Shown here: in pieces, positions 1-64,000 of the stretch
How positions within the stretch are numbered: the stretch's first letter is position 1
How the letters are laid out: each line of letters starts with the position of its first letter
DNA from: Henricia sp. BOLD:AAB3569
Lineage: Eukaryota; Echinodermata; Asteroidea; Spinulosida; Echinasteridae
DNA length: 64,000 nt
NCBI GenBank assembly: GCA_037783545.1
Contig: JBBELK010000324.1
Location: 1 to 64,000 of the forward strand
Direction: 5' to 3'
Made by a program: the position numbers and the translations under genes
The notes under the pieces: model-generated
Seen by the model: only the letters and a program-made list of their open reading frames with translations
Told to the model about the DNA's origin: nothing
Database searches by the model: none

Positions 1-288
1 ATATAGAGTGCTTGGAGCATGCAAAATTTGAAGTTCGTTGGAACATTTTTCGACCTCCAAATTTGCCGACGTTTGGACCACACTTTGACCAAAATCCCGT
101 CCCAAACTGGGCCGTGTCAACGACAGTCCGAAGGACTGAGCATGCGCACGAGTCAGGAGTACACCAAAGAGGTGTGTACAGACAGCCACAGGTTGCGGGA
201 GCATCCAGAAAGCTCCAACCCCTTTTTTCTTAAACTCTGAAATTTCTCTGCCATTTCCCGGCGAAAGTCTGTCAATTTTTTAGGACAA
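1..288 (+). repeat. Partial unit at left window edge
   Basis: The window opens at unit position 8, so the array continues to the left. This unit has the rare change c46 to t, giving TTCGTTGGAA at 34-43. It also has gaagg instead of gatgg in the 131-145 dyad loop, ccagaaag near position 215, and cttaaac after the T run. These are marks of the left-end unit class. Confidence 0.95.
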
Positions 289-878
289 GTGCGCAATATA
301 GAGTGCTTGGATCATGCAAAATTTGAAGTTCGTCGGAACATTTTTCGACCTCCAAATTTGCCGACGTTTGGACCACACTTTGACCAAAATCCCGTCCCAA
401 ACTGGGCCGTGTCAACGACAGTCCGATGGACTGAGCATGCGCACGAGTCAGGAGTACACCAAAGAGGTGTGTACAGACAGCCACAGGTTGCGGGAGCATC
501 CAGGAAGCTCCAACCCCTTTTTTCTTAAACTCTGAAATTTCTCTGCCATTTCCCGGCGAAAGTCTGTCAATTTTTTAGGACAAGTGCGCAATATAGAGTG
601 CTTGGAGCATGCAAAATTTGAAGTTCGTCGGAACATTTTTCGACCTCCAAATTTGCCGACGTTTGGACCACACTTTGACCAAAATCCCGTCCCTAACTGG
701 GCCGTGTCAACGACAGTCCGATGGACTGAGCATGCGCACGAGTCAGGAGTACACCAAAGAGGTGTGTACAGACAGCCACAGGTTGCGGGAGCATCCAGGA
801 AGCTCCAACCCCTTTTTTCCTAAACTCTGAAATTTCTCTGCCATTTCCCGGCGAAAGTCTGTCAATTTCTTAGGACAA
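1..878 (+). repeat. Trimer HOR copy 1 (886-bp class)
   Basis: Three units in order: one with ttgg and gaagg (the edge unit), one with ggatcatg (289), and one with ccctaact (584). The same order repeats from 879 at a shift of 885-886 bp. The 5' end of this copy lies outside the window by a few bases. Confidence 0.85.
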
Positions 879-1764
879 GTGCGCAATATAGAGTGCTTGG
901 AGCATGCAAAATTTGAAGTTCGTTGGAACATTTTTCGACCTCCAAATTTGCCGACGTTTGGACCACACTTTGACCAAAATCCCGTCCCAAACTGGGCCGT
1001 GTCAACGACAGTCCGAAGGACTGAGCATGCGCACGAGTCAGGAGTACACCAAAGAGGTGTGTACAGACAGCCACAGGTTGCGGGAGCATCCAGGAAGCTC
1101 CAACCCCTTTTTTTCTTAAACTCTGAAATTTCTCTGCCATTTCCCGGCGAAAGTCTGTCAATTTTTTAGGACAAGTGCGCAATATAGAGTGCTTGGATCA
1201 TGAAAAATTTGAAGTTCGTCGGAACATTTTTCGACCTCCAAATTTGCCGACGTTTGGACCACACTTTGACCAAAATCCCGTCCCAAACTGGGCCGTGTCA
1301 ACGACAGTCCGATGGACTGAGCATGCGCACGAGTCAGGAGTACACCAAAGAGGTGTGTACAGACAGCCACAGGTTGCGGGAGCATCCAGGAAGCTCCAAC
1401 CCCTTTTTTCTTAAACTCTGAAATTTCTCTGCCATTTCCCGGCGAAAGTCTGTCAATTTTTTAGGACAAGTGCGCAATATAGAGTGCTTGGAGCATGCAA
1501 AATTTGAAGTTCGTCGGAACATTTTTCGACCTCCAAATTTGCCGACGTTTGGACCACACTTTGACCAAAATCCCGTCCCTAACTGGGCCGTGTCAACGAC
1601 AGTCCGATGGACTGAGCATGCGCACGAGTCAGGAGTACACCAAAGAGGTGTGTACAGACAGCCACAGGTTGCGGGAGCATCCAGGAAGCTCCAACCCCTT
1701 TTTTCCTAAACTCTGAAATTTCTCTGCCATTTCCCGGCGAAAGTCTGTCAATTTTTTAGGACAA
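879..1764 (+). repeat. Trimer HOR copy 2 (886-bp class)
   Basis: Units 879 (ttgg, gaagg, T7 run, 296 bp), 1175 (ggatcatgaaaaat) and 1470 (ccctaact) match the three units before them. TTCGTTGGAA lies at 919-928. Differences from copy 1 are single bases and one homopolymer T. Confidence 0.85.
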
Positions 1765-3240
1765 GTGCGCAATATAGAGTGCTTGGAGCATGCAAAATTT
1801 GAAGTTCGTCGGAACATTTTTCGACCTCCAAATTTGCCGACGTTTGGACCACACTTTGACGAAAATCCCGTCCCAAACTGGGCCGTGTCAACGACAGTCC
1901 GATGGACTGAGCATGCGCACGAGTCAGGAGTACACCAAAGAGGTGTGTACAGACAGCCACAGGTTGCGGGAGCATCCAGGAAGCTCCAACCCCCTTTTTT
2001 CCTAAACTCTGAAATTTCTCTGCCATTTCCCGGCGAAAGTCTGTCAATTTTTTAGGACAAGTGCGCAATATAGAGTGCTTGGAGCAGGCAAAATTTGAAG
2101 TTCGTCGGAACATTTTTCGACCTCCAAATTTGCCGACGTTTGGACCACACTTTGACCAAAATCCCGTCCCAAACTGGGCCGTGTCAACGACAGTCCGATG
2201 GACTGAGCATGCGCACGAGTCAGGAGTACACCAAAGAGGTGTGTACAGACAGCCACAGGTTGCGGGAGCATCCAGGAAGCTCCAACCCCTTTTTTCTTAA
2301 ACTCTGAAATTTCTCTGCCATTTCCCGGCGAAAGTCTGTCAATTTTTTAGAACAAGTGCGCAATATAGAGTGCTTGGAGCATGCAAAATTTGAAGTTCGT
2401 CGGAACATTTTTCGACCTCCAAATTTGCCGACGTTTGGACCACACTTTGACCAAAATCCCGTCCCTAACTGGGCCGTGTCAACGACAGTCCGAAGGACTG
2501 AGCATGCGCACGAGTCAGGAGTACACCAAAGAGGTGTGTACAGACAGCCACAGGTTGCGGGAGCATCCAGGAAGCTCCAACCCCTTTTTTCTTAAACTCT
2601 GAAATTTCTCTGCCATTTCCCGGCGAAAGTCTGTCAATTTTTTAGGACAAGTGCGCAATATAGAGTGCTTGGAGCATGCAAAATTTGAAGTTCGTCAGAA
2701 CATTTTTCGACCTCCAAATTTGCCGACGTTTGGACCACACTTTGACCAAAATCCCGTCCCAAACTGGGCCGTGTCAACGACAGTCCGATGGACTGAGCAT
2801 GCGCACGAGTCAGGAGTACACCAAAGAGGTGTGTACAGACAGCCACAGGTTGCGGGAGCATCCAGGAAGCTCCAACCCCTTTTTTCCTAAACTCTGAAAT
2901 TTCTCTGCCATTTCCCGGCGAAAGTCTGTCAATTTTTTAGGACAAGTGCGCAATATAGAGTGCTTGGAGCATGCAAAATTTGAAGTTCGTCGGAACATTT
3001 TTCGACCTCCAAATTTGCCGACGTTTGGACCACACTTTGACGAAAATCCCGTCCCAAACTGGGCCGTGTCAACGACAGTCCGAAGGACTGAGCATGCGCA
3101 CGAGTCAGGAGTACACCAAAGAGGTGTGTACAGACAGCCACAGTTTGCGGGAGCATCCAGGAAGCTCCAACCCCTTTTTTCTTAAACTCTGAAATTTCTC
3201 TGCCATTTCCCGGCGAAAGTCTGTCAATTTTTTAGGACAA
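1765..3240 (+). repeat. Mixed left-zone units
   Basis: Five units recombine markers seen on either side: 1765 (gacgaaaat, C5 run, 296 bp), 2061 (gagcaggc, cttaaac), 2356 (ccctaact plus gaagg plus cttaaac), 2651 (cgtcagaac) and 2946 (gacgaaaat plus gaagg plus cagtttgcg). Unit 2356 joins a marker of unit 584 with two of unit 879, as expected for exchange between units. There is no clear HOR period here. Confidence 0.75.
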
Positions 3241-4716
3241 GTGCGCAATATAGAGTGCTTGGAGCATGCAAAATTTGAAGTTCGTCGGAACATTTTTCGA
3301 CCTCCAAATTTGCCGACGTTTGGACCACACTTTGACGAAAATCCCGTCCCAAACTGGGCCGTGTCAACGACAGTCCGATGGACTGAGCATGCGCACGAGT
3401 CAGGAGTACACCAAAGAGGTGTGTACAGACAGCCACAGGTTGCGGGAGCATCCAGGAAGCTCCAACCCCTTTTTTCCTAAACTCTGAAATTTCTCTGCTA
3501 TTTCCCGGCGAAAGTCTGTCAATTTTTTAGGACAAGTGCGCAATATAGAGTGCTTGGAGCAGGCAAAATTTGAAGTTCGTCGGAACATTTTTCGACCTCC
3601 AAATTTGCCGACGTTTGGACCACACTTTGACCAAAATCCCGTCCCAAACTGGGCCGTGTCAACGACAGTCCGATGGACTGAGCATGCGCACGAGTCAGGA
3701 GTACACCAAAGAGGTGTGTACAGACAGCCACAGGTTGCGGGAGCATCCAGGAAGCTCCAACCCCTTTTTTCCTAAACTCTGAAATTTCTCTGCCATTTCC
3801 CGGCGAAAGTCTGTCAATTTTTTAGGACAAGTGTGCAATATAGAGTGCTTGGAGCATGCAAAATTTGAAGTTCGTCGGAACATTTTTCGACCTCCAAATT
3901 TGCCGACGTTTGGACCACACTTTGACCAAAATCCCGTCCCAAACTGGGCCGTGTCAACGACAGTCCGATGGACTGAGCATGCGCACGAGTCAGGAGTACA
4001 CCAAAGAGGTGTGTACAGACAGCCACAGGTTGCGGGAGCATCCAGGAAGCTCCAACCGCTTTTTTTCCTAAACTCTGAAATTTCTCTGCCATTTCCAGGC
4101 GAAAGTCTGTCAATTTTTTAGGACAAGTGCGCAATATAGAGTGCTTGGAGCATGCAAAATTTGAAGTTCGTCGGAACATTTTTCGACCTCCAAATTTGCC
4201 GACGTTTGGACCACACTTTGACCAAAATCCCGTCCCAAACTGGGCCGTGTCAACGACAGTCCGATGGACTGAGCATGCGCACGAGTCAGGAGTACACCAA
4301 AGAGGTGTGTACAGACAGCCACAGGTTGCGGGAGCATCCAGGAAGCTCCAACCCCTTTTTTCCTAAACTCTGAAATTTCTCTGCCATTTCCCGGCGAAAG
4401 TCTGTCAATTTTTTAGGACAAGTGCGCAATATAGAGTGCTTGGAGCATGCACAATTTGAAGTTCGTCGGAACATTTTTCGACCTCCAAATTTGCCGACGT
4501 TTGGACCACACTTTGACCAAAATCCCGTCCCAAACTGGGCCGTGTCAACGACAGTCCGATGGACTGAGCATGCGCACGAGTCAGGAGTACACCAAAGATG
4601 TGTGTACAGACAGCCACAGGTTGCGGGAGCATCCAGGAAGCTCCAACCCCTTTTTTCCTAAACTCTGAAATTTCTCTGCCATTTCCCGGCGAAAGTCTGT
4701 CAATTTTTTAGGACAA
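3241..4716 (+). repeat. Pentamer block P, copy 1
   Basis: Five units in fixed order: gacgaaaat with ctatttccc (3241), gagcaggc (3536), gtgtgcaat with ccgctttt and ttccaggcg (3831, 296 bp), plain (4127), and gcacaattt with aaagatgtg (4422). The same five occur at 6191 and 7666. Confidence 0.9.
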
Positions 4717-6190
4717 GTGCGCAATATAGAGTGCTTGGAGCATGCAAAATTTGAAGTTCGTCGAACATTTTTCGACCTCCAAATTTGCCGACGTTTGGAC
4801 CACACTTTGACCAAAATCCCGTCCCAAACTGGGCCGTGTCAACGACAGTCCGATGGACTGAGCATGCGCACGAGTCAGGAGTACACCAAAGAGGTGTGTA
4901 CAGACAGCCACAGGTTGCGGGAGCATCCAGGAAGTTCCACCCTCTTTTTTCCTAAACTCTGAAATTTCTCTGCCATTTCCCGGCGAAAGTCTGTCAATTT
5001 TTTAGGACAAGTGCGCAATATAGAGTGCTTGGAGCATGCAAAATTTGAAGTTCGTCGGAACATTTTTCGACCTCCAAATTTGCCGACGTTTGGACCACAC
5101 TTTGACCAAAATCCCGTCCCAAACTGGGCCGTGTCAACGACAGTCCGATGGACTGAGCATGCGCACGAGTCAGGAGTACACCAAAGAGGTGTGTACAGAC
5201 AGCCACAGGTTGCTTGAGCATCCAGGAAGCTCCAACCCCTTTTTTCCTAAACTCTGAAATTTCTCTGCCATTTCCCGGCGAAAGTCTGTCAATTTTTTAG
5301 GACAAGTGCGCAATATAGAGTGCTTGGAGCATGCAAAATTTGAAGTTCGTCGGAACATTTTTCGACCTCCAAATTTGCCGACGTTTGGACCACACTTTGA
5401 CCAAAATCCTGTCCCAAACTGGGCCGTGTCAACGACAGTCCGATGGACTGAGCATGCGCACGAGTCAGGAGTACACCAAAGAGGTGTGTACAGACAGCCA
5501 CAGGTTGCGGGAGCATCCAGGAAGCTCCAACCGCTTTTTTCCTAAACTCTGAAATTTCTCTGCCATTTCCCGGCGAAAGTCTGTCAATTGTTTAGGACAA
5601 GTGCGCAATATAGAGTGCTTGGAGCATGCAAAATTTGAAGTTCGTCGGAACATTTTTCGACCTCCAAATTTGCCGACGTTTGGACCACACTTTGACAAAA
5701 ATCCCGTCCCAAACTGGGCCGTGTCAACGACAGTCCGATGGACTGAGCATGCGCACGAGTCAGGAGTACACCAAAGAGGTGTGTACAGACAGCCACAGGT
5801 TGCGGGAGCATCCAGGAAGCTCCAACCCCTTTTTTCCTAAACTCTGAAATTTCTCTGCCATTTCCCGGCGAAAGTCTGTCAATTTTTTAGAACAAGTGCG
5901 CAATATAGAGTGCTTGGAGCATGCAAAATTTGAAGTTCGTCGGAACATTTTTCGACCTCCAAATTTGCCGACGTTTGGACCACACTTTGACCAGAATCCC
6001 GTCCCAAACTGGGCCGTGTCAACGACAGTCCGATGGACTGAGCATGCGCACGAGTCAGGAGTACACCAAAGAGGTGTGTACAGACAGCCACAGGTTGCGG
6101 GAGCATCCAGGAAGCTCCAACCCCTTTTTTCATAAACTCTGAAATTTCTCTGCCATTTCCCGGCGAAAGTCTGTCAATTTTTTAGGACAA
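4717..6190 (+). repeat. Block Q, copy 1
   Basis: Units 4717 (gttccaccctc; cgtcgaac with one g missing, 294 bp), 5011 (gcttgag), 5306 (cctgtccc, ccgcttttt, attgttt), 5601 (gacaaaaat) and 5896 (gaccagaat, cataaac). The first four match 9142-10318 at a shift of 4425 bp or close to it. The fifth has no partner there. Confidence 0.88.
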
Positions 6191-7665
6191 GTGCGCAATA
6201 TAGAGTGCTTGGAGCATGCAAAATTTGAAGTTCGTCGGAACATTTTTCGACCTCCAAATTTGCCGACGTTTGGACCACACTTTGACGAAAATCCCGTCCC
6301 AAACTGGGCCGTGTCAACGACAGTCCGATGGACTGAGCATGCGCACGAGTCAGGAGTACACCAAAGAGGTGTGTACAGACAGCCACAGGTTGCGGGAGCA
6401 TCCAGGAAGCTCCAACCCCTTTTTTCCTAAACTCTGAAATTTCTCTGCTATTTCCCGGCGAAAGTCTGTCAATTTTTTAGGACAAGTGCGCAATATAGAG
6501 TGCTTGGAGCAGGCAAAATTTGAAGTTCGTCGGAACATTTTTCGACCTCCAAATTTGCCGACGTTTGGACCACACTTTGACCAAAATCCCGTCCCAAACT
6601 GGGCCGTGTCAACGACAGTCCGATGGACTGAGCATGCGCACGAGTCAGGAGTACACCAAAGAGGTGTGTACAGACAGCCACAGGTTGCGGGAGCATCCAG
6701 GAAGCTCCAACCCCTTTTTTCCTAAACTCTGAAATTTCTCTGCCATTTCCCGGCGAAAGTCTGTCAATTTTTTAGGACAAGTGTGCAATATAGAGTGCTT
6801 GGAGCATGCAAAATTTGAAGTTCGTCGGAACATTTTTCGACCTCCAAATTTGCCGACGTTTGGACCACACTTTGACCAAAATCCCGTCCCAAACTGGGCC
6901 GTGTCAACGACAGTCCGATGGACTGAGCATGCGCACGAGTCAGGAGTACACCAAAGAGGTGTGTACAGACAGCCACAGGTTGCGGGAGCATCCAGGAAGC
7001 TCCAACCGCTTTTTTCCTAAACTCTGAAATTTCTCTGCCATTTCCAGGCGAAAGTCTGTCAATTTTTTAGGACAAGTGCGCAATATAGAGTGCTTGGAGC
7101 ATGCAAAATTTGAAGTTCGTCGGAACATTTTTCGACCTCCAAATTTGCCGACGTTTGGACCACACTTTGACCAAAATCCCGTCCCAAACTGGGCCGTGTC
7201 AACGACAGTCCGATGGACTGAGCATGCGCACGAGTCAGGAGTACACCAAAGAGGTGTGTACAGACAGCCACAGGTTGCGGGAGCATCCAGGAAGCTCCAA
7301 CCCCTTTTTTCCTAAACTCTGAAATTTCTCTGCCATTTCCCGGCGAAAGTCTGTCAATTTTTTAGGACAAGTGCGCAATATAGAGTGCTTGGAGCATGCA
7401 CAATTTGAAGTTCGTCGGAACATTTTTCGACCTCCAAATTTGCCGACGTTGGGACCACACTTTGACCAAAATCCCGTCCCAAACTGGGCCGTGTCAACGA
7501 CAGTCCGATGGACTGAGCATGCGCACGAGTCAGGAGTACACCAAAGATGTGTGTACAGACAGCCACAGGTTGCGGGAGCATCCAGGAAGCTCCAACCCCT
7601 TTTTTCCTAAACTCTGAAATTTCTCTGCCATTTCCCGGCGAAAGTCTGTCAATTTTTTAGGACAA
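6191..7665 (+). repeat. Pentamer block P, copy 2
   Basis: Units 6191, 6486, 6781, 7076 and 7371 repeat P copy 1 at a shift of about 2950 bp. Unit 7371 shares cgttgggacc with 8847 but not 4422, so copies 2 and 3 are the closer pair there. Unit 6781 lacks the extra T shared by 3831 and 8256. Confidence 0.9.
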
Positions 7666-9141
7666 GTGCGCAATATAGAGTGCTTGGAGCATGCAAAATT
7701 TGAAGTTCGTCGGAACATTTTTCGACCTCCAAATTTGCCGACGTTTGGACCACACTTTGACGAAAATCCCGTCCCAAACTGGGCCGTGTCAACGACAGTC
7801 CGATGGACTGAGCATGCGCACGAGTCAGGAGTACACCAAAGAGGTGTGTACAGACAGCCACAGGTTGCGGGAGCATCCAGGAAGCTCCAACCCCTTTTTT
7901 CCTAAACTCTGAAATTTCTCTGCTATTTCCCGGCGAAAGTCTGTCAATTTTTTAGGACAAGTGCGCAATATAGAGTGCTTGGAGCAGGCAAAATTTGAAG
8001 TTCGTCGGAACATTTTTCGACCTCCAAATTTGCCGACGTTTGGACCACACTTTGACCAAAATCCCGTCCCAAACTGGGCCGTGTCAACGACAGTCCGATG
8101 GACTGAGCATGCGCACGAGTCAGGAGTACACCAAAGAGGTGTGTACAGACAGCCACAGGTTGCGGGAGCATCCAGGAAGCTCCAACCCCTTTTTTCCTAA
8201 ACTCTGAAATTTCTCTGCCATTTCCCGGCGAAAGTCTGTCAATTTTTTAGGACAAGTGTGCAATATAGAGTGCTTGGAGCATGCAAAATTTGAAGTTCGT
8301 CGGAACATTTTTCGACCTCCAAATTTGCCGACGTTTGGACCACACTTTGACCAAAATCCCGTCCCAAACTGGGCCGTGTCAACGACAGTCCGATGGACTG
8401 AGCATGCGCACGAGTCAGGAGTACACCAAAGAGGTGTGTACAGACAGCCACAGGTTGCGGGAGCATCCAGGAAGCTCCAACCGCTTTTTTTCCTAAACTC
8501 TGAAATTTCTCTGCCATTTCCAGGCGAAAGTCTGTCAATTTTTTAGGACAAGTGCGCAATATAGAGTGCTTGGAGCATGCAAAATTTGAAGTTCGTCGGA
8601 ACATTTTTCGACCTCCAAATTTGCCGACGTTTGGACCACACTTTGACCAAAATCCCGTCCCAAACTGGGCCGTGTCAACGACAGTCCGATGGACTGAGCA
8701 TGCGCACGAGTCAGGAGTACACCAAAGAGGTGTGTACAGACAGCCACAGGTTGCGGGAGCATCCAGGAAGCTCCAACCCCTTTTTTCCTAAACTCTGAAA
8801 TTTCTCTGCCATTTCCCGGCGAAAGTCTGTCAATTTTTTAGGACAAGTGCGCAATATAGAGTGCTTGGAGCATGCACAATTTGAAGTTCGTCGGAACATT
8901 TTTCGACCTCCAAATTTGCCGACGTTGGGACCACACTTTGACCAAAATCCCGTCCCAAACTGGGCCGTGTCAACGACAGTCCGATGGACTGAGCATGCGC
9001 ACGAGTCAGGAGTACACCAAAGATGTGTGTACAGACAGCCACAGGTTGCGGGAGCATCCAGGAAGCTCCAACCCCTTTTTTCCTAAACTCTGAAATTTCT
9101 CTGCCATTTCCCGGCGAAAGTCTGTCAATTTTTTAGGACAA
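7666..9141 (+). repeat. Pentamer block P, copy 3
   Basis: Units 7666, 7961, 8256, 8552 and 8847 directly follow copy 2 at a shift of 1475-1476 bp, making a tandem P-P pair. Unit 8847 shares cgttgggacc with 7371, while 8256 shares its T insertion with 3831, so the copy is a mosaic of the other two. Confidence 0.9.
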
Positions 9142-10318
9142 GTGCGCAATATAGAGTGCTTGGAGCATGCAAATTTGAAGTTCGTCGGAACATTTTTCGA
9201 CCTCCAAATTTGCCGACGTTTGGACCACACTTTGACCAAAATCCCGTCCCAAACTGGGCCGTGTCAACGACAGTCCGATGGACTGAGCATGCGCACGAGT
9301 CAGGAGTACACCAAAGAGGTGTGTACAGACAGCCACAGGTTGCGGGAGCATCCAGGAAGTTCCACCCTCTTTTTTCCTAAACTCTGAAATTTCTCTGCCA
9401 TTTCCCGGCGAAAGTCTGTCAATTTTTTAGGACAAGTGCGCAATATAGAGTGCTTGGAGCATGCAAAATTTGAAGTTCGTCGGAACATTTTTCGACCTCC
9501 AAATTTGCCGACGTTTGGACCACACTTTGACCAAAATCCCGTCCCAAACTGGGCCGTGTCAACGACAGTCCGATGGACTGAGCATGCGCACGAGTCAGGA
9601 GTACACCAAAGAGGTGTGTACAGACAGCCACAGGTTGCGTGAGCATCCAGGAAGCTCCAACCCCTTTTTTCCTAAACTCTGAAATTTCTCTGCCATTTCC
9701 CGGCGAAAGTCTGTCAATTTTTTAGGACAAGTGCGCAATATAGAGTGCTTGGAGCATGCAAAATTTGAAGTTCGTCGGAACATTTTTCGACCTCCAAATT
9801 TGCCGACGTTTGGACCACACTTTGACCAAAATCCTGTCCCAAACTGGGCCGTGTCAACGACAGTCCGATGGACTGAGCATGCGCACGAGTCAGGAGTACA
9901 CCAAAGAGGTGTGTACAGACAGCCACAGGTTGCGGGAGCATCCAGGAAGCTCCAACCGCTTTTTTCCTAAACTCTGAAATTTCTCTGCCATTTCCCGGCG
10001 AAAGTCTGTCAATTGTTTAGGACAAGTGCGCAATATAGAGTGCTTGGAGCATGCAAAATTTGAAGTTCGTCGGAACATTTTTCGACCTCCAAATTTGCCG
10101 ACGTTTGGACCACACTTTGACAAAAATCCCGTCCCAAACTGGGCCGTGTCAACGACAGTCCGATGGACTGAGCATGCGCACGAGTCAGGAGTACACCAAA
10201 GAGGTGTGTACAGACAGCCACAGGTTGCGGGAGCATCCAGGAAGCTCCAACCCCTTTTTTCCTAAACTCTGAAATTTCTCTGCCATTTCCCGGCGAAAGT
10301 CTGTCAATTTTTAGACAA
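9142..10318 (+). repeat. Block Q, copy 2 (four units)
   Basis: Units 9142 (gttccaccctc; catgcaaattt with one a missing), 9436 (gcgtgag), 9731 (cctgtccc, ccgcttttt, attgttt) and 10026 (gacaaaaat; ends in T5 plus agac, 293 bp). Order and markers match 4717-5895. The single-base deletions that make 4717 and 9142 both 294 bp are at different places, so they arose after the duplication. Confidence 0.88.
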
Positions 10319-12068
10319 GTGCGCAATATAGAGTGCTTGGAGCATGCAAAATTTGAAGTTCGTCGGAACATTTTTCGACCTCCAAATTTGCCGACGTTTG
10401 GACCACACTTTGACCAAAATCCCGTCCCAAACTGGGCCGTGTCAACGACAGTCCGATGGACTGAGCATACGCACGAGTCAGGAGTACACCAAAGAGGTGT
10501 GTACAGACAGCCACAGGTTGCGGGAGCATCCAGGAAGCTCCAACCCCTTTTTTCCTAAACTCTGAAATTTCTCTGCCATTTCCCGGCGAAAGTCTGTCAA
10601 TTTTTTAGGACAAGTGCGCAATATAGAGTGCTTGGAGCATGCAACATTTTTCGACCTCCAAATTTGCCGACGTTTGGACCACACTTTGACCAAAATCCCG
10701 TCCCAAACTGGGCCGTGTCAACGACAGTCCGATGGACTGAGCATGCGCACGAGTCAGGAGTACACCAAAGAGGTGTGTACAGACAGCCACAGGTTGCGGG
10801 AGCATCCAGGAAGCTCCAACCCCTTTTTTCCTAAACTCTGAAATTTCTCTGCCATTTCCCGGCGAAAGTCTGTCAATTTTTTAGGACAAGTGCGCAATAT
10901 AGAGTGCTTGGAGCAGGCAAAATTTGAAGTTCGTCGGAACATTTTTCGACCTCCAAATTTGCCGACGTTTGGACCACACTTTGACCAAAATCCCGTCCCA
11001 AACTGGGCCGTGTCAACGACAGTCCGATGGACTGAGCATGCGCACGAGTCAGGAGTACACCAAAGAGGTGTGTACAGACAGCCACAGGTTGCGGGAGCAT
11101 CCAGGAAGCTCCAACCCCTTTTTTCCTAAACTCTGAAATTTCTCTGCCATTTCCCGGCGAAAGTCTGTCAATTTTTTAGGACAAGTGCGCAATATAGAGT
11201 GCTTGGAGCATGCAAAATTTGAAGTTCGTCGGAACATTTTTCGACCTCCAAATATGCCGACGTTTGGACCACACTTTGACCAAAATCCCGTCCCAAACTG
11301 GGCCGTGTCAACGACAGTCCGATGGACTGAGCATACGCACGAGTCAGGAGTACACCAAAGAGGTGTGTACAGACAGCCACAGGTTGCGGGAGCATCCAGG
11401 AAGCTCCAACCCCTTTTTTCCTAAACTCTGAAATTTCTCTGCCATTTCCCGGCGAAAGTCTGCCAATTTTTTAGGACAAGTGCGCAATATAGAGTGCTTG
11501 GAGCATGCAAATTTGAAGTTCGTCGGAACATTTTTCGACCTCCAAATTTGCCGACGTTTGGACCACACTTTGACCAAAATCCCGTCCCAAACTGGGCCGT
11601 GTCAACGACAGTCCGATGGACTGAGCATGCGCACGAGTCAGGAGTACACCAAAGAGGTGTGTACAGACAGCCACAGGTTGCGGGAGCATCCAGGAAGCTC
11701 CAACCCCTTTTTTCCAAAACTCTGAAATTTCTCTGCCATTTCCCGGCGAAAGTCTGTCAATTTTTTAGGACAAGTGCGCAATATAGAGTGCTTGGAGCAT
11801 GCAAAATTTGAAGTTCGTCGGAACATTTTTCGACCTCCAAATTTGCCGACGTTTGGACCACACTTTGACCAAAATCCCGTACCAAACTGGGCCGTGTCAA
11901 CGACAGTCCGATGGACTGAGCATGCGCACGAGTCAGGAGTACACCAAAGAGGTGTGTACAGACAGCCACAGGTTGCGGGAGCATCCAGGAAGCTCCAACC
12001 CCTTTTTTTCTAAACTCTGAAATTTCTCTGCCATTTCCCGGCGAAAGTCTGTCAATTTTTTAGGACAA
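10319..12068 (+). repeat. Mosaic zone with gcatacgcac pair
   Basis: Units 10319 and 11185 share gcatacgcac and lie 866 bp apart, an interval shortened by the deleted unit between them. Unit 10890 has gagcaggc (P type) and unit 11480 has catgcaaattt (as in 9142). Unit 11774 has cgtaccaaac. P- and Q-type markers are thus reshuffled here. Confidence 0.75.
10614..10889 (+). repeat. Truncated unit, 276 bp, 19-bp internal deletion
   Basis: Unit positions 30-48 are missing, so catgc joins aacattttt at 10642/10643. The same base pair aa stands at both breakpoints. The 3' breakpoint lies in the left arm of the imperfect palindrome. Confidence 0.9.
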
Positions 12069-12953
12069 GTGCGCAATATAGAGTGCTTGGAGCAGGCAAA
12101 ATTTGAAGTTCGTCGGAACATTTTTCGACCTCCAAATTTGCCGACGTTTGGACCACACTTTGACCAAAATCCCGTCCCAAACTGGGCCGTGTCAACGACA
12201 GTCCGAAGGACTGAGCATGCGCACGAGTCAGGAGTACACCAAAGAGGTGTGTACAGACAGCCACAGGTTGCGGGAGCATCCAGGAAGCTCCAACCCCTTT
12301 TTTCTTAAACTCTGAAATTTCTCTGCTATTTCCCGGCGAAAGTCTGTCAATTTTTTAGGACAAGTGCGCAATATAGAGTGCTTGGAGCATGCAAAATTTG
12401 AAGTTCGTCGGAACATTTTTCGACCTCCAAATTTGCCGACGTTTGGACCACACTTTGACCAAAATCCCGTCCCAAACTGGGCCGTGTCAACGACAGTCCG
12501 ATGGACTGAGCATGCGCACGAGTCAGGAGTACACCAAAGAGGTGTGTACAGACAGCCACATGTTGCGGGAGCATCCAGGAAGCTCCAACCCCTTTTTTCT
12601 TAAACTCTGAAATTTCTCTGCCATTTCCCCGCGAAAGTCTGTCAATTTTTTAGGACAAGTGCGCAATATAGAGTGCTTGGAGCATGCAAAATTTGAAGTT
12701 CGTCGGAACATTTTTCGACCTCCAAATTTGCCGACGTTTGGACCACACTTTGACCAAAATCCCGTCCCTAACTGGGCCGTGTCAACGACAGTACGATGGA
12801 CTGAGCATGCGCACGAGTCAGGAGTACACCAAAGAGGTGTGTACAGACAGCCACAGGTTGCGGGAGCATCCAGGAAGCTCCAACCCCTTTTTTCCTAAAC
12901 TCTGAAATTTCTCTGCCATTTCCCGGCGAAAGTCTGTCAATTTTTTAGGACAA
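12069..12953 (+). repeat. Island of left-end-type units
   Basis: Unit 12069 combines gagcaggc (P type), gaagg and cttaaac (left-end type) and ctatttccc (P type). Unit 12364 has acatgttgc, cttaaac and ttccccgcg. Unit 12659 has ccctaact and gtacgatgg. Left-end markers otherwise stop near 3.2 kb, apart from cttaaac at 16790, so this is a displaced or converted segment. Confidence 0.8.
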
Positions 12954-13248
12954 GTGCGCAATATAGAGTGCTTGGAGCAGGCAAAATTTGAAGTTCGTCG
13001 GAACATTTTTCGACCTCCAAATTTGCCGACGTTTGGACCACACTTTGACCAAAATCCCGTCCCAAACTGGGCCGTGTCAACGACAGTCCGATGGACTGAG
13101 CATGCGCACGAGTCAGGAGTACACCAAAGAGGTGTGTACAGACAGCCACAGGTTGCGGGAGCATCCAGGAAGCTCCAACCCCTTTTTTCCTAAACTCTGA
13201 AATTTCTCTGCCATTTCCCGGCGAAAGTCTGTCAATTTTTTAGGACAA

Positions 13249-15019
13249 GTGCGCAATATAGAGTGCTTGGAGCATGCAAAATTTGAAGTTCGTCGGAACA
13301 TTTTTCGACCTCCAAATTTGCCGACGTTTGGACCACACTTTGACCAAAATCCCGTCCCAAACTGGGCCGTGTCAACGACAGTCCGATGGACTGAGCATGC
13401 GCACGAGTCAGGAGTACACCAAAGAGGTGTGTACAGACAGCCACAGGTTGCGGGAGCATCCAGGAAGCTCCAACCGCTTTTTGTCCTAAACTCTGAAATT
13501 TCTCTGCCATTTCCAGGCGAAAGTCTGTCAATTTTTTAGGACAAGTGCGCAATATAGAGTGCTTGGAGCATGCAAAATTTGAAGTTCGTCGGAACATTTT
13601 TCGACCTCCAAATTTGCCGACGTTTGGACCACACTTTGACCAAAATCCCGTCCCAAACTGGGCCGTGTCAACGACAGTCCGATGGACTGAGCATGCGCAC
13701 GAGTCAGGAGTACACCAAAGAGGTGTGTACAGACAGAAACAGGTTGCGGGAGCATCCAGGAAGCTCCAACCCCTTTTTTCCTAAACTCTGAAATTTCTCT
13801 GCCATTTCCCGGCGAAAGTCTGTCAATTTTTTAGGACAAGTGCGCAATATAGAGTGCTTGGAGCATGCAAAATTTGAAGTTCGTCGGAACATTTTTCGAC
13901 CTCCAAATTTGCCGACGTTTGGACCACACTTTGACCAAAATCCCGTCCCAAACTGGGCCGTGTCAACGACAGTCCGATGGACTGAGCATGCGCACGAGTC
14001 AGGAGTACACCAAAGAGGTGTGTACAGACAGCCACAGGTTGCGGGAGCATCCAGGAAGCTCCAACCCCTTTTTTCCTAAACTCTGAAATTTCTCTGCCAT
14101 TTCCCGGCGAAAGTCTGTCAATTTTTTAGGACAAGTGCGCAATATAGAGTGCTTGGAGCATGCACAATTTGAAGTTCGTCGGAACATTTTTCGACCTCCA
14201 AATTTGCCGACGTTTGGACCACACTTTGACCAAAATCCCGTCCCAAACTGGGCCGTGTCAACGACAGTCCGATGGACTGAGCATGCGCACGAGTCAGGAG
14301 TACACCAAAGAGGTGTGTACAGACAGCCACAGGTTGCGGGAGCATCCAGGAAGCTCCAACCCCTTTTTTCCTAAACTCTGAAATTTCTCTGCCATTTCCC
14401 GGCGAAAGTCTGTCAATTTTTTAGGACAAGTGCGCAATATAGAGTGCTTGGAGCATGCAAAATTTGAAGTTCGTCGGAACATTTTTCGACCTCCAAATTT
14501 GCCGACGTTTGGACCACACTTTGACCAAAATCCCGTCCCAAACTGGGCCGTGTCAACGACAGTCCGATGGACTGAGCATGCGCACGAGTCAGGAGTACAC
14601 CAAAGAGGTGTGTACAGACAGCCACAGGTTGCGGGAGCATCCAGGAAGTTCCACCCTCTTTTTTCCTAAACTCTGAAATTTCTCTGCCATTTCCCGGCGA
14701 AAGTCTGTCCATTTTTTAGGACAAGTGCGCAATATAGAGTGCTTGGAGCATGCAAAATTTGAAGTTCGTCGGAACATTTTTCGACCTCCAAATTTGCCGA
14801 CGTTTGGACCACACTTTGACCAAAATCCCGTCCCAAACTGGGCCGTGTCAACGACAGTCCGATGGACTGAGCATGCGCACGAGTCAGGAGTACACCAAAG
14901 AGGTGTGTACAGACAGCCACAGGTTGCTTGAGCATCCAGGAAGCTCCAACCCCTTTTTTCCTAAACTCTGAAATTTCTCTGCCATTTCCCGGCGAAAGTC
15001 TGTCAATTTTTTAGGACAA
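13249..15019 (+). repeat. Six-unit block related to P/Q
   Basis: Order: 13249 (ccgcttt and ttccaggcg as in 3831, but with ttgtcc), 13545 (cagacagaaacagg), 13840 plain, 14135 (gcacaattt), 14430 (gttccaccctc) and 14725 (gcttgag). Apart from one extra plain unit, this is the order of 3831-5305, so it is an older relative of the P-Q junction. The last five units repeat from 15020. Confidence 0.82.
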
Positions 15020-15357
15020 GTGCGCAATATAGAGTGCTTGGAGCATGCAAAATTTGAAGTTCGTCGGAACATTTTTCGACCTCCAAATTTGCCGACGTTT
15101 GGACCACACTTTGACCAAAATCCCGTCCCAAACTGGGCCGTGTCAACGACAGTCCGATGGACTGAGCATGCGCACGAGTCAGGAGTACACCAAAGAGGTG
15201 TGTACAGACAGAAACAGGTTGCGGGAGCATCCAGGAAGCTCCAACCCCTTTTTTCCTAAACTCTGAAATTTCTCTGCCATTTCCCGGCGAAAGTCTGTCA
15301 ATTTTTTAGGACAAGTGCGCAATATAGAGTGCTTGGAGCATGCAAAATTTGAAGTTC

Positions 15358-15375
15358 GTCGGAACATTTTTCGAC
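15358..15375. other. Imperfect palindrome (unit positions 44-61)
   Basis: GTCGGAACA is followed directly by TTTTTCGAC. The two 9-base arms pair at 7 of 9 positions, with mismatches at positions 48 and 51. It recurs in nearly every unit. It is made perfect in units 60929 and 62699. The 19-bp and 26-bp deletions elsewhere end inside its left arm. Confidence 0.9.
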
Positions 15376-15378
15376 CTC

Positions 15379-15386
15379 CAAATTTG
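15379..15386. other. Perfect 8-bp palindrome CAAATTTG
   Basis: Unit positions 65-72, four bases after the imperfect palindrome. Lost by c65 to t in units 57224, 60929 and 62699. Several units (26232, 27416, 43248, 44303, 46828, 53682, 58275) read ccacattt here instead. Confidence 0.85.
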
Positions 15387-15391
15387 CCGAC

Positions 15392-15428
15392 GTTTGGACC
15401 ACACTTTGACCAAAATCCCGTCCCAAAC
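15392..15428. other. Interrupted dyad GTTTGG ... CCAAAC
   Basis: The arms lie at unit positions 78-83 and 109-114, 25 bases apart. A nested alternative pairs TTTGG (79-83) with CCAAA (96-100). Units with tttcgacc (g82 to c) weaken both. The 5-bp deletion of the 40-58 kb units lies inside this interval. Confidence 0.7.
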
Positions 15429-15444
15429 TGGGCCGTGTCAACGA

Positions 15445-15459
15445 CAGTCCGATGGACTG
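15445..15459. other. Short hairpin dyad CAGTCC-gat-GGACTG
   Basis: A perfect 6-bp inverted repeat with a 3-base spacer, unit positions 131-145. The spacer reads gaa in left-end-type units (-6, 879, 2356, 2946, 12069), so the variation falls in the spacer and the arms are kept. Confidence 0.85.
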
Positions 15460-15479
15460 AGCATGCGCACGAGTCAGGA

Positions 15480-15500
15480 GTACACCAAAGAGGTGTGTAC
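15480..15500. other. Hairpin dyad GTACAC/GTGTAC with nested ACACC/GGTGT
   Basis: Unit positions 166-186. GTACAC pairs with GTGTAC across 9 bases, or ACACC with GGTGT across aaaga. The 4-bp ctag insertion of the 299-bp units falls at positions 178/179 in this element, and the 32-bp duplication at 40844-40907 contains it. Confidence 0.8.
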
Positions 15501-15518
15501 AGACAGCCACAGGTTGCG

Positions 15519-15537
15519 GGAGCATCCAGGAAGCTCC
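15519..15537. other. Interrupted dyad GGAGC/GCTCC
   Basis: Unit positions 205-209 and 219-223, nine bases apart. Variants gcttgag (5011, 14725, 16200), gcgtgag (9436), gaagttccaccctc (4717, 9142, 14430, 15905) and ctctaacc (20911 and others) fall in or next to it. Confidence 0.7.
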
Positions 15538-16494
15538 AACCCCTTTTTTCCTAAACTCTGAAATTTCTCTGCCATTTCCCGGCGAAAGTCTGTCAATTTT
15601 TTAGGACAAGTGCGCAATATAGAGTGCTTGGAGCATGCAAAATTTGAAGTTCGTCGGAACATTTTTCGACCTCCAAATTTGCCGACGTTTGGACCACACT
15701 TTGACCAAAATCCCGTCCCAAACTGGGCCGTGTCAACGACAGTCCGATGGACTGAGCATGCGCACGAGTCAGGAGTACACCAAAGAGGTGTGTACAGACA
15801 GCCACAGGTTGCGGGAGCATCCAGGAAGCTCCAACCCCTTTTTTCCTAAACTCTGAAATTTCTCTGCCATTTCCCGGCGAAAGTCTGTCAATTTTTTAGG
15901 ACAAGTGCGCAATATAGAGTGCTTGGAGCATGCAAAATTTGAAGTTCGTCGGAACATTTTTCGACCTCCAAATTTGCCGACGTTTGGACCACACTTTGAC
16001 CAAAATCCCGTCCCAAACTGGGCCGTGTCAACGACAGTCCGATGGACTGAGCATGCGCACGAGTCAGGAGTACACCAAAGAGGTGTGTACAGACAGCCAC
16101 AGGTTGCGGGAGCATCCAGGAAGTTCCACCCTCTTTTTTCCTAAACTCTGAAATTTCTCTGCCATTTCCCGGCGAAAGTCTGTCAATTTTTTAGGACAAG
16201 TGCGCAATATAGAGTGCTTGGAGCATGCACAATTTGAAGTTCGTCGGAACATTTTTCGACCTCCAAATTTGCCGACGTTTGGACCACACTTTGACCAAAA
16301 TCCCGTCCCAAACTGGGCCGTGTCAACGACAGTCCGATGGACTGAGCATGCGCACGAGTCAGGAGTACACCAAAGAGGTGTGTACAGACAGCCACAGGTT
16401 GCTTGAGCATCCAGGAAGCTCCAACCCCTTTTTTCCTAAACTCTGAAATTTCTCTGCCATTTCCCGGCGAAAGTCTGTCAATTTTTTAGGACAA

Positions 16495-19400
16495 GTGCGC
16501 AATATAGAGTGCTTGGAGCATGCAAAATTTGAAGTTCGTCGGAACATTTTTCGACCTCCAAATTTGCCGACGTTTGGATCACACTTTGACCAAAATCCCG
16601 TCCCAAACTGGGCCGTGTCAACGACAGTCCGATGGACTGAGCATGCGCACGAGTCAGGAGTACACCAAAGAGGTGTGTACAGACAGCCACATGTTGCGGG
16701 AGCATCCAGGAAGCTCCAACCCCTTTTTTCCTAAACTCTGAAATTTCTCTGCCATTTCCCGGCGAAAGTCTGTCAATTTTTTAGGACAAGTGCGCAATAT
16801 AGAGTGCTTGGAGCATGCAAAATTTGAAGTTCGTCGGAACATTTTTCGACCTCCAAATTTGCCGACGTTTGGACCACACTTTGACCAAAATCCCGTCCCA
16901 AACTGGGCCGTGTCAACGACAGTCCGATGGACTGAGCATGCGCACGAGTCAGGAGTACACCAAAGAGGTGTGTACAGACAGCCACAGGTTGCGGGAGCAT
17001 CCAGGAAGCTCCAACCCCTTTTTTCTTAAACTCTGAAATTTCTCTGCCATTTCCCAGCGAAAGTCTGTCAATTTTTTAGGACAAGTGCGCAATATAGAGT
17101 GCTTGGAGCATGCAAAATTTGAAGTTCGTCGGAACATTTTTCGACCTCCAAATTTGCCGACGTTTGGACCACACTTTGACCAAAATCCCGTCCCAAACTG
17201 GGCCGTGTCAACGACAGTCCGATGGACTGAGCACGCGCACGAGTCAGGAGTACACCAAAGAGGTGTGTACAGACAGCCACAGGTTGCGGGAGCATCCAGG
17301 AAGCTCCAACCCCTTTTTTCCTAAACTCTGAAATTTCTCTGCCATTTCCCGGCGAAAGTCTGTCAATTTTTTAGGACAAGTGCGCAATATAGAGTGCTTG
17401 GAGCATGCAAAATTTGAAGTTCGTCGGAACATTTTTCGACCTCCAAATTTGCCGACGTTTGGACCACACTTTGACCAAAATCCCGTCCCAAACTGGGCCG
17501 TGTCAACGACAGTCCGATGGACTGAGCATGCGCACGAGTCAGGAGTACACCAAAGAGGTGTGTACAGACAGCCACAGGTTGCGGGAGCATCCAGGAAGCT
17601 CCAACCCCTTTTTTCCTAAACTCTGAAATTTCTCTGCCATTTCCCGGCGAAAGTCTGTCAATTTTTTAGGACAAGTGCGCAATATAGAGTGCTTGGAGCA
17701 TGCAAAATTTGAAGTTCGTCGGAACATTTTTCGACCTCCAAATTTGCCGACGTTTGGACCACACTTTGACCAAAATCCCGTCCCAAACTGGGCCGTGTCA
17801 ACGACAGTCCGATGGACTGAGCATGCGCACGAGTCAGGAGTACACAAAAGAGGTGTGTACAGACAGCCACAGGTTGCGGGAGCATCCAGGAAGCTCCAAC
17901 CCCTTTTTTCCTAAACTCTGAAATTTCTCTGCCATTTCCCCGCGAAAGTCTGTCAATTTTTTAGGACAAGTGCGCAATATAGAGTGCTTGGAGCATGCAA
18001 AATTTGAAGTTCGTCGGAACATTTTTCGACCTCCAAATTTGCCGACGTTTGGACCACACTTTGACCAAAATCCCGTCCCAAACTGGGCCGTGTCAACGAC
18101 AGTCCGATGGACTGAGCATGCGCACGAGTCAGGAGTACACCAAAGAGGTGTGTACAGACAGCCACAGGTTGCGGGAGCATCCAGGAAGCTCCAACCCCTT
18201 TTTTCCTAAACTCTGAAATTTCTCTGCCATTTCCCCGCGAAAGTCTGTCAATTTTTTAGGACAAGTGCGCAATATAGAGTGCTTGGAGAATGCAAAATTT
18301 GAAGTTCGTCGGAACATTTTTCGACCTCCAAATTTGCCGACGTTTGGACCACACTTTGACCAAAATCCCGTCCCAAACTGGGCCGTGTCAACGACAGTCC
18401 GATGGACTGAGCATGCGCACGAGTCAGGAGTACACCAAAGAGGTGTGTACAGACAGCCACAGGATGCGGGAGCATCCAGGAAGCTCCAACCCCTTTTTTC
18501 CTAAACTCTGAAATTTCTCTGCCATTTCCCGGCGAAAGTCTGTCAATTTTTTAGGACAAGTGCGCAATATAGAGTGCTTGGAGCATGCAAAATTTGAAGT
18601 TCGTCGGAACATTTTTCGACCTCCAAATTTGCCGACGTTTGGACCACACTTTGACCAAAATCCCGTCCCAAACTGGGCCGTGTCAACGACAGTCCGATGG
18701 ACTGAGCATGCGCACGAGTCAGGAGTACACCAAAGAGGTGTGTACAGACAGCCACAGGTTGCGGGAGCATCCAGGAAGCTCCAACCCCTTTTTTCCTAAA
18801 CTCTGAAATTTCTCTGCCATTTCCCGGCGAAAGTCTGTCAATTTTTTAGGACAAGTGCGCAATATAGAGTGCTTGGAGCATGCAAAATTTGAAGTTCGTC
18901 GGAACATTTTTCGACCTCCAAATTTGCCGACGTTTGGACCACACTTTGACCAAAATCCCGTCCCAAACTGGGCCGTGTCAACGACAGTCCGATGGACTGA
19001 GCATGCGCACGAGTCAGGAGTACATAAAAGAGGTGTGTACAGACAGCCACAGGTTGCGGGAGCATCCAGGAAGCTCCAACCCCTTTTTTCCTAAACTCTG
19101 AAATTTCTCTGCCATTTCCCGGCGAAAGTCTGTCAATTTTTTAGGACAAGTGCGCAATATAGAGTGCTTGGAGCAGGCAAAATTTGAAATTCGTCGGAAC
19201 ATTTTTCGACCTCCAAATTTGCCGACGTTTGGACCACACTTTGACCAAAATCCCGTCCCAAACTGGGCCGTGTCAACGACAGTCCGATGGACTGAGCATG
19301 CGCACGAGTCAGGAGTACACCAAAGAGGTGTGTACAGACAGCCACAGGTTGCGGGAGCATCCAGGAAGCTCCAACCCCTTTTTTCCTAAACTCTGAAATT

Positions 19401-20329
19401 TCTCTGCCATTTCCAGGCGAAAGTCTGTCAATTTTTTAGGACAAGTGCGCAATATAGAGTGCTTGGAGCATGCAAAATTTGAAGTTCGTCGGAACATTTT
19501 TCGACCTCCAAATTTGCCGACGTTTGGACCACACTTTGACCAAAATCCCGTCCCAAACTGGGCCGTGTCAACGACAGTCCGATGGTCTGAGCATGCGCAC
19601 GAGTCAGGAGTACACCAAAGAGGTGTGTACAGACAGCCACAGGTTGCGGGAGCATCCAGGAAGCTCCAACCCCTTTTTTCCTAAACTCTGAAATTTCTCT
19701 GCCATTTCCCGGCGAAAGTCTGTCAATTTTTTAGGACAAGTGCGCAATATAGAGTGCTTGGAGCATGCAAAATTTGAAGTTCGTCGGAACATTTTTCCAC
19801 CTCCAAATTTGCCGACGTTTGGACCACACTTTGACCAAAATCCCGTCCCAAACTGGGCCGTGTCAACGACAGTCCGATGGACTGAGCACGCGCACGAGTC
19901 AGGAGTACACCAAAGAGGTGTGTACAGACAGCCACAGGTTGCGGGAGCATCCAGGAAGCTCCAACCCCTTTTTTCCTAAACTCTGAAATTTCTCTGCCAT
20001 TTCCCGGCGAAAGTCTGTCAATTTTTTAGGACAAGTGCGCAATATAGAGTGCTTGGAGCATGCAAAATTTGAAGTTCGTCGGAACATTTTTCGACCTCCA
20101 AATTTGCCGACGTTTGGACCACACTTTGACCAAAATCCCGTCCCAAACTGGGCCGTGTCAACGACAGTCCGATGGACTGAGCATGCGCACGAGTCAGGAG
20201 TACACCAAAGAGGTGTGTACAGACAGCCACAGGTTGCGGGAGCATCCAGGAAGCTCCAACCCCTTTTTTCCTAAACTCTGAAATTTCTCTGCCATTTCCC
20301 GGCGAAAGTCTGTCAATTTTTTAGGACAA
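16495..20329 (+). repeat. Near-uniform monomer zone
   Basis: Thirteen units, all exactly 295 bp, with few private changes. Shared pairs are gcacgcgcac in 17085 and 19740, acaaaag in 17675 and ataaaag in 18855, and ttccccgcg at the ends of 17675 and 17970. Unit 16495 shares acatgttgc with 12364, 18265 has gagaatgc, and 19150 has gagcaggc with gaaattcg. No HOR stands out, so this stretch looks recently homogenised. Confidence 0.8.
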
Positions 20330-22094
20330 GTGCGCAATATAGAGTGCTTGGAGCATGCAAAATTTGAAGTTCGTCGGAACATTTTTCGACCTCCAAATTT
20401 GCCGACGTTTGGACCACACTTTGACCAAAATTTCCGTCCCAAACTGGGCCGTGTCAACGACAGTCCGATGGACTGAGCATGCGCACGAGTCAGGAGTACA
20501 CCAAAGAGGTGTGTACAGACAGCCACAGGTTGCGGGAGCATCCAGGAAGCTCCAACCCCTTTTTTCCTAAACTCTGCAATTTCCCGGCGAAAGCCTGTCA
20601 ATTTTTTTAGGACAAGTGCGCAATATAGAGTGCTTGGAGCATGCAAAATTTGAAGTTCGTCGGAACATTTTTCGACCTCCAAATTTGCCGACGTTTGGAC
20701 CACACTTTGACCAAAATCCCGTCCCAAACTGGGCCGTGTCAACGACAGTCCGATGGACTGAGCATGCGCACGAGTCAGGAGTACACCAAAGAGGTGTGTA
20801 CAGACAGCCACAGGTTGCGGGAGCATCCAGGAAGCTCCAACCCCTTTTTTCCTAAACTCTGAAATTTCTCTGCCATTTCCCGGCGAAAGTCTGTCAATTT
20901 TTTAGGACAAGTGCGCAATATAGAGTGCTTGGAGCATGCAAAATTTAAAGTTCGTCGTAACATTTTTCGACCTCCAAATTTGCCGACGTTTGGACCACAC
21001 TTTGACCAAAATCCCGTCCCAAACTGGGCCGTGTCAACGACAGTCCGATGGACTGAGCATGCGCACGAGTTAGGAGTACACCAAAGAGGTGTGTACAGAC
21101 AGCCACAGGTTGCGGGAGCATCCAGGAAGCTCTAACCCCTTTTTTCCTAAACTCTGAAATTTCTCTGCCATTTCCCGGCGAAAGTCTGTCAATTTTTTAG
21201 GACAAGTGCGCAATATAGAGTGCTTGGACCATGCAAAATTTGAAGTTCGTCGGAACATTTTTCGACCTCCAAATTTGCCGACGTTTGGACCACACTTTGA
21301 CCAAAATCCCGTCCCAAACTGGGCCGTGTCAACGACAGTCCGATGGACTGAGCATGCGCACGAGTCAGGAGTACACCAAAGAGGTGTGTACAGACAGCCA
21401 CAGGTTGCGGGAGCATCCAGGAAGCTCCAACCCCTTTTTTCCTAAACTCTGAAATTTCTCTGCCATTTCCCGGCGAAAGTCTGTCAATTTTTTAGGACAA
21501 GTGCGCAATATAGAGTGCTTGGAGCATGCAAAATTTGAAGTTCGTCGGAACATTTTTCGACCTCCAAATTTGCCGACGTTTGGACCACACTTTGACCAAA
21601 ATCCCGTCCCAAACTGGGCCGTATCAACGACAGTCCGATGGACTGAGCATGCGCACGAGTCAGGAGTACACCAAAGAGCTAGGTGTGTACAGACAGCCAC
21701 AGGTTGCGGGAGCATCCAGGAAGCTCCAACCCCTTTTTTCCTAAACTCTGAAATTTCTCTGCCATTTCCCGGCGAAAGTCTGTCAATTTTTTAGGACAAG
21801 TGCGCAATATAGAGTGCTTGGAGCATGCAAAATTTGAAGTTCGTCGGAACATTTTTCGACCTCCAAATTTGCCGACGTTTGGACCACACTTTGACCAAAA
21901 TCCCGTCCCAAACTGGGCCGTGTCAACGACAGTCCGATGGACTGAGCATGCGCACGAGTCAGGAGTACACCAAAGAGGTGTGTACAGACAGCCACAGGTT
22001 GCGGGAGCATCCAGGAAGCTCCAACCCCTTTTTTCCTAAACTCTGAAATTTCTCTGCCATTTCCCGGCGAAAGTCTGTCAATTTTTTAGGACAA
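20330..22094 (+). repeat. Hexamer HOR copy 1 (1765 bp)
   Basis: Units in order: 20330 (11-bp deletion near position 246, gcctgtc, T7; extra T in aaaatttccg), 20616 plain, 20911 (aaatttaaagttcgtcgtaac, gagttagg, ctctaacc), 21206 (ggaccatgc), 21501 (gtatcaacg plus ctag insertion) and 21800 plain. All six recur from 22095 at a shift of 1764-1765 bp. The 210-residue minus-strand ORF at 20194-20826 exists only because the indels in 20330 join frames of neighbouring units. Confidence 0.92.
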
Positions 22095-23858
22095 GTGCGC
22101 AATATAGAGTGCTTGGAGCATGCAAAATTCGAAGTTCGTCGGAACATTTTTCGACCTCCAAATTTGCCGACGTTTGGACCACACTTTGACCAAAATCCCG
22201 TCCCAAACTGGGCCGTGTCAACGACAGTCCGATGGACTGAGCATGCGCACGAGTCAGGAGTACACCAAAGAGGTGTGTACAGACAGCCACAGGTTGCGGG
22301 AGCATCCAGGAAGCTCCAACCCCTTTTTTCCTAAACTCTGCAATTTCCCGGCGAAAGCCTGTCAATTTTTTTAGGACAAGTGCGCAATATAGAGTGCTTG
22401 GAGCATGCAAAATTTGAAGTTCGTCGGAACATTTTTCGACCTCCAAATTTGCCGACGTTTGGACCACACTTTGACCAAAATCCCGTCCCAAACTGGGCCG
22501 TGTCAACGACAGTCCGATGGACTGAGCATGCGCACGAGTCAGGAGTACACCAAAGAGGTGTGTACAGACAGCCACAGGTTGCGGGAGCATCCAGGAAGCT
22601 CCAACCCCTTTTTTCCTAAACTCTGAAATTTCTCTGCCATTTCCCGGCGAAAGTCTGTCAATTTTTTAGGACAAGTGCGCAATATAGAGTGCTTGGAGCA
22701 TGCAAAATTTAAAGTTCGTCGTAACATTTTTCGACCTCCAAATTTGCCGACGTTTGGACCACACTTTGACCAAAATCCCGTCCCAAACTGGGCCGTGTCA
22801 ACGACAGTCCGATGGACTGAGCATGCGCACGAGTTAGGAGTACACCAAAGAGGTGTGTACAGACAGCCACAGGTTGCGGGAGCATCCAGGAAGCTCTAAC
22901 CCCTTTTTTCCTAAACTCTGAAATTTCTCTGCCATTTCCCGGCGAAAGTCTGTCAATTTTTTAGGACAAGTGCGCAATATAGAGTGCTTGGACCATGCAA
23001 AATTTGAAGTTCGTCGGAACATTTTTCGACCTCCAAATTTGCCGACGTTTGGACCACACTTTGACCAAAATCCCGTCCCAAACTGGGCCGTGTCAACGAC
23101 AGTCCGATGGACTGAGCATGCGCACGAGTCAGGAGTACACCAAAGAGGTGTGTACAGACAGCCACAGGTTGCGGGAGCATCCAGGAAGCTCCAACCCCTT
23201 TTTTCCTAAACTCTGAAATTTATCTGCCATTTCCCGGCGAAAGTCTGTCAATTTTTTAGGACAAGTGCGCAATATAGAGTGCTTGGAGCATGCAAAATTT
23301 GAAGTTCGTCGGAACATTTTTCGACCTCCAAATTTGCCGACGTTTGGACCACACTTTGACCAAAATCCCGTCCCAAACTGGGCCGTATCAACGACAGTCC
23401 GATGGACTGAGCATGCGCACGAGTCAGGAGTACACCAAAGAGCTAGGTGTGTACAGACAGCCACAGGTTGCGGGAGCATCCAGGAAGCTCCAACCCCTTT
23501 TTTCCTAAACTCTGAAATTTCTCTGCCATTTCCCGGCGAAAGTCTGTCAATTTTTTAGGACAAGTGCGCAATATAGAGTGCTTGGAGCATGCAAAATTTG
23601 AAGTTCGTCGGAACATTTTTCGACCTCCAAATTTGCCGACGTTTGGACCACACTTTGACCAAAATCCCGTCCCAAACTGGGCCGTGTCAACGACAGTCCG
23701 ATGGACTGAGCATGCGCACGAGTCAGGAGTACACCAAAGAGGTGTGTACAGACAGCCACAGGTTGCGGGAGCATCCAGGAAGCTCCAACCCCTTTTTTCC
23801 TAAACTCTGAAATTTCTCTGCCATTTCCCGGCGAAAGTCTGTCAATTTTTTAGGACAA
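22095..23858 (+). repeat. Hexamer HOR copy 2 (1764 bp)
   Basis: Units 22095, 22380, 22675, 22970, 23265 and 23564 match copy 1 one by one, including the 11-bp deletion unit, gagttagg, ggaccatgc and gtatcaacg with ctag. Differences include aaattcgaag in 22095, atctg after 22970, and no extra T in the C run of 22095. Confidence 0.92.
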
Positions 23859-25042
23859 GTGCGCAATATAGAGTGCTTGGAGCATGCAAAATTTAAAGTT
23901 CGTCGTAACATTTTTCGACCTCCAAATTTGCCGACGTTTGGACCACACTTTGACCAAAATCCCGTCCCAAACTGGGCCGTGTCAACGACAGTCCGATGGA
24001 CTGAGCATGCGCACGAGTTAGGAGTACACCAAAGAGGTGTGTACAGACAGCCACAGGTTGCGGGAGCATCCAGGAAGCTCTAACCCCTTTTTTCCTAAAC
24101 TCTGAAATTTCTCTGCCATTTCCCGGCGAAAGTCTGTCAATTTTTTAGGACAAGTGCGCAATATAGAGTGCTTGGAGCATGCAAAATTTGAAGTTCGTCG
24201 GAACATTTTTCGACCTCCAAATTTGCCGACGTTTGGACCACACTTTGACCAAAATCCCGTCCCAAACTGGGCCGTGTCAACGACAGTCCGATGGACTGAG
24301 CATGCGCACGAGTCAGGAGTACACCAAAGAGGTGTGTACAGACAGCCACAGGTTGCGGGAGCATCCAGGAAGCTCCAACCCCTTTTTTCCTAAACTCTGA
24401 AATATCTCTGCCATTTCCCGGCGAAAGTCTGTCAATTTTTTAGGACAAGTGCGCAATATAGAGTGCTTGGAGCATGCAAAATTTGAAGTTCGTCGGAACA
24501 TTTTTCGACCTCCAAATTTGCCGACGTTTGGACCACACTTTGACCAAAATCCCGTCCCAAACTGGGCCGTGTCAACGACAGTCCGATGGACTGAGCATGC
24601 GCACGAGTCAGGAGTACACCAAAGAGCTAGGTGTGTACAGACAGCCACAGGTTGCGGGAGCATCCAGGAAGCTCCAACCCCTTTTTTCCTAAACTCTGAA
24701 ATTTCTCTGCCATTTCCCGGCGAAAGTCTGTCAATTTTTTAGGACAAGTGCGCAATATAGAGTGCTTGGAGCATGCAAAATTTGAAGTTCGTCGGAACAT
24801 TTTTCGACCTCCAAATTTGCCGACGTTTGGACCACACTTTGACCAAAATCCCGTCCCAAACTGGGCCGTGTCAACGACAGTCCGATGGACTGAGCATGCG
24901 CACGAGTCAGGAGTACACCAAAGAGGTGTGTACAGACAGCCACAGGTTGCGGGAGCATCCAGGAAGCTCCAACCCCTTTTTTCCTAAACTCTGAAATTTC
25001 TCTGCCATTTCCCGGCGAAAGTCTGTAAATTTTTTAGGACAA
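23859..25042 (+). repeat. Tetramer derivative of the hexamer (1184 bp)
   Basis: Unit 23859 repeats the aaatttaaag/gagttagg/ctctaacc unit, 24449 carries ctag, and 24748 is plain. Unit 24154 lacks ggaccatgc and 24449 lacks gtatcaacg, so this copy is either older or partly converted. The two units preceding the matching tetramer in each hexamer copy are absent here. Confidence 0.8.
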
Positions 25043-25932
25043 GTGCGCAATATAGAGTGCTTGGAGCATGCAAAATTTGAAGTTCGTCGGAACATTTTTC
25101 GACCTCCAAATTTGCCGACGTTTGGACCACACTTTGACCAAAATCCCGTCCCAAACTGGGCCGTGTCAACGACAGTCCGATGGACTGAGCATGCGCACGA
25201 GTCAGGAGTACACCAAAGAGGTGTGTACAGACAGCCACAGGTTGCGGGAGCATCCAGGAAGCTCCAACCCCTTTTTTTCCTAAACTCTGAAATTTCTCTG
25301 CCATTTCCCGGCGAAAGTCTGTCAATTTTTTAGGACAAGTGCGCAATATAGAGTGCTTGGAGCATGCAACATTTGAAGTTCGTCGGAACATTTTTCGACC
25401 TCCAAATTTGCCGACGTTTGGACCACACTTTGACCAAAATCCCGTCCCAAACTGGGCCGTGTCAACGACAGTCCGATGGACTGAGCATGCGCACGAGTCA
25501 GGAGTACACCAAAGAGGTGTGTACAGACAGCCACAGGTTGCGGGAGCATCCAGGAAGCTCCAACCCCTTTTTTCCTAAACTCTGAAATTTCTCTGCCATT
25601 TCCCTGCGAAAGTCTGTCAATTTTTTAGGACAAGTGCGCAATATAGAGTGCTTGGAGCATGCAAAATTTGAAGTTCGTCGGAACATTTTTCGACCTCCAA
25701 ATTTGCCGACGTTTGGACCACACTTTGACCAAAATCCCGTCCCAAACTGGGCCGTGTCAACGACAGTCCGATGGACTGAGCATGCGCACGAGTCAGGAGT
25801 ACACCAAAGAGCTAGGTGTGTACAGACAGCCACAGGTTGCGGGAGCATCCAGGAAGCTCCAATCCCTTTTTTCCTAAACTCTGAAATTTCTCTGCCATTT
25901 CCCGGCGAAAGTCTGTAAATTTTTTAGGACAA
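25043..25932 (+). repeat. Linker units before the tetramers
   Basis: Units 25043 (preceded by tgtaaattt; T7 run, 296 bp), 25339 (catgcaacattt, ccctgcg) and 25634 (ctag insertion, ctccaatccc). Unit 25634 is followed directly by another ctag unit, the only back-to-back pair. Confidence 0.8.
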
Positions 25933-27116
25933 GTGCGCAATATAGAGTGCTTGGAGCATGCAAAATTTGAAGTTCGTCGGAACATTTTTCGACCTCCAAA
26001 TTTGCCGACGTTTGGACCACACTTTGACCAAAATCCCGTCCCAAACAGGGCCGTGTCAACGACAGTCCGATGGACTGAGCATGCGCACGAGTCAGGAGTA
26101 CACCAAAGAGCTAGGTGTGTACAGACAGCCACAGGTTGCGGGAGCATCCAGGAAGCTCCAACCCCTTTTTTCCTAAACTCTGAAATTTCTCTGCCATTTC
26201 CCGGCGAAAGTCTGTCAATTTTTTAGGACAAGTGCGCAATATAGAGTGCTTGGAGCATGCAAAATTTGAAGTTCGTCGGAACATTTTTCGACCTCCACAT
26301 TTGCCGACGTTTGGACCACACTTTGACCAAAATCCCGTCCCAAACTGGGCCGTGTCAACGACAGTCCGATGGACTGAGCATGCGCACGAGTCAGGAGTAC
26401 ACCAAAGAGGTGTGTACAGACAGCCACAGGTTGCGGGAGCATCCAGGAAGCTCCAACCCCTTTTTTCCTAAACTCTGAAATTTCTCTGCCATTTCCCGGC
26501 GAAAGTCTGTCAATTTTTTAGGACAAGTGCGCAATATAGAGTGCTTGGAGCATGCAAAATTTGAAGTTCGTCGGAACATTTTTCGACCTCCAAATTTGCC
26601 GACGTTTGGACCACACTTTGACCAAAATCCCGTCCCAAACTGGGCCGTGTCAACGACAGTCCGATGGACTGAGCATGCGCACGAGTCAGGAGTACACCAA
26701 AGAGGTGTGTACAGACAGCCACAGGTTGCGGGAGCATCCAGGAAGCTCCAACCCCTTTTTTCCTAAACTCTGAAATTTCTCTGCCATTTCCCGGCGAAAG
26801 TCTGTCAATTTTTTAGGACAAGTGCGCAATATAGAGTGCTTGGAGCATGCAAAATTTGAAGTTCGTCGGAACATTTTTCGACCTCCAAATTTGCCGACGT
26901 TTGGACCACACTTTGACCAAAATCCCGTCCCAAACTGGGCCGTGTCAACGACAGTCCGATGGACTGAGCATGCGCACGAGTCAGGAGTACACCAAAGAGG
27001 TGTGTACAGACAGCCACAGGTTGCGGGAGCATCCAGGAAGCTCCAACCCCTTTTTTCCTAAACTCTGAAATTTCTCTGCCATTTCCCTGCGAAAGTCTGA
27101 AATTTTTTTAGGACAA
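25933..27116 (+). repeat. Tetramer HOR copy 1 (1184 bp)
   Basis: Units 25933 (caaacaggg plus ctag), 26232 (ccacattt), 26527 plain and 26822 (ends ccctgcgaaagtctgaaat). The same four markers repeat at 27117. Confidence 0.9.
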
Positions 27117-28300
27117 GTGCGCAATATAGAGTGCTTGGAGCATGCAAAATTTGAAGTTCGTCGGAACATTTTTCGACCTCCAAATTTGCCGACGTTTGGA
27201 CCACACTTTGACCAAAATCCCGTCCCAAACAGGGCCGTGTCAACGACAGTCCGATGGACTGAGCATGCGCACGAGTCAGGAGTACACCAAAGAGCTAGGT
27301 GTGTACAGACAGCCACAGGTTGCGGGAGCATCCAGGAAGCTCCAACCCCTTTTTTCCTAAACTCTGAAATTTCTCTGCCATTTCCCGGCGAAAGTCTGTC
27401 AATTTTTTAGGACAAGTGCGCAATATAGAGTGCTTGGAGCATGCAAAATTTGAAGTTCGTCGGAACATTTTTCGACCTCCACATTTGCCGACGTTTGGAC
27501 CACACTTTGACCAAAATCCCGTCCCAAACTGGGCCGTGTCAACGACAGTCCGATGGACTGAGCATGCGCACGAGTCAGGAGTACACCAAAGAGGTGTGTA
27601 CAGACAGCCACAGGTTGCGGGAGCATCCAGGAAGCTCCAACCCCTTTTTTCCTAAACTCTGAAATTTCTCTGCCATTTCCCGGCGAAAGTCTGTCAATTT
27701 TTTAGGACAAGTGCGCAATATAGAGTGCTTGGAGCATGCAAAATTTGAAGTTCGTCGGAACATTTTTCGACCTCCAAATTTGCCGACGTTTGGACCACAC
27801 TTTGACCAAAATCCCGTCCCAAACTGGGCCGTGTCAACGACAGTCCGATGGACTGAGCATGCGCACGAGTCAGGAGTACACCAAAGAGGTGTGTACAGAC
27901 AGCCACAGGTTGCGGGAGCATCCAGGAAGCTCCAACCCCTTTTTTCCTAAACTCTGAAATTTCTCTGCCATTTCCCGGCGAAAGTCTGTCAATTTTTTAG
28001 GACAAGTGCGCAATATAGAGTGCTTGGAGCATGCAAAATTTGAAGTTCGTCGGAACATTTTTCGACCTCCAGATTTGCCGACGTTTGGACCACACTTTGA
28101 CCAAAATCCCGTCCCAAACTGGGCCGTGTCAACGACAGTCCGATGGACTGAGCATGCGCACGAGTCAGGAGTACACCAAAGAGGTGTGTACAGACAGCCA
28201 CAGGTTGAGGGAGCATCCAGGAAGCTCCAACCCCTTTTTTCCTAAACTCTGAAATTTCTCTGCCATTTCCCTGCGAAAGTCTGAAATTTTTTTAGGACAA
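27117..28300 (+). repeat. Tetramer HOR copy 2 (1184 bp)
   Basis: Units 27117 (caaacaggg plus ctag), 27416 (ccacattt), 27711 plain and 28006 (ccagattt, gttgaggg, again ending ccctgcgaaagtctgaaat). Shift from copy 1 is 1184 bp. Unit 28301 continues the phase with ctag but has the normal caaactggg. Confidence 0.9.
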
Positions 28301-30369
28301 GTGCGCAATATAGAGTGCTTGGAGCATGCAAAATTTGAAGTTCGTCGGAACATTTTTCGACCTCCAAATTTGCCGACGTTTGGACCACACTTTGACCAAA
28401 ATCCCGTCCCAAACTGGGCCGTGTCAACGACAGTCCGATGGACTGAGCATGCGCACGAGTCAGGAGTACACCAAAGAGCTAGGTGTGTACAGACAGCCAC
28501 AGGTTGCGGGAGCATCCAGGAAGCTCCAACCCCTTTTTTCCTAAACTCTGAAATTTCTCTGCCATTTCCCGGCGAAAGTCTGTCAATTTTGTAGGACAAG
28601 TGCGCAATATAGAGTGCTTGGAGCATGCAAAATTTGAAGTTCGTCGGAACATTTTTCGACCTCCAAATTTGCCGACGTTTGGACCACACTTTGACCAAAA
28701 TCCCGTCCCAAACTGGGCCGTGTCAACGACAGTCCGATGGACTGAGCATGCGCACGAGTCAGGAGTACACCAAAGAGGTGTGTACAGACAGCCACAGGTT
28801 GCGGGAGCATCCAGGAAGCTCTAACCCCTTTTTTCCTAAACTCTGAAATGTCTCTGCCATTTCCAGGCGAAAGTCTGTCAATTTTTTAGGACAAGTGCGC
28901 AATATAGAGTGCTTGGAGCATGCAAAATTTGAAGTTCGTCGGAACATTTTTCGACCTCCAAATTTGCCGACGTTTGGACCACACTTTGACCAAAATCCCG
29001 TCCCAAACTGGGCCGTGTCAACGACAGTCCGATGGACTGAGCATGCGCACGAGTCAGGAGTACACCAAAGAGGTGTGTACAGACAGCCACAGGTTGCGGG
29101 AGCATCCAGGAAGCTCCAACCCCTTTTTTCCTAAACTCTGAAATTTCTCTGCCATTTCCCGGCGAAAGTCTGTCAATTTTTTAGGACAAGTGCGCAATAT
29201 AGAGTGCTTGGAGCATGCAAAATTTGAAGTTCGTCGGAACATTTTTCGACCTCCAAATTTGCCGACGTTTGGACCACACTTTGACCAAAATCCCGTCCCA
29301 AACTGGGCCGTGTCAACGACAGTCCGATGGACTGAGCATGCGCACGAGTCAGGAGTACACCAAAGAGGTGTGTACAGACAGCCACAGGTTGCGGGAGCAT
29401 CCAGGAAGCTCCAACCCCTTTTTTCCTAAACTCTGAAATTTCTCTGCCATTTCCCGGCGAAAGTCTGTCAATTTTTTAGGACAAGTGCGCAATATAGAGT
29501 GCTTGGAGCATGCAAAATTTGAGGTTCGTCGGAACATTTTTCGACCTCCAAATTTGCCGACGTTTGGACCACACTTTGACCAAAATCCCGTCCCAAACTG
29601 GGCCGTGTCAACGACAGTCCGATGGACTGAGCATGCGCACGAGTCAGGAGTACACCAAAGAGGTGTGTACAGACAGCCACAGGTTGCGGGAGCATCCAGG
29701 AAGCTCCAACCCCTTTTTTCCTAAACTCTAAAATTTCTCTGCCATTTCCCGGCGAAAGTCTGTCAATTTTTTAGGACAAGTGCGCAATATAGAGTGCTTG
29801 GAGCATGCAACATTTGAAGTTCGTCGGAACATTTTTCGACCTCCAAATTTGCCGACGTTTGGACCACACTTTGACCAAAATCCCGTCCCAAACTGGGCCG
29901 TGTCAACGACAGTCCGATGGACTGAGCATGCGCACGAGTCAGGAGTACACCAAAGAGGTGTGTACAGACAGCCACAGGTTGCGGGAGCATCCAGGAAGCT
30001 CCAACCCCTTTTTTCCTAAACTCTGAAATTTCTCTGCCATTTCCCGGCGAAAGTCTGTCAATTTTTTAGGACAAGTGCGCAATATAGAGTGCTTGGAGCA
30101 TGCAACATTTGAAGTTCGTCGGAACATTTTTCGACCTCCAAATTTGCCGACGTTTGGACCACACTTTGACCAAAATCCCGTCCCAAACTGGGCCGTGTCA
30201 ACGACAGTCCGATGGACTGAGCATGCGCACGAGTCAGGAGTACACCAAAGAGGTGTGTACAGACAGCCACAGGTTGCGGGAGCATCCAGGAAGCTCCAAC
30301 CCCTTTTTTCCTAAACTCTGAAATTTCTCTGCCATTTCCCGGCGAAAGTCTGTAAATTTTTTAGGACAA
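28301..30369 (+). repeat. Seven-unit interval between ctag units
   Basis: Unit 28301 carries ctag and is followed by 28600, which has ctctaacc, gaaatgtctc and ttccaggcg. Units 28895 and 29190 are plain, 29485 has gaggttcg and ctctaaaatt, and 29780 and 30075 both have catgcaacattt. The pair ctag unit then ctctaacc/gaaatgtctc unit recurs at 30370, 31823 and 35046. Confidence 0.8.
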
Positions 30370-31822
30370 GTGCGCAATATAGAGTGCTTGGAGCATGCAA
30401 AATTTGAAGTTCGTCGGAACATTTTTCGACCTCCAAATTTGCCGACGTTTGGACCACACTTTGACCAAAATCCCGTCCCAAACTGGGCCGTGTCAACGAC
30501 AGTCCGATGGACTGAGCATGCGCACGAGTCAGGAGTACACCAAAGAGCTAGGTGTGTACAGACAGCCACAGGTTGCGGGAGCATCCAGGAAGCTCCAACC
30601 CCTTTTTTCCTAAACTCTGAAATTTCTCTGCCATTTCCCGGCGAAAGTCTGTCAATTTTTTAGGACAAGTGCGCAATATAGAGTGCTTGGAGCATGCAAA
30701 ATTTGAAGTTCGTCGGAACATTTTTAGACCTCCAAATTTGCCGACGTTTGGACCACACTTTGACCAAAATCCCGTCCCAAACTGGGCCGTGTCAACGACA
30801 GTCCGATGGACTGAGCATGCGCACGAGTCAGGAGTACACCAAAGAGGTGTGTACAGACAGCCACAGGTTGCGGGAGCATCCAGGAAGCTCTAACCCCTTT
30901 TTTCCTAAACTCTGAAATGTCTCTGCCATTTCCCGGCGAAAGTCTGTCAATTTTTTAGGACAAGTGCGCAATATAGAGTGCTTGGAGCATGCACAATTTG
31001 AAGTTCGTCGGAACATTTTTCGACCTCCAAATTTGCCGACGTTTGGACCACACTTTGACCAAAATCCCGTCCCAAACTGGGCCGTGTCAACGACAGTCCG
31101 ATGGACTGAGCATGCGCACGAGTCAGGAGTACACCAAAGAGGTGTGTACAGACAGCCACAGGTTGCGGGAGCATCCAGGAAGCTCCAACCCCTTTTTTCC
31201 TAAACTCTGAAATTTCTCTGCCATTTCCCGGCGAAAGTCTGTCAATTTTTTAGGACAAGTGCGCAATATAGAGTGCTTGGAACATTTTTCGACCTCCAAA
31301 TTTGCCGACGTTTGGACCACACTTTGACCAAAATCCCGTCCCAAACTGGGCCGTGTCAACGACAGTCCGATGGACTGAGCATGCGCACGAGTCAGGAGTA
31401 CACCAAAGAGGTGTGTACAGACAGCCACAGGTTGCGGGAGCATCCAGGAAGCTCCAACCCCTTTTTTCCTAAACTCTGAAATTTCTCTGCCATTTCCCGG
31501 CGAAAGTCTGTCAATTTTTTAGGACAAGTGCGCAATATAGAGTGCTTGGAGCATGCAAAATTTGAAGTTCGTCGGAACATTTTTCGACCTCCAAATTTGC
31601 CGACGTTTGGACCACACTTTGACCAAAATCCCGTCCCAAACTGGGCCGTGTCAACGACAGTCCGATGGACTGAGCATGCGCACGAGTCAGGAGTACACCA
31701 AAGAGGTGTGTACAGACAGCCACAGGTTGCGGGAGCATCCAGGAAGCTCCAACCCCTTTTTTCCTAAACTCTGAAATTTCTCTGCCATTTCCCGGCGAAA
31801 GTCTGTAAATTTTTTAGGACAA
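30370..31822 (+). repeat. Pentamer HOR copy 1 (1453 bp)
   Basis: Units 30370 (ctag), 30669 (ctctaacc, gaaatgtctc; private tttttagacc), 30964 (gcacaattt), 31259 (26-bp deletion, 269 bp) and 31528 (followed by tgtaaattt). It is repeated directly from 31823. Confidence 0.93.
31259..31527 (+). repeat. Truncated unit, 269 bp, 26-bp deletion
   Basis: Cttgga joins acattttt at 31281/31282, removing unit positions 24-49. Gga stands at both breakpoints, so the deletion fits slippage or microhomology-mediated joining. Confidence 0.92.
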
Positions 31823-33275
31823 GTGCGCAATATAGAGTGCTTGGAGCATGCAAAATTTGAAGTTCGTCGGAACATTTTTCGACCTCCAAATTTGCCGACG
31901 TTTGGACCACACTTTGACCAAAATCCCGTCCCAAACTGGGCCGTGTCAACGACAGTCCGATGGACTGAGCATGCGCACGAGTCAGGAGTACACCAAAGAG
32001 CTAGGTGTGTACAGACAGCCACAGGTTGCGGGAGCATCCAGGAAGCTCCAACCCCTTTTTTCCTAAACTCTGAAATTTCTCTGCCATTTCCCGGCGAAAG
32101 TCTGTCAATTTTTTAGGACAAGTGCGCAATATAGAGTGCTTGGAGCATGCAAAATTTGAAGTTCGTCGGAACATTTTTCGACCTCCAAATTTGCCGACGT
32201 TTGGACCACACTTTGACCAAAATCCCGTCCCAAACTGGGCCGTGTCAACGACAGTCCGATGGACTGAGCATGCGCACGAGTCAGGAGTACACCAAAGAGG
32301 TGTGTACAGACAGCCACAGGTTGCGGGAGCATCCAGGAAGCTCTAACCCCTTTTTTCCTAAACTCTGAAATGTCTCTGCCATTTCCCGGCGAAAGTCTGT
32401 CAATTTTTTAGGACAAGTGCGCAATATAGAGTGCTTGGAGCATGCACAATTTGAAGTTCGTCGGAACATTTTTCGACCTCCAAATTTGCCGACGTTTGGA
32501 CCACACTTTGACCAAAATCCCGTCCCAAACTGGGCCGTGTCAACGACAGTCCGATGGACTGAGCATGCGCACGAGTCAGGAGTACACCAAAGAGGTGTGT
32601 ACAGACAGCCACAGGTTGCGGGAGCATCCAGGAAGCTCCAACCCCTTTTTTCCTAAACTCTGAAATTTCTCTGCCATTTCCCGGCGAAAGTCTGTCAATT
32701 TTTTAGGACAAGTGCGCAATATAGAGTGCTTGGAACATTTTTCGACCTCCAAATTTGCCGACGTTTGGACCACACTTTGACCAAAATCCCGTCCCAAACT
32801 GGGCCGTGTCAACGACAGTCCGATGGACTGAGCATGCGCACGAGTCAGGAGTACACCAAAGAGGTGTGTACAGACAGCCACAGGTTGCGGGAGCATCCAG
32901 GAAGCTCCAACCCCTTTTTTCCTAAACTCTGAAATTTCTCTGCCATTTCCCGGCGAAAGTCTGTCAATTTTTTAGGACAAGTGCGCAATATAGAGTGCTT
33001 GGAGCATGCAAAATTTGAAGTTCGTCGGAACATTTTTCGACCTCCAAATTTGTCGACGTTTGGACCACACTTTGACCAAAATCCCGTCCCAAACTGGGCC
33101 GTGTCAACGACAGTCCGATGGACTGAGCATGCGCACGAGTCAGGAGTACACCAAAGAGGTGTGTACAGACAGCCACAGGTTGCGGGAGCATCCAGGAAGC
33201 TCCAACCCCTTTTTTCCTAAACTCTGAAATTTCTCTGCCATTTCCCGGCGAAAGTCTGTCAATTTTTTAGGACAA
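31823..33275 (+). repeat. Pentamer HOR copy 2 (1453 bp)
   Basis: Units 31823, 32122, 32417, 32712 and 32981 match copy 1 in order, including the 26-bp deletion. Visible differences are tttttcgacc in 32122 and tttgtcgacg in 32981. Confidence 0.93.
32712..32980 (+). repeat. Truncated unit, 269 bp, second copy of 26-bp deletion
   Basis: Identical junction to 31259-31527, at 32734/32735. It was copied as part of the 1453-bp duplication and is not an independent event. Confidence 0.92.
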
Positions 33276-35344
33276 GTGCGTAATATAGAGTGCTTGGAGC
33301 ATGCAAAATTTGAAATTCGTCGGAACATTTTTCGACCTCCAAATTTGCCGACGTTTGGACCACACTTTGACCAAAATCCCGTCCCAAACTGGGCCGTGTC
33401 AACGACAGTCCGATGGACTGAGCATGCGCACGAGTCAGGAGTACACCAAAGAGGTGTGTACAGACAGCCACAGGTTGCGGGAGCATCCAGGAAGCTCCAA
33501 CCCCTTTTTTCCTAAACTCTGAAATTTCTCTGCCATTTCCGGGCGAAAGTCTGTCAATTTTTTAGGACAAGTGCGCAATATAGAGTGCTTGGAGCATGCA
33601 AAATTTGAAGTTCGTCGGAACATTTTTCGACCTCCAAATTTGCCGACGTTTGGACCACACTTTGACCAAAATCCCGTCCCAAACTGGGCCGTGTCAACGA
33701 CAGTCCGATGGACTGAGCATGCGCACGAGTCAGGAGTACACCAAAGAGGTGTGTACAGACAGCCACAGGTTGCGGGAGCATCCAGGAAGCTCCAACCCCT
33801 TTTTTCCTAAACTCTGAAATTTCTCTGCCATTTCCCGGCGAAAGTCTGTCAATTTTGTAGGACAAGTGCGCAATATAGAGTGCTTGGAGCATGCAAAATT
33901 TGAAGTTCGTCGGAACATTTTTCGACCTCCAAATTTGCCGACGTTTGGACCACACTTTGACCAAAATCCCGTCCCAAACTGGGCCGTGTCAACGACAGTC
34001 CGATGGACTGAGCATGCGCACGAGTCAGGAGTACACCAAAGAGGTGTGTACAGACAGCCACAGGTTGCGGGAGCATCCAGGAAGCTCCAACCCCTTTTTT
34101 CCTAAACTCTGAAATTTCTCTGCCATTTCCCGGCGAAAGTCTGTCAATTTTTTAGGACAAGTGCGCAATATAGAGTGCTTGGAGCATGCACAATTTGAAG
34201 TTCGTCGGAACATTTTTCGACCTCCAAATTTGCCGACGTTTGGACCACACTTTGACCAAAATCCTGTCCCAAACTGGGCCGTGTCAACGACAGTCCGATG
34301 GACTGAGCATGCGCACGAGTCAGGAGTACACCAAAGAGGTGTGTACAGACAGCCACAGGTTGCGGGAGCATCCAGGAAGCTCCAACCCCTTTTTTCATAA
34401 ACTCTGAAATTTCTCTGCCATTTCCCGGCGAAAGTCTGTAAATTTTTTAGGACAAGTGCGCAATATAGAGTGCTTGGAGCATGCAAAATTTGAAGTTCGT
34501 CGGAACATTTTTCGACCTCCAAATTTGCCGACGTTTGGACCACACTTTGACCAAAATCCCGTCAGAAACTGGGCCGTGTCAACGACAGTCCGATGGACTG
34601 AGCATGCGCACGAGTCAGGAGTACACCAAAGAGGTGTGAACAGACAGCCACAGGTTGCGGGAGCATCCAGGAAGCTCCAACCCCTTTTTTCCTAAACTCT
34701 GAAATTTCTCTGCCATTTCCCGGCGAAAGTCTGTCAATTTTTTAGGACAAGTGCGCAATATAGAGTGCTTGGAGCATGCAAAATTTGAAGTTCGTCGGAA
34801 CATTTTTCGACCTCCAAATTTGCCGACGTTTGGACCACACTTTGACCAAAATCCTGTCCCAAACTGGGCCGTGTCAACGACAGTCCGATGGACTGAGCAT
34901 GCGCACGAGTCAGGAGTACACCAAAGAGGTGTGTACAGACAGCCACAGGTTGCGGGAGCATCCAGGAAGCTCCAACCCCTTTTTTCCTAAACTCTGAAAT
35001 TTCTCTGCCATTTCCCGGCGAAAGTCTGTAAATTTTTTAGGACAAGTGCGCAATATAGAGTGCTTGGAGCATGCAAAATTTGAAGTTCGTCGGAACATTT
35101 TTCGACCTCCAAATTTGCCGACGTTTGGACCACACTTTGACCAAACTCCCGTCCCAAACTGGGCCGTGTCAACGACAGTCCGATGGACTGAGCATGCGCA
35201 CGAGTCAGGAGTACACCAAAGAGCTAGGTGTGTACAGACAGCCACAGGTTGCGGGAGCATCCAGGAAGCTCCAACCCCTTTTTTCCTAAACTCTGAAATT
35301 TCTCTGCCATTTCCCGGCGAAAGTCTGTCAATTTTTTAGGACAA
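33276..35344 (+). repeat. Variable units ending in a ctag unit
   Basis: Unit 33276 has gtgcgtaat, gaaattcg and ends ttccgggcg; the same set recurs at 39181. Unit 33571 ends attttgtagg, 34161 has gcacaattt, cctgtccc and cataaac, 34456 has gtcagaaac and gtgtgaac, 34751 has cctgtccc, and 35046 has ctag with ccaaactcc. Tgtaaattt precedes 34456 and 35046. Confidence 0.78.
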
Positions 35345-36229
35345 GTGCGCAATATAGAGTGCTTGGAGCATGCAAAATTTGAAGTTCGTCGGAACATTTT
35401 TCGACCTCCAAATTTGCCGACGTTTGGACCACACTTTGACCAAAATCCCGTCCCAAACTGGGCCGTGTCAACGACAGTCCGATGGACTGAGCATGCGCAC
35501 GAGTCAGGAGTACACCAAAGAGGTGTGTACAGACAGCCACAGGTTGCGGGAGCATCCAGGAAGCTCTAACCCCTTTTTTCCTAAACTCTGAAATGTCTCT
35601 GCCATTTCCCGGCGAAAGTCTGTCAATTTTTTAGGACAAGTGCGCAATATAGAGTGCTTGGAGCATGCAAAATTTGAAGTTCGTCGGAACATTTTTCGAC
35701 CTCCAAATTTGCCGACGTTTGGACCACACTTTGACCAAAATCCCGTCCCAAACTGGGCCGTGTCAACGACAGTCCGATGGACTGAGCATGCGCACGAGTC
35801 AGGAGTACACCAAAGAGGTGTGTACAGACAGCCACAGGTTGCGGGAGCATCCAGGAAGCTCCAACCCATTTTTTCCTAAACTCTGAAATTTCTCTGCCAT
35901 TTCCCGGCGAAATTCTGTCAATTTTTTAGGACAAGTGCGCAATATAGAGTGCTTGGAGCATGCAAAATTTGAAGTTCGTCGGAACATTTTTCGACCTCCA
36001 AATTTGCCGACGTTTGGACCACACTTTGACCAAAATCCCGTCCCAAACTGGGCCGTGTCAACGACAGTCCGATGGACTGAGCATGCGCACGAGTCAGGAG
36101 TACACCAAAGAGGTGTGTACAGACAGCCACAGGTTGCGGGAGCATCCAGGAAGCTCCAACCCCTTTTTTCCTAAACTCTGAAATTTCTCTGCCATTTCCC
36201 GGCGAAAGTCTGTCAATTTTTTAGGACAA
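35345..36229 (+). repeat. Units with cccatttttt marker
   Basis: Unit 35345 has ctctaacc and gaaatgtctc, closing the ctag zone. Unit 35640 has cccatttttt and gcgaaattctg. Unit 35935 is plain. Cccatttttt returns in the modules at 41608, 46533, 49058, 50402 and 51747, so 35640 may be related to their source. Confidence 0.75.
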
Positions 36230-37115
36230 GTGCGCAATATAGAGTGCTTGGAGCATGCAAAATTTGAAGTTCGTCGGAACATTTTTCGACCTCCAAATTT
36301 GCCGACGTTTGGACCACACTTTGACCAAAATCCCGTCCCAAACTGGGCCGTGTCAACGACAGTCCGATGGACTGAGCATGCGCACGAGTCAGGAGTACAC
36401 CAAAGAGGTGTGTACAGACAGCCACAGGTTGCGGGAGCATCCAGGAAGCTCCAACCCCTTTTTTCCTAAACTCTGAAATTTCTCTGCCATTTCCGGGCGA
36501 AAGTCTGTCAATTTTTTAGGACAAGTGCGCAATATAGAGTGCTTGGAGCATGCAAAATTTGAAGTTCGTCGGAACATTTTTCGACCTCCAAATTTGCCGA
36601 CGTTTCGACCACACTTTGACCAAAATCCCGTCCCAAACTGGGCCGTGTCAACGACAGTCCGATGGACTGAGCATGCGCACGAGTCAGGAGTACACCAAAG
36701 AGGTGTGTACAGACAGCCACAGGTTGCGGGAGCATCCAGGAAGCTCCAACCCCTTTTTTCCTAAACTCTGACATTTCTCTGCCATTTCCAGGCGAAAGTC
36801 TGTCAATTTTTTAGGACAAGTGCGCAATATAGAGTGCTTGGAGCATGCAAAATTTGAAGTTCGTCGGAACATTTTTCGACCTCCAAATTTGCCGACGTTT
36901 GGACCACACTTTGACCAAAATCCCGTCCCAAACTGGGCCGTGTCAACGACAGTCCGATGGACTGAGCATGCGCACGAGTCAGGAGTACACCAAAGAGGTG
37001 TGTACAGACAGCCACAGGTTGCGGGAGCATCCAGGAAGCTCCAACCCCTTTTTTTCCTAAACTCTGAAATTTCTCTGCCATTTCCCGGCGAAAGTCTGTC
37101 AATTTTTTAGGACAA
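36230..37115 (+). repeat. 886-bp duplication, copy 1
   Basis: Units 36230 (ends ttccgggcg), 36525 (tttcgacc, ctgacattt, ttccaggcg) and 36820 (T7, 296 bp). The next three units repeat the first two markers 886 bp later. Confidence 0.85.
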
Positions 37116-38000
37116 GTGCGCAATATAGAGTGCTTGGAGCATGCAACATTTGAAGTTCGTCGGAACATTTTTCGACCTCCAAATTTGCCGACGTTTGGAC
37201 CACACTTTGACCAAAATCCCGTCCCAAACTGGGCCGTGTCAACGACAGTCCGATGGACTGAGCATGCGCACGAGTCAGGAGTACACCAAAGAGGTGTGTA
37301 CAGACAGCCACAGGTTGCGGGAGCATCCAGGAAGCTCCAACCCCTTTTTTCCTAAACTCTGAAATTTCTCTGCCATTTCCGGGCGAAAGTCTGTCAATTT
37401 TTTAGGACAAGTGCGCAATATAGAGTGCTTGGAGCATGCAAAATTTGAAGTTCGTCGGAACATTTTTCGACCTCCAAATTTGCCGACGTTTCGACCACAC
37501 TTTGACCAAAATCCCGTCCCAAACTGGGCCGTGTCAACGACAGTCCGATGGACTGAGCATGCGCACGAGTCAGGAGTACACCAAAGAGGTGTGTACAGAC
37601 AGCCACAGGTTGCGGGAGCATCCAGGAAGCTCCAACCCCTTTTTTCCTAAACTCTGACATTTCTCTGCCATTTCCAGGCGAAAGTCTGTCAATTTTTTAG
37701 GACAAGTGCGCAATATAGAGTGCTTGGAGCATGCAAAATTTGAAGTTCGTCGGAACATTTTTCGACCTCCAAATTTGCCGACGTTTGGACCACACTTTGA
37801 CCAAAATCCCGTCCCAAACTGGGCCGTGTCAACGACAGTCCGATGGACTGAGCATGCGCACGAGTCAGGAGTACACCAAAGAGGTGTGTACAGACAGCCA
37901 CAGGTTGCGGGAGCATCCAGGAAGCTCCAACCCCTTTTTTCATAAACTCTGAAATTTCTCTGCCATTTCCCGGCGAAAGTCTGTCAATTTTTTAGGACAA
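37116..38000 (+). repeat. 886-bp duplication, copy 2
   Basis: Units 37116 (catgcaacattt, ends ttccgggcg), 37411 (tttcgacc, ctgacattt, ttccaggcg) and 37706 (cataaac, 295 bp). The copies differ at catgcaacattt, the T run and cataaac. Confidence 0.85.
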
Positions 38001-38590
38001 GTGCGCAATATAGAGTGCTTGGAGCATGCAAAATTTGAAGTTCGTCGGAACATTTTTCGACCTCCAAATTTGCCGACGTTTGGACCACACTTTGACCAAA
38101 ATCCCGTCCCAAACTGGGCCGTGTCAACGACAGTCCGATGGACTGAGCATGCGCACGAGTCAGGAGTACACCAAAGAGGTGTGTACAGACAGCCACAGGT
38201 TGCGGGAGCATCCAGGAAGCTCCAACCCCTTTTTTCCTAAACTCTGAAATTTCTCTGCCATTTCCAGGCGAAAGTCTGTCAATTTTTTTGGACAAGTGCG
38301 CAATATAGAGTGCTTGGAGCATGCAAAATTTGAAGTTCGTCGGAACATTTTTCGACCGCCAAATTTGCCGACGTTTGGACCACACTTTGACCAAAATCCC
38401 GTCCCAAACTGGGCCGTGTCAACGACAGTCCGATGGACTGAGCATGCGCACGAGTCAGGAGTACACCAAAGAGGTGTGTACAGACAGCCACAGGTTGCGG
38501 GAGCATCCAGGAAGCTCCAACCCCTTTTTTCCTAAACTCTGAAATTTCTCTGCCATTTCCCGGCGAAAGTCTGTCAATTTTTTAGGACAA
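38001..38590 (+). repeat. Dimer duplication copy 1 (590 bp)
   Basis: Unit 38001 ends ttccaggcg and is followed by aatttttttgg, where a replaced by t extends the T run. Unit 38296 has cgaccgcc. Both end markers of 38001 recur exactly 590 bp later. Confidence 0.85.
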
Positions 38591-39180
38591 GTGCGCAATA
38601 TAGAGTGCTTGGAGCATGCAAAATTTGAAGTTCGTCGGAACATTTTTCGACCTCCAAATTTGCCGACGTTTGGACCACACTTTGACCAAAATCCCGTCCC
38701 AAACTGGGCCGTGTCAACGACAGTCCGATGGACTGAGCATGCGCACGAGTCAGGAGTACACCAAAGAGGTGTGTACAGACAGCCACAGGTTGCGGGAGCA
38801 TCCAGGAAGCTCCAACCCCTTTTTTCCTAAACTCTGAAATTTCTCTGCCATTTCCAGGCGAAAGTCTGTCAATTTTTTTGGACAAGTGCGCAATATAGAG
38901 TGCTTGGAGCATGCAAAATTTGAAGTTCGTCGGAACATTTTTCGACCTCCAAATTTGCCGACGTTTGGACCACACTTTGACCAAAATCCCGTCCCAAACT
39001 GGGCCGTGTCAACGACAGTCCGATGGACTGAGCATGCGCACGAGTCAGGAGTACACCAAAGAGGTGTGTACAGACAGCCACAGGTTGCGGGAGCATCCAG
39101 GAAGCTCCAACCCCTTTTTTCCTAAACTCTGAAATTTCTCTGCCATTTCCCGGCGAAAGTCTGTCAATTTTTTAGGACAA
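38591..39180 (+). repeat. Dimer duplication copy 2 (590 bp)
   Basis: Units 38591 (ttccaggcg, aatttttttgg) and 38886. The only visible difference from copy 1 is the normal cgacctcc in 38886. Confidence 0.85.
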
Positions 39181-40340
39181 GTGCGTAATATAGAGTGCTT
39201 GGAGCATGCAAAATTTGAAATTCGTCGGAACATTTTTCGACCTCCAAATTTGCCGACGTTTGGACCACACTTTGACCAAAATCCCGTCCCAAACTGGGCC
39301 GTGTCAACGACAGTCCGATGGACTGAGCATGCGCACGAGTCAGGAGTACACCAAAGAGGTGTGTACAGACAGCCACAGGTTGCGGGAGCATCCAGGAAGC
39401 TCCAACCCCTTTTTTCCTAAACTCTGAAATTTCTCTGCCATTTCCGGGCGAAAGTCTGTCAATTTTTTAGGACAAGTGCGCAATATAGAGTGCTTGGAGC
39501 ATGCAAAATTTGAAGTTCGTCGGAACATTTTTCGACCTCCAAATTTGCCGACGTTTGGAGCACACTTTGACCAAAATCCCGTCCCAAACTGGGCCGTGTC
39601 AACGACAGTCCGATGGACTGAGCATGCGCACGAGTCAGGAGTACCCCAAAGAGGTGTGTACAGACAGCCACAGGTTGCGGGAGCATCCAGGAAGCTCCAA
39701 CCCCTTTTTTCCTAAACTCTGAAATTTCTCTGCCATTTCCCGGCGAAAGTCTGTCAATTTTTTAGGACAAGTGCGCAATATAGAGTGCTTGGAGCATGCA
39801 AAATTTGAAGTTCGTCGGAACATTTTTCGACCTCCAAATTTGCCGACGTTTGGACCACACTTTGTCCAAAATCCCGTCCCAAACTGGGCCGTGTCAACGA
39901 CAGTCCGATGGACTGAGCATGCGCACGAGTCAGGAGTACACCAAAGAGGTGTGTACAGACAGCCACAGGTTGCGGGAGCATCCAGGAAGCTCCAACCCCT
40001 TTTTTCCTAAACTCTGAAATTTCTCTGCCATTTCCCAGCGAAAGTCTGTCAATTTTTTAGGACAAGTGCGCAATATAGAGTGCTTGGAGCATGCAAAATT
40101 TGAAGTTCGTCGGAACATTTTTCGACCTCCAAATTTGCCGACGTTTGGACCAAACTTTGACCAAAATCCCAAACTGGGCCGTGTCAACGACAGTCCGATG
40201 GACTGAGCATGCGCACGAGTCAGGAGTACACCAAAGATGTGTGTACAGACAGCCACAGGTTGCGGGAGCATCCAGGAAGCTCCAACCCCTTTTTTCCTAA
40301 ACTCTGAAATTTCTCTGCCATTTCCCGGCGAAAGTCTGTC
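39181..40340 (+). repeat. Entry to the truncated-unit zone
   Basis: Unit 39181 repeats the gtgcgtaat/gaaattcg/ttccgggcg set of 33276. Unit 39476 has tttggagc and taccccaaag. Unit 39771 has tttgtcc and cccagcg. Unit 40066 lacks 5 bp (aaaatcccaaac) and has accaaactttg and aaagatgtg. The order tttgtcc unit, 5-bp-deletion unit, truncated unit recurs through 53 kb. Confidence 0.82.
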
Positions 40341-40510
40341 AAACTGGGCCGTGTCAACGACAGTCCGATGGACTGAGCATGCGCACGAGTCAGGAGTACA
40401 CCAAAGAGGTGTGTACAGACAGCCACAGGTTGCGGGAGCATCCAGGAAGCTCCAACCCCTTTTTTCCTAAACTCTGAAATTTCTCTGCCATTTCCCAGCG
40501 AAAGTCTGTC
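40341..40510 (+). repeat. Truncated unit 1 (170 bp)
   Basis: Gtctgtc joins aaactggg directly, removing 125 bp (end of one unit through position 110 of the next). Caa stands at both breakpoints. It follows the 5-bp-deletion unit 40066. Confidence 0.95.
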
Positions 40511-40800
40511 AATTTTTTAGGACAAGTGGGCAATATAGAGTGCTTGGAGCATGCAACATTTGAAGTTCGTCGGAACATTTTTCGACCTCCAAATTTGCCG
40601 ACGTTTGGACCACACTTTGACCAAAATCCCAAACTGGGCCGTGTCAACGACAGTCCGATGGACTGAGCATGCGCACGAGTCAGGAGTACACCAAAGAGGT
40701 GTGTACAGACAGCCACAGGTTGCGGGAGCATCCAGGAAGCTCCAACCCCTTTTTTCCTAAACTCTGAAATTTCTCTGCCATTTCCCGGCGAAAGTCTGTC

Positions 40801-41002
40801 AAACTGGGCCGTGTCAACGACAGTCCGATGGACTGAGCATGCGCACGAGTCAGGAGTACACCAAAGAGGTGTGTACACGAGTCAGGAGTACACCAAAGAG
40901 GTGTGTACAGACAGCCACAGGTTGCGGGAGCATCCAGGAAGCTCCAACCCCTTTTTTCCTAAACTCTGAAATTTCTCTGCCATTTCCCGGCGAAAGTCTG
41001 TC
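40801..41002 (+). repeat. Truncated unit 2 (170 bp plus 32-bp duplication)
   Basis: Same caa junction at 40800/40801, following the 5-bp-deletion unit 40526, which starts gtgggcaat and has catgcaacattt. It is longer than other truncated units because of the duplication at 40844-40907. Confidence 0.95.
40844..40907 (+). repeat. 32-bp tandem micro-duplication
   Basis: The segment from cacgagtc to ggtgtgta occurs at 40844-40875 and again at 40876-40907. It spans the ACACC/GGTGT hairpin and occurs nowhere else in the window. Confidence 0.95.
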
Positions 41003-41607
41003 AATTTTTTAGGACAAGTGCGCAATATAGAGTGCTTGGAGCATGCAAAATTTGAAGTTCGTCGGAACATTTTTCGACCTCCAAATTTGCCGACGTTTGG
41101 ACCACACTTTGACCAAAATCCCGTCCCAAACTGGGCCGTGTCAACGACAGTCCGATGGACTGAGCATGCGCACGAGTCAGGAGTACACCAAAGAGGTGTG
41201 TACAGACAGCCACAGGTTGCGGGAGCATCCAGGAAGGTCCAACCCCTTTTTTCCTAAACTCTGAAATTTCTCTGCCATTTCCGGGCGAAAGTCTGTCAAT
41301 TTTTTAGGACAAGTGCGCAATATAGAGTGCTTGGAGCATGCAAAATTTGAAGTTCGTCGGAACATTTTTCGACCTCCAAATTTGCCGACGTTTCGACCAC
41401 ACTTTGACCAAAATCCCGTCCCAAACTGGGCCGTGTCAACGACAGTCCGATGGACTGAGCATGCGCACGAGTCAGGAGTACACCAAAGAGGTGTGTACAG
41501 ACAGCCACAGGTTGCGGGAGCATCCAGGAAGCTCCAACCCCTTTTTTCCTAAACTCTGAAATTTCTCTGCCATTTCCCAGCGAAAGTCTGTCAATTTTTT
41601 AGGACAA

Positions 41608-42952
41608 GTGCGCAATATAGAGTGCTTGGAGCATGCAAAATTTGAAGTTCGTCGGAACATTTTTCGACCTCCAAATTTGCCGACGTTTGGACCACACTTT
41701 GACCAAAATCCCGTCCCAAACTGGGCCGTGTCAACGACAGTCCGATGGACTGAGCATGCGCACGAGTCAGGAGTACACCAAAGAGGTGTGTACAGACAGC
41801 CACAGGTTGCGGGAGCATCCAGGAAGCTCCAACCCATTTTTTCCTAAACTCTGAAATTTCTCTGCCATTTCCCGGCGAAAGTCTGTCAATTTTTTAGGAC
41901 AAGTGCGCAATATAGAGTGCTTGGAGCATGCAAAATTTGAAGTTCGTCGGAACATTTTTCGACCTCCAAATTTGCCGACGTTTGGACCACACTTTGACCA
42001 AAATCCCGTCCCAAACTGGGCCGTGTCAACGACAGTCCGATGGACTGAGCATGCGCACGAGTCAGGAGTACACCAAAGAGGTGTGTACAGACAGCCACAG
42101 GTTGCGGGAGCATCCAGGAAGCTCCAACCCCTTTTTTCCTAAACTCTGAAATTTCTCTGCCATTTCCCGGCGAAAGTCTGTCAATTTTTTAGGACAAGTG
42201 CGCAATATAGAGTGCTTGGAGCATGCAAAATTTGAAGTTCGTCGGAACATTTTTCGACCTCCAAATTTGCCGACGTTTGGACCACACTTTGTCCAAAATC
42301 CCGTCCCAAACTGGGCCGTGTCAACGACAGTCCGATGGACTGAGCATGCGCACGAGTCAGGAGTACACCAAAGAGGTGTGTACAGACAGCCACAGGTTGC
42401 GGGAGCATCCAGGAAGCTCCAACCCCTTTTTTCCTAAACTCTGAAATTTCTCTGCCATTTCCCAGCGAAAGTCTGTCAATTTTTTAGGACAAGTGCGCAA
42501 TATAGAGTGCTTGGAGCATGCAAAATTTGAAGTTCGTCGGAACATTTTTCGACCTCCAAATTTGCCGACGTTTGGACCACACTTTGACCAAAATCCCAAA
42601 CTGGGCCGTGTCAACGACAGTCCGATGGACTGAGCATGCGCACGAGTCAGGAGTACACCAAAGAGGTGTGTACAGACAGCCACAGGTTGCGGGAGCATCC
42701 AGGAAGCTCCAACCCCTTTTTTCCTAAACTCTGAAATTTCTCTGCCATTTCCCGGCGAAAGTCTGTCAAACTGGGCCGTGTCAACGACAGTCCGATGGAC
42801 TGAGCATGCGCACGAGTCAGGAGTACACCAAAGAGGTGTGTACAGATAGCCACAGGTTGCGGGAGCATCCAGGAAGCTCCAACCCCTTTTTTCCTAAACT
42901 CTGAAATTTCTCTGCCATTTCCCGGCGAAAGTCTGTCAATTTTTTAGGACAA
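41608..42952 (+). repeat. 1345-bp module, dispersed copy
   Basis: Order: 41608 (cccatttttt), 41903 plain, 42198 (tttgtcc, cccagcg), 42493 (5-bp deletion), then a truncated unit. The same order and length recur in tandem at 50402 and 51747, about 9 kb away. Confidence 0.88.
42768..42937 (+). repeat. Truncated unit 3 (170 bp)
   Basis: Caa junction as in the others. Carries cagatagcc, shared only with truncated unit 4 at 43823, so these two are direct duplicates. Confidence 0.95.
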
Positions 42953-43822
42953 GTGCGCAATATAGAGTGCTTGGAGCATGCAAAATTTGAAGTTCGTCGG
43001 AACATTTTTCGACCTCCAAATTTGCCGACGTTTGGACCACACTTTGACCAAAATCCCGTCCCAAACTGGGCCGTGTCAACGACAGTCCGATGGACTGAGC
43101 ATGCGCACGAGTCAGGAGTACACCAAAGAGGTGTGTACAGACAGCCACAGGTTGCGGGAGCATCCAGGAAGCTCCAACCCCTTTTTTCCTAAACTCTGAA
43201 ATTTCTCTGCCATTTCCCGGCGAAAGTCTGTCAATTTTTTAGGACAAGTGCGCAATATAGAGTGCTTGGAGCATGCAAAATTTGAAGTTCGTCGGAACAT
43301 TTTTCGACCTCCACATTTGCCGACGTTTGGACCACACTTTGACCAAAATCCCGTCCCAAACTGGGCCGTGTCAACGACAGTCCGATGGACTGAGCATGCG
43401 CACGAGTCAGGAGTACACCAAAGAGGTGTGTACAGACAGCCACAGGTTGCGGGAGCATCCAGGAAGCTCCAACCCCTTTTTTCCTAAACTCTGAAATTTC
43501 TCTGCCATTTCCCGGCGAAAGTCTGTCAATTTTTTAGGACAAGTGCGCAATATAGAGTGCTTGGAGCATGCAAAATTTGAAGTTCGTCGGAACATTTATC
43601 GACCTCCAAATTTGCCGACGTTTGGACCACACTTTGACCAAAATCCCGTCCCAAACTGGGCCGTGTCAACGACAGTCCGATGGACTGAGCATGCGCACGA
43701 GTCAGGAGTACACCAAAGAGGTGTGTACAGACAGCCACAGGTTGCGGGAGCATCCAGGAAGCTCCAACCCCTTTTTTCCTAAACTCTGAAATTTCTCTGC
43801 CATTTCCCGGCGAAAGTCTGTC
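42768..43822 (+). repeat. 1055-bp tandem duplication, copy 1
   Basis: Truncated unit with cagatagcc, then 42953 plain, 43248 (ccacattt) and 43543 (acatttatcg). All four repeat immediately in the same order. Confidence 0.9.
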
Positions 43823-43992
43823 AAACTGGGCCGTGTCAACGACAGTCCGATGGACTGAGCATGCGCACGAGTCAGGAGTACACCAAAGAGGTGTGTACAG
43901 ATAGCCACAGGTTGCGGGAGCATCCAGGAAGCTCCAACCCCTTTTTTCCTAAACTCTGAAATTTCTCTGCCATTTCCCGGCGAAAGTCTGTC
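43823..43992 (+). repeat. Truncated unit 4 (170 bp)
   Basis: The only truncated unit not preceded by a 5-bp-deletion unit: it follows 43543, which is full length. This is expected if the 1055-bp segment was duplicated with its breakpoint just before the truncated unit. Confidence 0.95.
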
Positions 43993-44877
43993 AATTTTTT
44001 AGGACAAGTGCGCAATATAGAGTGCTTGGAGCATGCAAAATTTGAAGTTCGTCGGAACATTTTTCGACCTCCAAATTTGCCGACGTTTGGACCACACTTT
44101 GACCAAAATCCCGTCCCAAACTGGGCCGTGTCAACGACAGTCCGATGGACTGAGCATGCGCACGAGTCAGGAGTACACCAAAGAGGTGTGTACAGACAGC
44201 CACAGGTTGCGGGAGCATCCAGGAAGCTCCAACCCCTTTTTTCCTAAACTCTGAAATTTCTCTGCCATTTCCCGGCGAAAGTCTGTCAATTTTTTAGGAC
44301 AAGTGCGCAATATAGAGTGCTTGGAGCATGCAAAATTTGAAGTTCGTCGGAACATTTTTCGACCTCCACATTTGCCGACGTTTGGACCACACTTTGACCA
44401 AAATCCCGTCCCAAACTGGGCCGTGTCAACGACAGTCCGATGGACTGAGCATGCGCACGAGTCAGGAGTACACCAAAGAGGTGTGTACAGACAGCCACAG
44501 GTTGCGGGAGCATCCAGGAAGCTCCAACCCCTTTTTCCCTAAACTCTGAAATTTCTCTGCCATGTCCCGGCGAAAGTCTGTCAATTTTTTAGGACAAGTG
44601 CGCAATATAGAGTGCTTGGAGCATGCAAAATTTGAAGTTCGTCGGAACATTTATCGACCTCCAAATTTGCCGACGTTTGGACCACACTTTGACCAAAATC
44701 CCGTCCCAAACTGGGCCGTGTCAACGACAGTCCGATGGACTGAGCATGCGCACGAGTCAGGAGTACACCAAAGAGGTGTGTACAGACAGCCACAGGTTGC
44801 GGGAGCATCCAGGAAGCTCCAACCCCTTTTTTCCTAAACTCTGAAATTTCTCTGCCATTTCCCGGCGAAAGTCTGTC
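43823..44877 (+). repeat. 1055-bp tandem duplication, copy 2
   Basis: Truncated unit with cagatagcc, then 44008, 44303 (ccacattt; plus ctttttccc and catgtccc, absent from copy 1) and 44598 (acatttatcg). Its second half is also the start of the 2525-bp HOR. Confidence 0.9.
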
Positions 44878-46827
44878 AATTTTTTAGGACAAGTGCGCAA
44901 TATAGAGTGCTTGGAGCATGCAAAATTTGAAGTTCGTCGGAACATTTTTCGACCTCCAAATTTGCCGACGTTTCGACCACACTTTGACCAAAATCCCGTC
45001 CCAAACTGGGCCGTGTCAACGACAGTCCGATGGACTGAGCATGCGCACGAGTCAGGAGTACACCAAAGAGGTGTGTACAGACAGCCACAGGTTGCGGGAG
45101 CATCCAGGAAGCTCCAACCCCTTTTTTCCTAAACTCTGAAATTTCTCTGCCATTTCCCGGCGAAAGTCTGTCAATTTTTTAGGACAAGTGCGCAATATAG
45201 AGTGCTTGGAGCATGCAAAATTTGAAGTTCGTCGGAACATTTTTCGACCTCCAAATTTGCCGACGTTTGGACCACACTTTGACCAAAATCCCGTCCCAAA
45301 CTGGGCCGTGTCAACGACAGTCCGATGAACTGAGCATGCGCACGAGTCAGGAGTACACCAAAGAGGTGTGTACAGACAGCCACAGGTTGCGGGAGCATCC
45401 AGGAAGCTCCAACCCCTTTTTTCCTAAACTCTGAAATTTCTCTGCCATTTCCGGGCGAAAGTCTGTCAATTTTTTAGGACAAGTGCGCAATATAGAGTGC
45501 TTGGAGCATGCAAAATTTGAAGTTCGTCGGAACATTTTTCGACCTCCAAATTTGCCGACGTTTGGACCACACTTTGTCCAAAATCCCGTCCCAAACTGGG
45601 CCGTGTCAACGACAGTCCGATGGACTGAGCATGCGCACGAGTCAGGAGTACACCAAAGAGGTGTGTACAGACAGCCACAGGTTGCGGGAGCATCCAGGAA
45701 GCTCCAACCCCTTTTTTCCTAAACTCTGAAATTTCTCTGCCATTTCCCAGCGAAAGTCTGTCAATTTTTTAGGACAAGTGCGCAATATAGAGTGCTTGGA
45801 GCATGCACAATTTGAAGTTCGTCGGAACATTTTTCGACCTCCAAATTTGCCGACGTTTGGACCACACTTTGACCAAAATCCCAAACTGGGCCGTGTCAAC
45901 GACAGTCCGATGGACTGAGCATGCGCACGAGTCAGGAGTACACCAAAGAGGTGTGTACAGACAGCCACAGGTTGCGGGAGCATCCAGGAAGCTCCAACCC
46001 CTTTTTTCCTAAACTCTGAAATTTCTCTGCCATTTCCCGGCGAAAGTCTGTCAAACTGGGCCGTGTCAACGACAGTCCGATGGACTGAGCATGCGCACGA
46101 GTCAGGAGTACACCAAAGAGGTGTGTACAGACAGCCACAGGTTGCGGGAGCATCCAGGAAGCTCCAACCCCTTTTTTCCTAAACTCTGAAATTTCTCTGC
46201 CATTTCCCGGCGAAAGTCTGTCAATTTTTTAGGACAAGTGCGCAATATAGAGTGCTTGGAGCATGCAAAATTTGAAGTTCGTCGGAACATTTTTCGACCT
46301 CCAAATTTGCCGACGTTTGGACCACACTTTGACCAAAATCCCGTCCCAAACTGGGCCGTGTCAACGACAGTCCGATGGACTGAGCATGCGCACGAGTCAG
46401 GAGTACACCAAAGAGGTGTGTACAGACAGCCACAGGTTGCGGGAGCATCCAGGAAGCTCCAACCCCTTTTTTCCTAAACTCTGAAATTTCTCTGCCATTT
46501 CCCGGCGAAAGTCTGTCAATTTTTTAGGACAAGTGCGCAATATAGAGTGCTTGGAGCATGCAAAATTTGAAGTTCGTCGGAACATTTTTCGACCTCCAAA
46601 TTTGCCGACGTTTGGACCACACTTTGACCAAAATCCCGTCCCAAACTGGGCCGTGTCAACGACAGTCCGATGGACTGAGCATGCGCACGAGTCAGGAGTA
46701 CACCAAAGAGGTGTGTACAGACAGCCACAGGTTGCGGGAGCATCCAGGAAGCTCCAACCCATTTTTTCCTAAACTCTGAAATTTCTCTGCCATTTCCCGG
46801 CGAAAGTCTGTCAATTTTTTAGGACAA
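44303..46827 (+). repeat. 2525-bp HOR copy 1 (eight full units plus one truncated)
   Basis: Units in order: 44303 (ccacattt, ctttttccc, catgtccc), 44598 (acatttatcg), 44893 (tttcgacc), 45188 (gatgaact, ends ttccgggcg), 45483 (tttgtcc, cccagcg), 45778 (gcacaattt, 5-bp deletion), truncated 46053-46222, 46238, and 46533 (cccatttttt). Repeated directly from 46828. The only marker difference I saw is c at 44974 (tttcgacc). Confidence 0.93.
46053..46222 (+). repeat. Truncated unit 5 (170 bp)
   Basis: Caa junction; follows the 5-bp-deletion unit 45778. Part of 2525-bp HOR copy 1. Confidence 0.95.
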
Positions 46828-49352
46828 GTGCGCAATATAGAGTGCTTGGAGCATGCAAAATTTGAAGTTCGTCGGAACATTTTTCGACCTCCACATTTGC
46901 CGACGTTTGGACCACACTTTGACCAAAATCCCGTCCCAAACTGGGCCGTGTCAACGACAGTCCGATGGACTGAGCATGCGCACGAGTCAGGAGTACACCA
47001 AAGAGGTGTGTACAGACAGCCACAGGTTGCGGGAGCATCCAGGAAGCTCCAACCCCTTTTTCCCTAAACTCTGAAATTTCTCTGCCATGTCCCGGCGAAA
47101 GTCTGTCAATTTTTTAGGACAAGTGCGCAATATAGAGTGCTTGGAGCATGCAAAATTTGAAGTTCGTCGGAACATTTATCGACCTCCAAATTTGCCGACG
47201 TTTGGACCACACTTTGACCAAAATCCCGTCCCAAACTGGGCCGTGTCAACGACAGTCCGATGGACTGAGCATGCGCACGAGTCAGGAGTACACCAAAGAG
47301 GTGTGTACAGACAGCCACAGGTTGCGGGAGCATCCAGGAAGCTCCAACCCCTTTTTTCCTAAACTCTGAAATTTCTCTGCCATTTCCCGGCGAAAGTCTG
47401 TCAATTTTTTAGGACAAGTGCGCAATATAGAGTGCTTGGAGCATGCAAAATTTGAAGTTCGTCGGAACATTTTTCGACCTCCAAATTTGCCGACGTTTGG
47501 ACCACACTTTGACCAAAATCCCGTCCCAAACTGGGCCGTGTCAACGACAGTCCGATGGACTGAGCATGCGCACGAGTCAGGAGTACACCAAAGAGGTGTG
47601 TACAGACAGCCACAGGTTGCGGGAGCATCCAGGAAGCTCCAACCCCTTTTTTCCTAAACTCTGAAATTTCTCTGCCATTTCCCGGCGAAAGTCTGTCAAT
47701 TTTTTAGGACAAGTGCGCAATATAGAGTGCTTGGAGCATGCAAAATTTGAAGTTCGTCGGAACATTTTTCGACCTCCAAATTTGCCGACGTTTGGACCAC
47801 ACTTTGACCAAAATCCCGTCCCAAACTGGGCCGTGTCAACGACAGTCCGATGAACTGAGCATGCGCACGAGTCAGGAGTACACCAAAGAGGTGTGTACAG
47901 ACAGCCACAGGTTGCGGGAGCATCCAGGAAGCTCCAACCCCTTTTTTCCTAAACTCTGAAATTTCTCTGCCATTTCCGGGCGAAAGTCTGTCAATTTTTT
48001 AGGACAAGTGCGCAATATAGAGTGCTTGGAGCATGCAAAATTTGAAGTTCGTCGGAACATTTTTCGACCTCCAAATTTGCCGACGTTTGGACCACACTTT
48101 GTCCAAAATCCCGTCCCAAACTGGGCCGTGTCAACGACAGTCCGATGGACTGAGCATGCGCACGAGTCAGGAGTACACCAAAGAGGTGTGTACAGACAGC
48201 CACAGGTTGCGGGAGCATCCAGGAAGCTCCAACCCCTTTTTTCCTAAACTCTGAAATTTCTCTGCCATTTCCCAGCGAAAGTCTGTCAATTTTTTAGGAC
48301 AAGTGCGCAATATAGAGTGCTTGGAGCATGCACAATTTGAAGTTCGTCGGAACATTTTTCGACCTCCAAATTTGCCGACGTTTGGACCACACTTTGACCA
48401 AAATCCCAAACTGGGCCGTGTCAACGACAGTCCGATGGACTGAGCATGCGCACGAGTCAGGAGTACACCAAAGAGGTGTGTACAGACAGCCACAGGTTGC
48501 GGGAGCATCCAGGAAGCTCCAACCCCTTTTTTCCTAAACTCTGAAATTTCTCTGCCATTTCCCGGCGAAAGTCTGTCAAACTGGGCCGTGTCAACGACAG
48601 TCCGATGGACTGAGCATGCGCACGAGTCAGGAGTACACCAAAGAGGTGTGTACAGACAGCCACAGGTTGCGGGAGCATCCAGGAAGCTCCAACCCCTTTT
48701 TTCCTAAACTCTGAAATTTCTCTGCCATTTCCCGGCGAAAGTCTGTCAATTTTTTAGGACAAGTGCGCAATATAGAGTGCTTGGAGCATGCAAAATTTGA
48801 AGTTCGTCGGAACATTTTTCGACCTCCAAATTTGCCGACGTTTGGACCACACTTTGACCAAAATCCCGTCCCAAACTGGGCCGTGTCAACGACAGTCCGA
48901 TGGACTGAGCATGCGCACGAGTCAGGAGTACACCAAAGAGGTGTGTACAGACAGCCACAGGTTGCGGGAGCATCCAGGAAGCTCCAACCCCTTTTTTCCT
49001 AAACTCTGAAATTTCTCTGCCATTTCCCGGCGAAAGTCTGTCAATTTTTTAGGACAAGTGCGCAATATAGAGTGCTTGGAGCATGCAAAATTTGAAGTTC
49101 GTCGGAACATTTTTCGACCTCCAAATTTGCCGACGTTTGGACCACACTTTGACCAAAATCCCGTCCCAAACTGGGCCGTGTCAACGACAGTCCGATGGAC
49201 TGAGCATGCGCACGAGTCAGGAGTACACCAAAGAGGTGTGTACAGACAGCCACAGGTTGCGGGAGCATCCAGGAAGCTCCAACCCATTTTTTCCTAAACT
49301 CTGAAATTTCTCTGCCATTTCCCGGCGAAAGTCTGTCAATTTTTTAGGACAA
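46828..49352 (+). repeat. 2525-bp HOR copy 2
   Basis: Units 46828, 47123, 47418, 47713, 48008, 48303, truncated 48578-48747, 48763 and 49058 match copy 1 at an exact shift of 2525 bp, including ctttttccc with catgtccc and gatgaact. Near identity implies a recent duplication, or an assembly effect that long reads could exclude. Confidence 0.93.
48578..48747 (+). repeat. Truncated unit 6 (170 bp)
   Basis: Caa junction; follows 5-bp-deletion unit 48303. Duplicate of truncated unit 5 by the 2525-bp event. Confidence 0.95.
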
Positions 49353-50401
49353 GTGCGCAATATAGAGTGCTTGGAGCATGCAAAATTTGAAGTTCGTCGG
49401 AACATTTTTCGACCTCCAAATTTGCCGACGTTTGGACCACACTTTGACCAAAATCCCGTCCCAAACTGGGCCGTGTCAACGACAGTCCGATGGACTGAGC
49501 ATGCGCACGAGTCAGGAGTACACCAAAGAGGTGTGTACAGACAGCCACAGGTTGCGGGAGCATCCAGGAAGCTCCAACCCCTTTTTTCCTAAACTCTGAA
49601 ATTTCTCTGCCATTTCCCAGCGAAAGTCTGTCAATTTTTTAGGACAAGTGCGCAATATAGAGTGCTTGGAGCATGCACAATTTGAAGTTCGTCGGAACAT
49701 TTTTCGACCTCCAAATTTGCCGACGTTTGGACCACACTTTGACCAAAATCCCAAACTGGGCCGTGTCAACGACAGTCCGATGGACTGAGCATGCGCACGA
49801 GTCAGGAGTACACCAAAGAGGTGTGTACAGACAGCCACAGGTTGCGGGAGCATCCAGGAAGCTCCAACCCCTTTTTCCTAAACTCTGAAATTTCTCTGCC
49901 ATTTCCCGGCGAAAGTCTGTCAAACTGGGCCGTGTCAACGACAGTCCGATGGACTGAGCATGCGCACGAGTCAGGAGTACACCAAAGAGGTGTGTACAGA
50001 CAGCCACAGGTTGCGGGAGCATCCAGGAAGCTCCAACCCCTTTTTTCCTAAACTCTGAAATTTCTCTGCCATTTCCCGGCGAAAGTCTGTCAATTTTTTA
50101 GGACAAGTGCGCAATATAGAGTGCTTGGAGCATGCAAAATTTGAAGTTCGTCGGAACATTTTTCGACCTCCAAATTTGCCGACGTTTGGACCACACTTTG
50201 ACCAAAATCCCGTCCCAAACTGGGCCGTGTCAACGACAGTCCGATGGACTGAGCATGCGCACGAGTCAGGAGTACACCAAAGAGGTGTGTACAGACAGCC
50301 ACAGGTTGCGGGAGCATCCAGGAAGCTCCAACCCCTTTTTTCCTAAACTCTGAAATTTCTCTGCCATTTCCCGGCGAAAGTCTGTCAATTTTTTAGGACA
50401 A
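49353..50401 (+). repeat. Shortened module with chimeric unit 49353
   Basis: Unit 49353 has the normal tttgacc at position 95 but cccagcg near 267, so its 5' part matches the plain unit and its 3' part the tttgtcc unit of the 1345-bp module. It replaces two units with one. Then follow 49648 (gcacaattt, 5-bp deletion, T5 run), truncated unit 7, and 50107 plain. Confidence 0.82.
49922..50091 (+). repeat. Truncated unit 7 (170 bp)
   Basis: Caa junction; follows 5-bp-deletion unit 49648, which has one T fewer in its C/T run. Confidence 0.95.
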
Positions 50402-51746
50402 GTGCGCAATATAGAGTGCTTGGAGCATGCAAAATTTGAAGTTCGTCGGAACATTTTTCGACCTCCAAATTTGCCGACGTTTGGACCACACTTTGACCAA
50501 AATCCCGTCCCAAACTGGGCCGTGTCAACGACAGTCCGATGGACTGAGCATGCGCACGAGTCAGGAGTACACCAAAGAGGTGTGTACAGACAGCCACAGG
50601 TTGCGGGAGCATCCAGGAAGCTCCAACCCATTTTTTCCTAAACTCTGAAATTTCTCTGCCATTTCCCGGCGAAAGTCTGTCAATTTTTTAGGACAAGTGC
50701 GCAATATAGAGTGCTTGGAGCATGCAAAATTTGAAGTTCGTCGGAACATTTTTCGACCTCCAAATTTGCCGACGTTTGGACCACACTTTGACCAAAATCC
50801 CGTCCCAAACTGGGCCGTGTCAACGACAGTCCGATGGACTGAGCATGCGCACGAGTCAGGAGTACACCAAAGAGGTGTGTACAGACAGCCACAGGTTGCG
50901 GGAGCATCCAGGAAGCTCCAACCCCTTTTTTCCTAAACTCTGAAATTTCTCTGCCATTTCCCGGCGAAAGTCTGTCAATTTTTTAGGACAAGTGCGCAAT
51001 ATAGAGTGCTTGGAGCATGCAAAATTTGAAGTTCGTCGGAACATTTTTCGACCTCCAAATTTGCCGACGTTTGGACCACACTTTGTCCAAAATCCCGTCC
51101 CAAACTGGGCCGTGTCAACGACAGTCCGATGGACTGAGCATGCGCACGAGTCAGGAGTACACCAAAGAGGTGTGTACAGACAGCCACAGGTTGCGGGAGC
51201 ATCCAGGAAGCTCCAACCCCTTTTTTCCTAAACTCTGAAATTTCTCTGCCATTTCCCAGCGAAAGTCTGTCAATTTTTTAGGACAAGTGCGCAATATAGA
51301 GTGCTTGGAGCATGCAAAATTTGAAGTTCGTCGGAACATTTTTCGACCTCCAAATTTGCCGACGTTTGGACCACACTTTGACCAAAATCCCAAACTGGGC
51401 CGTGTCAACGACAGTCCGATGGACTGAGCATGCGCACGAGTCAGGAGTACACCAAAGAGGTGTGTACAGACAGCCACAGGTTGCGGGAGCATCCAGGAAG
51501 CTCCAACCCCTTTTTTCCTAAACTCTGAAATTTCTCTGCCATTTCCCGGCGAAAGTCTGTCAAACTGGACCGTGTCAACGACAGTCCGATGGACTGAGCA
51601 TGCGCACGAGTCAGGAGTACACCAAAGAGGTGTGTACAGACAGCCACAGGTTGCGGGAGCATCCAGGAAGCTCCAACCCCTTTTTTCCTAAACTCTGAAA
51701 TTTCTCTGCCATTTCCCGGCGAAAGTCTGTCAATTTTTTAGGACAA
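50402..51746 (+). repeat. 1345-bp module, tandem copy 1
   Basis: Units 50402 (cccatttttt), 50697 plain, 50992 (tttgtcc, cccagcg), 51287 (5-bp deletion, caaaattt) and a truncated unit with aaactggacc. The next 1345 bp repeat all of it, including aaactggacc. Confidence 0.92.
51562..51731 (+). repeat. Truncated unit 8 (170 bp)
   Basis: Caa junction; private aaactggacc shared only with truncated unit 9. Confidence 0.95.
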
Positions 51747-53091
51747 GTGCGCAATATAGAGTGCTTGGAGCATGCAAAATTTGAAGTTCGTCGGAACATT
51801 TTTCGACCTCCAAATTTGCCGACGTTTGGACCACACTTTGACCAAAATCCCGTCCCAAACTGGGCCGTGTCAACGACAGTCCGATGGACTGAGCATGCGC
51901 ACGAGTCAGGAGTACACCAAAGAGGTGTGTACAGACAGCCACAGGTTGCGGGAGCATCCAGGAAGCTCCAACCCATTTTTTCCTAAACTCTGAAATTTCT
52001 CTGCCATTTCCCGGCGAAAGTCTGTCAATTTTTTAGGACAAGTGCGCAATATAGAGTGCTTGGAGCATGCAAAATTTGAAGTTCGTCGGAACATTTTTCG
52101 ACCTCCAAATTTGCCGACGTTTGGACCACACTTTGACCAAAATCCCGTCCCAAACTGGGCCGTGTCAACGACAGTCCGATGGACTGAGCATGCGCACGAG
52201 TCAGGAGTACACCAAAGAGGTGTGTACAGACAGCCACAGGTTGCGGGAGCATCCAGGAAGCTCCAACCCCTTTTTTCCTAAACTCTGAAATTTCTCTGCC
52301 ATTTCCCGGCGAAAGTCTGTCAATTTTTTAGGACAAGTGCGCAATATAGAGTGCTTGGAGCATGCAAAATTTGAAGTTCGTCGGAACATTTTTCGACCTC
52401 CAAATTTGCCGACGTTTGGACCACACTTTGTCCAAAATCCCGTCCCAAACTGGGCCGTGTCAACGACAGTCCGATGGACTGAGCATGCGCACGAGTCAGG
52501 AGTACACCAAAGAGGTGTGTACAGACAGCCACAGGTTGCGGGAGCATCCAGGAAGCTCCAACCCCTTTTTTCCTAAACTCTGAAATTTCTCTGCCATTTC
52601 CCAGCGAAAGTCTGTCAATTTTTTAGGACAAGTGCGCAATATAGAGTGCTTGGAGCATGCAAAATTTGAAGTTCGTCGGAACATTTTTCGACCTCCAAAT
52701 TTGCCGACGTTTGGACCACACTTTGACCAAAATCCCAAACTGGGCCGTGTCAACGACAGTCCGATGGACTGAGCATGCGCACGAGTCAGGAGTACACCAA
52801 AGAGGTGTGTACAGACAGCCATAGGTTGCGGGAGCATCCAGGAAGCTCCAACCCCTTTTTTCCTAAACTCTGAAATTTCTCTGCCATTTCCCGGCGAAAG
52901 TCTGTCAAACTGGACCGTGTCAACGACAGTCCGATGGACTGAGCATGCGCACGAGTCAGGAGTACACCAAAGAGGTGTGTACAGACAGCCACAGGTTGCG
53001 GGAGCATCCAGGAAGCTCCAACCCCTTTTTTCCTAAACTCTGAAATTTCTCTGCCATTTCCCGGCGAAAGTCTGTCAATTTTTTAGGACAA
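51747..53091 (+). repeat. 1345-bp module, tandem copy 2
   Basis: Units 51747 (cccatttttt), 52042, 52337 (tttgtcc, cccagcg), 52632 (5-bp deletion) and the truncated unit at 52907. A private change, gccatagg, lies in 52632. Confidence 0.92.
52907..53076 (+). repeat. Truncated unit 9 (170 bp)
   Basis: Caa junction and aaactggacc; duplicate of truncated unit 8. Confidence 0.95.
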
Positions 53092-53681
53092 GTGCGCAAT
53101 ATAGAGTGCTTGGAGCATGCAAAATTTGAAGTTCGTCGGAACATTTATCGACCTCCAAATTTGCCGACGTTTGGACCACACTTTGACCAAAATCGCGTCC
53201 CAAACTGGGCCGTGTCAACGACAGTCCGATGGACTGAGCATGCGCACGAGTCAGGAGTACACCAAAGAGGTGTGTACAGACAGCCACAGGTTGCGGGAGC
53301 ATCCAGGAAGCTCCAACCCCTTTTTTCCTAAACTCTGAAATTTCTCTGCCATTTCCCGGCGAAAGTCTGTCAATTTTTTAGGACAAGTGCGCAATATAGA
53401 GTGCTTGGAGCATGCAAAATTTGAAGTTCGTCGGAACATTTTTCGACCTCCAAATTTGCCGACGTTTCGACCACACTTTGACCAAAATCCCGTCCCAAAC
53501 TGGGCCGTGTCAACGACAGTCCGATGGACTGAGCATGCGCACGAGTCAGGAGTACACCAAAGAGGTGTGTACAGACAGCCACAGGTTGCGGGAGCATCCA
53601 GGAAGCTCCAACCCCTTTTTTCCTAAACTCTGAAATTTCTCTGCCATTTCCCGGCGAAAGTCTGTCAATTTTTTAGGACAA
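53092..53681 (+). repeat. Two units after the last tandem module
   Basis: Unit 53092 has acatttatcg with aatcgcgtcc, and 53387 has tttcgacc. The same linked pair recurs at 58570-59159, where 58570 is the only other unit with aatcgcgtcc. Confidence 0.85.
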
Positions 53682-55155
53682 GTGCGCAATATAGAGTGCT
53701 TGGAGCATGCAAAATTTGAAGTTCGTCGGAACATTTTTCGACCTCCACATTTGCCGACGTTTGGACCACACTTTGACCAAAATCCCGTCCCAAACTGGGC
53801 CGTGTCAACGACAGTCCGATGGACTGAGCATGCGCACGAGTCAGGAGTACACCAAAGAGGTGTGTACAGACAGCCACAGGTTGCGGGAGCATCCAGGAAG
53901 CTCCAACCCCTTTTTTCCTAAACTCTGAAATTTCTCTGCCATTTCCCGGCGAAAGTCTGTCAATTTTTTAGGACAAGTGCGCAATATAGAGTGCTTGGAG
54001 CATGCAAAATTTGAAGTTCGTCGGAACATTTATCGACCTCCAAATTTGCCGACGTTTGGACCACACTTTGACCAAAATCCCGTCCCAAACTGGGCCGTGT
54101 CAACGACAGTCCGATGGACTGAGCATGCGCACGAGTCAGGAGTACACCAAAGAGGTGTGTACAGACAGCCACAGGTTGCGGGAGCATCCAGGAAGCTCCA
54201 ACCCCTTTTTTCCTAAACTCTGAAATTTCTCTGCCATTTCCCGGCGAAAGTCTGTCAATTTTTTAGGACAAGTGCGCAATATAGAGTGCTTGGAGCATGC
54301 AAAATTTGAAGTTCGTCGGAACATTTTTCGACCTCCAAATTTGCCGACGTTTCGACCACACTTTTACCAAAATCCCGTCCCAAACTGGGCCGTGTCAACG
54401 ACAGTCCGATGGACTGAGCATGCGCACGAGTCAGGAGTACACCAAAGAGGTGTGTACAGACAGCCACAGGTTGCGGGAGCATCCAGGAAGCTCCAACCCC
54501 TTTTTTCCTAAACTCTGAAATTTCTCTGCCATTTCCCGGCGAAAGTCTGTCAATTTTTTAGGACAAGTGCGCAATATAGAGTGCTTGGAGCATGCAAAAT
54601 TTGAAGTTCGTCGGAACATTTTTCGACCTCCAAATTTGCCGACGTTTGGACCACACTTTGACCAAAATCCCGTCCCAAACTGGGCCGTGTCAACGACAGT
54701 CCGATGGACTGAGCATGCGCACGAGTCAGGAGTACACCAAAGAGGTGTGTACAGACAGCCACAGGTTGCGGGAGCATCCAGGAAGCTCCAACCCCTTTTT
54801 CCTAAACTCTGAAATTTCTCTGCCATTTCCCGGCGAAAGTCTGTCAATTTTTTAGGACAAGTGCGTAATATAGAGTGCTTGGAGCATGCAAAATTTGAAA
54901 TTCGTCGGAACATTTTTCGACCTCCAAATTTGCCGACGTTTGGACCACACTTTGACCAAAATCCCGTCCCAAACTGGGCCGTGTCAACGACAGTCCGATG
55001 GACTGAGCATGCGCACGAGTCAGGAGTACACCAAAGAGGTGTGTACAGACAGCCACAGGTTGCGGGAGCATCCAGGAAGCTCCAACCCCTTTTTTCCTAA
55101 ACTCTGAAATTTATCTGCCATTTCCCGGCGAAAGTCTGTCAATTTTTTAGGACAA
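53682..55155 (+). repeat. Right-zone pentamer, copy 1 (1474 bp)
   Basis: Units 53682 (ccacattt), 53977 (acatttatcg), 54272 (tttcgacc, cttttacc), 54567 (T5 run, 294 bp) and 54861 (gtgcgtaat, gaaattcg, ends aatttatctg). Repeated at 58275 with a shift of 4593 bp. Confidence 0.88.
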
Positions 55156-55450
55156 GTGCGCAATATAGAGTGCTTGGAGCATGCAAAATTTGAAGTTCGT
55201 CGGAACATTTTTCGACCTCCAAATTTGCCGACGTTTGGACCACACTTTGACCAAAATCCCGTCCCAAACTGGGCCGTGTCAACGACAGTCCGATGGACTG
55301 AGCATGCGCACGAGTCAGGAGTACACCAAAGAGGTGTGTACAGACAGCCACAGGTTGCGGGAGCATCCAGGAAGCTCCAACCCCTTTTTTCCTAAACTCT
55401 GAAATTTCTCTGCCATTTCCCGGCGAAAGTCTGTAAATTTTTTAGGACAA

Positions 55451-55749
55451 GTGCGCAATATAGAGTGCTTGGAGCATGCAAAATTTGAAGTTCGTCGGAA
55501 CATTTTTCGACCTCCAAATTTGCCGACGTTTGGACCACACTTTGACCAAAATCCCGTCCCAAACTGGGCCGTGTCAACGACAGTCCGATGGACTGAGCAT
55601 GCGCACGAGTCAGGAGTACACCAAAGAGCTAGGTGTGTACAGACAGCCACAGGTTGCGGGAGCATCCAGGAAGCTCCAACCCCTTTTTTCCTAAACTCTG
55701 AAATTTCTCTGCCATTTCCCGGCGAAAGTCTGTCAATTTTTTAGGACAA
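55451..55749 (+). repeat. Isolated ctag-insertion unit (299 bp)
   Basis: Ctag lies at 55629-55632, the same position as in the 21-35 kb cluster and 20.4 kb from its nearest relative at 35046. The preceding unit ends with tgtaaattt, as before ctag units 25933, 30370, 31823 and 35046, so a segment longer than one unit is shared. Confidence 0.9.
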
Positions 55750-56634
55750 GTGCGCAATATAGAGTGCTTGGAGCATGCAAAATTTGAAGTTCGTCGGAAC
55801 ATTTTTCGACCTCCAAATTTGCCGACGTTTGGACCACACTTTGTCCAAAATCCCGTCCCAAACTGGGCCGTGTCAACGACAGTCCGATGGACTGAGCATG
55901 CGCACGAGTCAGGAGTACACCAAAGAGGTGTGTACAGACAGCCGCAGGTTGCGGGAGCATCCAGGAAGCTCCAACCCCTTTTTTCCTAAACTCTGAAATT
56001 TCTCTGCCATTTCCCAGCGAAAGTCTGTCAATTTTTTAGGACAAGTGCGCAATATAGAGTGCTTGGAGCATGCAAAATTTGAAGTTCGTCGGAACATTTT
56101 TCAACCTCCAAATTTGCCGACGTTTGGACCACACTTTGACCAAAATCCCGTCCCAAACTGGGCCGTGTCAACGACAGTCCGATGGACTGAGCATGCGCAC
56201 GAGTCAGGAGTACACCAAAGAGGTGTGTACAGACAGCCACAGGTTGCGGGAGCATCCAGGAAGCTCCAACCCCTTTTTTCCTAAACCCTGAAATTTCTCT
56301 GCCATTTCCCGGCGAAAGTCTGTCAATTTTTTAGGACAAGTGCGCAATATAGAGTGCTTGGAGCATGCAAAATTTGAAGTTCGTCGGAACATTTTTCGAC
56401 CTCCAAATCTGCCGACGTTTGGACCACACTTTGACCAAAATCCCGTCCCAAACTGGGCCGTGTCAACGACAGTCCGATGGACTGAGCATGCGCACGACTC
56501 AGGAGTACACCAAAGAGGTGTGTACAGACAGCCACAGGTTGCGGGAGCATCCAGGAAGCTCCAACCCCTTTTTTCCTCAACTCTGAAATTTCTCTGCCAT
56601 TTCCCGGCGAAAGTCTGTCAATTTTTTAGGACAA
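55750..56634 (+). repeat. Right-zone trimer, copy 1
   Basis: Units 55750 (tttgtcc, cccagcg; private gccgcagg), 56045 (tttttcaacc, aaaccctg) and 56340 (aatctgccg, cgactcagg, cctcaac). The first two and the start of the third recur at 60044 with a shift of 4294 bp. Confidence 0.85.
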
Positions 56635-57519
56635 GTGCGCAATATAGAGTGCTTGGAGCATGCAAAATTTGAAGTTCGTCGGAACATTTTTCGACCTCCA
56701 AATTTGCCGACGTTTGGACCACACTTTGACCAAAATCCCGTCCCAAACTGGGCCGTGTCAACGACAGTCCGATGGACTGAGCATGCGCACGAGTCAGGAG
56801 TACACCAAAGAGGTGTGTACAGACAGCCACAGGTTGCGGGAGCATCCAGGAAGCTCCAACCCCTTTTTTCCTAAACTCTGAAATTTCTCTGCCATTTCCA
56901 GGCGAAAGTCTGTCAATTTTTTAGGACAAGTGCGCAATATAGAGTGCTTGGAGCATGCAAAATTTGAAGTTCGTCGGAACATTTTTCGACCTCCAAATTT
57001 GCCGACTTTGGACCACACTTTGACCAAAATCCCGTCCCAAACTGGGCCGTGTCAACGACAGTCCGATGGACTGAGCATGCGCACGAGTCAGGAGTACCCC
57101 AAAGAGGTGTGTACAGACAGCCACAGGTTGCGGGAGCATCCAGGAAGCTCCAATCCCTTTTTTCCTAAACTCTGAAATTTCTCTGCCATTTCCCGGCGAA
57201 AGTCTGTCAATTTTTTAGGACAAGTGCGCAATATAGAGTGCTTGGAGCATGCAAAATTTGAAGTTCGTCGAAAAAATTTTCGACCTCTAAATTTGCCGAC
57301 GTTTGGACCACACTTTGACCAAAATCCCGTCCCAAACTGGGCCGTGTCAACGACAGTCCGATGGACTGAGCATGCGCACGAGTCAGGAGTACACCAAAGA
57401 GGTGTGTACAGACAGCCACAGGTTGCGGGAGCATCCAGGAAGCTCCAACCCCTTTTTTTCCTAAACTCTGAAATTTATCTGCCATTTCCCGGCGAAAGTC
57501 TGTCAATTTTTTAGGACAA
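56340..57519 (+). repeat. Right-zone tetramer, copy 1 (1180 bp)
   Basis: Units 56340 (aatctgccg, cctcaac), 56635 (ends ttccaggcg), 56930 (gccgactttgg, taccccaaag, ctccaatccc, 294 bp) and 57224 (near-palindrome variant, c65 to t, T7 run, aatttatctg). Recurs at 61815 with a shift of 5475 bp. Confidence 0.87.
57267..57284. other. Altered palindrome, A6T4 form
   Basis: In unit 57224 the 44-61 element reads GTCGAAAAAATTTTCGAC. Compared with the reference it has g48, c51 and t53 all changed to a. It shares c65 to t with the two perfect-palindrome units and is their relative, one base away from perfect symmetry. Confidence 0.85.
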
Positions 57520-57794
57520 GTGCGCAATATAGAGTGCTTGGAGCATGCAAAATTTGAAGTTCGTCGGAACATTTTTCGACCTCCAAATTTGCCGACGTTT
57601 GGACCACACTTTGACCAAAATCCCAAACTGGGCCGTGTCAACGACAGTCCGATGGACTGAGCATGCGCACGAGTCAGGAGTACACCAAAGAGGTGTGTAC
57701 AGACAGCCACAGGTTGCGGGAGCATCCAGGAAGCTCCAACCCCTTTTTTCCTAAACTCTGAAATTTCTCTGCCATTTCCCGGCGAAAGTCTGTC

Positions 57795-57964
57795 AAACTG
57801 GGCCGTGTCAACGACAGTCCGATGGACTGAGCATGCGCACGAGTCAGGAGTACACCAAAGAGGTGTGTACAGACAGCCACAGGTTGCGGGAGCATCCAGG
57901 AAGCTCCAACCCCTTTTTTCCTAAACTCTGAAATTTCTCTGCCATTTCCCGGCGAAAGTCTGTC
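57795..57964 (+). repeat. Truncated unit 10 (170 bp)
   Basis: Caa junction; follows 5-bp-deletion unit 57520. It is the last truncated unit in the window, 4.9 kb from the previous one. Confidence 0.95.
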
Positions 57965-57979
57965 AATTTTTTAGGACAA

Positions 57980-58274
57980 GTGCGCAATATAGAGTGCTTG
58001 GAGCATGCAAAATTTGAAGTTCGTCGGAACATTTTTCGACCTCCAAATTTGCCGACGTTTGGACCACACTTTGACCAAAATCCCGTCCCAAACTGGGCCG
58101 TGTCAACGACAGTCCGATGGACTGAGCATGCGCACGAGTCAGGAGTACACCAAAGAGGTGTGTACAGACAGCCACAGGTTGCGGGAGCATCCAGGAAGCT
58201 CCAACCCCTTTTTTCCTAAACTCTGAAATTTCTCTGCCATTTCCCGGCGAAAGTCTGTCAATTTTTTAGGACAA
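57980..58274 (+). repeat. Plain unit opening the second right-zone block
   Basis: The order truncated, plain, ccacattt, acatttatcg, tttcgacc from 57795 matches 43823-45187, linking this block to the 42-45 kb modules. Confidence 0.8.
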
Positions 58275-59748
58275 GTGCGCAATATAGAGTGCTTGGAGCA
58301 TGCAAAATTTGAAGTTCGTCGGAACATTTTTCGACCTCCACATTTGCCGACGTTTGGACCACACTTTGACCAAAATCCCGTCCCAAACTGGGCCGTGTCA
58401 ACGACAGTCCGATGGACTGAGCATGCGCACGAGTCAGGAGTACACCAAAGAGGTGTGTACAGACAGCCACAGGTTGCGGGAGCATCCAGGAAGCTCCAAC
58501 CCCTTTTTTCCTAAACTCTGAAATTTCTCTGCCATTTCCCGGCGAAAGTCTGTCAATTTTTTAGGACAAGTGCGCAATATAGAGTGCTTGGAGCATGCAA
58601 AATTTGAAGTTCGTCGGAACATTTATCGACCTCCAAATTTGCCGACGTTTGGACCACACTTTGACCAAAATCGCGTCCCAAACTGGGCCGTGTCAACGAC
58701 AGTCCGATGGACTGAGCATGCGCACGAGTCAGGAGTACACCAAAGAGGTGTGTACAGACAGCCACAGGTTGCGGGAGCATCCAGGAAGCTCCAACCCCTT
58801 TTTTCCTAAACTCTGAAATTTCTCTGCCATTTCCCGGCGAAAGTCTGTCAATTTTTTAGGACAAGTGCGCAATATAGAGTGCTTGGAGCATGCAAAATTT
58901 GAAGTTCGTCGGAACATTTTTCGACCTCCAAATTTGCCGACGTTTCGACCACACTTTGACCAAAATCCCGTCCCAAACTGGGCCGTGTCAACGACAGTCC
59001 GATGGACTGAGCATGCGCACGAGTCAGGAGTACACCAAAGAGGTGTGTACAGACAGCCACAGGTTGCGGGAGCATCCAGGAAGCTCCAACCCCTTTTTTC
59101 CTAAACTCTGAAATTTCTCTGCCATTTCCCGGCGAAAGTCTGTCAATTTTTTAGGACAAGTGCGCAATATAGAGTGCTTGGAGCATGCAAAATTTGAAGT
59201 TCGTCGGAACATTTTTCGACCTCCAAATTTGCCGACGTTTGGACCACACTTTGACCAAAATCCCGTCCCAAACTGGGCCGTGTCAACGACAGTCCGATGG
59301 ACTGAGCATGCGCACGAGTCAGGAGTACACCAAAGAGGTGTGTACAGACAGCCACAGGTTGCGGGAGCATCCAGGAAGCTCCAACCCCTTTTTCCTAAAC
59401 TCTGAAATTTCTCTGCCATTTCCCGGCGAAAGTCTGTCAATTTTTTAGGACAAGTGCGTAATATAGAGTGCTTGGAGCATGCAAAATTTGAAATTCGTCG
59501 GAACATTTTTCGACCTCCAAATTTGCCGACGTTTGGACCACACTTTGACCAAAATCCCGTCCCAAACTGGGCCGTGTCAACGACAGTCCGATGGACTGAG
59601 CATGCGCACGAGTCAGGAGTACACCAAAGAGGTGTGTACAGACAGCCACAGGTTTCGGGAGCATCCAGGAAGCTCCAACCCCTTTTTTCCTAAACTCTGA
59701 AATTTATCTGCCATTTCCCGGCGAAAGTCTGTCAATTTTTTAGGACAA
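58275..59748 (+). repeat. Right-zone pentamer, copy 2 (1474 bp)
   Basis: Units 58275 (ccacattt), 58570 (acatttatcg plus aatcgcgtcc), 58865 (tttcgacc), 59160 (T5, 294 bp) and 59454 (gtgcgtaat, gaaattcg, aggtttcgg, aatttatctg). Unit 58570 matches 53092 rather than its positional partner 53977, so the copy is a mosaic. Confidence 0.88.
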
Positions 59749-60043
59749 GTGCGCAATATAGAGTGCTTGGAGCATGCAAAATTTGAAGTTCGTCGGAACA
59801 TTTTTCGACCTCCAAATTTGCCGACGTTTCGACCACACTTTGACCAAAATCCCGTCCCAAACTGGGCCGTATCAACGACAGTCCGATGGACTGAGCATGC
59901 GCACGAGTCAGGAGTACACCAAAGAGGTGTGTACAGACAGCCACAGGTTGCGGGAGCATCCAGGAAGCTCAAACCCCTTTTTTCCTAAACTCTGAAATTT
60001 CTCTGCCATTTCCCGGCGAAAGTCTGTCAATTTTTTAGGACAA

Positions 60044-60928
60044 GTGCGCAATATAGAGTGCTTGGAGCATGCAAAATTTGAAGTTCGTCGGAACATTTTT
60101 AGACCTCCAAATTTGCCGACGTTTGGACCACACTTTGTCCAAAATCCCGTCCCAAACTGGGCCGTGTCAACGACAGTCCGATGGACTGAGCATGCGCACG
60201 AGTCAGGAGTACACCAAAGAGGTGTGTACAGACAGCCACAGGTTGCGGGAGCATCCAGGAAGCTCCAACCCCTTTTTTCCTAAACTCTGAAATTTCTCTG
60301 CCATTTCCCAGCGAAAGTCTGTCAATTTTTTAGGACAAGTGCGCAATATAGAGTGCTTGGAGCATGCAAAATTTGAAGTTCGTCGGAACATTTTTCAACC
60401 TCCAAATTTGCCGACGTTTGGACCACACTTTGACCAAAATCCCGTCCCAAACTGGGCCGTGTCAACGACAGTCCGATGGACTGAGCATGCGCACGAGTCA
60501 GGAGTACACCAAAGAGGTGTGTACAGACAGCCACAGGTTGCGGGAGCATCCAGGAAGCTCCAACCCCTTTTTTCCTAAACCCTGAAATTTCTCTGCCATT
60601 TCCCGGCGAAAGTCTGTCAATTTTTTAGGACAAGTGCGCAATATAGAGTGCTTGGAGCATGCAAAATTTGAAGTTCGTCGGAACATTTTTCGACCTCCAA
60701 ATCTGCCGACGTTTGGACCACACTTTGACCAAAATCCCGTCCCAAACTGGGCCGTGTCAACGACAGTCCGATGGACTGAGCATGCGCACGAGTCAGGAGT
60801 ACACCAAAGAGGTGTGTACAGACAGCCACAGGTTGCGGGAGCATCCAGGAAGCTCCAATCCCTTTTTTCCTAAACTCTGAAATTTCTCTGCCATTTCCCG
60901 GCGAAAGTCTGTCAATTTTTTAGGACAA
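60044..60928 (+). repeat. Right-zone trimer, copy 2, with chimeric third unit
   Basis: Units 60044 (tttgtcc, cccagcg, tttttagacc), 60339 (tttttcaacc, aaaccctg) and 60634. Unit 60634 starts like 56340 (aatctgccg) but ends like 56930 (ctccaatccc) and is followed by a palindrome unit, as 56930 is. This fits an exchange that removed two units. Confidence 0.87.
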
Positions 60929-61224
60929 GTGCGCAATATAGAGTGCTTGGAGCATGCAAAATTTGAAGTTCGTCGAAAAATTTTTCGACCTCTAAATTTG
61001 CCGACGTTTGGACCACACTTTGACCAAAATCCCGTCCCAAACTGGGCCGTGTCAACGACAGTCCGATGGACTGAGCATGCGCACGAGTCAGGAGTACACC
61101 AAAGAGGTGTGTACAGACAGCCACAGGTTGCGGGAGCATCCAGGAAGCTCCAACCCCTTTTTTTCCTAAACTCTGAAATTTATCTGCCATTTCCCGGCGA
61201 AAGTCTGTCAATTTTTTAGGACAA
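60929..61224 (+). repeat. Perfect-palindrome unit 1 (296 bp)
   Basis: Matches 57224 in c65 to t, T7 run and aatttatctg, but has the perfect 18-bp palindrome instead of the A6T4 form. Confidence 0.9.
60972..60989. other. Perfect 18-bp palindrome
   Basis: GTCGAAAAATTTTTCGAC reads the same on both strands. Relative to the usual element only g48 and c51 have changed, both to a, and these are exactly the two mismatched positions of the imperfect palindrome. Confidence 0.95.
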
Positions 61225-61814
61225 GTGCGCAATATAGAGTGCTTGGAGCATGCAAAATTTGAAGTTCGTCGGAACATTTTTCGACCTCCAAATTTGCCGA
61301 CGTTTGGACCACACTTTGACCAAAATCCCGTCCCAAACTGGGCCGTGTCAACGACAGTCCGATGGACTGAGCATGCGCACGAGTCAGGAGTACACCAAAG
61401 AGGTGTGTACAGACAGCCACAGGTTGCGGGAGCATCCAGGAAGCTCCAACCCCTTTTTTCCTAAACTCTGAAATTTCTCTGCCATTTCCCGGCGAAAGTC
61501 TGTCAATTTTTTAGGACAAGTGCGCAATATAGAGTGTTTGGAGCATGCAAAATTTGAAGTTCGTCGGAACATTTTTCGACCTCCAAATCTGCCGACGTTT
61601 GGACCACACTTTGACCAAAATCCCGTCCCAAACTGGGCCGTGTCAACGACAGTCCGATGGACTGAGCATGCGCACGAGTCAGGAGTACACCAAAGAGGTG
61701 TGTACAGACAGCCACAGGTTGCGGGAGCATCCAGGAAGCTCCAACCCCTTTTTTCCTAAACTCTGAAATTTCTCTGCCATTTCCCCGCGAAAGTCTGTCA
61801 ATTTTTTAGGACAA

Positions 61815-62993
61815 GTGCGCAATATAGAGTGCTTGGAGAATGCAACATTTGAAGTTCGTCGGAACATTTTTCGACCTCCAAATCTGCCGACGTTTGGACC
61901 ACACTTTGACCAAAATCCCGTCCCAAACTGGGCCGTGTCAACGACAGTCCGATGGACTGAGCATGCGCACGAGTCAGGAGTACACCAAAGAGGTGTGTAC
62001 AGACAGCCACAGGTTGCGGGAGCATCCAGGAAGCTCCAACCCCTTTTTTCCTCAACTCTGAAATTTCTCTGCCATTTCCCGGCGAAAGTCTGTCAATTGT
62101 TTAGGACAAGTGCGCAATATAGAGTGCTTGGAGCATGCAAAATTTGAAGTTCGTCGGAACATTTTTCGACCTCCAAATTTGCCGACGTTTGGACCACACT
62201 TTGACCAAAATCCCGTCCCAAACTGGGCCGTGTCAACGACAGTCCGATGGACTGAGCATGCGCACGAGTCAGGAGTACACCAAAGAGGTGTGTACAGACA
62301 GCCACAGGTTGCGGGAGCATCCAGGAAGCTCCAACCCCTTTTTTCCTAAACTCTGAAATTTCTCTGCCATTTCCCGGCGAAAGTCTGTCAATTTTTTAGG
62401 ACAAGTGCGCAATATAGAGTGCTTGGAGCATGCAAAATTTAAAGTTCGTCGGAACATTTTTCGACCTCCAAATTTGCCGACTTTGGACCACACTTTGACC
62501 AAAATCCCGTCCCAAACTGGGCCGTGTCAACGACAGTCCGATGGACTGAGCATGCGCACGAGTCAGGAGTACCCCAAAGAGGTGTGTACAGACAGCCACA
62601 GGTTGCGGGAGCATCCAGGAAGCTCCAATCCCTTTTTTCCTAAACTCTGAAATTTCTCTGCCATTTCCCGGCGAAAGTCTGTCAATTTTTTAGGACAAGT
62701 GCGCAATATAGAGTGCTTGGAGCATGCAAAATTTGAAGTTCGTCGAAAAATTTTTCGACCTCTAAATTTGCCGACGTTTGGACCACACTTTGACCAAAAT
62801 CCCGTCCCAAACTGGGCCGTGTCAACGACAGTCCGATGGACTGAGCATGCGCACGAGTCAGGAGTACACCAAAGAGGTGTGTACAGACAGCCACAGGTTG
62901 CGGGAGCATCCAGGAAGCTCCAACCCCTTTTTTCCTAAACTCTGAAATTTCTCTGCCATTTCCCGGCGAAAGTCTGTCAATTTTTTAGGACAA
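61815..62993 (+). repeat. Right-zone tetramer, copy 2 (1179 bp)
   Basis: Units 61815 (gagaatgcaac, aatctgccg, cctcaac, attgttt), 62110 plain, 62405 (aaatttaaag, gccgactttgg, taccccaaag, ctccaatccc, 294 bp) and 62699 (perfect palindrome). Order matches 56340-57519. Confidence 0.87.
62742..62759. other. Perfect 18-bp palindrome, second copy
   Basis: Same sequence as 60972-60989, in unit 62699, which also has c65 to t. This unit has the normal T6 run and tctctg, so it is not a simple copy of 60929. Confidence 0.95.
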
Positions 62994-63879
62994 GTGCGCA
63001 ATATAGAGTGTTTGGAGCATGCAAAATTTGAAGTTCGTCGGAACATTTTTCGACCTCCAAATCTGCCGACGTTTGGACCACACTTTGACCAAAATCCCGT
63101 CCCAAACTGGGCCGTGTCAACGACAGTCCGATGGACTGAGCATGCGCACGAGTCAGGAGTACACCAAAGAGGTGTGTACAGACAGCCACAGGTTGCGGGA
63201 GCATCCAGGAAGCTCCAACCCCTTTTTTCCTAAACTCTGACATTTCTCTGCCATTTCCCGGCGAAAGTCTGTCAATTTTTTAGGACAAGTGCGCAATATA
63301 GAGTGCTTGGAGCATGCAAAATTTGAAGTTCGTCGGAACATTTTTCGACCTCCAAATTAGCCGACGTTTGGACCACACTTTGACCAAAATCCCGTCCCAA
63401 ACTGGGCCGTGTCAACGACAGTCCGATGGACTGAGCATGCGCACGAGTCAAGAGTACACCAAAGAGGTGTGTACAGACAGCCACAGGTTGCGGGAGCATC
63501 CAGGAAGCTCCAACCCCTTTTTTTCCTAAACTCTGAAATTTCTCTGTCATTTCCCGGCGAAAGTCTGTCAATTGTTTAGGACAAGTGCGCAATATAGAGT
63601 GCTTGGAGCATGCAAAATTTGAAGTTCGTCGGAACATTTTTCGACCTCCAAATCTGCCGACGTTTGGACCACACTTTGACCAAAATCCCGTCCCAAACTT
63701 GGCCGTGTCAACGACAGTCCGATGGACTGAGCATGCGCACGAGTCAGGAGTACACCAAAGAGGTGTGTACAGACAGCCACAGGTTGCGGGAGCATCCAGG
63801 AAGCTCCAACCCCTTTTTTCCTAAACTCTGAAATTTCTCTGCCATTTCCGGGCGAAAGTCTGTCAATTTTTTAGGACAA
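62994..63879 (+). repeat. Last three complete units
   Basis: Unit 62994 has gagtgtttgg and aatctgccg, a set shared with 61520. Unit 63289 has aattagcc, gtcaagag, T7, tctgtcatt and attgttt. Unit 63585 has aatctgccg, caaacttgg and ends ttccgggcg. Confidence 0.85.
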
Positions 63880-64000
63880 GTGCGCAATATAGAGTGCTTG
63901 GAGCATGCAAAATTTGAAGTTCGTCGGAACATTTTTCGACCTCCAAATTTGCCGACGTTTCGACCACACTTTGACCAAAATCCCGTCCCAAACTGGGCCG
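63880..64000 (+). repeat. Partial unit at right window edge
   Basis: Carries tttcgacc and directly follows a ttccgggcg end, a pairing also seen at 36230/36525, 37116/37411 and 41018/41313. The window stops at unit position 121, so the array continues to the right. Confidence 0.95.

Follow-up and report, generated by a model that had tools for sequence, protein, structure and literature searches.

Two base changes that perfect an 18-bp palindrome in one lineage of 295-bp satellite units: a plausible instance of templated mutation

Imperfect inverted repeats, or quasipalindromes, are reportedly corrected by an intermolecular strand switch, going by the title of a 1997 study by Rosche, Trinh and Sinden (cited in PMC7202029). 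In Saccharomyces cerevisiae, multinucleotide changes at inverted repeats with arms of at least 7 bp and spacers of up to 70 make the arms identical by template switching, and an intermolecular route is described (PMC8604942). In great apes, short-range events comprise at least two changes within 10 nucleotides, with a template in reverse orientation within 100 nucleotides (PMC7954356). No report of a quasi-palindrome in satellite DNA with an inverted repeat was found in open-licence PubMed Central under the spellings tried. At the locus described here, as in the correction attributed to Rosche and colleagues, the mismatched bases of one arm have become the complement of the other arm, and we regard the locus, in an otherwise ordinary satellite array, as a likely example of a kind of mutation that is already known; one event is no proof of this.

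The window, i.e. the whole 64-kb stretch of DNA that was analysed, is occupied throughout by one array of 295-bp units (Table 1), and as a long head-to-tail array of near-identical units it is satellite DNA. An array of this type suggests that the source is a eukaryote. Unit numbering was set with position 1 at 60929. Regular units make up 198 of the 211 and were aligned to a 295-bp consensus; their mean divergence is 1.70 substitutions per unit, and together they contain 121 distinct SNVs. Excluded from this alignment were 13 irregular units (269, 276 and 459–492 bp) and the partial last unit, and SNV counts ignore the initial seven bases of the unit at the start of the window. The sample of 198 units was used for the SNV, shuffle, unit-lag, array-wide symmetry and close-pair counts, and counts of the element at unit positions 44–61 cover all 212 elements in the window. 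Among unit lags of 1–20, inspected for a higher-order period, a lag of 15 alone stands out, and weakly so, with 0.29 of pairs having one difference or none compared with 0.14–0.22 at the other lags.

Several units differ in length. Nine of the irregular ones, 459–465 bp long (40066, 42493, 43543, 45778, 48303, 49648, 51287, 52632 and 57520, spanning 40066–57980), carry a partial second copy of ~165–170 bp and are confined to the part of the window from 40 to 58 kb, where TRF also reports a period of 169–170 at nine places. Irregular unit 40526 is 492 bp long (460 + 32) and contains a 32-bp tandem duplication, CACGAGTCAGGAGTACACCAAAGAGGTGTGTA, at 40844–40909. Eleven 299-bp units (21501–35344 and 55451) share a four-base insertion after unit position 176, which sits in the loop of the inverted repeat GTACAC...GTGTAC (166–171/181–186).

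Table 1. Coordinates in the window of the satellite array, the variant elements and the markers linked to them.
Feature	Position	Strand	Details
295-bp satellite array, head-to-tail	1..64000	.	TRF, 216.4 copies
Three overlapping imperfect inverted repeats (31-44/58-71, 43-55/66-78, 44-52/53-61)	60959..61006	.	Unit positions 31-78
Perfect 18-bp palindrome, GTCGAAAAATTTTTCGAC	60972..60989	.	Unit 60929, positions 44-61; G48A, C51A
Perfect palindrome, second copy, GTCGAAAAATTTTTCGAC	62742..62759	.	Unit 62699
Third carrier, GTCGAAAAAATTTTCGAC	57267..57284	.	Unit 57224; G48A + C51A + T53A
Linked change C65T, four bases outside the element	60993	.	Also 57288, 62763; no other unit
Linked marker C226T, in the preceding unit and 113 bp to the left of the element	60859	.	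Also 57154, 62629

The usual form of the element at 44–61, GTCGGAACATTTTTCGAC, is found exactly in 188 of the 212 elements and pairs at seven of its nine arm positions; the mispaired ones are 48/57 and 51/54. Units 60929 and 62699 depart from the consensus within the element at 48 and 51 only, and the resulting sequence is identical to its own reverse complement. G48A and C51A each transfer right-arm sequence to the left arm, and a pre-existing imperfect inverted repeat has thereby gone from 7/9 to 9/9 paired positions, provided that the majority form is ancestral. A preliminary description of this DNA had given the coordinates and letters of the two perfect copies, the seven-of-nine pairing of the usual element with its two mismatches, and the restriction of the changes to 48 and 51 in these two units, and all of this is borne out. 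Its list of carriers was right for both units and missed a third, unit 57224, in which T53A breaks the central pair such that its element is no perfect palindrome. G48A and C51A are found together in all three carriers, and either one alone in none of the 212 elements.

Three further units (10614, 31259 and 32712) have deletions of 19 and 26 bp with right ends inside the left arm of the element. Their joints have 2–3 bases in common, as judged by eye, and the deletions in 31259 and 32712 look like one copied event.

Unequal exchange and conversion in satellite arrays spread a single haplotype and leave mosaic flanks. This process accounts for the presence of one haplotype in three units here, and no difference from it was seen: units 57224, 60929 and 62699 all descend from one haplotype, and their flanks are mosaic. 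All three carry C65T, and in all three the left neighbour has C226T, which is present in just four of 210 left neighbours overall (197 of them scorable). Units 57224 and 62699 have flanks that match exactly over 300 bp on the left and 174 bp on the right; for 57224 and 60929 the corresponding lengths are 168 bp and 340 bp, and for 60929 and 62699 they are 168 bp and 174 bp. Random pairs of usual elements have a median flank identity of 57 bp on the left and 44 bp on the right; an identity of 300 bp is attained by 2.2% of them on the left side and by 2.1% on the right side, and 0.9% jointly reach 168 bp on the left and 174 bp on the right. An inserted T after position 229 and C253A are common to 57224 and 60929 and absent in 62699. 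The common descent of the carriers thus follows from the linked C65T, the C226T of the left neighbour and the long identical flanks, which together rule out independent corrections at 60929 and 62699. Since the three carriers form one lineage, there is one mutational event to explain, not two. More generally, a variant that recurs within a tandem array is not to be taken for repeated mutation, and flanking markers can reveal the difference.

The likelihoods that we attach below to four competing explanations of this event are judgements and not computed values. Our preferred reading, to which we give roughly an even chance, is that G48A and C51A arose in one short interstrand template switch and that the haplotype was duplicated afterwards. 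One ancestral satellite unit would have gained both changes together, when a nascent strand that had passed through the right arm (TTTTTCGAC) switched to the opposite strand as its template, copied the right arm in reverse orientation over at least positions 48–51 and then returned, converting the left arm to GTCGAAAAA. The haplotype, with C65T, would then have been duplicated within ~5.5 kb by unequal exchange or conversion to yield units 57224, 60929 and 62699, one of which (57224) would have T53A in addition. We infer the simultaneity of the two changes, the right-arm template, the strand involved and the ancestral status of the majority form; the direction from right arm to left arm is drawn from which bases changed, given that the majority form is ancestral. 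If 48 and 51 did arise together, a switch templated by the right arm predicts exactly the bases observed.

The preliminary description had proposed quasipalindrome correction, either by copying from the opposite arm or by template switching. Copying within the same strand fails at position 51. In the predicted fold of the usual + strand, seven pairs enclose a 4-nt loop that holds both 51 and 54, and the lowest-energy fold of the usual − strand forms just three pairs within the element and leaves a loop of 13 nt. Both predicted folds are weak. A two-base hairpin loop is, to our knowledge, impossible. Because 51 would be an unpaired base in the loop of such a hairpin, its correction would require a switch to a different strand, which is free of this limit. 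The broader proposal of correction gains from the co-occurrence of the two changes and from the completion of pairing by both; it loses in that there is one lineage only, that C65T is left unexplained, and that completing changes are not in excess over the array as a whole (see below). No single template for 48, 51 and 65 was found within 150 bp in either orientation, and as C65T has no template in common with 48 and 51, changes evidently reach the carrier haplotype by other routes too.

Sequential point mutation could have produced the entire haplotype, with G48A, C51A and C65T accumulating in one lineage, the symmetry being accidental and the intermediate either lost by turnover or lying outside the window. 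We consider this possible but unlikely. In its favour, C>A and G>A rank with the most frequent types in the array (19 and 14 of the 121 distinct SNVs respectively); C65T, which adds no symmetry, sits on the carrier haplotype; and three units have G48T without C51A. Against it stands the lack of any element with G48A or C51A singly. How often accident would produce such symmetry was gauged by shuffles, in which SNV positions were permuted among equal bases with their carriers kept. The 44–61 element was completed in just 61 of 20000 shuffles (0.3%), which argues against point mutation, and an imperfect inverted repeat of any kind with at least two mismatches and no spacer was completed in 3 of 2000, both candidates being the 44–61 element. 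When spacers of up to 4 are admitted the count rises to 37 of 2000 (1.9%), and with spacers of up to 20 such a case is produced in 28 of 300 (9%), as point mutation would allow.

The derived sequence at 44–53 is a 10-base reverse-complement match to 52–61. Of 6000 random doublets drawn with spectrum weighting, 28 equal this length, and so do 56 of 25560 when doublets within 10 bp are enumerated exhaustively; if two G/C sites no more than 10 bp apart are both changed to A, one of the 677 possible pairs reaches a 10-base match, and it is the 48/51 pair itself. If the substitutions in the element are taken singly, the probability of two or more completing ones among 10 is 0.17 with uniform and 0.23 with spectrum-weighted substitution. 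The chance tests were all chosen after the case had been seen, and their P values are individual and not mutually corrected. The case is suggestive if the element is specified in advance, and becomes weak when its selection from among others is taken into account. The contention of the preliminary description that two matched corrections are unlikely by chance accordingly fits the element taken by itself (61 of 20000) and is tempered by there being one event and by the 28 of 300 in the widest class.

Sequential point mutation also sits well with the lack of a symmetry bias across the array. When SNVs that complete pairing are counted across the unit's imperfect inverted repeats, they number 7 against 5.7 expected (P 0.35) by a first definition, and 15 against 14.6 (P 0.49) and 1 against 1.8 (P 0.83) by two further definitions.

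With no excess of completing SNVs, a general symmetry-restoring process acting over the unit was rejected. The same holds for a quasipalindrome mutation hotspot: of the ten distinct substitutions in the element among regular units, seven break pairing, two complete it and one is neutral, and in the absence of an excess of completing substitutions 44–61 is not classed as a hotspot. Co-occurrence and a preference for symmetry had been named in the preliminary description as the points to check across all units; the former is upheld for the one lineage of carriers, there being no single-step forms in the window, and the latter is not, given that most of the distinct substitutions break symmetry. 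The element is moreover one of three imperfect inverted repeats that overlap at 31–78 and compete for shared bases. G48A completes a pair of 44–52/53–61 and breaks one of the overlapping 43–55/66–78, C51A completes a pair in two of the repeats, and C65T breaks a pair in one.

An untemplated multinucleotide mutation, such as an error-prone polymerase might make, would have introduced both changes at once with coincidental symmetry. Simultaneous changes do occur in this array, in that 5 adjacent SNV pairs are co-inherited where 1.1 would be expected, with 48, 51, 53 and 65 excluded (P 0.006). Of the eight other close clusters, all but one are without a notable template match in either orientation. 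We nevertheless find this explanation improbable. It predicts no particular bases, and the probability that a random, spectrum-weighted pair of substitutions within the element completes both pairs is 0.0044; in addition, the excess stands out only between immediate neighbours, whereas 48 and 51 are three apart. With the case excluded, close clusters number 6 against 3.2 expected within 3 bp (P 0.07), 7 against 5.0 within 5 bp (P 0.22) and 8 against 8.8 within 10 bp (P 0.70); with the case included, there are 10 pairs within 3 bp against 3.7 (P 0.004) and 15 within 10 bp against 12.1 (P 0.22). Some double changes in the array arise together, and the excess fades with distance.

Adjacent G/C doublets are seen in units 13545 and 15020 (C193A C194A), in 5011, 14725 and 16200 (G204T G205T), in 18855 (C171T C172A) and in 34456 (C109A C110G), the changes being carried together in each. 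No notable template match was found near the adjacent G/C doublets (CC>AA, GG>TT etc.).

Conversion from a diverged satellite relative that already had A48, A51 and T65 would account in one tract for all three linked changes, C65T included, and exchange or conversion between units is evident in the mosaic flanks, but we judge it quite improbable in that the 64-kb window holds no such donor and the carriers have no further within-unit difference common to all of them, although a short tract would need none.

In all, 15 SNV groups (some nested) were searched for templates in two orientations. An inverted template is absent from all eight of the other close clusters (P 0.06 or above in each). Units 26822 and 28006 share T279A, C280A and A282T (27100–27103 and 28284–28287), which turn positions 275–284 into a 10-base direct copy of 243–252, 32 bp upstream. 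This match is equalled by 27 of 6000 spectrum-weighted random triplets, or by 45 of 6000 when either orientation is counted. Two such matches among 15 groups and two orientations are of interest and no proof. It is a tentative and rather doubtful suggestion that the array records short templated mutations, with at least one inverted switch (48/51) and one direct (279–282), and that template switching seeds satellite diversity alongside point mutation.

A role for the element in RNA or as a structure was considered and set aside. No Rfam family reaches its gathering score in 58001–64000, and within 60629–61819 the single match is at chance level (E 3.6); there are no tRNAs in 60000–64000, and DNA fold z-scores for five stretches range from −0.39 to −1.09. 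A distant-mode search yielded no relatives of unit 60929 in phages or plasmids, and an exact 26-base pattern is absent from the viral contigs and prokaryote genome contigs searched. Four pieces of the sequence have no occurrence in the open-licence PubMed Central literature, and a '295 bp' satellite is not mentioned among the matches listed there.

If the template-switch reading of the 48/51 pair is true, satellite arrays would offer hundreds of near-identical targets for counting short templated mutations, and such counts would run against a known background. Relative to the correction attributed to Rosche and colleagues, the present case differs in being a single inherited change inferred from sequence. 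The yeast examples (PMC8604942) are set in a strain phylogeny and many genes, whereas the 48/51 change lies in a satellite unit. The great-ape switches were called by a pair-HMM with calibrated thresholds (PMC7954356); in the spacing of its changes and in its proposed inverted template, the 48/51 cluster resembles the short-range template switches described there.
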